A stretch of DNA of 64,000 nucleotides from Limonium bicolor (Eukaryota; Streptophyta; Magnoliopsida; Caryophyllales; Plumbaginaceae), in the NCBI GenBank assembly GCA_023374045.1, contig CM041776.1:277163039-277227038 (forward strand). The letters run 5' to 3'. Under the pieces are notes generated by a model. The model did not search any database. It worked only from the letters and a program-made list of their open reading frames with translations, and was not told the origin of the DNA. Both the position numbers and the translations under genes were made by a program. Shown here one piece after another: positions 1 to 64,000 of this stretch. The number at the start of each line of letters is the position of its first letter. Positions within the stretch are counted from its first letter, which is position 1.

Positions 1-604
1 TAGTCGACGAGGAAACAGTCCGTCGCATTAAGATCTTTGCTGTCACGCGGATGATGTTATGGCGGAGCAGTGCCAGCAAGACTCTCTTGACCGGATCAGT
101 GACCATGTTGAGAGTCATCGTGACTCTAACATCAGTCCCCGCCTGGTTCTTCTTTCGGCGCTGAACGGGGAGAGTGGCCAGGTAGTGCTTCCTATGGTCG
201 TCCTGCTCGTGGGAGGTAATCCAGGAGCGGTAGGTCACATCCTCCCAAGGCACCTCAAGGAAGCGCTGGAAGGTGTCTTTGGTGATTTCGATTGGTTGCC
301 CCCCAACATAGGAAGAGACCGTCCGCTCATGGCGATCCACCGTGGCATTAGCGTAGAATTCGTAAATCTGGCTGGGGAAGTATTCCCCGCCCATGCTCAG
401 CAGACAGCTCCACTGGAGAGGATCGAGGACGGCGCGAAGCTGAAGTGTATCAATGAGTGTAGGGTCCACCGTCCTCTCCCGCACGATTTCCTTTCGACGT
501 GGGGCATTGTACCATGCCCGGGCAGCTTCATTGAGGAATCGGCCATCAAGGAGACCGGCATTGGCGGCTGCCCTTCGAGTGGCACGTCGGTTTCGGTGGG
601 CCAT
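1..604 (-). CDS. Putative plant transposon protein (PF20167-like), partial
   Basis: An uninterrupted minus-strand frame runs from an ATG at 604-602 to the window edge, 201 codons without a stop. The N-terminus is basic (MAHRNRRATRRAAANAG), then comes an acidic and aromatic segment with the pattern YEFYANATV, SYVGGQPIEITKDTFQRFL, and a helical part with TLNMVTDPVKRVLLALL. The EFYAN...V.G..I..T...F..FL pattern is characteristic of the 'putative plant transposon protein' domain (PF20167), known from many retroelement-linked genes in plants. Its biochemical role is unknown. The C-terminus lies outside the window. The family call comes from motif memory, not a search. An AG acceptor lies just 5' of the ATG, so an upstream exon is possible. 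Confidence 0.6.
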   Translation of the reverse strand, partial: MAHRNRRATRRAAANAGLLDGRFLNEAARAWYNAPRRKEIVRERTVDPTLIDTLQLRAVLDPLQWSCLLSMGGEYFPSQIYEFYANATVDRHERTVSSYVGGQPIEITKDTFQRFLEVPWEDVTYRSWITSHEQDDHRKHYLATLPVQRRKKNQAGTDVRVTMTLNMVTDPVKRVLLALLRHNIIRVTAKILMRRTVSSST

Positions 605-1654
605 TGTTCTGCAAAAAGGAAAAAAGACAAAAGAGAAACAAAAGAAGAAGAAACAAATAACAAATGGTGCGAAGTTAGAATAAAAAGAGGAGGAATACTA
701 AGCATTTTGGGCAAGGAATAAGCATGAAGCACAAAGAAGAGCAAAAGCAATGGTACGGTGCTAGAAAAATTTCGCCATGGTTTCCCTTGTTTTTCTTCCC
801 TTTCCCCGGTTCTAAGAACCTCCACACTTTCACCCAAAAGGGTACCATGCAGCTCACCAAGTATCCCACTAACAATTTCAATCAAAATGAAAACTCCCCA
901 CTAAGCACACTATCAATTTATCAAGGTTTCACAATTTAGGCGACACAACTTGCACCCACAAAATGCGAACAATAGAGGCTCAATGGTGTTTAGAATCCAG
1001 CATCATTCACAAAGCAGTTAGCATAAATTAAAACACCTTGGAATAATGCTAAACAAACATTATTCAATTTAAGACATTAAGCACCAATGTATGCTTAGAA
1101 CCACCAAATGGCACATTTTTAAGCTCCAAACCCACACAAAGTCCCTAATTAATCATTCAACACAGTCCAAATCCACAAATGTGCAAAAATCACAATTTCC
1201 CACCTAAGGCTCCGTTTGGTTCGATTTGAATTTAGGCCAAAGTGTAACTTGCTCGAAAAATTTACAAAATGACAGTGTAGAGTTAGAATCACATACCTAG
1301 GTGTTTAGATGTGGAAAAGAAGTTGAAATTTAACAGATTTTGGGCTACAATCGAAATGGAATTCGATTGGGGGTTTAGGGTTTCGAATGGAGAGAGGGGC
1401 TGGGTGTAGTTGAGTGTGGCGGCGCTGGTGTGGCTTTGGCGCGACCGCGGTGGCAGTGCGGCGTCGGAGCAGGGGCGACGGTGAGGCTGGTCGGTGGGGT
1501 GGTGCTGCGCGCGGAGAGAGAGGAAGAGAAGTAATGGCGATGGAGGGTGGTGTCGGGTGCGCGAGGAAGAAGAAAGAAAGAGAGGAAGAAAGGAAAGAAG
1601 AAAGAAAGAAAGAAAACGCCGCGTTTTCTTCTCTTTTTTTTTTCAAAATTTTCG
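605..1654. other. Gene-free stretch upstream of the minus-strand transposon gene
   Basis: There is no convincing coding sequence. On the minus strand 605-700 is pyrimidine-rich, as expected for a leader of the gene at 1-604. A segment at 1208-1226 resembles the 'gctccgtttggttcg' sequence often seen at MITE or hAT ends, but I found no matching end. 1400-1640 is GC-rich and then purine-rich (GGAAGAAAG runs), which produces spurious long frames on both strands. Confidence 0.5.
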
Positions 1655-1875
1655 ACCCGACCGACCCAACCTAGGGTCGGTCGGTGGGTCGGTCTCGCGG
1701 GTCGGTCGGCCTTCTGGAGACGAGGCACGTGACCATTTTTAAGTTCCGACCGACCCAGTGTGGGTCGGTCCAATGGGTCGGTCCGATGCAGAGACAAACT
1801 TCTGCTCCAGGAGCTTCCGACCGACCCAGTGTGGGTCGGTCCATGGGTCGGTCGACTGCAGAAAATATTTTTCTC
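1655..1875. repeat. GGTCGG hairpin repeats, two ~73 bp tandem units
   Basis: Many copies of GGTCGGT and its complement ACCGACC are packed here. Two units beginning TTCCGACCGACCCAGTGTGG start near 1745 and 1818, a period of about 73 bp. Each contains the self-complementary CCGACCCAGTGTGGGTCGG, able to form a stem-loop. A more degenerate copy with CCTAGGGTCGGTCGG lies at 1655-1715. No gene is associated with it. Confidence 0.75.
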
Positions 1876-1979
1876 TAACTTGCGCGGGGCCTAGAATCTT
1901 CGTTACGGCTCGGAATTGCTCCCCGTTTGCGGCGTTGGAAAGCTTGAAGGATGGGGAAGCTGTTGGTGCATGCCACTAG

Positions 1980-3619
1980 CTCTAAAATGGTCAAAAGTAT
2001 GCTCAAGTTGACTTTTACCTATCACAAAGAACCAATCGAGCGTGAAATAATAAGGCTATTAATCACAAAAACACTCTATTAAGTGGTGAAATAGGCTATA
2101 CACCAAATGAAATGAAGGTGTATAAAGGCATTGAAACATCATTATTTCACCACTTATCAGTGGCCAATAGGTTGAAGGCCAGGAAGGAGATAAGACGGTG
2201 GAGTGTTCGATGACGGCCTTAATCAAGAGTCTCCTCAGGAAAGACAAGAAGAAGAGGAAGGCTCACTGGGAGGCGAAGAAGTAGGGTCTTCCTACCCCTA
2301 GCTCTTCTAGCCTCTCCGCTTCCCAAGCGGCTTCTTCTGACTCTTCTCCACCGCCCCCTCATCCACACCAGCAGCAGTTATCTAGTTCTTTCTCTCACTT
2401 TCTTTGTTTTATTTTAATTTCATTTCTTTTTATTTTATTATTTTTTTAAATGTATGACTAATGGCAACTTATTTAACTCTCTCCTTGTATTATGGAAGCT
2501 TGGTACTTTTGTGAGCTTTTGGTTTCAGTTGTCTTTATTTTTAGTTGACTATACTGTGAGCAATTCTGATACCTTGGCTAATCACAAGTGTAGGGTGTTC
2601 CTACCCTGGTCCCTCCATAATAAAGGGAGTATTTTCTTCAATGTTATTTTATTTTTCTTTCAATTCTTTGTTCAATTCTTTCTCTCCTTGAACACTAGGG
2701 ACAGTGTTCCTGTCATGTGTAGGACAAGGGTCCCCTTTTAAAATTATTTTATTTAATATATATAAATATAAATAAAAAAAGAAAAAACAAGTATATGTGT
2801 ATAAATAATATGTTATAAGTTGAGAGTCTTATTAATGTTTTACTAAGCTGTTTGCATGTTCCTTGATAAAGTGAGATTAGGGAAGGATAAATGGTTGTTC
2901 TCTCAAGAGGTAAGCTTTCTAATGACTTTTAGATTTCGATTTTAACTTCATGACTCTCTTTGTTATTTAGCACATGAGTATATGACCTTACTCCTATTTT
3001 TTTATCTATGATTTACTTCTAGGTAATATTTTCTTTTCTTTTTTTGAAATGGTGAAAATATTTTTGGGTGAAATATTAAATAGGGATTATATATAAAAAA
3101 AGAGAAAAAAAAAGAAAAGAAGAAAGAGAAAAAACAAAAAGAAGGAAGAGTTGTTGAAAAAACATTATTATGAAGCATTATTCTATGAGGTTGCAAAAAT
3201 TGCCTCAGAATAAAGAAACACTCGAGAGTTTTTCCTTTTGTTTTATTTCTAAATTCCCTATTCTAAATAAAATCATGGTCAGGTTCAGAAACCCTTGAAC
3301 AATATGGTTGAATCATGTAAGCCATCAATAAGAGTCTTGGCCATATTCAGAAACCCTTGAAAAATATGGCTGAATTATGGAAACCGAAAAATGAGAGTTT
3401 ACAAATCCCTTGTATAATGTAGCCCAAGAGTTTTTGATAGATTTTTTAAATTGAATATTTTATTTTATACCCATTAGTATGTTTTTTATGGAATAAGAAA
3501 GATTAAGTGATGCTTGTGAATTAGAGTCAGGTAGTTAGGATATCTATTTTGTGCATAAGTAGTTATTCTTTTCTGATTAAGTTTTGCTCGAGGACTAGCA
3601 AAAGGTAAGTGTAGGGCGT
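1980..3619 (+). mobile_element. 3' internal region of an Athila-like element (left part decayed)
   Basis: This region leads directly into the LTR at 3620. It shares landmarks with the homologous region 59.53-60.61 kb: an 'aacactagggacagtgttcctg' segment near 2695, repeated 'cagaaacccttga' blocks near 3285 and 3345, and the end GGACTAGCAAAAGGTAAGTG just before the LTR. The purine-rich GGTAAGTGTAGGGCG at 3604-3618 is the probable polypurine tract. 2220-2350 may hold the end of a coding region (basic, lysine-rich) but its frame is not defined. The left boundary is not visible. Confidence 0.65.
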
Positions 3620-5124
3620 TGATAAGCCATAGACTTATCACATTTTATAGTATAGAATTATAGGAATAATAGCCAAAATAAGGTTAAAATGGCTAGTATT
3701 TATGTTATATTATACATAAAGTATATTATATATGTTCAGACTTATGTTTTGTATGTTTTTCATGCAAGGAATAAAATTCTAATCAAAGGATCGAGTAATG
3801 TCGGGCATGATGTCGGAAGATCAAAGCATGGCAAGAATGTGAAGCGGAGAAGAGGTGTTGCCGGACCCAGTGCTGGGTATTTCCTAGCCGGCACCAGCGA
3901 AGAGTTGCCTCCGTTCATCAAAAGATAGTAGTTAATTACCGTTACCAAACTGACTGATGTCGGATATGGTGTCGGATGTCCCATGTCCGGCACAAGCATC
4001 GGTTTGTGAAATTTGGCGGTTTAATTGACCGTTATAAAACACGTGGTGTCGGGTACAACTGATCCGACATGACTCCCGGTACATGAAGAATTTGAGGCTT
4101 ATAAATAGGCCGAGAGTCTGCACTTCAAGACATCACTTTCATTCCACTATTACGCCTCCATACTCCCCAAAATCGGTTCCATTGCTGCCAAGGAAGTTCT
4201 GCAAGTCATCCATAAAGAAGAAGGAGAAATCTTCATCGGGTTAAGGCTAAGACCAATTCCCTTCTCCTCTTGTATTTCTTCTTGCATTTTGTGTAGATGA
4301 TGCAGTAGAGTTCCTTGTAGTCCTTGGTTAGGAATGATTGTCCTTGTAAAACAATGTTGATCATTTAATAAAGTTGCAAGTTTCCAACTTAGATTTTTTA
4401 TCTTGGTGCAAAGTGGATTAAGTTCTCTACCTATCTTCTTTACTTCAAATTTCTTCTTTTGTCAATCAAAACAAAGGCAGAATAGGTTGAGAATTTCTAA
4501 GTGATCTTTGCCTTTGTCTTCTATACATTAGGAGATGATAATTAAGATTTGGAATTAACCATTTTATTCTCCACTTTCTGGTTTGTTTATTGGCATAAAA
4601 TTTGTTGGATTCGATAATGGATAGTGAGTGTGTGTTTCAGATTCGAAACTAGAAAACAATGTTGATATTTTGGTCATGCCGGATTCAATGTCGTGTGTCG
4701 GGTGTCCGGCGCATTCAAAGTTCTTGAATGTTCCGTGCAGCGTATGTCCGACATGTCATCCGGCATGTTCAAAAGTTGGTTAATTCGAGACTTGTCAATT
4801 TGACTTAGTGATCTTACTTGTTCTTATGTGGATTATTATCTCGAATCAAGGATAGTTCGTTGTAAATACTCAATTTAGATAGATTGTTAGATAGTTGTTT
4901 CAATTTGAATTTATGATCATTTTCCCCTACTTATTAGATGTAGGTAATTACTAGGATTAGGACTGATTTTCTATTAAGTCTCTTGGGTTCGATACTCTTG
5001 GTCGTAATTTACTTACACTTTATTCCGACCGGGAATTTTTGCTACCCATATTAGATTTGTAGGATTTTTTCATTCTTTTATCTATTTTTGTACATAGTTT
5101 TTCCTTACAAATTTCTTGTTAGCA
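3620..5124 (+). mobile_element. Athila-like LTR (3' LTR), 1505 bp
   Basis: The LTR starts TGATAAGCC and ends TTGTTAGCA, giving TG...CA ends. It is colinear with the LTRs at 55521-57012 and 60610-62091: the TTATCA start, CCGGCAC/GTCGGAT motifs, a TATAAATAGGCCGAGAG promoter-like segment near 4100, the TTGGGTTCGATACTCTTGGT block near 4985 and the same 3' end. It is more diverged from those two than they are from each other. The next bases, TGCGGCCC, are not a primer-binding site, so this is a 3' or solo LTR. The TATAAATA near 4100 is the likely promoter. Confidence 0.85.
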
Positions 5125-7341
5125 TGCGGCCCACGGTATCTCAAACTCATGTGTCCTAATGCAGCCCACATTTATCATCTTATTCATGTGTCCTAATACG
5201 GCTCACATGCACCATGGTATATTTGTCCTTAAAATTCTTTAATTGTTTTTATTATTCACCATATAATCTCATCAAAATCCACATAACATGTCATCAATCA
5301 TCATGATTAAATAACTCCATTTTTCAAATAATCATATCATGATTCAACAATAATTTCTCATTGATCTCTACTTTAAAAATAATAACCAAATATCCACCAT
5401 AAAATACACCACACACTCAAATAAATTCAATTATCATTATCACAAACAATTCAATCCCGAATAATAGTCACCCACAAATAAGTTCACAACCATTTCAAAA
5501 AGAATTAGTTTATAGAGTTAATAAAACTAGTGAATGTGGTACCTTACCTGACATTTAGCAACGATTCGCACCACAACCAAGCACAAAATCTATTAATCTT
5601 GTCTTTCACAAAATCAGAGCATTGCTACCTATGCCCCACGGATTACACAGAGGAAAAAAATATACTTATCTCCCCCACTTTTTTCCTTTGTGTGTGAGTT
5701 GACAAGCTGGAGCTTCTTCTTATTATTTTTATTTGTGCTCTACGTGTGTAAAGAAAATAACAAAGGTGCATATTTTATCCTTTATTTGCGCCTACGTAAG
5801 TGCTGGTAAATTGAGCTTGAGTGGTGTATATATATACTTGTTTTTCTTATGTCTATGAACCAGAGAGATGATAGAGTGTGGATGGTGATTTTTTCGGTAT
5901 GCGGGGGTCTATCTTAATGGTTCTTGACTAAAATCCTAGATCCTAAAAAGTGTCATTCTGTGGAGGGTGAAAACCCATTACCTTCGCATCGCTCAAATAC
6001 TTACTTTATCGTCTGTCTTTCCCAAAAAGCGGGGAATGCTAGTTAGAACTACACCCGCTCTCAATGGGAGTCACGTAGACTTATGCCTTATAGGCAGAAA
6101 TTGACTAGAGTTGCCACCTAGTTTGACCTAAAATGAACTAGGAAGGTAATGGATGGGTACGAAGAAATGTTAATAGACTCTGAAATTGTTGCCTATGGAT
6201 AAGACTTATCTGGCCATTATAGAAATTTTGTGTGGGTTCGTACTGGGTTACACCCTTTAGAAGTGGAAATGACCATAACTTCGGATGGTGCCCGAGGAAG
6301 CCTTGGTCTCCAATTGTCGGGATTTCCTTATTTCAAGACCTTATTAAGAGATTTATTTTAAGGGTCATAAGGATAGGAATTGAGTGTGAAGTAGAGTGAG
6401 GAGAGTATTTGATGAGAATATTGAATGACTATAGAATAAATGATTGAGAAATATGGAGGGTTGAAGGGACAAACCCGACATGGAGTATCAGTTTGAGGGC
6501 TTTATTGTAGCTGATGGGAGACCTTAATTGTCTTGAAGGGTGTTTTAATTGCTTGAAGATTTTTTTGAGGGACATTTTGTTCTTTTGAGGAGCCAAGGGC
6601 ATTTTGGTCTCTCAAGGATTTTAAGGTTTTGGCATAGTTGATTTTTCGGGGAGGTCGGGGTTTGGAAATATTCTGGGGTATGTTCGGGTATTTGAGGTGT
6701 TTGAAGACCGAGGGTCTTGAAGAGGCATTCGGGTTTTCGGGATGATTTAAGAATTGAAAGTGTTAAAGGGGTATTCGGGATGATTGGGGATTAAAGTGTC
6801 TACGGGGGTGTTTAGGGGTATTTTGGTCATTTTGTAGTGTTCGATTGGAAAGTATGGACTATCTATTGATGCTGGAATAAGAGTTCGGGGCTCTTAGGGA
6901 ATGAGTATTCTAAGGGATAAAATCTTGAGAAGTTCATGATTTAGGGCTTTCAAAGGGTATTGGTATTGTAAAAGGCTTGACGTTGTTGAAGTACCTCGGG
7001 ATTTGGAATGGAACAATGATATAGTCTGAGTTATATGGAGGGATGATTGTCAATATTGTATCTCTTTTATTTTAAATCCAAAATTTGTTTTTATTTTGAA
7101 AAGGGCAGATGGTCCCGAAGGATCACTCATGTACCCCTCGAACACCACACTTATTTAATGGTAAGTGTCGAGGTTTGAAAGATGGGGTAATGATTTTATG
7201 TCGAATATTAGCGTTTAAAGAAACACCATGAATGAGATTCTCTCGGTCAAACCCTAATAACGTCTCTAACTCTCGGGTTTTTTAAAACGTTGAAAACCGA
7301 AAATATTGAAATCGAGTAGAAGGGAGTTAGACGATTATAAA
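5125..7341. other. Intergenic, no gene seen
   Basis: AT-rich DNA without a supported gene. 5125-5215 has two copies of a 'catgtgtcctaatrcrgcycaca' phrase. 5950-6300 is higher in GC and resembles decayed retroelement leader DNA, and 6450-6900 contains several degenerate 'gggcattttggtcat' phrases. I cannot assign any of it to a named family. Confidence 0.4.
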
Positions 7342-7492
7342 ATCCAGGCTGCAACTAGAAAGACAATTACATCCCAAGCACCCCGCCTTGTAAAAATCTA
7401 GGCTGCAATTAGGGGAAGTTAGTTACCCTAATGCCCCGCCTAAAGAGATCCAGACTGCGACAAGGGATGTTACAACCCCAGTGCCCCACCTT
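7342..7492. repeat. Three imperfect tandem copies, ~52-54 bp
   Basis: Units begin near 7342, 7396 and 7448. Each has the form 'tCcAGgCTGCaA..AggGa..gTTAc..CC..aTGCCCCgCCT', differing at several positions. They lie in otherwise gene-free DNA. Confidence 0.7.
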
Positions 7493-7914
7493 GGATTACT
7501 TTTGAAGGAAAGACAAGTGATGTCTAACTTAGGAAGGTAATGTTTTTGAAGGTGTTAGACATTTTGTGCCCCTCTGAAAACAATTTGATTTTTGTTGATT
7601 TGAAAAATGATTTAGAAAAACTTTTTGAAGTTGTTTGGAATTTTCAGTAAAGAAACACTAATTTTGAGAAATGTTTTTAGGAAAAAAAATTTATTATGTG
7701 AGAAGAACTTTCTACATGTTGAGAAGAGTTTTTTGTGATTTGAGAAGGGTTTTCCTTTGTGAATTTCACAAAATGATTTCTTTTGAATTTGGAAATTTTG
7801 GTGAGATTTGAATTGAAGAAAAAGAGTTGTTCGAAATTTTGAAATGATTTTTATAATTTTAAAGTTTTCAAATGAGTTTTAAAGGTTTTGAAAAGATTGT
7901 TAATTTCAACCTGA

Positions 7915-8155
7915 TCTTTGAAATTTGTTTGAAAGGTTATTTGAATTTTTAAGAGTTTGAATCTTTGGAGTTTGAATTTAAGAAGAGGATTTTTTATTTT
8001 TTTTAAGTTTAATTGAATTTAAAAAGATGATTTTTGATTTTTTGAAGTTTTAATTAAATTTACAAAGATGATTTGGGTTTTTGAAGTTTTAATTGAATTT
8101 TAAAAGATGATTTGGATTTTTGAAGTTTTAGTTGAATTTTTAAAGATGATTTAGG
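7915..8155. repeat. AT-rich tandem repeat, ~45 bp, four to five copies
   Basis: Repeated 'gatgatttggatttttgaagtttt' and 'aattgaatttt' phrases recur at about 45 bp. The first copies are degenerate and the last three are clear. From 8160 to 8310 a second loose repeat ('gatttgggc', 'atgggc') follows. Confidence 0.6.
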
Positions 8156-9655
8156 CATATTTTGAAGTAGATCTTTGGATGATTTTGGACTGATTTGGGC
8201 TTATGGGATGATTTGGGCGTATGGGCTGAAATGGACCAGATTTGGGCCTAACGAGCTAGATTTGGGTTTGACAGACCGGGTTCGGGTTATGGGCCGGATC
8301 AGGTCCACTGTTTAACATTCCGGATTGAATTCATTTGGATTGGGCTTTTTAGCTTAGATGAATTTCTAACTTTATTGTTATTTTCTTTTAGTTGGACTTC
8401 TGAAAAAAAAATCAAATTCAGTTTTAACTTCATTGGAAGGATTTTGAAATTACACAGAAGGCTTGCATTGGTGATTTCTTTTTTTTTCTTTTTTGAAAAG
8501 AATTTTGAATTAATTTGTTTTTAAAATGCTTGGAGATTATTGATGTGATTTTGACCGAGCAATCATAAAAGACATGAACATTTGAGAGACAATTGAGTTG
8601 GAAATGGAAAATGAGGAGCTGGAAGGTTTGTAAGAATTTTTTATTAGAAGTCTTTTTCAACTACTAAAGAAATCTGACGACCTAAAACTAAAAGAAAATT
8701 TAGATTCTAATATTTTTTGTTTTAAATGTGTGTTTTAGACATGGGGAACACCCACAATCCTAATGGCTAGGTCCCAAAGGATAATTACTAGGGCTTAAAC
8801 AAAAGTTAGAAACAAGTAAAACTGAAATAATGATAAATTGCAATGAAATAAATATAGACATTACATACACAATGAAGAAATAAATCAAGTAATCAGAACT
8901 TGACAACCTCTAGCGGGGCATCCTCTTTATTCACGAATAATTTCTTCAAGATTACCAAGGGCATGAGCTTCATCCAGAACTTGGCCCCCTAGATCTTTCG
9001 CCAGATTAAGGATCTACCTCACTTCCTCCTTCACAAAGGCTTCAACTGGAAATTAAAGATAATAACTGAGACTCACTTGTGAAGAATGAATGTGAATCCA
9101 AATCATGAATCATGGATAATGCACATGTTTCGAAAGCAAGAAAAGTGTATATATGCCCTTATCAAGTTTTGCTTCTTTGAGTTGAACAATCATTGTGAAG
9201 AAAGCACATAAACTATCTACTTCTTTAGATTAAAAACTTAGCTCAAACAACTCATAAAGTTTTGCCCCACTCTGTTTACAAGTGTGGTATATATCAAATC
9301 CATTACCTTTCATTATATTCCTTCTATCAACAAGGAGTTTTAGTAAAATCGTTCTTTTCCATGCACAACGCATTCACCTTCATAACCTAAAAAACCTATG
9401 CACACTTCATAAGTTTGGCCAGCTTTGTCGCTCATTTATTTTTCTGGTTTTTACGAGTACATATTTTTCATCTCTACGGACAAACGTGTATTCATCACGT
9501 GGAGTAAATTGAAATCTTGCACTTAATTTACATTAATGTTCTTCCCGGGCGTGGATTACGAGACAGACTCAAAATTTCCGTCACCACGACGGAGATTTTT
9601 CAATACAGTGAGCCATGACCAAACAAAATAGTTACGGAAATACTTACCTTTTTGT
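8156..9655. other. Intergenic; possible short decayed coding remnant on minus strand
   Basis: There is no supported gene. On the minus strand, about 8895-9045 reads as roughly 50 codons of an acidic, helical peptide (LAKDLGGQVLDEAHALGNLE) with two in-frame stops. This looks like a decayed exon or gag remnant but is unidentified. 9560-9600 contains 'ccgtcaccacgacgg', a short inverted repeat. Confidence 0.35.
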
Positions 9656-10619
9656 ATATATATATATATATATTTCGATGAAAGGGAACTTTATTACTCA
9701 AAATAGTACTAACAACCTACATCAGTGCTCAAAAGGGGCAAGCACGAAGAAGGTGGAAACTCTAACAGAGTGAGAGAGAGCTCACTATTAATAGCTAACT
9801 TGGCAATAGAATCAGCCACCTTATTGGCTACCCTATCTACCTTCTGGAACTTACATTGATGAAACTTTCCTAACAAACTCTCACAAGATCGAAACAGACT
9901 CTCTAATGGGTGAAGACTGCTTCTTTGCTTACAGAGCAAGGACACAACCACTTGGGAATCCGACTTGATGATAACCCTGGAGAAACCTTTAGCTTCAGCT
10001 ATCCGGAGACCATCCAAAACAGCCCATCCTTCAGCCTCATCGACACTAGAAACTCCCAAGCCATGAGTGAACCCGCCAAGCCATTGGCCCTCATGATTCC
10101 TACAAACTCCACCAGCTGCTGCTCTTCTCTGGCAGGAGACAGCACCATCAACATTGACTTTGACCCAACCAGGAGGAGGGGGAGTCCAACCACACTGAAC
10201 CCCGATATTGATCTTGTTCTGCAGATGCTTCACTTTAGGCGTGGACAGCAGCTCCTGAAACTTAGAGAAAATCAAAGGAGTAGGCAAGTCTTTTTCCGTG
10301 ACATTATTATGAAACTTAAAATTACGCCAAAACCAAAGAACATAGCAAGTGACAGCAAACAAGCAGGGCCAATCAGAATTATAGATATTAGAAACATGCG
10401 GGTTCCTCAAATTCAAAGCAAGCCACTCCTAGATACTACAAGTAGTCCAGGAATTAATAAAGGAGCTATCTCTTAAAAGATGTTTCCAGACCTTAATACT
10501 CACAGGACAGTGCTTCAAAATATGGGCTGAGTCTTCTCTGTCCCCACATGCATCACAGGACTGATTAGGGGTTAAACCACGCTGAAACAGCAGGCTTTTG
10601 GTTTTAAGACCGTCCTGCC
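9656..10619 (-). mobile_element. LINE 3' remnant: zf-RVT plus RNase H
   Basis: The minus strand encodes the C-terminal end of a plant L1-type LINE ORF2. At about 10600-10500 a zf-RVT motif has C-x2-C...H...C (CDACGDREDSAHILKHC). The frame 10416-9709 then carries an RVT_3-type RNase H domain: VNVDGAVS with its first Asp, EAEGWAVLDGL with Glu, IIKSDSQVV with Asp, and a terminal RVANKVADSIAKLA. A stop near 10420 separates the two parts. The reverse transcriptase is missing, as expected for 5' truncation during target-primed insertion. The 3' end, near 9690-9660, is AATAAAG-like sequence running into TA repeats. It directly abuts the half MITE at 10620. Confidence 0.85.
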
Positions 10620-10779
10620 CAAATTTGATATTGGACCAAAATATAACACTTTAGCATCATCCATGTAAAGTTTCATCAATTTTGGATAACATTTAAGCAT
10701 GTTTAAAGTTGAATTACTAAAATCACATGGGTATATTGTGAATTACGAAAGAAAACAGGAGTATCTCATAAATTTTCCC
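10620..10779. mobile_element. Half copy of the 51 kb palindromic MITE
   Basis: The sequence matches the right half of the palindromic element at 51050-51441, from 'caaatttgatattggacc' to the terminal 'aattttccc', with scattered differences and a small insertion near 10680. The left half is absent: the copy is cut exactly where the LINE remnant's 5' end lies. Confidence 0.8.
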
Positions 10780-11549
10780 TTATTTTTTTAACTTTTCTTA
10801 CAATTTTTTTAGAAATTTGTTATTATATTAAGTCAATAATTAATTATAACACAAGACTTTAATTCAAACAAAGACTCTCAAGTGTTTTTAAAATAAAATT
10901 ATAAGACACTAAATTTATATAGAAAAAATTACAAATTTTTGGTTTTGTTTTTAAGTTGAATTTAATTTTTATAATTTACACATTCAGATTAGGTTATATA
11001 ATTTTAAAATGGGTTAGAAATATAACAGAACTTTTGTAGTTTTTCTTTCTGGTCTAATATTTTCACGTATACATGCTTGAAGTTACGCAAAGTTGTGGGA
11101 TTTTATTCCTTTAGGTCCCCAGTGAGAACATCAGAAGAAAATTAATCCAACGGTTGATAATTGGTCCGTCGCAGACGGAAAATCAGCATCCGTCACAATA
11201 CTCTGGTGTCAGTTTTGCCTACGAAAACCAATAGACAATTTTATTCAAAACCCATCACTTCTTCAAGCAAAGACCACACGCACTGGACATTCACACTTCA
11301 CGGTAAAACAGAACACAAGCAAACAGCTAAGTAACCTTAGTGCTATCATACAGCTTCTTCCTGACAAGATAAGACCCACTACACAAAGGACAACCCATGT
11401 CATAATCGTCTACTACATTCAAGCCCATTTAGCCAAAACAAAAGAGGGGAAAACAAATAAAAATAAAAGGGACTCCCAGGGCCTCTGATTCACCATCCAT
11501 AGGCCAAACCCAACCTGCCATTTTAAACATAAGCTGGCTAGCAGCATGA
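10780..11549. other. AT-rich spacer and ferritin 3' untranslated region
   Basis: 10780-11100 is AT-rich with no gene. 11160-11210 holds a short 'ccgtcgcagacgg' inverted repeat. About 11430-11549 is the likely 3' UTR of the minus-strand ferritin gene. No canonical AATAAA on that strand is obvious. Confidence 0.4.
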
Positions 11550-13927
11550 TTATGCAGCAGCACCATCATGGAGAAGCATCTGGTCAAAATGCCATACACC
11601 TGAAGAAACAGGAAAAATGACCCAACATACAATAACAAGGATTAGTTACAAAGAGTGGAAAACCTGGCAAACTAGTAATATCATGGTGATTGATCTCAAA
11701 CTTAGGACGAATTAATTACCGTGGCCCCTGCCCACTCTTCTGAGCTGAGCAACATATTCAGATATCTTCTTGATGGCTTCCACCTACCATGAGATTCATA
11801 TTCACAGAAAGGGTAAAGATCAGACAACTAGAAATAGTTGTATTCTTCATGACATGTCACTACATAACAGCCTTTACGAGGAATGATCAATGTGGGATGA
11901 TCTGCATCTTACTTGTTCATTTAGGAACTCTCCTTCAACAAATTCTTGCAGTTGGACATCATTGTTTTTCTCAGCAACCTGTTACCCACCCACAAGATTC
12001 ATAATCAGAGGAGTTGGGTCTATTTTCAAACAGCAGTCACGTTCAAGTTCATTCCATATACTTAGCAAACAGAGTAGATCGACTAAATCTCTTTTTTTTT
12101 TTTAGAAGTATTAGATTGACAAAACAAGCATTATAGATAAGCTCTTACATGGTGCAGATTCAGAAGTTTCTCATTTGTGAGCTTCTCCAATGACAAAGCC
12201 AGCTCCATTGCTACAATTGTTAAGAAAAAATCAGCTAGCTTAGTAACTTCATTAGGTGGTCATATTAACTCATACTCGGTCAGCAGTAGTGTGAGGCCAT
12301 AAAACATAATTAAGCCACTAAAGATTATAATACGCATCACAGATCACACTAACTTTGCAGAAAGAGCTGAATATATCAACAATAATTAAATATCTCATAC
12401 AGATATAAGCATCCAAGGCACCTCCGAATTGAAGGAAGACCCATCAGTTTACACGATCATTACAATGATTAAATATATTAACAAAGCAGCAGCAGAAAAC
12501 AATGATTAAAACAAAGTCGTCAGAGACAGGCTGGAATGGTCCAACTTAAACACGCACGTATCGACTAATAAAAACTATAACAGCACGTTCTAGCATAATC
12601 AAGCATATAATAGAGCCAGGAATCACTTTCCTTTACTCATGCCACCAACAAACTTTACTGTTAACATCAAAATCGACAACAGATACCAAGCTACGACCAA
12701 AAGGCATCAAGTCAGAGTCAGGGCATAGCATGAGCAGAGCACCATGACCATTATAATAAATACATATACAAGAAAGCAGCCATCTACCACAAGCCCCTGC
12801 ACCCACAGGTAAACCATAGGACACCCTGTATTCACCACAAGTAATGCTTGCTATTCAGCAGAAAAAATGGTACAACATACCGTATAGAGCATCTCCTTTC
12901 TCAACATGATCGAATTCAGATAAAGGCATCAATATTGACTGGAGCCTCACTTTTCCCCCCCTCATGTTCTGTAAAGCATTCAAAATCACACACATGTTAA
13001 ATCATTCACAATAAAAGTGCTCTGATCTCCACGGTCATCCAAACATCTACGGCAATAGATGCGGAAACTGAAGCTTGAAAAACCTGATATTCCATGAACT
13101 TCTCGGCGTGCTCTCTTTCCTCTTCGCTAGCTTCCTTAAAGAACCTATATATGCAAATCGGCCGATAATTAAACAAAAAATGTATCCAGTAACTGACAAT
13201 TAACCTTAGATAAGTATACAAGAACCCCGATTGAAGTGCAAAACCAAATTACTTTGCAAGCCCCTTGAGCGCCACGTTGTCTCTATCGAAGTAAGCAAAC
13301 ATAGCATGGTAGACATAAGAGACGTTGTACTCGACACTGAAAAACCAGAAAAAGAATAAATTAATCATCTCCTCCGTCATCAACAAGTAAAGATAACAGT
13401 TAAATCAAGTACGGATAATAAAGCATTAATTTATAGAGTGACACAAAGATTAGAATGGCAATCCAAACAGACATTAACGATGTCCACAAGTTACAGCCAC
13501 ATACAACAATAATCTTACAAAAAGGCTATGAATTCACAGCAGTAGGTCAAATAAAGGTATAATTAGAAAGAAAAAAGAAAAGTTTTCTAAGATAAATCAA
13601 AACAAAAACCTACTTAATCTGTTCATTGATGGCGGCCTCACAGTCATTGGCGAACTTCTGACGTGCAATCGAATCCTGTGGGACGGTAGGAACCATGAGT
13701 AGCTCCCTCTTGACCTCCTCAAATGGCTCAAAGACAACGCCAGTGAGCGGACGAGAGTTAGTTTCCTTCGATGCGCACATGACTAAGCCGCTTGCGCTTC
13801 GTCCTGACGAAAAATGCTTAATGGATGAGGCGTTTGCAGAATACAGAGGATTGGCGGTAAAAGTGCTCTTGCCGTCGACGCCATTGTTGAGAAGAGGGGA
13901 GAGAGTGGCAGCAGCTTTGAGAAGCAT
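11550..13927 (-). CDS. Ferritin, plastid-targeted, 8 exons
   Basis: Iron-storage ferritin: it oxidises Fe(II) and mineralises it inside a 24-subunit shell, in plants mainly in plastids. Exons (minus strand): 13927-13614, 13336-13253, 13144-13084, 12968-12881, 12210-12149, 11978-11913, 11783-11720, 11599-11550. All junctions are GT-AG and total 789 nt, 262 codons plus stop. Residues 1 to about 50 are a Ser/Ala-rich transit peptide. Next comes the plant extension peptide ([19 protein letters not shown]), then the ferritin fold. The ferroxidase ligands corresponding to human H-ferritin E27, Y34, E61, E62, H65, E107 and Q141 are present as E107, Y114, E141, E142, H145, E191 and Q225. The seven introns match known plant ferritin genes. 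The start at 13927 is the first ATG opening the transit peptide; an in-frame ATG at 14092 lies upstream in likely leader DNA. No defect is seen. The paralogue number cannot be told. Confidence 0.97.
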
Positions 13928-14070
13928 TTTCTCTTTCTTTTCTATCAAACAATGGATTTTTAAGCAGAGAAATTCAGACGAAGATGGAGGACTTGAGAAG
14001 AAGTGAGGCAGACAATCTTTGAGGCTGTGGCGGAGGAGTGATTGGGTAGGTGATATTTCGGGAAGAGGAG

Positions 14071-14080
14071 ATGATATAGA
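14071..14080 (-). promoter_or_regulatory. Candidate TATA box of ferritin gene
   Basis: The minus strand reads TCTATATCAT about 145 bp upstream of the ATG. Transcription starting about 30 bp downstream would give a leader of roughly 110 nt. It is the best TATA-like site between the G-box and the ATG. Confidence 0.4.
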
Positions 14081-14114
14081 GAAATGTGACATGGTTAATC
14101 CGTTGGATGTCGGA

Positions 14115-14120
14115 CACGTG
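14115..14120. promoter_or_regulatory. G-box (CACGTG) in ferritin promoter
   Basis: A perfect palindromic CACGTG lies between the IDRS-like element and the ferritin start, about 190 bp upstream of the ATG. It is a standard binding site for plant bHLH and bZIP factors, some of which control iron genes. Use here is inference. Confidence 0.5.
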
Positions 14121-14152
14121 GACGATACGGATTGGGTTGCTCCAAGGGGCGT

Positions 14153-14166
14153 GTGGCCGGCTCATG
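14153..14166 (-). promoter_or_regulatory. IDRS-like iron-dependent regulatory element
   Basis: On the minus strand the sequence reads CATGAGCCGGCCAC, 226 bp upstream of the ferritin ATG. The iron-dependent regulatory sequence described for plant ferritin promoters is, from memory, CACGAGGCCGCCAC, so 11 of 14 positions agree. Known IDRS elements repress ferritin when iron is low and act at a similar distance. Function here is inferred. Confidence 0.6.
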
Positions 14167-14443
14167 CCGACGGTTCTAGATTCGTGTGCGAAGATAAAAC
14201 TTTTCTTGTCCCGAAAATCTGGACAAACTTTAGGTGGGCCGCTAGAGGATATTAAGTGACTAGTCAAATGGGCCTCTCGCTGGTCCATTTTTACTCATGT
14301 GGGGTCCAATATACATGCCACAAGAAGTTTGAACACAAGACAAAATTCGGGTAAACACGCGTGAAAAATGCCAATGGTATCTAGTGGGTGGGAATTTGGG
14401 TTTGATCGGTTGATTGAGGTTAAAACACACCCAACCATTTAAG

Positions 14444-14640
14444 TATCCGAGCTTCCACAGCAGAGGGAATTCACTCTAAAAATTGTAAAAGAAAAGAGAA
14501 ATGAATATTTGGAGGAGAGAGAGTTAGGTGTGGGTGTCTTAGTTAAGAAACTAGGAGAGAGACAAGCTTGTGAGAGAGATCAATATAATAATGTTACTTT
14601 TTGGGTTGAATCCACCCCAACTGCTGTGGATGCTCTAATA
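14444..14640. mobile_element. MITE-like element with ~20 bp terminal inverted repeats
   Basis: The left end TATCCGAGCTTCCACAGCAG pairs with the right end, whose complement reads TATTAGAGCATCCACAGCAG; the next bases (gaattcac / gattcaac) also match loosely. The length is about 197 bp with no coding capacity. It lies about 300 bp upstream of the ferritin IDRS-like element. The superfamily is unclear. Confidence 0.5.
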
Positions 14641-16558
14641 ATCAAAACTAAAAAGTAATTAGGTTACAAATTTTTAACACTAAACCGACTCATATTAGAT
14701 TACTCAAACTAAATCTAACCAATTTAACCTAAAAATTTCTAAAAACATCTTTATTTACAATTTTTTATTTTTCAATCTAAATAAATTATCAGTCTTTTAT
14801 CTGATATTTCGTATGGAACCTTGTTGACACCAAGTCCCTTATATTTAAGGTGTGATTGGTGACGCACCTGTGAAACCCGAAAAGGGTTAAGACAGAGACG
14901 GTTTGGATTAGGGAGGAGGCGAGTGTATCAACGTTGCCCACGTTGGAATCCTCTGCCAACAGTCCGGGGTCCCCCTAGAGGCATGCCTTAGGTCATCTCA
15001 CTCCGTTGGGGCTTGAGTTACCTTAGACTCAGCTGGAGGTTGGGTCCTATGGTTGGCTAGCTGTTCGGGTGTTGATGTCTCTGGGCTTGGGCTGGGTCCT
15101 AGAACGGTGTTGATTTAACAATCGGGACACAGCCCCACTAGTCCCGAAGCATAGTGCCGGGAGAAGTGAGTCGGCGTTAAGAGCTCATCGTTGGGTGGTT
15201 AAAGTCCACTCATAGTCCCTGCCAGGCTATGGTGGTGGTTGTCTTGTGGCAAAGGCCTTGCCCTGCCCCGGGACAGACATGCATTAGGCTGATGGGGCCT
15301 TGTGCCCGACGCCGGTGATGCTAACCTCGTCAACTCGCATGCTTGTTTGCTTGTATTCTGTGAATGCTTGTCTGTGTGCTTGCGTGCTTGTGTGACTAGT
15401 GAAATATTTGTCTGGAGAAATATTTTACTAGTGAAATGCTTGGTCCCAATCTATGAAAGAAAAAGAATGTCAACAATGTTAAAAAAACTCTATCAAATTG
15501 TTGAATAGACAAAGATTGGTGTTGATAGTGTTTTTATAATTATCTAATACTTAAAGACATATAAAAGAGTCGAAGTGACATGATCGTATATGCTTACTAT
15601 TTATTGTGTGTTTTCTATAATATATTGATAATGAGTGGGGTTGAGTTCGGGTTAGAACTTGTAACCCATATGTGACCCAAGAAAATAATGGGTAACTCAA
15701 ACCCGACCCAAAACTTTAGCGGGGAAAAATCTAAACCCAAACTTGTAGTTTATGAGTTGGTTTTGGGTCGAGTGTTCGGATTGGGTCAAAATTATCACCT
15801 TTAGGTAGAATTGGTTGTAAATGATATATTATATATCCTCGAACAACCTTTATATTTAATTTAAAGAAAATTTATCAAATGTTACTAAGTTTTTTGCTAA
15901 ATCATGAAATGCTACTGCAAAAAAATAATTTATAAAATTCAAATAAGATATCCTCAATATTATGAAATGTCACTCTAGCTGACTAGTAGAAAAAAAGACA
16001 GAAATACATTCCCTAGTTAACAAACTACTCGCAAAATGCCAATAGGTGGTAAAAAATTGATAACAAATTCAAAATACTATAAAAATATAGATAATTAGAA
16101 AAAATATTAAAAATATGATAAAAAGTATTAAAAATCATAAAATATTAGTTGAAAAGAATATTGTTTATAGAAATATAAAAATAATAATAAAATATCGATA
16201 ATTGTTGAAAATTATTTAGTAAAATTGAATAAATTTATTAAGTACCAAAATTTTAATTACCCTATTTAAACAAAATAAAATTTTCATGAATTGGCAAATA
16301 AAGAGTAGTGATATTTTTGCTTAATACACTAATTTTCACTTGTTTTTCAATTTGTTAATTTACTAAAAATAGAAGAAGAATGATGAAGTGTTAGAGAAAT
16401 TAAAGACTTTTATAAAATCTTATCTTTTTTCTACCAATTTGGATCATTTCTTCAAAATAACACTTGTTACGTACTATTATGATTTTAAAAATATCAAATC
16501 TATTTTAATGTACTTAATATTTTTTTTGTTTTTTCTAAAAGTTATTTAATAATTATTA
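14641..16558. other. Intergenic, no gene seen
   Basis: 14860-15310 is a GC-richer block without an open frame, perhaps decayed retroelement DNA. 15630-15800 has 'gggttgagttcgggtt' and 'acccgacccaaaac' phrases as in low-copy plant repeats. The rest is AT-rich. Confidence 0.4.
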
Positions 16559-16792
16559 CTTCATCCGCTTTTTGAAATATAGGTCGTATTAGTTTTCAAA
16601 TTTTGTTCTTAAGATATAAGTCGTTTTTAGCTTTTTGATACACAATTTTCTATATTTGACTCTAGTATTTAATACAAAAATAACATTTATTTATATAGAA
16701 AAGTAAAAAAGTAGGGGTACATGTTTGATTTCTTTTCTTTTTTTAATAAGTGTGCAAATTTCTAAAACGAATTATATTTTAGAACAATGGAG
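16559..16792. mobile_element. Degenerate Stowaway-like MITE flanked by TA
   Basis: The left end CTTCATCCGCTTTTTGAAATA and the right end, complement CTCCATTGTTCTAAAATATA, resemble the CTCCCTCCGTYCC ends of Tc1/mariner-type Stowaway elements. TA flanks both ends. 234 bp, AT-rich, no coding. Confidence 0.6.
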
Positions 16793-17161
16793 TATTTTTG
16801 TAAGATTTTAATATGTTTTAATAATTATCTATATTTTTATAGTAAATTGAATCTTTTACCATCTAGTGGCATTTTGTGAACTTTCAAAGTAGGTTGTTAA
16901 CTATGAGGGATATTTATGTCTTTTTTTTTCTGCTGGTCAATGGATAGAGTAACAATTTATGCATTTGGAGTAAACTTAGTGGTATTTTATGAATTACCCA
17001 AAACTTAGTGACATTTCATGAAATTTTCTAATTAAAATAAGGTTTGAATAACTCTTATAGTAATATAAATGACTTTAATATTAATTTGAACAAACTACAT
17101 ATCTCAACAACCTTTTAACTAAAATGCATATAATGTTAGATATACAATCAGATGTACAACA

Positions 17162-17430
17162 CCCCCTTCTGTTCAAAATATATGTGCTTTTTAAGCTTGA
17201 GATTTATGTTTAAATTATATGTCATTTTAGACTTTTTGTATCCCTCTTACTACTTTTGTCCTTTTAATTTTGTAATTATTATTGTCATTGCACTCAACTT
17301 TTTTTCTTTTACTAATAAAGTATACTTACTTTTTAATTCTCTCATATAAAAAGTAAGAACACGCTAGTCTTTTTAACTCTTTCTTAAAAAGTGCAAAAAT
17401 TGAAAAGACAAATATTTTAAACAGAGGGAG
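17162..17430. mobile_element. Stowaway-like MITE
   Basis: The left CCCCTTCTGTTCAAAATATA and the right, complement CTCCCTCTGTTTAAAATATT, form about 28 bp imperfect inverted ends. TA follows the right end. 269 bp, no coding. Confidence 0.6.
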
Positions 17431-18676
17431 TATTATTTGTCTGATTTTGGGTGATCATGGTTATACTGACTGGTTCCACTCTAGCTCAGGACTAGATCAG
17501 CTGGAAATATTGATAACAAACTGGTTTTAGGATCCATATGTAAGAGCCGAAAAATGTTCCTATATTATACCTAGAAAATATAAATTGCATCATATTCATT
17601 GCAAATAGATACATTAATTTGTTAAATTTTAATTATTGAGTAATAATAAGATTAAATTCATAATTTACATAATTTTTAATTTTTTAAGTGACATAACACA
17701 TTTAATTAACATTAAATTACTTGTGATTGATATAAAACCGTAATATACTTTTTTAGTATGGTTGGAAGCCAACTCCAAAATGTAGGGACACAATTGTACT
17801 AACCAATCAGTTACCAAATATGGTATATACCGGGACGAAATGATACCATAATCACAAATTTTAACAAGAGGTTATGGCACAAAAAAGTCGGAGCGACCAT
17901 CTTATGTGAACACAAAAACAATGAATGGTTGCATCGAACATGAGGGGATAGCTTCACGGCTTCCTTCCTCCCTCCCCCACTTCCTCGCTTCATCATCATC
18001 TTCTAGTCCAGCCACCACATATCCATTTTGCTCTGTCTTTTTTTCTTTTGAGCAGAGGGTCTTCCTCTTTCTCACTTGCGTCTTCACCATCTCTTCCACT
18101 CGTCACTGCCACTAGCTCATTTTGTCTAGCCACCAGTGACCACTGCATCTTAGATCCAGCTTATCTCTGGCTTGATGCCTCCAAAGGGTTTCAATTGGGT
18201 AGATCTGGTTAGCTGCACATGCTTATGGGAGCACATGCACCTGATCTTTCATGTGGTTGTATTACATGTCGGTGATTCTTGTAAAGGTCACAATTTTGAC
18301 CGATGTGCCCATTCCGTCGACCGTTCGATGGTTGCATGAAGTGGTAGCTTATGTGTATTAAAAATTAAAATAAAGATACATATATTTTATATAATGTAAG
18401 TTCAAACATATATATAGATTATACAATTGTTTAGGTAAATTTTAGCTCTTTAACAAAAAGACAACCAATGGATAAATTTAAGCTCTCTAGAATCCAGAGC
18501 AGAAGCAGAAGCCGGTGCTCGAGTCCAAGTTTTTGTCTAGATCGATTGAATTAGGTTCTTTTCTATCATAATTTACAGTTTGTTGTAGAATTAGACCCAT
18601 AATAGGATCAAAAGTAGCAAAATAGTGAAAAAAATTCCAGTACCAAAACCAGACGCCAACGAAGAAGTGCAGGCGC
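17431..18676. other. Intergenic upstream of PMD pseudogene
   Basis: No gene is supported. 17900-18130 is CT-rich and gives long but unconvincing frames on both strands. 18480-18676 may hold the decayed 5' end of the PMD gene. Confidence 0.35.
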
Positions 18677-19128
18677 TGACGCAAGTGGGAAGTGGTATAT
18701 GACCCGGTAGCTGGAGCGAAAAGGTGTACACAGTACACCAACGCCTCAGCCAGGAGGCGTGTAGCTGAGGATCGTGTGTGGGAGCTAGCGGAGAAAAGGC
18801 ATCTGAGGGTGGAGCGGGAGCAGCAGCGGATGATGACACCTTAGACGGACCCCTGCAGTCAGGATGACGATTCGGTGGTCGGAGTTGGGACGTTTGTGGT
18901 GCACACAGATAGTCGTTCTTGGCCCGCACCCGCACAAAGCTTGATGGCTGGCACATCTTATCGGTAAGCGGACCCTAATGATGAGGACCCTGATGAGTCG
19001 AGCTCCGAGGGTGAGGGTCGACGTAGCCCCCCTCCGGAGCATGTGGTGCAAATGTTAGCGCCAGAGGATTGGTTGCTTGGCCGGACTCGTATGCCCGGAG
19101 GTCCCCGGATTATGAGTTTGATCCCTAG
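18677..19128 (+). pseudogene. PMD (plant mobile domain) gene, 5' part of first exon
   Basis: One plus-strand frame reads from RKWEVVYDPVAGAKR through an alpha-helical charged segment (RRRVAEDRVWELAEKRHLRV), an acidic stretch (DEDPDESSSEGEGRR) and PPPEHVVQMLAPEDWLLG to MSLIPS. Two in-frame stops lie near 18835 (TAG) and 18963 (TAA). The frame ends at 19128, where an LTR-type insertion begins, and resumes in phase at 35285 (FGGHVALDVW). PMD genes are linked to MULE transposons and also exist as host genes (MAIN/MAIL). The promoter and true start are not resolved. Confidence 0.7.
19124..19128 (+). repeat. Target-site duplication CCTAG (left)
   Basis: CCTAG immediately precedes TGTAACACC. The partner copy at 35280-35284 immediately follows ...ATTTCA. 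Joining across one copy restores an open frame in the PMD gene. Confidence 0.8.
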
Positions 19129-22100
19129 TGTAACACCCCTAATCCTAACCTGTTAAAAACGTCGCAAGTCGTAGCAAAATAAGTAACGTCGCAGCGGAAA
19201 ATAAAACTATCCAACCTTGGTGTTACACGCCGTTACTCACCCTTGTGAGTAACAAGGCATTCTTACTTCATCCAACAACCTTACCCCTCACGCTGTGATG
19301 AACAGATACTGAGCACTCTAATTATTACAGACCAAATCCAAACTAAATGAGCAGCTAACTGAATACAACAAACTCCTTATTACAATACCAAATAAAAACT
19401 TAAGAGTGTTTAAAAACACAGCAGCTACCCTGTCCCCGCACTCCGGCTTGTGTCTTCTTCAGTAACCTAAAATGTTTTGCCCATTGAAGGGCTCAGCAAT
19501 CGAAATGCTGGTATGCTAAATGTAGTTCTAAGTCATCTAGATTCCTTAAGTCGTTTTAGCCATCTTGATATTAGATTCTTTACAAGTTATGCCGGTTTAC
19601 AATAATAGCAGAAATAACTGTAATATCAAACAATCACACAATAGTCCACCTGCAGACATCAGTACAAAATAATAACCGCAACCAATATTCAACACCAGCA
19701 ATCCAAAACAGCAATCAATAAGATATGCGTATTAAACTGTACTTATTAGTTGGCCACCTGGCCCTTGTCTTTTAACCAACCACTTAAACGTTTCCAATTA
19801 ATTTCCACCTCAGGCGTCATGTCAAGACAACCCTTAATACTTTTTAATGGACGGTAGTCCCCTGGGTTCCAATGGAACCGTTACCAGCTGACCTTATGAC
19901 CCTGGATAATATATATTGACTGATCCGGTCGAACCTGTGCACCAACGGCAGTGCCCTCCGCCATCGTCGAGTGTGGACAATGGATTCCCTTGAGTGACTC
20001 CCCATTGAAGTCTCTCGTAGTGATCACGATGCGCAACCAGAAAGTCGAAACAGTCTGGATTCCTCTCTTTATAAGTTAGCCCTTTAGTCAATGGCACTAT
20101 ATCCAATCCTTGAGTTAAGACTATAGTAGTTGACCATCAGTTAGGATCTCAAAATTCCTAAAGGTCAGTTAGTCTTTTTTTTCAGTTTAGATGTATAAAC
20201 TTCCAGTCATAAGACGTTCGCGTAAAATGAAACGCAACAGTGTGTGAGCAATACAGTATACAAAATAATATACATAAAATCATAGATATCGCTCTTAACA
20301 ATTAAGCACACACGTCTGGACCTTAGGAAAATCCTTAGAACATTCAGACCACACAATTAACATACCGTTCACCGTAGTAACAGCTAGCTTGACAATTCTC
20401 GCTCTAGTAATTCCTTCCCGTACGCTGGTATATATACATACAATACCGGGTTATATTAGTATGACTGTTTACTAAATATTACAGTACTGTCACTGTAGCA
20501 CTAATACTTGTGATATACTAATCCCGTATGTTCTTGATTTCCCCCTGTTATTTTACAGTGACTCAAAGTAGCTCAACAGTTCATTATTTTATGTGACATT
20601 CACATGTGATAATGAATTTCTACCTTTTAGTATATTTTCTATTTCATAAATCATATACCCATAATTATTTGCACTTATCCTTTATATTATACCATTTGGT
20701 TATTTTTATTATGACCACCTTTATTTTATAGCTTTATTTTATATTGCTTAATATAGTATATTACATAGTTTTAAATTCCTTTCTTTATTAATTTACAACA
20801 CCATCCATATTAATTTGGTATTTATATTTTATACCCAACAACCTTTATAAATTACCAAATAACCATATAACTTTTATAATTTACTAAATACCCCTATTAA
20901 CTTTCGGTAATTACAATCTTTTCATACTAACTTTTATAAATTACAATTAAATCCCTTAAACTTTCGGTTTCCACTTATATTTTTCTATATTTACATTTTA
21001 ACCCTAAAACTTTATACAAGTTACATATTAACTTATAAACTATGATTTTAATATTTAATTTCCACAAATACCGAAATAAACCCTATATTTTCGTAAATTC
21101 TGAATTCGCCCCAAATTAAATTTGGTTTTACACTTATGTTTCCATAAATTACATATTTACCCTTAAACTTTTATAAACTTAATATTTTATGTCATAAATC
21201 ATTTTAACCCAAAGTTTTTGTTCAACACTTTGACCAAGACTTAATTTCATAATTAATATTTTAATATACCCATAAAATCATGTATATTCTCGGTTATATC
21301 CCAAACTTCTCAAAAATCACAAACTAGCCCCAAAACTTTATAAAATGTTATCTTAACACTTAAACTCTTATTTAAATCCACCAAAATTCATAATATTAAT
21401 TCTTACCTTATATTATACCATTAATACACCAAATGGACCCTTATGTTCTCGGCAATCCTATTTAATACCATAAACTTTTCAAAATTTACATTTTAGCCGC
21501 ATAACTTATTAACTAGCCATTTAAATACTTGTAGTTATTTTTATTGTTCCCAAAATTTATAATATAAGTTAATATACTTATATATATTTCAAAATTCACC
21601 AAATAATTCATTGTACTCTCGGCTTTAATTTCTACATACTATATTGTTTTCAAAACTTGATATAAACCTTATAATAAATATATATAAGCCATATAACACT
21701 TCTAAAAATTATGTTAATGACTTAGAAAGATTATAAACTTAAAATAGAACATTTTATCCCTAGAGTATTCGGTTTGAACTTGTATGTATCTTAATAAATT
21801 TTTGTGACATAAATATATACCTTAAGGTAACAATCTTACCTTATATGTTATAAATTATTTTCTTGACAATATAACCCATAGTTTTCGGCCTTAATTATTT
21901 AGAGGTTATACAAAATTTTTATACCAAAGTTTGAAGCTTAAATCAACTTAAACTTAATAAACCTTACTTATATAAACTTACCCTTTAAATCAAGACAATT
22001 CTTGTACTTGATTTTTCCTTGGATTCCAAGCTCTCCAAATGCTATCTTGATGAAGAATTTTCGGCTCCTTATATATATTTAGGAGATCCATTTGTTAGAC

Positions 22101-22642
22101 TTCTAACAAAGATTTATAAATAATATTTGGAGTAATTTTACAAGAGTTTACCTTAGGAATTTAACAAGGTATTTTTTTGGTACACCTTGAGATGATTGTA
22201 GATCCAAGTTTCCTTCATGAAATAATGAAGAGAATATGGATTTATAAGCTCTTAAATTTCGAAAATTGCTTAAGGTAATTTACTAGGATTTTCAACATAA
22301 AAATATACCTTAACTTGATCTTGTTGTTCCTTGTGTTGTTGTTGAATTTAGGAACCTTCTTGGTACACTTATGCTTGGCGAAAATTGTAGAAGTTGCTAG
22401 GATGATTTCTTGCTTCAAAACTTAGGAGATTTAACTAGGAAATTACATTAAAATGGTGTTAGAACTCAGAACACCATTAATGGAGCTTAAAGCTCTAAGG
22501 AATTAAATTAGCAAAGGAAGAAGAAAAGAGAGAGCAAGAGGATGCTTACCATTCGGTTGGTGTGGGCAAGGGAATGAATGAAGACTCACGTAGGTATTAA
22601 GGCAAGGATGGAAGGAATCAAATTTGGAAATTATTGGCATGT

Positions 22643-22647
22643 CACAT
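22643..22647 (+). repeat. Target-site duplication CACAT (left; partner 33482-33486)
   Basis: CACAT directly precedes the TGATAAGTG start of the Athila-like element and directly follows its end TTCTGCA, a standard 5 bp LTR-retrotransposon duplication. Confidence 0.9.
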
Positions 22648-24418
22648 TGATAAGTGTCTAAATGAGCATGTTATTTAGGTGTATTTCATGTATATATATA
22701 GCACTTTTCTTGCTCATTTCTCCACTTCGGTTAGTTTTCCTCTAGTTTATGTTTTATTGTTTATCTCACAAAATTATTGGTTTAACATGAGGAAAACCAA
22801 GCCGGGAGTGAAGTAGTCGAAGAGACGAACGCATAGACGCAAACGGCTCAAAAACAGAGTACAAACGAAATGTAGAGCCAAAGGAAATGGGCCACGTCAA
22901 GATTGCAACCGCCTACTAAGTGGCGGACTCCTCCCCACGCTACCGCCCATTAACGGGCGGTCTCCTCACGAACAACCGCCTGCGGACTACTCCATCACAA
23001 CCGCCCCCCTGTCCGCCACTTAACTCGCGGCACCACATGCTCAACCGCCCAATAGGGAGGCGACGCCTCACTCTTGTCCGCCACTTATCAGGCGGACCAC
23101 TAACCTGACCGCTAGCGGACGCTTCAGTCTTGTCCGCCCCGTTACCACGCGGACACCACTACCAGTAACCGCCACTTATCAGGCGGACACCACACACCAA
23201 ACCGCGGCGGCGGTCTTCGACAGCGACGCGTCAAGACTAAAAATGGACGCCGGACTAGTTTTTCTTCGCGCAGTCGTCTTCTTCACCTTATCTATCTACT
23301 CCGACCACTGCCTACCTTAAATCGCTCCCGCATTTCGCCACTGTCCCCTGCAATAAATGAATGAAGCAATCAATGCTTCAATCAATGAAGCACTCAATGG
23401 GCAATCAACTGCAAATATCTACGGAAGACTACTCTTCATTTTCTTCTATAAATACCCATTCCCTACAGCCTTATACGAGTGCACGGAGAAAACCAGAAAA
23501 TCACTCACACTCACCTCATCTCATTCTATTACAGTAATTCGCTCTCGTATACATTTCACTCCATTAATTCTCTAATTCACCCATTCACTTATAATAACCT
23601 CGTACATGTTTCACTCTTCGACCTCTCCATTTCTCCATTCACTAATCACGTCTCCGTGCTGTTATTACGTCCAACCTCTGTCAGATTTATTACCAGTTAA
23701 TATGTCTGGCTAAGGAGGATTTGCTCCGGGCAAGGTTTTTAATTATGGTTTGTTAAGCTGTGTAATATATTTCTACCGGTTAAATAATTTCAGTTTGTTA
23801 CGATTAAAGTTTTGTTTCTCTCCCTTTTTAATAAATTTCATCGGTTTATTAAAAAGCCTTACTAAGTCTGTTTTTAATTTCATCGGTTAGAAACAGACGG
23901 GTTAATTAAGCCGTAAAACTGTAAGAACTTATTTTCATCGTTTAAGTTAATACATGTTGCAAGAATAAAGCCTCATACTCCTCTGCCGTTTACAGGCTTT
24001 TGCTCGAGTTTTCATCGGACCTTGCATTACAGGTAAACGAGTTCTTAAGAGTTTTCATCGGACCTTAAGAAAATTATAGGAATCTTGCCAAACTACTTTA
24101 TTAAACCGGTAGAGTTAGCACAATTAATTAAATCATATTAACCTGAACCCGGAGTTCCATTTAATTCATCTGCACTCAGTAATTTAATCTACTCTTTTAA
24201 TTCTCTAAAAACAAGTCAATTAACTTCCCCCCTTTTGTGACAAGCTTAGGAACTATTTTAGCTCGCTATAAGTCCCACGGTTTGACCCCGGCCGCTTCTG
24301 TCTTCTACACTACTACGACCGGGTTTTAATTTGCAGCCCGACGGATATTTTGAGTATTAATTTCTTTCTTTTAATAACTACACCTCTTCTAAATCACTCA
24401 CGATAAATCCACTCTGCA
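22648..24418 (+). repeat. 5' LTR, 1771 bp
   Basis: TGATAAGTG...TCTGCA. It contains a GC-rich CCGCC/GGCGG block (22905-23225), a TATAAATACCC promoter-like segment near 23450, and a U5-like end rich in 'ttttcatcgg' phrases (23880-24070). It matches 31725-33481 along its length. Confidence 0.93.
22905..23225. repeat. Clustered GC-rich inverted and direct repeats inside the LTR
   Basis: Short phrases such as CCGCCACTTATCAGGCGGAC, CCATTAACGGGCGG and TTACCACGCGGACACCACTA recur about eight times in 320 bp. Many pair CCGCC with GGCGG across 10-15 nt, giving a series of potential small hairpins. The same cluster is in the 3' LTR at 31985-32310. Confidence 0.75.
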
Positions 24419-24421
24419 AAA

Positions 24422-24439
24422 TGGCGCCGTTGCCGGGGA
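24422..24439 (+). other. Primer-binding site for tRNA-Asp
   Basis: TGGCGCCGTTGCCGGGGA is the exact complement of the 3' end of plant tRNA-Asp(GTC) including CCA. It lies 3 nt (AAA) beyond the LTR end. tRNA-Asp priming is typical of Athila elements. Confidence 0.93.
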
Positions 24440-24889
24440 CTTGATTTAATCTAGTCCCTAAGCCCCGGTTAATTCACCTGTTTTATTACAATAATCTGTT
24501 AATCTACTAAAATAATTAAATAATAAAATTCAAAAAAAAACTGTTAATCCAATTTCGGACATATAACCTCGGACATCTGATTTGGACATCGGACTTCTGA
24601 CTTCTGATCTGACTTGGACATCTAATTTTGGACATCGGACTTCTGACATTTGTTAATATTATTGTTATTTATTTCTGTCATTTCGTTCCATTGTCATTTC
24701 GTTCCCTTGTCATTTCGTTCCATTGTCTCTAACTACTAACTTTAAATTTCTGTCATTTCGTTCCATTGTCATTTCGTTCCCTTGTCATTTCGTTCCATTG
24801 TATACTAACTACTAACTTTAAATTTCTGTCTACAAATTCCTAACACTTTTATTATTCTAACGTATAACCAGTTCTTTTCTCTGTTTTGA

Positions 24890-26718
24890 GTGGTGTATGC
24901 CTTTCACCAGGTCACAGAGCCTCCCAGAGAATATTCACACGGTTGGTTACATCCCAGAAATCGAGAGAACCTTTCTGCGCAATCTCAGGCAGAGACGAAC
25001 TCAACAAAATACCACACAGTGATAGATTCTGACCCGGAAGCTAACATGGCAGCTACACCAGCAACGGTTCGAAATATCAACAGGCCGTCTAACCAAGGAC
25101 AACAGCCTGCTATCGTCCTTCCTCACCTCAGCCCATCCGAATACGAGAGTGGCAAAAGCTGAAGCCATATCATCAGATTCGATGTGTGAAGGAGTTGGGC
25201 ATGTTTGATGGCACCAGTCCAGACGAAGCCCTGTTACATGTTACAAAATTCTTACAACATGCCAATAGCCTTACTGCAACCGACGCAGTACTTCAATATG
25301 CAAGATTGTCATTATTCCCACACAGCCTGACGGGAAACGCGAGCAAGTGGTATCATAGCTTAACACCGAGTACCATTGTTACCTGGGACGACATGGCCAC
25401 CAAGTTCTATGACAAATTCCTACCTCCGAGCCGAACTTTGGAGATGATTGCTGAAATTTATAATTTTAAGCAACCAGGGTCGGAGAATATTTGTGAAACT
25501 TGGGACCGTTTCAAAGGTCTACTACTCACTTGTCCTCACCACGGTCTGACGAAGGAACAATATCACAATTGTTACAAGGGCTTGATCGGTCCGTGCAGAA
25601 CAATGGTGTTATCTTCGTTAGGGGCTGACGTTCTGAAAAAGCCGGGAGCACAATTTCTGAACAGCATGGAGTCTCTCTGTGAGGAAATTAGAGACTGGGC
25701 CTCCGGTGGATCAAGGAGCGGTACTCCAGGATTATATCATGTTGGGGAGAGTGATAACAAATTCGACCAGCTCATGAGAAGCCATGAGCAACTCATGGAA
25801 AGCAATGCTCAGCAAGCAACAAAAGTGAGCACTCTACAGAAAGTGGTCGAACAGATGGCTATGAATTCCTTCCCTCAGCAAGCTAAGTCATGATTTCCCG
25901 ACCACCTACTACCCCTCCAGGCTATGCTCCTCAATCTCAACGTCACCAACAATTTCTTGTACGCAATGTTGCGGGCCTCATGATATGATCAATGCCCCCA
26001 ACTACAAGAAATGAAAGCAGCGGAGGAAGCAAACTACATCACCAACAATTCAGGATACAGACAACCATGGCAACGTAACATGCAATCCAACCTTAGCTAC
26101 TCAAACACCGGAAATATCCAAAACCCACATACCCTACAAACATCCCAAAATTACAGACCTCAGTCCAATTTCCAAGGAGGCCCAAGGCAATATCAACAAC
26201 AGCCTTATGGCAATGAAGCTTCATCGAGCCGACCAGCTCCACCTCCTTCGAATCCTGAGTCTGATATGTCTCAGATGCAGGAGATGTTTAAGGCGATGAT
26301 GGGTAAATCACGAGATACGCAAGAAGAGGTCGCAGCTCTGCGCAAAGACCAAAAAGCCTTGCAATCTCAAATCCAACAGCTACTCACTCAACAAAGACCA
26401 CCTGGTCAATTCCCTTCACAGACAAATCCCAATCCGAAGGAACAAGCAAATTCAGTCCTTATAGACGATGGCACATCACAATCAACAAACTTGTGTGCAG
26501 TCTCTTTAAGGAGTGGAAGGGAACTTGCCACCAGCAAAGGAAAAGAAAAAGAAAATCTTGAAGATTCCTATATCAATGTTGATGAAACCACCAACCAACT
26601 TTACCTCCCTCAGAAATTCAAATTCCTACTCCTGTTACTCCACCTCCATCTCGAATTACCATCGACATCCCAACCTCCACTCATAAAAACAGTGAACTCC
26701 CGTTCCCAAACAGAATGA
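24890..26718 (+). pseudogene. gag of Athila-like element (broken)
   Basis: Encodes the nucleocapsid precursor that packages element RNA. The N-terminal part (24890-25162) is proline-rich and ends in a frame break near 25145. The core (25186-25893) has the retrotransposon gag pattern: MFDGTSPDEALLHVTKFLQH, then SKWYHSLTPSTIVTWDDMATKF and FLPPSRTLEMI. A further break near 25893-26000 destroys the zinc-knuckle region, which is readable in the homologous element at 59.1 kb. A Gln-rich tail (26011-26600) contains coiled-coil-like QMQEMFKAMMG and ALQSQIQQLLTQ segments. The breaks appear to be one-base changes. Confidence 0.88.
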
Positions 26719-26959
26719 AAAAGAAACATCTTGATGAGCAGTTCTCCAAGTTCTTGAGCATTTTCAAGAAGCTGACCCTCGACATACCTCTGATCGATGC
26801 TTTGCAAGAGATGCCTAATTATGCAAAATTCCTCAAGGATCTCTTGACGAAGAAGAAAAAGAAACCTGGAAAAGAGACAGTGCACCTGACAGAGGAGTTC
26901 TGCAGCCCTTCTTCGAGCACTCCCTCCTAAACAAACAGATCCGGGAAATCCCGTGATCC

Positions 26960-27719
26960 CGTGCTTTATAGGTGGGGTGGATTGTGGAAGTGGTCTATGC
27001 GACCTAGGAGCCAGCATTAATATCATGCCATACGCCACCTTCTGAAAGTTAAAGGAGGAGAAATGCAACCGGTTCCTTTTAAACTCCAACTAGCAGACAG
27101 ATCAGAGATCAAGCCCATGGGCATAGTCCGAGATTTGGTAGTTGGAGTGTCTCGCTTCATCTTTCCAGCTGATTTCGTCATTCTAGAAATGGATGACGAT
27201 GTCGAGGTTCCCCTGATTCTAGGTCGACCGTTTCTAAGTACCGCCAAAGCTATCATTGACGTCCACGACGGGAAAATCACTCTTCGGTACGAAGATGAGA
27301 CGATTGAATTCGACATGCAGAAAATGATGAAGAAAAGCTCAAACTTTTCTCCTCATGCTAAGACGGTGGGATTCACAGATGACGAGGAGGAGGAAGGCGA
27401 TTTTGCTACAGAGGACACGTATTTTCCATCTTCCATCCAGGAAGCTGAAACTGAACCCCTAGAGCAAGTATTACTTACTTCTCTAGAAGAAAAGATGGAG
27501 GATCCAGAAGTTAACGCCATGCTGGCGTACGTAGAAAAAGGAAGGGCTGGTTATCAATCGTTCCGGCCACCAATCGAAGAACTCGACAGAAAACCTCAAA
27601 AATCAATTCCATCAGTAGAACAACCACCAGAGCTCGAGCTTAAGGAAATACCCTCTAACCTCAAGTATGCTTTCCTAGCTGAAAATGACCATTGCCTGTC
27701 ATTATTTCCTCTTCTCTGA
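26960..27719 (+). pseudogene. Aspartic protease domain of pol
   Basis: The retropepsin that cleaves the polyprotein. The active site reads CDLGASINIMPY near 27000, where DLGA replaces the usual D-S/T-G-A, as is common in Athila. A stop (TGA) directly follows in the TTCTGAAAG at 27041. The second half, 27063 onward, shows the hydrophobic strand FVILEMDD and the flap-end motif PLILGRPFLSTAKAIIDV. An acidic linker (DEEEEGDF) then leads to reverse transcriptase. Confidence 0.87.
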
Positions 27720-28673
27720 ATTCCGGAGAGGAAACGAAGCTACTTGAGGTATTGAAGAAGCACAAGACAGCAATCGGGTGGACTATCGCTGATATCAAAG
27801 GAATTGATCCCTCCTATTGCACGCACCATATTTACATGGAGGAAAACTTCAAACCTATCCGACAACCTCAACGCCGGCTAAACCCTAACCTCAAGGAGGT
27901 AGTTCGAAAGGAGGTTCTGAAACTCCTTGACGCAGACATCATCTATCCAATTTCTGACAGTCCATGGGTCAGTCCTGTTCAAGTTGTCCCTAAGAAGGGG
28001 GGCATCGAAGCTGTTATTAATGAAAAGGGAGAGACTATCCCTCAAAGAAAGATCACAGGATGGCGCATGTGTATTGATTATCGGCGTTTGAACTTGGCCA
28101 CCAGGAAGGATCATTTCCTCTCCCCTTCATCGACCAGATGTTGGAACGACTTGCAGGGCAAGAGTACTACTGTTTTCTAGATGGGTTCTCGGGTTATTTT
28201 CAAATACCAATCGCACCTGAGGACCAGGACAAGACAACCTTCACTTGTCCTTACGGTACCTTTGCATACGACGAATGCCTTTCGGTCTATGCAACGCCCC
28301 TGCTACCTTCCAGAGATGTATGCAAGCAATATTTGCTGACTTCATCGAGCAGAGCATAGAAGTCTTCATGGACGATTTCTCAGTCTATGGCTCTAGTTTC
28401 GACAAATGCTTGGCACAACTAGATTTGATCCTGAGACGGTGTGAGGATACGAATCTCGTCTTAAACTGGGAGAAGTGTCATTTTATGGTCAAGGACGGGA
28501 TCGTCCTTGGACATAAAATATCAGCAAAAGGGATAGAGGTGGATAAAGCCAAGGTAGAGGTTATTGAGAAGTTACCAGCACCAACTACAGTTCGAGATAT
28601 ACGAGCATTTCTAGGGCATGCAGGATTTTATCGGCGGTTTATTCAGGACTTCTCCAAAATCAGCAAACCTTGA
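27720..28673 (+). pseudogene. Reverse transcriptase domain of pol
   Basis: RNA-templated DNA synthesis. RT signatures in order: CTHHIYMEE and PIRQPQRRLNPNL, VSPVQVVPKKGG, GWRMCIDYRRLN, YYCFLDGFSGYFQI (first catalytic Asp), FGLCNAPATFQRCM, and FMDDFSVYG (the catalytic D-D pair) near 28370. Frame breaks lie near 28115 and 28265, and a stop near 28672. Each is a one-base or single-codon defect in conserved sequence, so the copy cannot make an active enzyme as read. Confidence 0.9.
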
Positions 28674-29135
28674 CCGACCTGCTACAGAAAGATGCCCCGT
28701 TTCATTTTGATGAGAAATGTTCAGCTGCATTCCAAACAATAACACAAAATTGGTGACAGCACCTGTGGTCATACCACCTGATTGGTCTCTTCCTTTTGAG
28801 ATCATGTGTGACGCAAGTGACTATGCCGTGGGGGCAGCTCTGTGCCAAAAGAAAGAGAAAATCTTGAGAGTGATCGCCTATGCTAGCAGAACACTGAACG
28901 ACGCAGAAAAACTATACGACCACCGAAAAAGAACTTTTGGCTATAGTTTTCTCCCTCGATAAGTTCAGATCTTACTTATGGGGAAGCAAGTCATCGTGCA
29001 TACAGACCACTCCGCTCTCAAATACTTATTCACGAAACAAGAAGCCAAGCCTCGCCTTTGCGCTGGATTCTTCTACTTCAAGAGTTTGACATCGAAGTCA
29101 AAGATAAGAGCGGGAAACTGAATGTCGTCGCCGAC
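28674..29135 (+). pseudogene. RNase H domain of pol
   Basis: Degrades RNA in the RNA-DNA hybrid. FEIMCDASDYAVGAALCQ contains the first catalytic Asp; YASRTLNDAEKLYD follows. Breaks near 28920 and 29050 interrupt the C-terminal part, which continues with the conserved 'TDHSALKYL' segment in another frame (about 28990-29030) and FDIEVKDKSGKLNVVADHLS. Confidence 0.87.
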
Positions 29136-30634
29136 CATCTCTCTAGGTTGGTGACTCCTACGGATAGTGTGCCCATCAACGAATTCTTCCCCGACGAGAC
29201 TGTCTTCTCCATCACCAAAGTACAGGAGCCATGGTACGCAGACCTGGCCAATTATTTAGTCTCAGGAACAGTACCCTACGATTTTTCCTACTCCCAGAAG
29301 AAGAAATTTCTTTCTGACTCGAGGCATTATTTCTGGGAGGACCCGTACTTGTTCCGAGTTAGTGCTGATGGGTTGATTCGACGATGTCTCCCGGAAGAAG
29401 AGGTTTCGAGCGTCATTCACTTTTGTCATTCTCGGGAAGCCGGAGGTCACCATGGACCCACGAGGACCGCTGCTAAGATCCTGGCCTCAGGTTTTTATTG
29501 GCCAACCCTTCATAAAGATGTGTACCAATTCTGCAGACAATGTGATAATTGTCAGAAAATGGGTAAAACATCCAGGAGACATGAGATGCCGCAACAAGGG
29601 ATACTAGAAGTAGAGCTCTTTGATTGTTGGGGCATAGATTTCATGGGACCGTTCCCTTCCTCGCAGGGCCACGAATATGTTCTAGTGGCAGTTGATTATG
29701 TGTCAAAGTGGGTGAAGCTATACCTGTGTCATCATGCCGATGCAAAGACAGTAACCAGGTTCCTCAAAAAGCACATCTTTACCCGTTTCGGCGTGCCAAG
29801 AGTTATTATCAGTGATGGGGGATCTCACTTCTGCAACCGTTTATTCGAAGCACTTATGGTTAAGTACGGGGTACGTCACAAGGTAGCTTTACCTTATCAC
29901 CCCCAGACAAACGGCAAGCAGAAGTTTCCAACCGAGAGTTAAAATGGATCCTTCAGAAGACGGTTAACTCATCGAGAAAGGATTGGGCACTTAAACTGGA
30001 TGATGCGCTTTGGGCTTACCGTACTGCATTCAAGACTCCCATCGGGATGTCTCCTTTTAAGCTTGTTTATGGGAAATCATGTCATCTGCCAGTCGAGCTG
30101 GAACATAAGGCGTATTGGGCACTCAAGGCCCTAAACTTCGATTTAGAAGCCGCAGGAGAAAAGCGGAAGTTTCAACTCTCTGAACTCGAGGAGTTAAGAG
30201 ATCAGGCATACCAAAGTGCGACGATATACAAGGACCGCACCAAGAAACTTCATGACCAGATGATCCACAAACGCGACTTTCAGGTTGGCGACGGAGTGCT
30301 GCTTTATAATTCCAGATTGAGACTATTTCCTGGAAAACTCAAGTCTCACTGGACTGGCCCATTCCAAGTTGTTGGAACCACTCCTTTTGGTGTTTACGAA
30401 CTCCAGAATCAAAAAGGAGAAAACTTCAAGGTCAATGGATCACGTTTAAAAAGGTATGTCGGGATTCTTGAAAATAATGGTGCTATGCTCGAAATTTCTT
30501 TCATACAGGAATACGAGGAAACTTCCACCCCAAAGGAACAACAGACAACACCTCTACATCATAAATTTACAAAAGTGTACAAACTTCCTAACACCAGCAG
30601 TTCAGATACTTCGCCCTCAACCTTCTCCAACTAA
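29136..30634 (+). pseudogene. Integrase domain of pol
   Basis: Inserts element DNA into the genome. The zinc-binding H-x-H...C-x2-C region is HFCHSREAGGHHG...CRQCDNCQ. The catalytic core has GIDFMGPFPSS (first Asp), VIISDGGSHF (second Asp) and the YHPQTNG segment. A one-base break near 29925 sits at the third catalytic residue region. The frame resumes at about 30047 with the Athila-type [16 protein letters not shown]. The C-terminal GPY/F-like module reads [13 protein letters not shown]. The frame ends at 30634. Confidence 0.9.
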
Positions 30635-31711
30635 ACTTGGTCAAATACGTCTAGCTAGAGACGTTAAACCCGGGCAGCTCGGTGGGAGGCAACCCACTAT
30701 CTATCTTTTATCTTTCCTTTAATTTATGTTGTTTTCCTTTTTGTACTATATTTCCCTTTTATTTTATAATAAAATGCAGGCTTCACTTGAGTTCTTCTCG
30801 CTGTGTAGAATATTCTTTACAGGTTAATTCATGACATTCCACAGCAACACTCAAGTGTGGGGGAGCTCTACACACTCTACGAAATCTGGGGAGTACACTC
30901 TTTCCTTTACTTTGCTTGCCCTATTAATTTTATTTCATCTACGCAATGAGGGCATTGCTTAGCTTAAGTGTGGGGGAAGAGCCTTTTCAGGTCATCTAAA
31001 TGCTTAAAATTGTTAAGTCTCTCTGCTTATCTTCTGCTTACCTCGCATTTGTTCAATTGAATTATGTACCTGCTAATGTAGGTTGTTCTCTTTAAAAACT
31101 AATACTATTATGAATTGTAGGATAAAGGGTACAAATTTTTAAAATTTTACATTTGATTACTTTTGAGGAGCATTTTATATGCGGTGTGACCAAATAATCT
31201 GCAAATTGGTTGGATTTTATTGCTCAGGGTTTCTTTCTGTCTTCTCTCTTAGGGATTGCTAAGGGGTATTTCTCTGTTAAAAAAAGAAGAAGTATACAAA
31301 ATAAGGGACTTTCGAGACACCATTGGTAACCAACAAAAGAGAGTTGAGTGTTCTTAAATACAAAGGCGTGATGCCTATATTTCTCATCTCTTATGCAAAA
31401 GTGAAGCAAATGCATAAATCTTTTTTCCTTTTATTTTCTCCTCAATGCCCATTCTTGAGAGAAGTTGGCCATGGTAAAAGTTCTCGGAGTCACCAAAAAA
31501 AGAAACATTGAAGTACCTTAGATCATACCCCGAAACTCTATATTTTGTTTTCACCTGAGCACCCTGCGCCACCAGCAGATATTTTTCACACTCCTCAAGT
31601 TTTAAAGATCATAAACTATGACTTTGTTCCTACCTTCATAAATATTTGTTAGTATTGAGCATTTCCTACTTGCTTAGGTACATGATTTTACTTGAGGACA
31701 AGCAAAAAGAT
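30635..31711 (+). other. Non-coding 3' region of the Athila-like element
   Basis: Between the integrase stop and the polypurine tract there is no meaningful frame, so the env-like gene of some Athila members is absent. Two 'caagtgtgggggagc' and 'taagtgtgggggaag' phrases at 30852 and 30964 resemble the polypurine tract at 31712. Confidence 0.75.
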
Positions 31712-31724
31712 AAGTGTGGGGGTG
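31712..31724 (+). other. Polypurine tract
   Basis: AAGTGTGGGGGTG abuts the 3' LTR and is the expected plus-strand primer site. Confidence 0.75.
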
Positions 31725-33481
31725 TGATAAGTGTCTAAATGAGCATGTTATTTAGGTGGTATTCATGTATAATATTAGCACTTTCTTGCTCATTTCTCCA
31801 CTTCGGTTAGTTTTCCTCTAGTTTATGTTTTATTGTTTATCTCACAAAATTATTGGGTTAACATGAGGAAAACCAAGCCGGGAGTGAAGTAGCGAAGAGA
31901 CGAACGCATAGACGCAAACGGCTCAGAAAACAGAGTACAAACGAAGAATGTAGAGCCAAAGGAAAATGGGCCACGTCAAGATTGCAACGCCTACTAAGTG
32001 GCGGACCTCCTCACCACGCTAGCCCATTAACGGGCGGTCTCCTCACGAACAACCGCCTGGCGGACTACTCCATCACAACCGCCCCCCTGTCCGCCACTTA
32101 ACTCGCGGACACCACATGCTCAACCCCCAATAGGGAGGCGGACGCCTCACTCTGTCCGCCACTTATCAGGCGGACACCACTAACCTGACCGCTAGCGGAC
32201 GCTTCAGTCTTGTCCGCCCCGTTACCACGCGGACACCACTACCAGTACCGCCACTTATCAGGCGGACACACACACCAAACCGCGAGGCGGTCTTCGACGC
32301 GGTCAGACTAAAATGGACGCCGGACTAGTTTTCTTCGTCGCGCAGTCGTCTTCTTCACCTTATCTATATACTACCGACCACTGCCTACCTTAAATCGCTC
32401 CCGCATTTCGCCACTGTCCCTGCAATAAATGAATGAAGCAATCAATGCTTCAATCAATGAAGCACTCAAGTGGGCAATCAACTGCAAATATCTACGGAAG
32501 ACTACTCTTCATTTTCTTCTATAAATACCCACTCCCTACAGCCTTATACGAGTGCACGGAGAAAACCAGAAAATCACTCACACTCACCTCATCTCATTCT
32601 ATTACAGTAATTCGCTCTCGTATTTCATTCACTCCATTAATTCTAATTCACCATTTCACTTATAATAACCTGCGTACATGTTTCACTCTTCGACCTCTCC
32701 ATTTCTCATTCACTAATCACGTCTCCGTGCTGTTATTACGCCAACTCTGTCAGATTTATTACCAGTTAATATGTCTGGCTAAGGAGGATTTGCTCCGGGC
32801 AAGGTTTTTAATTATGGTTTGTTAAGCTGTGTAATATATTTCTACCGGTCTAAATAATTTCAGTTTGTTACGATTAAAGTTTTGTTTCTCCCTTTTTAAT
32901 AAATTTCATCGGTTTATTAAAAAGCCTTACTAAGTCTGTTTTTAATTTCATCGGTTAGAAACAGACGGGTTAATTAAGCCGTAAAACTGTAAGAACTTAT
33001 TTTCATCGTTTAAGTAATACATGTTGCAAGAATAAGCCTCATACTCCTCTGCCGTTTACAGGCTTTTGCTCGAGTTTTCATCGGACCTTGCATTACAGGT
33101 AAACGAGTTCTTAGAGTTTTCATCGGACCTTAAGAAAATTATAGGAATCTTGCCAAACTACTTTATTAAACCGTAGAGTTAGCACAATTAATTAAATCAT
33201 ATTAACCTAAACCCGGAGTTCCATTTAATTCATCTGCACTCAGTAATTTAATCTGCTCTTTTAATTCTCTAAAAACAAGTCAATTAACTTCCCCCTTTTG
33301 TGACAAGCTTAGGAACTACTTTAGCTCGCTATAAGTCCCACGGTTTGACCCCGGCCGCTTCTGTCTTCTACACTACTACGACCGGGTTTTAATTTGCAGC
33401 CCGACGGATATTTTGAGTATTAATTTCTTTCTTTTAATAACTACACCTCTTCTAAATCACTCACGATAAATCCATTCTGCA
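31725..33481 (+). repeat. 3' LTR, 1757 bp
   Basis: TGATAAGTG...TTCTGCA, colinear with 22648-24418. The differences are dominated by single-base insertions and deletions, not substitutions. It is followed by CACAT. Confidence 0.93.
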
Positions 33482-35279
33482 CACATGGCATTATTTTATG
33501 TCTTTGTTTTTGATTATTTGATTTCATAATTGACCACAAAAGTCTCTCAATTTAGACTAGCCTTACGGCTGATTGGCAAGAAGATAATGGAGCTTAGTTT
33601 GACAATTTGAAGGAAGAAGACAAGGAGTAAGATAGGTACGTATTTCTTTTGATTTTCTAAGATGACTCGCATGCTATAATTGTCTTCTTTTCCCTTGTAA
33701 AATCGGCTAAATGGACTGAATGGAGTACTTGATTTTTGCTTGATTTAATAAGGCATTTACACCTCCTTGACTAGTTGAAATCGGCCACCATGTGCCATAA
33801 GAGACAAGTTGATTTTGTTTGTTTTGAACAAGGGATAATGCTAGTTAGGTACATGTTCCCTTTGATTAGTTTAGTAGCAAATCATACTCCCCTTTTTCCT
33901 GATTCCAATCGGCAACCACATGCCAATGGAACAACTTGCTTCCTTTGTTTATTGCCTAGTACAAAAGTATGACTAGATTTGTATTTTAATCCCATTATCT
34001 TAATATAAGCTAGTCTTCATTGTTTTCTTGCAGGGGGAATCGGCTATCACACGGTTAGTAAAGCTGACTAGTCATATGAGCACATTATCACGTGTTCATG
34101 CTAAGGTGAGTCACCATTCCATAAGTCAATTTTCAACTAAAAACTAGCCAAAAATCACCTAAAATGGCGCCTACATTGTGGACCAATTGGGATTGATTTT
34201 TGATTTGATTTTTGTCAAAATATATTGTACTAAGACCATACTAATATGTGTAATAGGTTCCAGCTTTTAATTGGTACATTTATACTATGGTAAAAGGTGA
34301 AAGTTTTAAGGTAAAAATGCTGATTTTAGGTACCTTTTTGAGCCAAAAATCGCCCCCACTTGTACTATGAGTTTAGTACTGGAATTAATTTATTTAGATG
34401 GTCAATTTATCCCCTTTTAATTTTATCAACTCGTGGCTCCTCAAAAACTTCAAGGCAGTTGCGTAGAACGCGTTTTTGTGACACCCGAAGGTGCGTTTTT
34501 GTGCTTTAAGAATTTTCTAGAAAATAATTAGTCGCTATGAGTTCCAAGTGTTTATTGACATTGTTTATAGTCAATAATAATATGTTAAGGTGTTACATTG
34601 AACTATATGGGGTTATAACAACTTGTAACTCAATTTCCGGGCTAACGGGACACTCCCGGGGCAAAAAGGAGCGTTAAGAAATTCGTCCGAGTACTTTGTT
34701 TATTTTTGAGAAAGTAGCTCGATAACCCTCCTTGGAATAATGAATATTGATGATAGGAACTCTTAGAATGATTTATATTGGAGTTTGTGCCACTTCGGTA
34801 CCTCTTCGGGGCACCCCCGGGGGTTTATGGGGCCCTCATCGGGAACCCCCAAGCACTTTGTCTTTAACTGAGAATTTAGCTTGAGAACTTCATCCTAAAT
34901 GTTCATTAAAGTGTTATTGTGCATTTAAAATGGAGCGTAATGCTTTACTCTATTTAATAAAGTATTTCCGGGACTTTCGGGCCTTAAGGGGCCATTTAGG
35001 GAAACTCCCGGGCATATTGTATTTTTACTCAGTTCTAACTTGTTTTAAAGGTCTTGTGTTTTAAAGGTCATAAAATGATCCTTAATTAACCTCATATGGG
35101 TTTTATAGCCTACATAACTTGTTTAGCTTAAGGTCGGGCCTTAACGCACGTTTTTGACCTTAAGGAGTTTAGGTGCGTTTTTAACGCCTGAGTGCTTATA
35201 TACTCTCTTAGGGTTTAATAATCCCCTCAATGATATATATTTATCATTATTTAATTATTTAAAGGTTAGGGGTATTTCA

Positions 35280-37552
35280 CCTAGCTTTGGTGGTCATGTC
35301 GCGCTCGACGTGTGGTGGGGAGTTGTATGTTTCCCGTTTTGTAATTTATTTGATAACTTTAGTGCGATTAGGAAATGTCATATGGTTATGACATTTGTTT
35401 AAATATTGAACAGGAGAAGGGATGTCTTAGCTTCAAGTCTAAGGTGATGATGCTGGACATGTGGACTCCATCGATGCTGAGGCACCAGGAGTCACGAGAC
35501 GCGGTCGAGATGAGTGGACTTGGGCATCTGGCCGAGATAGTGCATGGTTGCTTTGACCTCGCGCTCCTTTCTGTGTTCGTGGAGAGATGGCAGCCAGACA
35601 CGAACTCCTTACACATGTCATTCGGAGAGATGACTATTACTCTTCACGACGTCTACTACATCTTGAAGATTCCCATCACCGGCATGGCGGTTGTCTACCT
35701 GCCGGAGGCGGTCGGTGTCTATCCCGTTGATGGTGCCCCACTGCTGCATTTTCTTATCCCTCACCTAACACAGCTTTTCATAGTGAGTTCCAAGAAGGAC
35801 TTACTGAAGTGTAATTTCTTAGACAAGAACCAGGTAACCTACAGAGCGCTTCATGACACGTGTAGGGGTGCGTATTGTGACATTGACCAGGAGACGAAGG
35901 CCTACATGTGGTACTTGGTGGGTAACATAGTCCTGATCAACAGGGGCAATGATCGTGCCATGCCCTATTCCTTCTGGTCCCTTCGCGACCCAACCCGCAT
36001 GGACTTATATGCATGGGGAGCGGCCACACTAGCTTACCTCTACTGCCAGCTCAGGATCGCTTCTCTGACGGAGACAAGTTAGCTGGCTGGTTGTTTGACG
36101 TTGTTTCAGGTAAGAACCTTAAAATGATCGTGGAGTTCATAATTAAAAGTAATTTTCTAAGGGTGCCATTTAATGGTTACATATGATTACTGCAGAGCTA
36201 GATATACAAGTACTTTCCCATGTTCATGCCGGAGCAGCTTAAGGATTGGGATGACACCTCCCCCGTAATGGTGAAGTGACCTCGTCTGTAGAGGAATGTG
36301 ATGGACGACGAGAGTCTGCGTTACATTAGGGGGCGACTAGACACAATGTCCTCCACTAAGGTACAACTTAATCAGTTGTTGTAGTCGTACAAAGTTGTGT
36401 TGTGTCGTATTGTTAAACAAAAATTAAAATTTAATTGTCTTTTATTGTAGTTGACTTAAAGTCTACAATGGGTTGGCAATTATAGGCCCATCATTTGAAT
36501 GGTACGGTATGGATTTTGGGCCCGTATCAGGTTTTTGGGACGAGTCTATGTTTATAAATAGAAGGTTGCCTTAGGGTCGTACAAATATTCTTTTACATAG
36601 AGAAATATGAAACCATAAGAGGAGTTTCCCCAAAAATTGTTTTCGTTCTTCGCTCTCTTCATCTTCCTTCTTCGATTTCTCTCTATTATTCACTCGATTT
36701 ACAACATCTTTTTTGTTTTTCCTTTTTCGAACAAGATAGGTTGAGTGGTTGCCGTTTGGCATCACCGATACTAACGTATCCGAGGGACGATCACGATGGT
36801 ATGGCACCTTACAGTACTTGAACATCATTGAGCCTGACCAGTGCCTGAGACAGCCTGGACTTGTCCAGACTGTCCCTCCCTAGCCGATCAGACCCCTCAG
36901 CTGCTACCGCCACCGGCACGGCCGGAACTAGGCTACTAGCTACGACTACGGGACATTCATGTGGAACAACATGACAGGGCCCACTAGGTGCCGGTTTCCT
37001 TTGACCCGTGCACGCATGCCTTGGGAGGTGGAGTACATCCATTGGTTCCAGGCTCGTTCCCACCCTCAGGTGCGTCTCCTTGGTCCGGGTGGTGGTCCTT
37101 GTGCGCGACAGGAGGATCAGATACAAGTATTATCTTTCTATTTGATTAAACTGACTTATAGTTGTCATCTATATTTGATAGATTCAATTACTAACTTGCA
37201 ATTGCTACAATACTGCAGTATTAGGATGAGGTTGCTCTGAGGATACTGAGCCTGGCGTCGGAGAACAACCAAAGCTGGTCTGACGGGTATCGACCCCTGG
37301 ATGGCTGACGTGATGGAGGAGTGCTTCGACTTAGCCAAACTTCATGTCAACATCTCTTGGCCCCACCTAGCCAACATACAAACCCGAACCAGGCGCGAGC
37401 TGGTATGGAGTGGTACACCACAGGGCGGCACACGAGAGGACTCGGGCCTAGAGGGGAGAGTGTGCATCATAAGCATAGGGATTTTGCACGTCGTCGTGGG
37501 GATGGTGGGGGCCGTGGGGATGGTGGGGATGGTGGGTGGGTATGGGTTTTAG
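35280..37552 (+). pseudogene. PMD (plant mobile domain) gene, continuation
   Basis: After the right CCTAG the frame resumes (FGGHVALDVWWGV), with a good donor GTATGT at 35325 and acceptor CAG at 35411-35413. Exon 2 gives MMLDMWTPSML, HGCFDLALLSVFVERWQPDT and SFGEMTITLHDVYYILKIPITG, the core of the PMD family (PF10536). A one-base break lies near 36055, where the frame moves to GDKLAGWLFDVVS and a donor GTAAGAACC. Later exons: IYKYFPMFMPEQLKDWDD (36197-36270, with a TAG in place of a conserved Trp), EWLPFGITDTNVSEG (from about 36741) and MPWEVEYIHWFQARSHP (from about 37017). The Gly/Arg-rich tail HKHRDFARRRGDGGG ends near 37552. Multiple breaks make it a pseudogene. Confidence 0.8.
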
Positions 37553-37661
37553 ACTGTTTATTTTATACTTTTGTAAACATTTATCGTACGGCTTGTAAAA
37601 CATTGTTTCTTTGTTCAAATTGTAAAACATTATTGGTAGTTTTTGTATAATATTTGTTCAT

Positions 37662-38221
37662 TTGTTTTTCAAACATGCCATTTATGTTTATGTTGCTTAT
37701 CTTATGTATTTTTGTTTAGGCGACTTAATCATAATGTACTATAAATTTTTTATGTATTTAATTAGGATGTCGATTTCTGTTGCAATCCATGTGAACTATA
37801 TAGCCATAGTTACGCAGTACGACGGGTGGTACCAGCGCGGTCCGGGTTGGGCAGTGATCAATGCAGACATTCAATATCTAAGAAGCCTTAACCATTTTAA
37901 ATCATCATTAAACTGCGCGGTCCGTTCACATTTTGATAACCTGAGCGTCATGTGTATTTCATGGTACCTTAGGATGGATCCAGATCTATACAACTACATG
38001 CTTGCCAACATTCGAGCTAATGCATATGTACTTCAAATGATACAAAATTACTTGGATCTTGAAGATATCATGAAAAGAATAAATATTCTTGTCAAGTACG
38101 AGGACAATTCAGACTTTAAAGTCTGAAGACCCCGACGTGATACAAGCTACGGCTGAAGATGCTCGTAGGGCTCACATCTCCCGGCATAGGGCAAGCGCAG
38201 CGAGAGGTCGTGCCGACAACT
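37662..38221 (+). CDS. Unrecognised reading frame between PMD and MULE genes
   Basis: A frame of 154 codons (37662-38126) probably starts at the internal ATG near 37767 (MSISVAIHVNYIAIVTQYDG). It has a compact WYQRGPGWAVINADIQYL segment and an amphipathic C-terminal region (DPDLYNYMLANIRANAYVLQ). After its stop another frame continues with SEDPDVIQATAEDARRAHIS and a basic end, RHRASAARGRADN, stop at 38221. This suggests one longer protein with a one-base break. I recognise no family. Codon use looks coding-like. Confidence 0.4.
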
Positions 38222-38461
38222 AAATGATACCCAATTAGATATATATTTTTCTTAATTGTTTTACACTTGAACATCTGTAATGTGGTTATGCCTTTTTAAT
38301 TTTTAACTTCGTATTTAGACAAGAAATTCCATGCCTTTGAGATTAAGAAACCCTAAGTGCTTCAAAAACTGAATTAAAACTTCTTTCATAATTCAAAGAA
38401 TAAGCAGTCATCAAACCATTTAAGGAGTTTAATTAGACTTCGTTGTTTTACTATTGAGCAA

Positions 38462-38932
38462 GTATAGAATCTTCTTTGACGGTCGTGAAATTAGTGAAGA
38501 TGATGGTGAATGTCGGTAACTTCAATCATTTAGATTGGTGTCCTAATCATCAGTTAATTGAATTTAGATAGATTCTTCTTCAACGGTCATGAAATTAGTG
38601 CAGATGATGGTGAATGTCAGGCACTTCAATCATTTAGACTGGTGTACAAATCGCCAGTTAATTAAATTTTGATAGATTCTTCTTTGAAGGTCATGAAATA
38701 AGTGTAGATGATATGAATGTCGACAACTTTGATCATTTAGAACGGTGCCCAAATTGTTAGTTAATTGAATTTAGATAGATTCTTCTTCGAAGGTCGTGAA
38801 ATTCCTACAAATGATGGTGAATGTATGGAACTTCAATCATTTAGATCGGTGTCCAAATCGTTTGTTAAATGAATTTAGATAGATTCTTCTTCGACAGTCG
38901 TGAAATTAGTGCAGATGATGGTGAAACGACAA
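38462..38932. repeat. Tandem repeat, ~103-105 bp, about 4.5 copies
   Basis: Each copy contains 'atagattcttcttcgacggtc', 'gtgaaattagtgcagatgatg' and 'acttcaatcatttagatcgg', followed by a 'cagttaattgaattt' phrase. Copies start near 38465, 38570, 38673, 38776 and 38879. The last is cut off where other sequence begins. Copies differ by about 10 percent. Confidence 0.85.
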
Positions 38933-39049
38933 ATATAAATTTTTTAAATTTGCATTTAGGCAAAAAATTCCATGCCTTTCAGTTACTACTATGTATAATT
39001 ATTTTACATTTACTTAATTACAAAAAAATGAGCTCAATCTGGTACATCA

Positions 39050-39960
39050 ATTCTAGAAGATGGTCCCCTTGTAGGAAACAACTCTAACCAGTGGTTGCGT
39101 CTCTAACTGTACATAGCTTCGTAATGTGAAACATCGAGATCATGCAAACCTTGCCTCATAGTATCAACATCGGGATGGAGAAATCAGTGACTGTCTCTAC
39201 TTATACGAAGTGGCTTTGCTGGCTCACCAATGCAATACAAACCTCTGTTGCGGGGTGCATCATACCATGATCATCTCGTAGCGGCAGGTCCATCAAGCCA
39301 CCCGTCATAAAGCCAACGCTAGGGAAGTTGATGATAACTATATTGTAGACCGTGCAAAGAACCAGATCCAGATCCAGAAATTCCGTCCAGTATGCAAATG
39401 GTGCAAACGAATTGCCAAACCAGTCTAGACGAGCATACTGTTATTACTGTCTGTCGTACTAATCCTTTTTCACTCGCTCCAGTCACCACTCTGATCTTGT
39501 TGTCAAATCCTCCAGACATGCCCGTCTCACCATTTTCCACTGAATTTCATCGTTGTATACCTAATCTGTGATAGATAAAAAACCATAGTTTCCATCCCCC
39601 ATTATTTCTCTGTAACCTGTAATGAATTTGAGCAGTTCAGGATGGAACTCGTGCCAGTACGGAGATAGTGTAAAGGGTTTAAATGTGTGTTCGAGCACCG
39701 ACGATCATCAATTTGATTGACTCCGCTGTATCGCCGATCCTTCTCTAGTTTGACTTTACTACCCGGATGACCATTGCTAGGATTGACTGTGCTGCATCGA
39801 AGGTCCACGTTCAGCTTGGCTTTCCTGTACGGGCGGGTGTCACTGATATTGGCTTTGACGAATTGACTCCCTATTTCCCAAGGCCAACATGTTTGTGTTA
39901 AGACTTGTCTCTAGTGTTGGGCCTCTTCTTGTGCGACCTACCCTTAGGCACCTTTACTTC
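39050..39960 (-). pseudogene. Decayed, unidentified coding region downstream of the MULE transposase
   Basis: The minus strand at about 39310-39050 reads as short coding-like blocks: WYDAPRNRGLYCIGEPAKPL, FLHPDVDTMRQGLHDLD and RNHWLELFPTRGPSSRID, separated by stops. It could be another exon set of the MULE-linked gene or a separate accessory gene. No family recognised. Confidence 0.35.
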
Positions 39961-42900
39961 TGGTGGCACTAACCTGTTGTGATCATCCATGGGCTCTTAG
40001 AGTGGCTTCCAAAAGTTGAAAGATTTTTCAATTGATGTGGAATCGAACCGATCTCAGAGGTCATCGTACCGAAGGCCGATGCATGCGAATTGTTCTTCAG
40101 CTGTATACTACTCTTCACAGGTCTGATGAGGAGCGACGAACTCGTATTGATGGTCATATCTTAGCGTCTACTAGAAAATGTCGACTTCCTCAACTAGAAG
40201 ATTCTGAATGGCCACAACGTATTGATACATACGATGCGCACACGGTAATCACATCATCGAAGTAATCGTACAAACTTCTTCAGATCCAGGTGTATGATCA
40301 TTATTGCAGCGACCACTTCTCAACTCTGTTTGAAGTAAATCCAAGTATTTGAGGCTCACTTGACCAACCAGACACATAAATGGCACTTGCTGGTCTTCCA
40401 ACACTCTTTTGTCAAGGGAAAACTTGAAGTCTTGTTTTATATGAAAGTGTTGCCCCTCAACAAATATGTGAATAAAGTTGAATGTCGTGTCCAGCAATCT
40501 AGTGGATGTGTGAATCCGGGAATTTAGAGCTGAGTGTGTGCTCTCCACCCTGCACGTGAACAAGTCTTTAGTTACAAAGTACATCGATAGCTACAAAATT
40601 AATCACTAACACGTTGACAATTTAACTTAAAAAAAACTTGTTAGTTGATGTGTTGCCGAAATGTCTGACTCGCTTGACCCACACCTCACAAAATTTCTGG
40701 CACTGAGATATCCACGTGGTCTCCAAATAGACCATGAAAGGATGTTTGCTTCCGTACGACTTCATCAATCGGCCGTATAGTTCGTCAAACTCTGCTATAG
40801 TAGACGCGTACACAAGCCTCTTCCAGCGATATGCTACTGCTTCTGCTGCTTTCTCGTCACGCTTTAAGATCTTGACTGCTTTTGCAACCACATTCCTTGA
40901 GAAGTGCCACCGACATAGAAGATGTGACACACTTGGAAAGACCAATGAAAGTGATTCCACTAATGCCTTTTCATTGTCATTGACAAAAACTTCAAGGAAA
41001 CGAGTCATCAGTTTCATCAGCTCAAAAAGCATCCACGTATAGGCGGACTCATCTTCTCTAACTGCAAAGCGAAATGCAATACTGAAGTTCTCGCCGCATG
41101 ATGTCACTCCGATGAACTCAACTAGTGGCATCTTGTACTGGTTCGTCTTGTAAGTGCTATCAATGAGCACCACGTATGGGAACATCTGAAATAGCGTAAG
41201 CTCGAACGGGTGCGCGAACAAGATAAGCCCCAACCTAGTATCATCCCCTGTCAAAATTACATTAACAAATAAAAATAAGTCATAACATGGGCAACCAGAT
41301 AAACACAGACTGTACTTAAGTGCGAACACTTACTTGCATCTTTCTCAGACCACTAACTGTATTTATATTCATCCAACAAGTACATGAACGGTGCTACATC
41401 AGTACGTCTGCCCCCGTTCTCTCTCTTGAATTTTGCTACCAAATTATGAATCGATGTTTTGTTGGTTGTGCTCTCATGATTCTTGTCATGCAGATGGGCC
41501 CAGATCTACCGTAGCGCAACTCCGCTCTTGTGCAAACTTTTCATACTTGCTCTCTCATCGACGGTGAAGCGAGGACACACGAAGTGTTAGAGAGGATTAA
41601 GAGCCACTTTATGGTTATGCACTGAATGCATTACCAAGATTGACCACCCATAAATCACCCCACCACGGATGCTTATGTGGATCGGGCAGTTGCATTTCTT
41701 CATAGTGCGCTGCCACCTTTGACTAGATGAGGACGATTTACCTTGGCTATTGCGTGTTACTCCTACCGTACCTCTCACATGTCAGTACTAATTCACCATC
41801 ATCCCTCACAATCTGTCTAATTAAATAGATGTTGTTATTCTCGACAAGGGATATCACATTGGTAGTAGCCTCTTCTCTATGCGTAAATATTTGGCTCGTA
41901 CTAAACAAATGACCTGTGTTTACGTTCACTACTTCGTCAACGAGTACACCATCATTCGCACCCTAAACAACAGCAATTAATACTTACGTTTAGTCAACTA
42001 ATACTAGACGTAAATGTTAAAAGTGCGCACTTAAGAAAAAACAACACATATATTAAACAAATTATTTGCAAAGTGAAATGATGCGAAGTAAACGAAGAGA
42101 GGAATGCATGAGCATAAACTAAAGGTGGCCAACGTGACCTAATAGAACCGGAACCAGTTGGACCAAATTGGAACAGGTTGGACCCAGAATCAGTCGGAAC
42201 CAGTTTGGAACCAGAACCGTATGCAAGCAAAGCGAATCCGAATACCTTTGGAGATTCAGGACTGAACCGGACCCGGAACCGGAACTGGAATCAGTACATT
42301 TGGTATAAAATGCATACGAAGAACCAAAACCGGAACCAATGGAACCGCCCTAGAATCGATCAAAACAACCGTTAATTCTCACCTTCCCTTATGAAAATTA
42401 AAAAAAATCAAAAAGTTTTGAAAATTTCAAAACAATTTCAAATTTGGAACCAAATCTGATACCGGAACCGGTTCGGAACCGGAACCGGTAAGGAACCAGC
42501 TAGAACTGATTTTTTGAGCGAATCCGAAGCGAATACAACTTTTGGAACCGGAACCACACCGGGACCTCCACTGATTGGTTCTGAATCCGAATACGCATAT
42601 TCTGGAACCATGGCCAGCTTTAGCGCAAACAGATCCACAATCGGGCTAGAACAAAGAAGATATAGTGATTTTAAGTTTAGACTCCGATGTCGACTCCAAC
42701 AGAGAAGAGTTCACGGTGGCGCCGGCTGCAAAGGACAAGCGTCGACGCCGGGGACAATCCATAGGCGCCAACGCCCGTATGAAAGAACCACCGGTGACGC
42801 CGACATGGAAGGCCGAGCGGCGACACCGACATGGATGACCGAGCATCGACGGCTACACAGAGGGGGCGGTGTCGACGGATGCCGGCATCGGTGCCGGCCA

Positions 42901-43158
42901 CTATCGGTTGGCGTCGACGTTTACTACTCTGGTATTTTTTTTTTACTTTTTCAGACTGTTTTTCACCAAAACTTGTTCTACATTAGTACCCAAATTGCAA
43001 AAAAAAACCATAAAAAGTACCTTAGAATAGGCCCCTCGTAAGTACTCGTCGGTGTTAACATCATCTGCGTACTCGTCGAAGATCTCTGGATCGTCAAATT
43101 CATTATTTCCTCTATCTTTTTTGGTCTTCCTACCGAAAATTTTCTTAAAACCTTTCAT
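39961..43158 (-). pseudogene. FAR1-type MULE (Mutator-like) transposase
   Basis: A DDE transposase gene of the MULE/FAR1 group. Exon A is 43158-43021 (46 codons, acidic, ends AYSK, donor GTACTT). Exon B starts at 41961 and encodes the FAR1-like zinc domain (ELVLTCERYG ... KKCNCPIHISIRGG ... HSVHNHKVAL), with a one-base break near 41760 and decay at 41590-41400. An intron at 41333-41248 is clean. The next exon, 41247-40638, carries the catalytic core: VVLIDSTYKTNQYKMPLVEF, VFVNDNEKALVESL and LCRWHFSRNVV. An intron at 40637-40550 joins TSTNK to VESTHSALNSR, and that exon runs to about 40249. A weak C-terminal basic tail, PKGRSHKKRPNTR, lies near 39930. The breaks suggest it is inactive. No terminal inverted repeats were found. 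Confidence 0.8.
42130..42625. repeat. GGAACC-rich imperfect hexamer repeat
   Basis: GGAACC and its variants (gaaccggaaccgg, ggaaccag) recur throughout about 500 bp inside the long first intron of the minus-strand MULE gene. The block from 42625 to 42935 is GC-rich with GGCGCCG/CGACACCG phrases. No gene is evident. Confidence 0.65.
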
Positions 43159-43348
43159 AACCGTTTCCTTTATTCCTCTCTTACTATACTATTTCTGAAT
43201 TTGAATATAATTTCATAACATATTCATCCTCCTTATATAATGAAATTTGGGTACTCCTCTTAATAAATCATAGGTTATGGGTAAATATTTTATAATTTAA
43301 AAATAACTTAAAGTAGCGAGAAAATGATCATTTTTAGAAAAAACCAAT

Positions 43349-43363
43349 TAGAAACAACGCGTA
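43349..43363 (+). repeat. LINE target-site duplication, left (partner 49711-49725)
   Basis: TAGAAACAACGCGTA on the left and TAGAAACAGCGCGTA on the right agree at 14 of 15 positions. The right copy follows the A-rich tail directly. Confidence 0.8.
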
Positions 43364-43365
43364 AC

Positions 43366-45590
43366 ATGACAAAAAAACGAGAGAGACAAAGTCCCCTTAA
43401 GAACGTGCCCCTACGCGCGACCAAAAATCCCAACCCCTTCTTCTTCCTCGTTGAAATCACACCCAATGAGGAGAAGATTATAGCTCATGATGAGCTATTT
43501 GCACAGATTTGTGCTAGACCTGCAAAAAAAGCAGACGATATCTCTAAGGAGGGGGAGAGTATTCAATGCGACACTAGAGAGAACGAGAGGAAGACGGAGG
43601 GACGACGCACACGATTGGGGTGGACATCACATCTGGCATCAATGGAGGTGGTTGAGCAGAGGCGACAACAGCACGCCACGCTAGAGGAAGGAAGAGAAGA
43701 TGAATCGGAACCGGTTGGATCAAATAGTAGAGGTAGATCTATCCATCGAATTTCTGACCTAGAATTTGATCTATCTGATACAAAATCTTCAGATGATCAA
43801 ATGTTTGCAGCAATGATTATGATTCTTAGCTACAGTAGAATGAAAATTAGACATAGGTATATTTTGATTTACAATTTAAAGTTGAACCGTCTCCAATCTA
43901 TTACCTCACCCGATAGCTCAAAACCTCCCCTCTCTGTAATTGTGAACGTAGCCATGGACAACATCCTCCAAAGGTAGAATAATCTCAAACTCCACCCTAC
44001 TGAATCGGAGTCCACAAACACAGAACCTCTCATAATAGAACCGTCCCATCCTGATTTCAAAAAGGCTTTGTTTGGCAAAGTCTGGCATCCTAGCCGAATC
44101 CATGCCAGAGAAATGTAAAATTTCATGACCTAAATCTGGAAACCCAAACCATATATGAGAGTTAATGAAGTGGAGTTTAACTGCTTCTCCTTTCTATTTT
44201 CGAGTGAAAATGAAGCCAATCACATTCTGGCGAATAGCCCCTGGCATTTCCAAAACCATCTTCTAGCCCTTATGCCCCTAAACCCCTCATTGAGCTATGC
44301 TGAGCATGACCCGAGAACCATCAAGCTCTAGGCTGGAGTCCATGGCCTTCCTATAGGATTCTACAACAAACCCTCTGCCATTCTCCTAGCTCAGAGGCTG
44401 GGGAAATTCATTGAAGTTCCAGATAAGGTAAACCCCCTTACTTCAAGAGTCCTCATATTTAGGATAGAAATTAATGTGGATGACCCCTTATGTAGAGTTC
44501 CACTCGTCACTACTGGCCAAACCAAAAGAATCTGTCGTGTCTCTTATGAAAACCTACCCAATTTTTTGCTATAGATGTGGCAAGCTTACTCATACTATGT
44601 CTGAATGTAAGGTGATAATAAAAAATACCAAAGAAATTGATAAGTTTGGCCCTTGGATTAGAGCTGAAAATGCTAGCCTCCTTTCCCCAGCCTTAGAAGA
44701 ATTACTCCTCCAACAATGGAAAAACGAAGGTCTGATTAGAGAAGAATACCTCCTGGCACCCCATCCCCCTACTCATACCTTTACCCCTGATCTTAAGGTT
44801 AATGTCGATCTATCCTTGGCCACGAATCCCTCTCAAAACATCAACCTCAACCTTAGAACCAGCTCCACAGTCAATCAGACACGAGAGACTCCTTTGTATC
44901 CAACTCCTCTAAAAGCCATTCCCCCTCACCCTTTGTCAATTCAATACCTAGTAACCCACCTTCTTAACACCCCCTATCAACAAAATCCTCAAACTTTAAG
45001 CCATATAAGATTAATTAGAATCTCAATCAACCTCCACCAGCTCAAACCACTCCCTACTGTCATACAACATACCAATTTCCCTCTGTTCAATACCACCCTA
45101 TTCTAGGGAAACTCACTTCTATGCCCTCTTCACAGCATTCTGGATTACCAAGGTCTCAGATCCCACCTCCTTTCTCTCAAAACAACCAAATCTATCAGCA
45201 ATTTGATTGGAATGCTGCCCTCTCTGATTTTGGATTACATGCTAAAAAAAAACCAGCAGCCCTGATTCTATCAACCAAAACCCACCTCTGTCCATAAGTC
45301 ATATCATCCAAGAAGCTAATCTCAGAACCAACCCCCCTCCATCTGATAACCTGCCCTCCCCTAATCAGAAAGATGATTCTACCCAATTTATCCAACGACC
45401 AGGCAAACAAAAAGCCTACCCCTATTCACTTCTTGAACCCATCAAACCTTCTTTTAAAAAAGGAAAGTCTCAAAAGCTCAGCCTCTAATGATTAGATCAC
45501 CTTAGTCACATGGGGAAGAAATAGAGGAGACTGAATCTGATGACACTATCCTAGTTAAGGCAGACCTTGCTAGTCAGCGAGGCTGCCTAC
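43366..45590 (+). pseudogene. LINE ORF1 (gag-like, DUF4283 and CCHC zinc knuckle)
   Basis: The RNA-binding protein of the LINE. The frame opens at an ATG at 43366 and is basic (MTKKRERQSPLKNV). The same frame passes an in-frame TAG at 43975 into FKKALFGKVWHPSRIHA. Other frames then give FSFLFSSENEANHILANSPW and GLPIGFYNKPSAILLAQRLG, the DUF4283 pattern. The zinc knuckle YRCGKLTHTMSEC is at about 44570-44610. The Pro/Asn-rich tail 44760-45590 is degraded. Confidence 0.75.
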
Positions 45591-45594
45591 CCAA

Positions 45595-48500
45595 ATGAGT
45601 TGCATATCTTATAACTGTCGGGGTTTGGGTCGACCCCAGGCAGTTTCTTGGGTTTCGGGGTTATTGAAAAAACACAAACCTGAGATTATGTTCTTGATGA
45701 AGACCCACAGATCTTCCTCTGAGATGGATCTGATTTTTGGTAAATGGGGCATGTATAATGGAATCAGTGTTGCTAGTAAGGGGAGAAGTTGTGGTCTTGC
45801 ATTATTGTGAAAGAAGGAGGTGCTCTTATCTTTGGTCAATTCCTCTCCTCAACACATTGTAGTGAAAGTCTCTCTCCCAGGTATGAATATTTTTCATTTC
45901 ACGGGGTTTTATGGGTGGGCTAATTGGAGTTTAAAATACTTGTCATGGAAACTTCTTTTAGCCCTTAGACAACAAGTCAATATTCCTTGGGTTATTGCAG
46001 GAGATTTTAATCAGATTATGTTTGAAAAAGAAAAAGAAGGGGGTAGAATTAGGAGGGATATCCATATGGCCCCTTTAGGAATGCTGTTCGGGATGCTGGG
46101 CTAATAGATATGAGTTTCATAGGATCCCCATTCACCTACACTAACTGCCAACCTGAACCCTACCTATCAGTTAGTAGATTAGATAGAGTTTTTATCTCCT
46201 CAGATGCCCAAAACCTCTTTCCAACTCTCTCTATTCAACACCTACCTAGGGAACATTCAGACCATTGCCCCCTACTTATTAAATTCCTAGGATCTCACAC
46301 AAAACCTGGGAGTTTATTTAGATTTGAGGATATGTGGTTAATGGAGGATAGGTGTAAGGAAATAGTAGTAGATTGTTGGAGTCCCAATAACCACAATCTT
46401 TTGGATAACATTAGCACCTGTAGACACAAATTACAAGCTTGGAATGGCTGGAATATTCATAAGGTGAGAAACAAAATAAAAAGCAAAACCAAGGAGCTCC
46501 ACAAAATTTCTTTAGTTGGTCAAATAGTAGGGAGCATCTTGAATAGGAAAAGATTACTTTAGGAGATTGAGCTTCTCCAATATAAAGAAGAACTCTGGTG
46601 AAAACAGAGAGCTAGAGATAAATGGTTGAAAGAAGGAGACAAAAACTCAACCTTTTTCCACTCCAAAGCCTCAGCCAACAGAAAGAAAAACACTATTTTT
46701 GGGTTGGAACAAGACAATGGTAGCATGGTTTTCTCTTGGGAGGAACTAGATAGGACTGCTAGATCCCACTTTCAAAATCTTTTTAAAGCTACAAACATAG
46801 ACAATCTTGAACCCTTCTGTAACCTGGTGGGTAACATTCTCAATGATGACCACAAAACTGCCTTGGCCTTAGAATATAATCAAGCTGAAATCCTCCTAGC
46901 TGTCAAAAGATTAGGCTATTATAAAGCACCTGGACTAGATGGTTTCAACGACAAGTTCTACAAGCACTTCTGGAGCATTATTGGGAACCAAATCACCTAG
47001 CTAGCTTTGAACATCCTCAATGGGCACCCAATTCCGCCCTCCCTCAATGACTATTATATTGCTCTCATTCCAAAATCCCTGGTGCTTCTCATCTGAATAA
47101 CTTCAGACCCATTGCCCTTTGTAACTTCACCTATAAAATCATCACAAAAATTCTAGCCAACAGATTGCAAAATATTCTCCCTGAGATCATCTCTGAAAAC
47201 CAATCAGGCTTTGTCAAGAAAAGACTCATTACTGATAATGTTATCCTTGCAAGGGAGTTATATCATAGAATTGCCAAAACCCAAGCCACAAAAAATCCCA
47301 TGTTCGCGTGTAAGATAGACCTGAGCAAAGCCTATGACAGATTAGAATGGCCCTTTATTAATGATATGCTAAAAGCTATGGGATTCCCTGATTACTGGAG
47401 AGTACCGGTCATGAATTGTATTTCCTCAGTCAAAGATGGTACCCCAGGAAAACCCTTCCCCCAACAAAGGGGTATCCGCCAAGGAGATCCCCTTTCCCCT
47501 TTTATCTTCATTCTTGCCCAAGAAGCCCTATCCAGATCCCTTAACCAAGCAATGTCAGATTAGCTATACCATGGTATCAGTATCAACAATGCCACCCCTC
47601 CCATCTCACATCTCTCCTTTGCAGATGATATGATCCTTTATGGTATAGCAACCCCTCAGAATGTGAATTACCTAGCTAATCTTTTGACCAACTTCCTGAA
47701 AGCCTCTGGTCACGAAATAAATCACCAAAAATCTGAGATTATCTTTAGCAAGAAAGTTAGATCAGAGGCAAAAAACCTAAATGGCAACTTCTCTGAATGT
47801 TCAAGTGGTCACCCACTTCAAAAAATACCTTGGCCTTCCCACTAAGATAGGTAGAAACAAGAATGAGACCTTTGGGTACATTCTGGATGCTATTAGAAAA
47901 AGAATACACAACTGGAGCAGACCTATGGCCCAAGCTGCTAGAGCAGTTCTCACTTCCAGTGTGCTCATGTCAATCCCCACTCTCACTATGTCCATCCTCA
48001 AGATCCCAAACCACATTACCAAAAAAATAGACTCGATGATAGCCTTTTTCTGGTGGGCAGGCAACTCAACAAAAAGACCCTTGTACTGGACCAAATGGGA
48101 ACAGATTTGTAACAGAAAAGAAAATGGAGGGCTAGGAATCAGATTCTCCAAGGATTTTAATCAAGCCCTTCTAGCCAAACAAATATGGAATCTTATCAAA
48201 CACCCAAATACCTTAGTAGCCAGAACCCTCAAAGCTATTTATTTTCCCTCTACTTCAATCCTAAAAGTGAACCCCTCCAGTAAAGACAACCCCATTTGGA
48301 AATCTATCTTGTCTAGCATGCACCTAATCAGAGCTGGTCTTAGGAAGGAGGTGGGTAATGGCAACGATACTGATATTTGGAATTCTCCTTGGTTACCTAG
48401 AGATGGAAACTTCAAGGTTATATCCCCCACTGGGAATAGAAGGAACAATATGAAAGTTAGAAACCTCGTGAATCAGGATGGTCAGACCTGGAACATGGAG

Positions 48501-49554
48501 AAGATCAACAGAATTTTCCTTGATATTGATAGCACTGATATTCTGAAAATCAAATTCAACTACCAGAAGGAAGATGATTGGATTTGGCACTCTTAAAAAA
48601 ACAAAGAGTACTTAGTGAGACAAGGTTACATGTTGTTGCAAGATAATAAACAGCTGACCAACAACTCCAACACCAACCGAGGCCCTTGGGAAATCATCTC
48701 TGGGATCTCTGATAAACAGTCCCCTCCGAGAGTTAAACTCCTTTGTTGAAAGTTTCTCAACCATCAACTTCCTTGCATGACTAATATTGCCAAAAAGAAT
48801 ATGGGGAAAAGGAAAATGCCATTTCTGCGGAGATGTCGATACAGAAACCCATGCTATTTTCCTCTACTGGACTAGTAGACAATTCTGGGACAATCTGGTG
48901 AGTTTGGAAGACATCCTCGGATATAGAAGAGGAGCTATTCAGGATTGGTTAATCCATAAAGCTCAAAGCTGGTCCACCAGAAAAATCTCTATGGTAGCCA
49001 ATAACATTTGGGCTATATACGATGGGAAAAACAAAGCAAAGCACAATTCTGATTTAGCAGTTATAAGTTGTATTGAATCCAACTTAGCCTTTACTGCCAT
49101 GTATCAATCTAAAATGTTGAGTAATGTCCAACAGAATATGAGTGATGCTCCTATTATGTTATTACAAGATGAAATTTTACTTGTAACATCCTACTACAGG
49201 AAGAAAGGAGTCACGACAATCACAGGAGGGATTCTCATTGATCATGTACACAAGCCGAGAGTGACCTACAACATCCAGACCTCCAAGGAGAAGCAAGATT
49301 ATGACATGGAGATGCAAGCAGTTACTAAGGGAGTTAAATTGGCATCAGAAGAAGGATTCTCCAAGATCCACATCCTCATCAACCACCATCAAACCAACAA
49401 AGTCTGCAATGATGTTCTCAGCAACAACCGAGAGAGATGTAGACAACTCCAGGAGTTAGCAATCGGATTCAGAAGCATGTCCCATATTAAGTTCGATAAT
49501 TGTAATTCAGAGTTTAAACAATTTCTTGCTTTTTTTAATTATCAAAATATTTAA
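45595..49554 (+). pseudogene. LINE ORF2: endonuclease, reverse transcriptase, zf-RVT, RNase H
   Basis: ORF2 starts MSCISYNCRGLGRPQAVSWV (apurinic-endonuclease-like), with GDFNQIMFEKE near 46000 and SDHCPLLIKF near 46255 as endonuclease motifs. RT parts: GYYKAPGLDGFNDKFYK (46915), ENQSGFVKKRLITDN (47190), CKIDLSKAYDRLEW (47310), QRGIRQGDPLSPFIF (47465) and the catalytic FADDMILYG at 47617. Thumb region: FWWAGNST...WTKWEQIC. zf-RVT: CHFCGDVDTETHAIFLYW at about 48810. A degenerate RNase H domain ends at 49554. Breaks lie near 45810, 46104, 46560, 47000, 47560, 47845 and 48596. Confidence 0.9.
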
Positions 49555-49725
49555 TCCATTGTTAGAATGGAAGATTTAGAAAAGGGAGAAGATCCCTCTA
49601 GCTGTTTCTCAGACCTGTGCCCTGAATTTATTGTGCTCTAAGACTAATAGCGGTAATATGCGTACTCTTGGTATTATATATATAGCACGACAATTTCACT
49701 AAAAAAAAAGTAGAAACAGCGCGTA

Positions 49726-51049
49726 GTACCTCAGGCCATATGATTCTTTTATTCTCATCGACAATGACCTCTTGAAAGTTTCTAACCGTGAATTTCTTTA
49801 CACGCTTATAGTGCTATCAAACTTTTGTATAAAGGTGACAGGACATATCACCAAGCAACATTTCCCCATTGGTGATGTGGCTGCATCCTGTTATTGGTCT
49901 ATCAATATGAGGTTGCAGCTTATTATTGGCCAGATATTGATTATAATGAAAAATAAACATATATAAACTTTTTGAAAGCACTTTGTATTTAAAAAACAAA
50001 AGCACTTTGAATCGATTGGCACTATGTTTTGCAATCAGTATTCTATATGTAATAGGGTTGTCAATTCATTTGTTTTATTAAATAACTCCGGTACTTTTGC
50101 GGACTTGATCCCTTTATACACAATCTGAGCATAAAGTATCTAAAAAGCAAAACAAAGTGACTGTCAAAATGGAGTAAGTATGATGATGAGTGCCTAAACT
50201 ATGCCAAATGGATCTCGAGGTGCTAGCTATTTTACACTTGTGTTTAATGGTTTTTTTGCATGATGATTACTTCTTGTTTGGCAATAGCATGTGGAATAAA
50301 ATTTACGGGATAGGGCCAAACATGTAGAATGATCCTGGGAATTTTTCTTCTTTTCTTCCTCATTCCATTTCCTGGTTTTATTTTGATTCGTTAGACGATC
50401 CAAACACCCCCTTAGATGCTAAAACAAAAACTGAAAACCGAAATTTTTTGTGACTGATTTTAGTAGTGAATATTTGGAACTCTCATTATTGGGCCTAAAA
50501 AGCCCAGACCTTGGTCCTGAGAGAGTGCTGTGTAAAATTAAAGACCAAAATAAGTACATCCTACAGGCCCATAGTCACCTGTGCAGTACATAGGGTTCGG
50601 ATATATCTTGTTGGGTCTTCTGGGTTTCCCTTTATTATAGAGCTATATTATTGCCGGTTACCAAAACATCAAAACTGTATTACTCATTTTGCCAGGATTC
50701 GGATAAACTGGAAGTGCTGGAGAAAACTGAAACTGATGAAAACCATACAATTTCCAAGTTCGAGGCCGTACGCAAATTAGCTTAAAAAAGGGTAGGGAGA
50801 TGAATCATGGAACTGACATGCTACCTAGCTATTGCTGCAAGTGGAGTTCTGTCCAATTTAGAAAATCATGCAGGTAAAAAGTACGAAGTACAAGAAAACA
50901 ATTACCCAAAACTTATTCAGTAGTACCTAGTAAACTACTACTACAATTGATTAAGCTTCGCATACAAACAAGAAAACATGCATCAGCATCATGACCATAT
51001 AGTATTATAGTAATTTATAAAGAACAACACGATTGAAAAGAAAGAAAAA
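49726..51049. other. Flank of LINE; possible short exon on minus strand, then intergenic
   Basis: Minus strand 49815-49733 reads KRVKKFTVRNFQEVIVDENK then RIIWPE, ending at a GT donor. This may be an upstream exon of the MULE-region gene split by the LINE. From 49860 to 51049 I see no gene. Confidence 0.3.
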
Positions 51050-51441
51050 GGGAAAATTCACGAGATACCCCTGTTTTCTTTCGTAATTCACAATATACCC
51101 CTGTGATTTTAGTAATTTAACTTTAAACATGTTTAAATGTTGTCCAAAATTGATGAAACTTTACATGGACGATGCTAAAGTGTTATATTTTGGTCCAATA
51201 TTAAATTTGAAGTTTTTTAAACTCACATGTGACCTGTGGGACCCAAAGAACAGTCACATATTCATTGGGTCCCACAGGTCACATGTGAGCTTAAAAAGTT
51301 TCAAATTTGATATTGGACCAAAATATAATACTTTAGCATCGTCCATGTAAAGTTTCATCAATTTAAGCATGTTTAAAGTTGAATTACGAAAATCACAGGA
51401 GTATATTGTGAATTACGAAAGAAAACAACGTGAATTTTCCC
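51050..51441. mobile_element. Foldback MITE, 392 bp, arms ~185 bp
   Basis: The left end GGGAAAATTCACG and the right end, complement GGGAAAATTCACG, begin arms that pair over almost the whole element, meeting around 51240 (CTGTGGGACCCA / TGGGTCCCACAG). There is no coding capacity. The flank AAGAAAAA occurs on both sides and could be an 8 bp target-site duplication (hAT or Mutator-like), but it is low complexity. Half a copy of the family is at 10620-10779. Confidence 0.85.
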
Positions 51442-53584
51442 AAGAAAAAAAAAACCTTGCATCTCGAAAATGAACTTTCCATCTCATATACAGAGAGCGA
51501 AACACGATTCTGCATGCATTAAATGATTCTGTGCGCATTGGAGTTCTCGTTTTAGTTTTCGGCCTCTTTTTAGGTAGGTCGAAAGAAGATGTCTGTTTGT
51601 TTTCCACCTCGATCTCTCCGTTTGTAAACCATATACTACTACTATAGTATAATACGGACAAATATTCAAATTTCCCCTACAAATTTATAACACTATGAAG
51701 CCTTAAATGAGTAGGCTAGCTAGGCTACAACTGTGCTAATCTTGATTACTACTATTATGTTCTTCCTAAATCTTAGGGTTTCGCGACACATTAAATGCAC
51801 ATACAGTGAGTCTGATCTATCTCTTTGATTTGTTTATGATATCTCTTTCTTAGTACAAGCTGGACGAAACAACAATCAGAAGAACAGTTATTAATACATC
51901 GCTCTTAATGTACTATTTGAAGCTTTAATTTATTCTGGCGATCGATAAGCTTTTATATTCACTTTATGCAAACACTATTGGTCTAATGAATAATTTTAGC
52001 AAGTAATTACATTCACTAACTCATATATAAACTCGCTTCAAATAGTAATTAACACACATTAATATGGAGATGTTACCCAGTACACGCAAACTATAACGGT
52101 GGTCATACGAGGAATCATTTACTCTCTTCATTTGTGTAGATTTTCTTATGGAGAGGTTAAATTGGATCAAATTAGATGTATAATGTTACATTTGTTGTCT
52201 TTATCATGAATTGTATATATATTTCTCTTTTCTAGCGCAAATAAAATACTAATCATCTTAAAATATTCCTAATAAAATATAAAAAGCCTAAATAAACAGA
52301 TAATCGAATTTACAATCAACTAAAAAGAAGTAAATTCAACATTCAGTGATTATTTAGTGTTAATGATTGCAGTTTCATAGTTATTGTTTCAGGGTGTTTT
52401 GTTTAATTAGTTGTAATAATAAGCTATTGATGGTTCCAATTGCGTTGTAGATGACTCATAAATCAGTTGCATAAGCTGCTGTCTTAGGAGTGGACATTGA
52501 CCTTTATAGTCAATACAATACATAATTAGTTGATCTTAATAAGTTGGGCGAGACTTATAAGTTAACTTGAATGGCTCCACTAAATGATCGAACTACCAAT
52601 TAATGCATCTTGTTCAATATGTTTTGAAATCCAGCAACCACAAAACGCTGAAAACGTAAAAATTTTTAAGGATTAATTGTGAAATACACAGAGGATGTTA
52701 CTCACGAATCCTGATCTATTAGACTACCGCTCATTGGTTAACTTGGTTTCTTGAACAGTTGAAAGAGAGTGCACAGCTTGGGTTCAGCCGTTCTGTGGTT
52801 GTAAAGGAATGTCCGTACAATTTAGGGCAACAAGACATAAGCAGATGCAAACCATATGCAAGGACAAGGAGTAATTAATAAAAACTTAATTAAGGGAATG
52901 CATGAAATGAGAGGGTCGCTGTAGCATGGCAGGCCTTAATTAATGCTAATGTTACATCTTAACAGCTGCGTTAAGAAAGAATATACACACTGTTATAAGT
53001 TTGGAAGTGCATGTGTTATATAATTGACTACTTGAAATCCCTGCTCTTACATTTTGGTCGGGATTTGCTTAGAATAAAAAAAGTACGGTGAAATGAGCAC
53101 TTATGCACGTAAGGTCCATATGCACGCTCGATCAGAATCTATAGAAAAAAGGAATCTATATAAGTAGTATTATACAAGACGGCAATCAGATGATGAACAT
53201 AGATTCTTTTGGTCGAATAAGAATCAAAGCTGAGAGATCAGAGGCCAAAATTTAATGCCTGCTGCTGCTATAGACAAATGCTCTAAGTTATCACATAATT
53301 GTGCTCGCCTCTTATATACCTTTGTTGTTGCTTAATTAGGATAATTACTAATTGCATGAATATTGCTCCTTTTCCATACCCTGTATGCATCTATTTTGAA
53401 CAAGAAGAAAACATGCTTAAAAAGAACCCACGAATAATATTTAAAGGTTGTATGTCGACGCGGCGGTCTACTGTTTCTTTCCTTTCTTGGCCTATTTTGA
53501 TATTTATTTCTATATAGGATATTTTAACCAATTAATAGTTATTTAGATTGACAAAAATAGAAATAATATATGGTTTTAGTTGAG
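51442..53584. other. Intergenic AT-rich DNA, no gene seen
   Basis: No frame, RNA gene or repeat could be supported in these 2.1 kb. Short frames present lack any recognisable motif. Confidence 0.5.
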
Positions 53585-55520
53585 ATATCACAAATATTCT
53601 TTTTGCTGATGATTGTATGCTGTTTGGATCCGCCAATCACCAGAATGCTCAAGGTTTTTCTGATATCTTACAGGACTTCAAAGATGCTTTAGGTCAATGT
53701 ATTAATACAACTAAATCCAGTATTGTTTTCTCTGCCTGTTAGAAATGATATTGCTTCTATTTTTGAGGTCAGACATGTAAATGATTTTGGAATGTATCAT
53801 GGGGTTTCCAAGTTATGTAGGGAGAGATCGAAGACGAGTCTTTTCCTATATTCGTGAGCGGATTCTTTCTTGTATTCAGAGTTGGACTAAGATTGTTTCT
53901 CAGGCAGGACGAAGCAATTTGATCAAAAATGTGCTCCAGGCTATTCCTTTGCATGTCATGAGTGTTATGCGTTTGCCTCATCATTTGATTCATGACATTA
54001 CTCAAGCTATAGCTCGATTTTGGTGGGGAAGTACATCAAGGCGTTCCTCTATTCACTGAAGGAAATGACAAGGTATGTTCAGTAGCCTTAAGGATGGTGG
54101 TTTAGGATTTTGTGACCTGTTATCCTTTAATCATGCGCTTTTAGCAAAGCAAGGACGGAGAATTCTTTCTCAATCCGAATCTCTTATGTTTCGTGTTTTG
54201 AAATGTCATTATTTTCCCGATAATGATATCTTACAAGCTAGGGTTGGATCCCGTCCTAGTCCCATATGGAGGGCTATATATAATTATTTAAATCTTTTAC
54301 AAACTAGGCTCTGTAAGGCCATTGGTGATGGACGGTCCACTCTTATTTCTGATCGATGGCTACACCTTAAGCCTGGAGGGGTTCATTTTATGCATCGTCT
54401 CCCTGAGTATGTCTGGAAGAATGGTCATGTTGAATGGCTTATCAATCCTGAGTCAGGGACGTGGAGAGAGGATATTATTCGAATATGGTTTCCTCCGCAA
54501 GATGTTTCATATATTTTATCTACCCCGGTCTCCCCTCCATCTCCTGATGGCTGGTGTTGGAAATCAACGAAATCTGGAGTTCAGTGTCAAATCTGCTTAC
54601 TACATGGATTCGCAGCGTCAAACTACTGTATCTTCTGGTTCGTCCAGTGAAAATAAAGCCGAGAAAGCTTTTTCCAGACTATGGAAAACTGATCTCCCAC
54701 GACGTATTAAGTTCTTTACTTGGCGAATTCTTCATGGGTATCTTCCTCTGAAAACGGTATTCTCTTCTCGATGGAAAAACACTTGATATTTCTTGCTATT
54801 GTGGTGCAAATGACACTTTTGTTCATGTTTTTTTTTATCATTGCCCCGAGGTTCGTCCTTTATGGAATCAAACCTCGCTTCCTATTCCGGACACTATGGT
54901 TAGTAATGATGGATTTCTTGATTGGGTTGTCCGTCTATTACTTTCTATTGAACCTGCTCACATTACTACCCTAATTATCCACTTGTGGAAAATCTAGTTT
55001 GCTCGATGTCTAGTTATTCATGACCGAGCAAGGAATATTGCGTGGGGTATCTTTCAAGCCGACAACTATCTTTCCGTTGCTTGGCACCCTAAAAATAAGA
55101 TGGAAGTTCTAAAACCTAACTTGGAAGATTTACCGTTGCATTATATTAGGATTTAATTTCACTGATGGCAGTTATGATGACGAAGGACGTTTTGGGCTTG
55201 GAGTAGTTTGTAAAGACACTTCTGGCAAAGTTCAAGCTGCTGCAATGAAGGTTGGTGCTAATATTGTCCATCCTCATATAGCTGAAGCTCGAGCTCTTCT
55301 CCAGGGAGTTAAAAGTGCTGCAAAGTTTAATTATAGTCATATTATCATGCTTTCAGATAGTAAGTCGTTGGTCAAGTTTTTTCATAATATAGATTCTATT
55401 AGTTATGAAGTTCGATGTTTGTTGAAGGAAGTTCGTAGTTTTACATTATCTTCTTTTGTTGATGTAAAGTGGGATTATATCCCACGAGCTTATAATATAG
55501 GTGCTCATATGTTAGCTAAT
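53585..55520 (+). mobile_element. 5'-truncated LINE (second family), interrupted by LTR element
   Basis: The sequence begins inside reverse transcriptase at the catalytic block (NILFADDCMLFG, about 53592). It continues with MGFPSYVGRDRRRVFSYI, ARFWWGSTSRRSSIH and GGLGFCDLLSFNHALLAKQG. A zf-RVT region (CYCGANDTFVHVFFYHC) is near 54800, and the RNase H domain (DGSYDDEGRFGLGVV; AEARALLQGV; IMLSDSKSLV; RAYNIGAHMLAN) spans 55160-55520. Several frame breaks are present. The last codons are cut by the Athila-like LTR at 55521. The missing C-terminus does not reappear beyond 62091. Confidence 0.87.
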
Positions 55521-57012
55521 TGATAAGCCTCAAACTTATCATATTTTAGAAGTTAGAATTATAGGAATATTAATTAAAATAAGGATAAAATAGCTAGTTT
55601 TTGATATTATCTTGCTTACAAAGTTCATTATATAAATTCGGACTTATGTTTGGTATGTTTTCATGTTAGAAATAAATCTCTAATCAAAGGATGAAGTTTT
55701 TCCGGGCACGATGCCGGAAGTCAAATTCACGGCATGAGTATGGAGCAGCACAGAGGATTTGCCGGATGCTGTGTCGGGCATCCCTAGCCGGCACAAGCGG
55801 AAAAGTCATCCCGGATCACCAAAATTTAGCAGTTAATTACCGTTAACAAAGTAGCCGATGTTGGGTGTGGTGCCAGACATCCATGTCTGACACAAGCATA
55901 TTTTCACTGATTTGGTGGTTTAATTGGCCGTTTAAAACCAAGTAATGCCGGGTATCCCTATCCGGCATGACTTCTGGCACATGTGAAAATTGAAGTCTAC
56001 AAATAGGCCGAAGGTCTGCAGCACCAGGGTCTTCAACATTCTATATTCACGACTCGTATTCTGCAAACCACCGTGCCACTTATACCAAGGAATTCTACGC
56101 ATCCAACCTACGAGAAGAAGATTTCCATTGGGTTTGAAGGGATTCTCGCTAAGTTAATCCCCTTTTCCTCTTTGTATTCTTCTTGTATTTGTATGGATGG
56201 TTGAGTAGGATCTCTTGTTGTCCTTGGTTAGGGATGAATCTTCCTTGTAAACAGATATGATCATTCAATATATTTGCAAGCATTAATTAAGATTTTGGTC
56301 TTTAGGCAAAGTTGAATAGTGTTGGCCACTTATTCTCTTCATTCAAAGTTCTACTTTTGTTAATCAAACAAGAGTATAATAGGTTGTGAAAATCTTAGTG
56401 ATCTTTACCATTGTCTACTACAAATTAGGAGATGATACTTAAGATTAGGAAAAAACCCTTGAAGTCCCCATCGTCTTGTTCGTTTATTGGCATAACATTT
56501 GCTGGATTCGATAATGGATTGTGAGTTTCCTAATTCGAATCCAAAACTGGAAAAAGTATTGACATTTTTGTCTTACCGGGTGTACTGCCGGGTTTTCGAT
56601 GTCCGGCGCATCCAACGTCTTTGAATGTGCCGTGCGTTCGCGTCCGGCATGACGTCCGGCGCGTCCATGTGTTTGGTTAATTCGAGACTTGTTAACTAAA
56701 TTTTGTGATCATATTCTCAATTAGGTTGATTATAATCCCGAACCTAGGATAATTCATTGTAAATCCTATTTAGTTAGATTATAAGATAGTCATTTTAATG
56801 GGAATTAGTGTTCCTTTTCCCCCCTTTGTTAGAACTAGGCAATTATTAAGGATTATGACTGATTTTCTATTAAGTCCATTGGGTTCGATACTCTTGGTCG
56901 TAATTTACTTACACTATACTCCGACCGGGATTTTTGCTACCCGTATTAGAGTTAGTAGGATTCTTTTATTTGTTTTTGTATATAATTTTCCCTACTAAAA
57001 TATCTGTTAGCA
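55521..57012 (+). repeat. 5' LTR, 1492 bp
   Basis: TGATAAGCC...CTGTTAGCA, a few percent different from 60610-62091, mostly by substitutions. It has a TACAAATAGGCCGAAGG promoter-like segment near 56000 (TATAAATAGG in the 3' copy) and many CCGGCAC/CCGGCAT motifs. Confidence 0.9.
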
Positions 57013-57015
57013 AAA

Positions 57016-57033
57016 TGGCGCCGTTGCCGGGGA
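57016..57033 (+). other. Primer-binding site for tRNA-Asp
   Basis: TGGCGCCGTTGCCGGGGA, identical to the site at 24422, three bases (AAA) after the LTR end. Confidence 0.93.
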
Positions 57034-57255
57034 CTTGTAATTAGTCCAAGTCCTAAAATTGGTGATTGCCCTATTCTTTATTCTTTGATTTGTTCATTCT
57101 TTTCTGTATTAGTTTATATATGTCGTGCATGATGCCGGATGCTGTAATCCGGCATATTCGGAGGAAGTCCGACGCCGGGAATAATACTCCCGACATGACG
57201 TCTGGCATGCTCTTAACTTTGTTTTTATTTTTTTGTAAATCTTCAGATTTATATA

Positions 57256-57493
57256 CTCCCTCTGTTCTGAATTGACCGTCCTGTTTACTATTTGGACATG
57301 TCGTTTGACTTCAATTTTTAACATATAAGATAAATTAATTTTGAAAATTTAAGTTTTGCATATGATTCCTTACATGATAAACTATATGTTACAAAATTTA
57401 GTTTTATAAAATTATTTTATCTTATATGCTTAATATTGAAGTGGAAAAGCGTGCCATAAAGTAAACAGGACGGTCAATTCAGGACGGAGGGAG
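57256..57493. mobile_element. Stowaway-like MITE, 238 bp
   Basis: The left end CTCCCTCTGTTCTGAATTGA and the right end, complement CTCCCTCCGTCCTGAATTGA, match closely and continue as ACCGTCCTGTTTACT. TA flanks both sides. The element lies in the leader of the pol-less Athila-like element and so inserted after it. Confidence 0.92.
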
Positions 57494-58062
57494 TACATAA
57501 TTTGTTTTTTTTCTTATACCATTTTTTTATTTTTCTTTATTCTTTGTTAAAAATATTATAATGTCTTGTTTTGATCCTCCTATATTTATTTGGATACATA
57601 ATCTCACTCGATTGTGAACTTTGTATTCAGGCTGCTTACAAAATGTGGGTGGCTGAATGGCAAAGTGGGGATTCATTTCTCTTTTATTTTTTACACATTT
57701 ACATAGTTAACGCATTGGAACCCCGCATAGGAGTTGAGATATTTATAAAATGAAGGAGAATGAATCCAGCCCTCACTTTTCATCGCCTTAGAACCCAAGC
57801 ACGCATGAGAGTTATACTAGTAGAGGAACTTAGGAGGAGATTCCCTCACTTTGGTGTATTCACTAGTAGATATTAGGTGGTGTGGGTTGGAGTTATATTT
57901 TAAATATTATGTAATATGATGTATAAGTTGGATATCAAACAATGCTTATACCTATGTTCTGAATAAAATTTATATATTTTTAAATAAGATTTATGTTTAT
58001 GATCCGTATTAAATAAAATGTTCACTTGTGATATCTCTTAGGTATTCGCTCCTCTAAAGTGA

Positions 58063-59566
58063 ATGCTCCTTCAATCACGTAGTCTTCCCAAAGAATTAGC
58101 CAACTACGATCCTGAGATCGAGAGGATCTTTCTCCGTTCTTTAAAACAAAGAAGGAACCAACAAAGCACGACTCCTACACAAGAAGAATCAAGTACCATT
58201 AACGAGATGACAACTCCCACCATCCGCAACATCAACCGGCCATCCAGTTAAGGCCATCAACCCGCTATCAACCTCCCTCACCTTTCACAATCCGATTATG
58301 ATGAGTGGCAAAAATTGAAGCCATAGCATCAAATTCGTTGTGTAAAGGAGTTGGGCATGTTTGATGGCTCGAACCCGAACGAAGCCTTGCTGCATGTAAC
58401 TAAGTTTCTGCAGCATATCAACAGCCTTACCGCAACCGACGCTGTCCTACAATATGCACGACTCCCCCTTTTTCCTCATAGCCTCACTGGGATTGCAAGC
58501 AAATGGTACCATAGTTTAACTCCAAGTACCATTTCCACATGGGATGACATGGCAACCAAATTCTACGACAAATTCCTACCACCAAGTCGAACTCTAGAGA
58601 TGATTGCCGAGATATACAACTTCAAACAACTAGGTTCGGAGAACATCTGTGAGACTTGGGACCGGTTCAAAGGGTTGCTTCTGACATGTCCTCACCAAGG
58701 AGCAAATTTCCCAGTTGTTCTACAAGGAATGGGTAAACCAGTGCAAAACCATGATGCTATCCTCCCTCAGTGCAGATGTCCTGAAGAAGCCAGTAGAGCA
58801 ATTTCTGAGTGGGATTGAATCCCTCTGTGAAGAAATCAGAGATTGGGCCACCGGTGGATCAAGGGGCGGAACCCCAGGTTTATACCATATAGGAGAGAGT
58901 GACAATAAATTTGATAAATTGATGAAAAGTCATGAGCAGTTGTTGGAGAGCAACGCCCAACAGTTAACAAAGGTAAGTGCCCTGCAGAAAGTTGTAGAGC
59001 AGTTGGCAATGAGCTCCCGTCCTCAGCAAACAAATGTGGTTAATGCAAGACCACACAATCAAGTAACTTGTTCTTCTGTGTTTTCATTACCACCTACTAA
59101 CGTGTCCTGTACACAGTGTGGTGAACAACATGATTTCGAGCAATGCCCTGAATTGCAAGAATTAAAGGCATCTGAGAAGGTTAATTATGTGAGCAACAAC
59201 CAAGAGTTTAGGCAGCCTTGGCAACATGGTGCCCAACCCCCTCAAAATTTCCAGCACCAGGCCGGTTATCAAGGAGGTCCGAGGCAATTCTCGCAAACTC
59301 CTTATGGCAGAGTTCCTTCAATCCAACCATCCCAACACATATCTAATTCCGAAGCCAAGATGGCAGAGATGCACGACATGATGAAGGCGCTAATGAACAA
59401 ATCTTGAGATAATCAAGAAGAGATCTCAGCCCTTCGCAAGGACCACAAGTCGTTGCAGTCACAATTACAGCAACTACTTACTCAACCAAGGCCACCCGAT
59501 CAACTACCATCCCAAACCCAGCTTAATCCAAGAGAGCATGCCAAAGGCCAAGTGTAGGGCCTTTTC
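58063..59566 (+). pseudogene. gag of the pol-less Athila-like element
   Basis: The nucleocapsid precursor, probably starting at 58063 (MLLQSRSLPKELANYDPEIE) or slightly upstream. An in-frame stop lies near 58249 and another replaces a codon in KLKP-HQIRC near 58324. The core MFDGSNPNEALLHVTKFLQH...SKWYHSLTPSTISTWDDMATKF is closely similar to 25186-25893. A one-base break lies near 58700. The second part (58715-59407) has a zinc knuckle, C-x2-C-x3-H-x4-C in CTQCGEQHDFEQC, then a Gln-rich tail, with a TGA near 59405. Coding then stops and non-coding 3' sequence follows directly. Confidence 0.87.
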
Positions 59567-59726
59567 CATCCGGTCATCTTCATACTAGGGGAGTATTTTC
59601 TTTCATGTTCCTTTTCTTTTTCTTTATAATCTTTGTAGAATTATTTTCTTTTTTTTTACCTGAACACTAGGGATAGTGTTCCTGCCAAGTGTAGGGCAGG
59701 GAAACTTTACGGCCTTTGAATAAAAA

Positions 59727-59762
<36 letters not shown>

Positions 59763-60609
59763 GTTAGTATATATATAAATAATATTTAATAAGTTGTCTT
59801 ATCAATGTTTTATTAAGCTTTTTGCATGTTCCTTGATAAAGAAAGATTGAGAAAGGATAAGTGATTGTTCTCTCAAGAGGTAAGTTTTCGAATGACTTTT
59901 AGATTTCTATTTTAACTTCATGACTCTCTTTATTAATCATCACATGAGTATATGACCTTATACCTATTTAATCTATGATTTACTTCTGGGTAATGTTTGT
60001 CCTCCATTCTTTTTCAAAATAGAGAAAACTCTTTTGGGTGAAAATCTTAAATAGGGTTTGTTAAAAAAAAGAAGAAAAACAATATATATAATATAAAAAA
60101 AGAAAAAAAGAGAAAAAAATGAAGCATTCTATTCCATGAGGTTGCAAAAATTGCCTCAAAATAAAGAAATTGGAGAGTTTTTCCTTTTGTTTTATTCCTA
60201 AATTCCCTATTCTTAATAAAATCATGGCCAGGTTCAGAAACCCTTGAAAAATAGGGATGAATCATGGAAACCATTAATAAGAGTCTTGGCCATATTCAGA
60301 AACCCTTGAAAAATAGGGCAGAATTATGGAAACCAGGAAAAAGGAGAGATTACAAATCCCTTATATAAAATAGCCCAAGAGTTTTTGATCAGTTTTGAAA
60401 TTGTATATTTTATTTTATACCCATTAGTATGTCTTGATGAAATAAGGGGGGGGGGGGGGGGGGGTTAAGTGATGCTTGTGAATTAGAGTCAGGTAGTTGG
60501 AAATGACTCATCTAGTTGTCATTATTAAGGGTATCTGTTTTGTGCACAAGCAGTTATTCTTTTCTGATTAAATTTGCTCGAGGACTAGCAAAAGGTAAGT
60601 GTAGGGCGT
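59567..60609 (+). other. Non-coding 3' region of the pol-less element
   Basis: Colinear in part with 2580-3619: 'aacactagggatagtgttcctg' at about 59664, 'cagaaacccttga' blocks and the polypurine-like GGTAAGTGTAGGGCG just before the LTR. It includes a TA dinucleotide tract (about 59730-59756) and a 19-base G run at 60446-60464. Confidence 0.8.
60446..60464 (+). repeat. Homopolymer of 19 G
   Basis: An uninterrupted run of 19 G. The homologous position at about 3500 reads AAGAAAGATTAAG with no G run. Confidence 0.95.
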
Positions 60610-62091
60610 TGATAAGCCTCAAACTTATCATATTTTAGAAGTTAGAATTTTAGGAATATTAATTAAAATAATGATAAAATAGCTAGTTTTTGATATTATC
60701 TTGCTTACAAAGTTCATTATATAAATTCGGACTTATGTTTGGTATGTTTTCATGTTAGGAATAACTCTCTAATCAAAGGATGAAGTTTTTCCGGGTACGA
60801 TGCCGGATGTCAAATTCACGGCATGAGTATGGAGCAGCGCAGAGGATTTGCCGGATGCTGTGTCGGGCATCCCTAGCCGGCATAAGCGGAAAAGTCATCC
60901 CGGTTCACCAAAAGTTAACAGTTAATTACCATTAACAAAGTAGCCGATGCCGGGTGTGGTGCCGGACATCCATGTCTGGCACAAGCATCTTTTCGCTGAT
61001 TTGGCGGTTTAATTGACCATTAAATACCAAGTAATGCCGGGTATCCCTATCCGGCATGACTTCTGGCACATGTGGAAATTGAAGTCTATAAATAGGCCGA
61101 AGGTCTGTAACACCAGGGTCTTCAACATTCTATATTCACGACTCATATTCTGCAAACCACCGTGCCACTTCTACCAAGGAATTCTACGCATCCAACCTAC
61201 GAGAAGAAGATTTCCATTGGGTTTGAAGGGATTCTCACCAAGTTAATCCCCTTTTCCTCTTTGTATTCTTCTTGTATTTGTATGGATGGTTGAGTAGGAT
61301 CTCTTGTTGTCTTTGGTTAGGGATCAATCTTCCTTGTAAACATATATGATCATTCAATATATTTGCAAGCATTAATAAAGATTTTGATCTTTAGACTAAG
61401 TTGAATAGTGTTAGCCACTTATTCTCTTCATTCAAAGTTCTACTTTTGTTAATCAAACAAGAGTATAATGGGTTGTGAAAATCTTAGTGATCTTTACCAT
61501 TGTCTACTACAAATTAGAAGATGATACTTAAGTTTAGGAAATAACCCTTGAAGTCCCCATCGCCTTGTTGGTTTATTGACATAACATTTGCTAGATTCGA
61601 TAATGGATTGTGAGTTTCCTAATTCGAATCCGAAACTGGAAAAAGTATTGACATTTTGGTCTTGCTAGGTGTACTGTCGGGTTTTCGATGTCCGGCACAT
61701 TCAACATCTTTGAATGTTCTGTGCGTTCGCGTCCGGCGCGTCCATGTGTTTGGTTAATTCGAGACTTGTTAACTAAAATTTGTGATCATATTCTCAATTA
61801 GGTTGATTATAATCCCGAACCTCGGATAATTCATTGTAAATAGCCCATTTAGTTAGATTATAAGATAGTCATTTTAATCAAAATTAGTGTTCATTTTCCC
61901 CCCTTTGTTAGATCTAGGCAATTACTAAGGATTAGGACTGATTTTCTATTTAATCCCTTGGGTTTGATACTCTTAGTCGTAATTTACTTACACTTTACTC
62001 TGAATGGGATTTTTTATACCCGTATTAGAGTTAGTAGGATTCTTTTATTTGTTTTTGTATATAATTTTCCCTACTAAAATATCTGTTAGCA
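60610..62091 (+). repeat. 3' LTR, 1482 bp
   Basis: TGATAAGCC...CTGTTAGCA. It is followed not by genomic target DNA but by AAATGGCG, the same spacer and first primer-site bases that follow a 5' LTR. Confidence 0.9.
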
Positions 62092-62214
62092 AAATGGCGT
62101 CGTTGTAGTATAGTGGTAAGTATTCCCGCCTGTCACGCGGGTGACTTGGGTTCGATCTCCGGCAACGACGCCATTTTGCTAACAGATATTTTAGTAGGGA
62201 AAATTATATACAAA
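62054..62214. repeat. Perfect 52 bp inverted repeat with the tRNA body as 57 nt loop
   Basis: 62054-62105 (U5 end, AAA spacer, TGGC and tRNA 5' acceptor strand) is exactly complementary to 62163-62214 (tRNA 3' acceptor strand, GCCA, TTT spacer complement and inverted U5 end). Similarity stops sharply beyond 62214. Confidence 0.95.
62099..62170 (+). tRNA. tRNA-Asp(GTC)-like sequence, probable retro-copy of the primer tRNA
   Basis: 72 nt fold as tRNA-Asp: acceptor GTCGTTG/CAACGAC, D-arm TAGTATAGTGGTAAG, anticodon arm CCCGCCTGTCACGCGGG with anticodon GTC, T-loop TTCGATC and discriminator G. CCA follows directly at 62171-62173, although plant nuclear tRNA genes do not encode CCA. Compared with the standard plant tRNA-Asp, which I recall, there are four transitions: positions 49, 50 and 61 C to T and 71 G to A. 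The T-stem therefore has three G-T wobble pairs. The A box (TAGTATAGTGG) is intact and the B box (GGTTCGATCTC) has one change, so transcription is possible. The inverted LTR ends on both sides argue for origin by reverse transcription. Confidence 0.9.
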
Positions 62215-63780
62215 CATAAACAATCCCTCCTCGTGTGGTAGGATTGAAGGGGTGGCAACAAAGCTCCTGGCTCTTTTCATAATATCCCTAACAAGATTAA
62301 AACCAAATTTCTTTCCCAATATATGGCCTACTATGGAGTTTCTCCAATAATCAATCTCTGAGGAAATATCATCCTCCCCAATAGTAACAAAGGGGCAATT
62401 GGTATCCAGGTCAATGTAATTATCAATACGAAGCGACATACCAGAGCAAGAATTATGTGTAGCTAGCAAATTATCCAAGAAGGAAACGGGGTTCATAGAC
62501 CTGATAGTAGAGCTAGGGCTTGCACCTAGGACGATAGGCTTGTTGGCGTGAATGGGGCTCTGTGAATCAACAGCTTTCCCTGACAAATGGCTTGATGGAG
62601 GGTAACAAATAGCGGAAGAGTCGCAGCCTTGGGGCTTGTTCTTGGGCACAGAACTTTGCACACCAATTGGTTCTCTAGAAGAGCTCGAGACCACTTGGGG
62701 GAGGTGGAAATGCTGCATATGAAGCGAAAGCCTTGACGGGGTGTGGAGAGCTATGGGAAGTGGATACTTCTTCTTGGGCAGCAAATAGAGGAGGAAGTCC
62801 TTTGAATTCATGTCCATGCTGAAACCTTTCCCGATAGACTCATGGGAAGACAAAATGGAAGGCACTACAACGTGATCTCCATTGGAAGCGGAAAGGGGAG
62901 GAGCCATTGAAGAAGAAAGGGTGGACGAGTCCGGATGAGCTAAATACTCTTGAAAGGCAAGGTCCACCGATGTGATAGAAAGGTCCACCACCAGATTGCA
63001 ATCTTCCACTTTAGCCAGAGCATTTAAGTGGAAACTTGAGCAGATCCTTCGGGGGATGACAAAATAAACTCTTGTATGGTGCCAAACAGTATGGCTCAGC
63101 TCACCGCAAGAGAGGGGACAAAACAAGAATCACCTCCCTCACCAATACCTGCCTGCATCAGAATTGAGGGACTAGCACCTTGCACATAGGGATCTAAGAA
63201 GGGGAGACTAATAACAGCGCGAGCAGAAAAGCCCTCACTTTCTAGAACAAAACCACTACTAATCGGAGGTGGAACCAACAATAATTCACTCCCAGTACTC
63301 TTTGCACATGAGGAGGTAGGACTTGGGACTTGACTAGTAGAGATAACACATGCTTCAACACACCACCAGCGAAAGCAGACACTAGAGAGAGAGGGACAAC
63401 GCTACCAGTTGCTAGCAGGGAGGAACCGCCTCTGGAGCTCGGGGGAGGCACAACGCCATGAACACTACAGTCAGGTGACCTCGATGAGGTAGCACATGAG
63501 TGGCAACGCTTGGACATGGCTAACCTGGCCTTCTTACTGACAAGACACTGGAAGAGAAAGGAGGAAGAGGAATCACCGGGAAGGTTAGCTGTCGGAGGGA
63601 AGGGGAGGAGTAAGCAACCCTAGGTGGGAGGTCGACCACCAGGAGGGAGCTGGACGACAAGGAGGGACCACTACTAGGCTCCAACAGCAGAGGAGACACG
63701 CAACACGGTAGTAGCGAGAAACATAGTGAAAACTAAGTATTGAGGGAAACAAAGAGAGAGAAAGCGAAAGCGTGTGACAA
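62215..63780 (-). pseudogene. LINE ORF1 fragment (5' part only), third LINE family
   Basis: Minus-strand frames at 63517-63242, 63281-63096 and 63126-62215 are parts of one Ser/Pro-rich ORF1 with two or more frame breaks (start MSKRCHSCATSS at 63517). Its last part reads EDDISSEIDYWRNSIVGHIL GKKFGFNLVRDIMKR, the beginning of the DUF4283 domain of plant LINE ORF1. It then ends abruptly at 62215, where the inverted U5 starts. 63780-63518 is the likely LINE leader. LINE copies normally lose the 5' end; this one keeps the 5' part and lacks the whole 3' part. Confidence 0.7.
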
Positions 63781-64000
63781 TGCGTTTTATCCCTTAATGA
63801 TTACTTTCTAATTCTATGTCTATGTATATTCTCCTGTCCTGTAAAGCAATCAATCTATCATTTTTTGTTTAGTACTAAATGTACATTTTTACATGTTTAA
63901 TGAACATTTTTGTTTTACAATATGTACAATTGATCTAGCTATATTTTGCTATATTTGGATGTAGCCAAGACCTCTTGAAAATTAAGACTCTATATATTAT
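63781..64000. other. Short AT-rich flank, nothing recognised
   Basis: No coding sequence or known repeat is visible. The right boundary of the LINE-derived segment probably lies near 63780, but the terminal sequence is not known. Confidence 0.35.

Follow-up and report, generated by a model that had tools for sequence, protein, structure and literature searches.

The window (the whole stretch of Limonium bicolor DNA that was analysed, 64 kb of contig CM041776.1) contains at 55521-62091 a non-autonomous, Athila-like LTR retrotransposon whose 3' LTR runs into a tRNA-Asp copy followed by inverted U5 sequence. The lineage name Athila (Ty3/gypsy, OTA) comes from the first-pass annotation and is kept here as a putative assignment. 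The element and its left border comprise the following features:

55516-55520, plus strand: CTAAT, the last 5 bp of the left flank (a LINE-type RNase H frame) and the expected target site duplication (TSD)
55521-57012, plus strand: 5' LTR of 1492 bp, starting with TGATAAG and ending with GTTAGCA (TG...CA ends)
57013-57032, plus strand: AAA spacer and primer-binding site (PBS, TGGCGCCGTTGCCGGGG, 57016-57032) for tRNA-Asp
58327-58818, plus strand: gag-type frame (Pfam Retrotrans_gag, 3.2e-18)
60610-62091, plus strand: 3' LTR of 1482 bp, ending with GTTAGCA (TG...CA ends)

The two LTRs differ by 79 substitutions over 1480 aligned sites (K2P 0.056), which at a grass rate, possibly not that of the host, would correspond to about 2.1 million years; the divergence alone is relied on here. 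The PBS at 57016 is a perfect 17-nt complement of the 3' end of a tRNA that we take to be tRNA-Asp, an identity supported by the adjoining tRNA copy; the same 17-nt PBS recurs at 24422 in a relative within the window. The primer type, judged from the match between PBS and tRNA-Asp, is one used by non-chromoviruses, tRNA-Asp being listed among the primers of plant non-chromovirus elements in the available part of PMC6317226. The interior holds two overlapping ORFs of at least 100 codons (58.3-59.4 kb); gag is the single domain matched among the element's own frames in the profile search, and the frame at 58685-59407 had no Pfam family match at the curated cut-off. The leader also carries an inverted repeat at 57249-57500 (ends TACTCCCTCTGTTC...GGACGGAGGGAGTA), presumably a MITE-like insertion.

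Self-comparison of the 64 kb found three related elements, the one described above and two others:

22648-33481: first relative, with both LTRs (96% alike), the TSD CACAT on both sides and a 3' LTR ending in CTGCA
2585-5124: second relative, a 3' part (75% alike) with an LTR at 3619-5124 that ends in GTTAGCA and is followed by TGCGG

The first relative, to which the PBS at 24422 belongs, carries gag and integrase and might have supplied enzymes to the studied element; its integrase matched nothing in the viral_contigs set. The second has neither spacer nor PBS bases beyond its 3' LTR. A comparison with other related 3' LTR flanks had been suggested in the first-pass annotation, and within the window it sets the studied element apart, as spacer and PBS bases follow the 3' LTR in this element only and are absent in both others (2/2). 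Two further repeats were seen in the window, a palindrome at 51050-51441 (arms of 104 and 67 nt, 94% complementary, with related copies at 10620-10797), perhaps a MITE, and a tandem repeat at 38464-38925 with a period of about 104 bp and copies about 82% alike.

Beyond the 3' LTR the order is AAA, TGGC, tRNA-Asp(GTC), CCA, TTT and inverted U5:

62092-62098, plus strand: AAA spacer (62092-62094) and TGGC, the start of the PBS (62095-62098)
62099-62170, plus strand: complete copy of tRNA-Asp(GTC) (ARAGORN, Rfam RF00005)
62171-62173, plus strand: CCA, read in the sequence and lying within the ARAGORN call
62174-62214, minus strand: inverted spacer TTT (62174-62176) and 38 nt of inverted U5 (62177-62214), exact
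62191-63129, minus strand: right-flank ORF of 312 codons, broken by the junction at about 62214, with its stop inside the inverted U5

The first-pass annotation had placed the LTR end at 62091 before AAA and TGGC, a complete tRNA-Asp(GTC) with CCA behind it, and an exact inverted copy of the spacer and of 38 nt of U5; all three descriptions agree with the sequence to the base. ARAGORN called a single tRNA in the 64 kb, the tRNA-Asp(gtc) at 62099-62173 including the CCA, and RF00005 spanned its whole model at 62099-62170 (52.4 bits against a gathering threshold of 29, E 2.2e-8); no other Rfam family passed its gathering threshold in the window. The palindrome arms are identical over 52 nt from TTTGTATATAA (38 nt of U5, AAA, TGGC and GTCGTTG), and looser arms of 61 nt are 95% complementary. 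The segment 62045-62223, treated as single-stranded DNA, has a folding energy of -65.1 kcal/mol (z -18.1; equalled by 0 of 200 shuffles), and among the matches listed for the window there are six inverted repeats of at least 45 nt within 2 kb, with a tRNA in this one only. A chance palindrome and a chance tRNA are ruled out by the folding shuffles and the Rfam match. The perfect U5 arms are uninformative on age, because the 5' LTR is identical over the same stretch (46 nt until the first PBS difference).

The copy is bounded by base 1 and the CCA and has no leader or trailer; it does not have the character of a functional nuclear tRNA gene, its CCA being encoded and both its flanks consisting of spacer and U5. 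Set against the tRNA 3' end implied by the PBS, it shows C to T at 62158 and G to A at 62168, so that the supposed primer copy is complete, as had been claimed, but not identical to the implied end. Two more positions, 62146 and 62147 (both C to T), differ from the usual plant tRNA-Asp sequence. All four changes are transitions of the type produced by the loss of methylated cytosine. No non-standard pair is marked in the Rfam alignment, and this intact pairing is no sign of selection because such transitions preserve pairing themselves. TTTT, from the spacer and the U5 complement, directly follows the CCA (62173-62177) and is presumably a minimal Pol III terminator; by the usual box rules, the A box is apparently intact, and a single change, at 62158, falls in the B box.

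These base changes bear on whether the structure is real. An assembly or library artefact that joined inverted sequence would readily take the classical chimera shape of a palindrome with a short loop, but neither a tRNA with CCA nor base changes in it (two relative to the window's own PBS and two more relative to the plant tRNA-Asp sequence) would be expected from it, and we consider it very unlikely; the changes argue for old genomic sequence rather than a library artefact, as far as the letters themselves can tell.

The two ends of the locus differ in how they meet the flanking DNA. The 5' LTR starts normally and the 3' end retains spacer and PBS bases; the 5-bp CTAAT expected as TSD does not follow the 3' LTR, in contrast to the first relative with CACAT on both sides. 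To the left, RVT_3 was matched on the plus strand over 55113-55523 (4.3e-18), with zf-RVT barely above the cut-off, and a protein homologue search with this LINE frame gave four candidates, none of them significant. To the right, the likeness to U5 stops at 62214; a continuation of inverted U5 beyond this point is unsupported by the shuffle test, in which 117 of 1000 and 121 of 1000 shuffles scored equally. The right arm ends in the minus-strand ORF at 62214, a partner that the first-pass annotation left unstated. This ORF may resemble a LINE ORF1. For that reading no Pfam match was listed at E values up to 10 (a search in which the HMMER filters drop most weak matches), none of the 843 candidates of a protein homologue search reached E 0.001 or better, no relative was found among viral contigs, and within the window 62215-64000 is repeated nowhere with better than E 0.33. 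Should the right flank be a LINE, the flanks would not be two halves of one interrupted gene in the same orientation; either host sequence was lost or the right part is template-switched cDNA.

One variant would explain the right flank together with the tRNA. From the tRNA onwards to about 63.8 kb, the sequence could be a single tRNA-primed cDNA whose synthesis covered 38 nt of U5, jumped to a LINE-type RNA and continued to the 5' end of that RNA. This cDNA would then have been fused to the full-length element and inserted as a unit, its TSD being the CTAAT found at 55516 and at 63808. The CTAAT at 63808 is weak evidence because the word occurs three times in the 1826 bases of 62175-64000 (63208, 63259 and 63808), and the sequence after it (SMSMYILLSCKAINLSFFV, frame 0) is by eye unlike a LINE RNase H terminus. 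This counts against the variant, which we regard as improbable. Were it true, the tRNA head and U5 complement would be a preserved molecule of tRNA plus strong-stop DNA, a molecule once proposed as the seed of SINEs.

Recombination after integration, between the element and an inverted copy with the tRNA already between them, is permitted by the presence of three related elements in 64 kb, among which ectopic exchange could take place. It leaves the tRNA unexplained and would have to deal with a second LTR of 38 nt only, and appears most improbable.

The right half of the junction (tRNA, CCA, TTT and U5 complement) has the layout of a minus strand joined to its primer, and on this point the first-pass annotation stands. 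Read on the minus strand it is U5-AAA-TGGCGTCGTTGCCGGAGATCGAACCC and tracks the tRNA past the PBS, where the element sequence departs; because it follows the tRNA beyond the PBS, it resembles what a failed stop would leave behind. The CCA does not by itself show that the template was RNA, since the same bases can come from the PBS (as TGG). The signs of an RNA origin are accordingly divided: the mature ends are exact, yet the CCA is common to the PBS, and A58 (62155) is unchanged, with no sign of a misread m1A58 discernible in the copy. The latter two points would suit a repair at the DNA level, in which a PBS-bearing cDNA end invades a chromosomal tRNA-Asp gene, copies it and re-anneals to a second PBS end with no RNA template of the whole tRNA. 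TGG/CCA is available from the PBS, misread m1A58 is not evident, and both tRNA ends offer short homology (at the 3' end, prior to the two changes, 17 nt in common with the PBS; at the 5' end 6/7). The copied stretch would, however, have to end at base 1 of the mature tRNA without any leader, though trimming at the 7-nt joint could do so, and we think such a repair distinctly improbable.

The tRNA stands in sense orientation, a fact of which the first-pass annotation made no use. For a sense tRNA to follow an intact LTR, either two cDNA ends must have been joined or the sequence must have flipped later. The latter would be needed if a single molecule had folded back, with the plus strand copying the whole tRNA, its 3' end, folded via the acceptor stem, self-priming the synthesis of inverted U5, and the loop later being inverted by recombination between the arms. 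Such a course would derive the entire palindrome from one molecule, would place the end of the tRNA complement exactly opposite TGGC-AAA-U5, and agrees with arms that are perfect over 52 nt and a very stable hairpin; it predicts an antisense tRNA after the intact LTR, whereas the sense strand is observed, so that an extra inversion would be needed, and we regard it as unlikely. A joint of two ends is the simplest scheme we have seen that gives the sense orientation.

Our preferred reading, to which we give a probability of about 0.6, is that the locus is a fossil of failed reverse transcription in which two cDNA ends were joined tail to tail. A spacer and TGGC after a 3' LTR represent a cDNA end prior to trimming by integrase, and plus-strand synthesis normally halts after 18 nt of the primer tRNA. 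In favour of a read-through, this halt depends on m1A58, and a tRNA without the modification is copied through to its 5' end (PMC13191261); the retroviral 3' junctions described below (PMC12220202, PMC2797772) also speak for the preferred reading. RNA of the non-autonomous Athila-like element, primed by tRNA-Asp, would have given rise to two products: (a) a full-length cDNA, normal at its left end and with spacer and PBS copy retained at its right end, and (b) a minus strand that was aborted while still short and remained attached to the tRNA. On (b), copying of the opposite strand would then have continued past A58, where it normally halts, as far as base 1 of the tRNA, with RNA rather than DNA as the template. 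The new 3' end of (b), CAACGAC, may have annealed to the GCCGTTG in the PBS copy of (a), after which fill-in would have joined the ends into LTR-AAATGGC-tRNA-CCA-TTT-U5 complement, with the junction reading GTCGTTG as observed. The idea that pairing between the acceptor stem and the PBS could join the ends had already been put forward, and it fits the 7-nt joint, where GTCGTTG of the tRNA and GCCGTTG of the PBS agree in 6/7 bases. The outer end of (b) would have been joined to the coding-like sequence on the right either through a template switch of the reverse transcriptase or through end joining.

Two observations weigh on this two-end joint. The right acceptor arm reads CAACGAC and not CAACGGC, so that the model needs one added G to A change. 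In addition, A58 is unchanged in the copy, so that either m1A58 was missing from the tRNA or DNA served as the template, which counts against the preferred reading. The evidence base for the mechanism is one locus, which shows occurrence, not frequency or usefulness. Such loci would record a natural failure of the 18-nt primer stop, and their tRNA sequence shows the way in which its bases were copied. Should further examples come to light, genomes could be screened for read-through of the primer, for integrations that host repair brought to completion and for the attachment of tRNA heads to other sequences.

The first-pass annotation knew of no described family of such loci. For plants, no LTR-tRNA-inverted-LTR locus was found among the matches listed from the open-licence literature; the phenomenon itself has precedents in retroviruses, to judge from the available portions of the papers cited below. 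The closest case is a retrotranscribed tRNA-Gly with CCA beside the 3' LTR of an HIV provirus (Gurgo and Franchini 2025, PMC12220202). As here, at 62099-62214, a mature tRNA with CCA lies directly on the U5 end, and a canonical 5' LTR end is combined with an abnormal 3' junction; in HIV the tRNA is non-cognate and lacks 5 bases, the LTR is on one side and 67 nt of host DNA were replaced, whereas the present tRNA is cognate and complete and has U5 on both sides. The same source mentions circular MMLV DNA with a tRNA-Gly lying between its LTRs; in those authors' model, the primer likewise stayed attached and was copied. That tRNA is non-cognate, lacks 4 bases and sits between the LTRs of a circle, here between two inverted U5 ends. 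The bases missing from the two tRNA-Gly copies belong to the 5' end of the molecule, and neither virus normally uses that tRNA as primer. For their own HIV case the authors doubt the primer route and propose self-primed copying of a non-primer tRNA, with no part played by viral reverse transcription, which is a point against our preferred reading. HIV variants from the Berkhout laboratory with 63 nt of tRNA-Asp or 65 nt of tRNA-Glu (via PMC12220202) also took reverse-transcribed tRNA into a retroviral genome; there, a partial tRNA replaced an inserted hairpin inside the genome and not at an LTR end. Proviruses of HIV and MLV from Mre11-deficient cells, with partial PBS at the 3' junction (PMC2797772), resemble the present locus in their intact 5' junction and in the untrimmed bases and PBS at the 3' junction, which shows microhomology to the host. 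They differ, in HIV, in a PBS remnant of 2 to 15 nt, and among the matches listed from that source there was no full tRNA or inverted U5. Tailless tRNA retropseudogenes (Schmitz et al. 2004, via PMC3747384) are likewise DNA copies of tRNA-type RNA without poly(A); they are attributed to the L1 machinery and to truncated tRNAs and are not joined to an LTR and primer site. Primer tRNA sequence is also mentioned in 2-LTR junctions (PMC5618025), and plant small RNAs start with the same tRNA-Asp 5' end (PMC3519564, PMC5831935). The first-pass interpretation is thus partly supported, sound in its core and not without precedent. The basic accident is already known from retroviruses, the MMLV and HIV tRNA-Gly cases being related to it; what is new here is the cognate primer, the complete 5' end, the layout of U5, tRNA and inverted U5, the plant element and survival at a K2P of 0.056.
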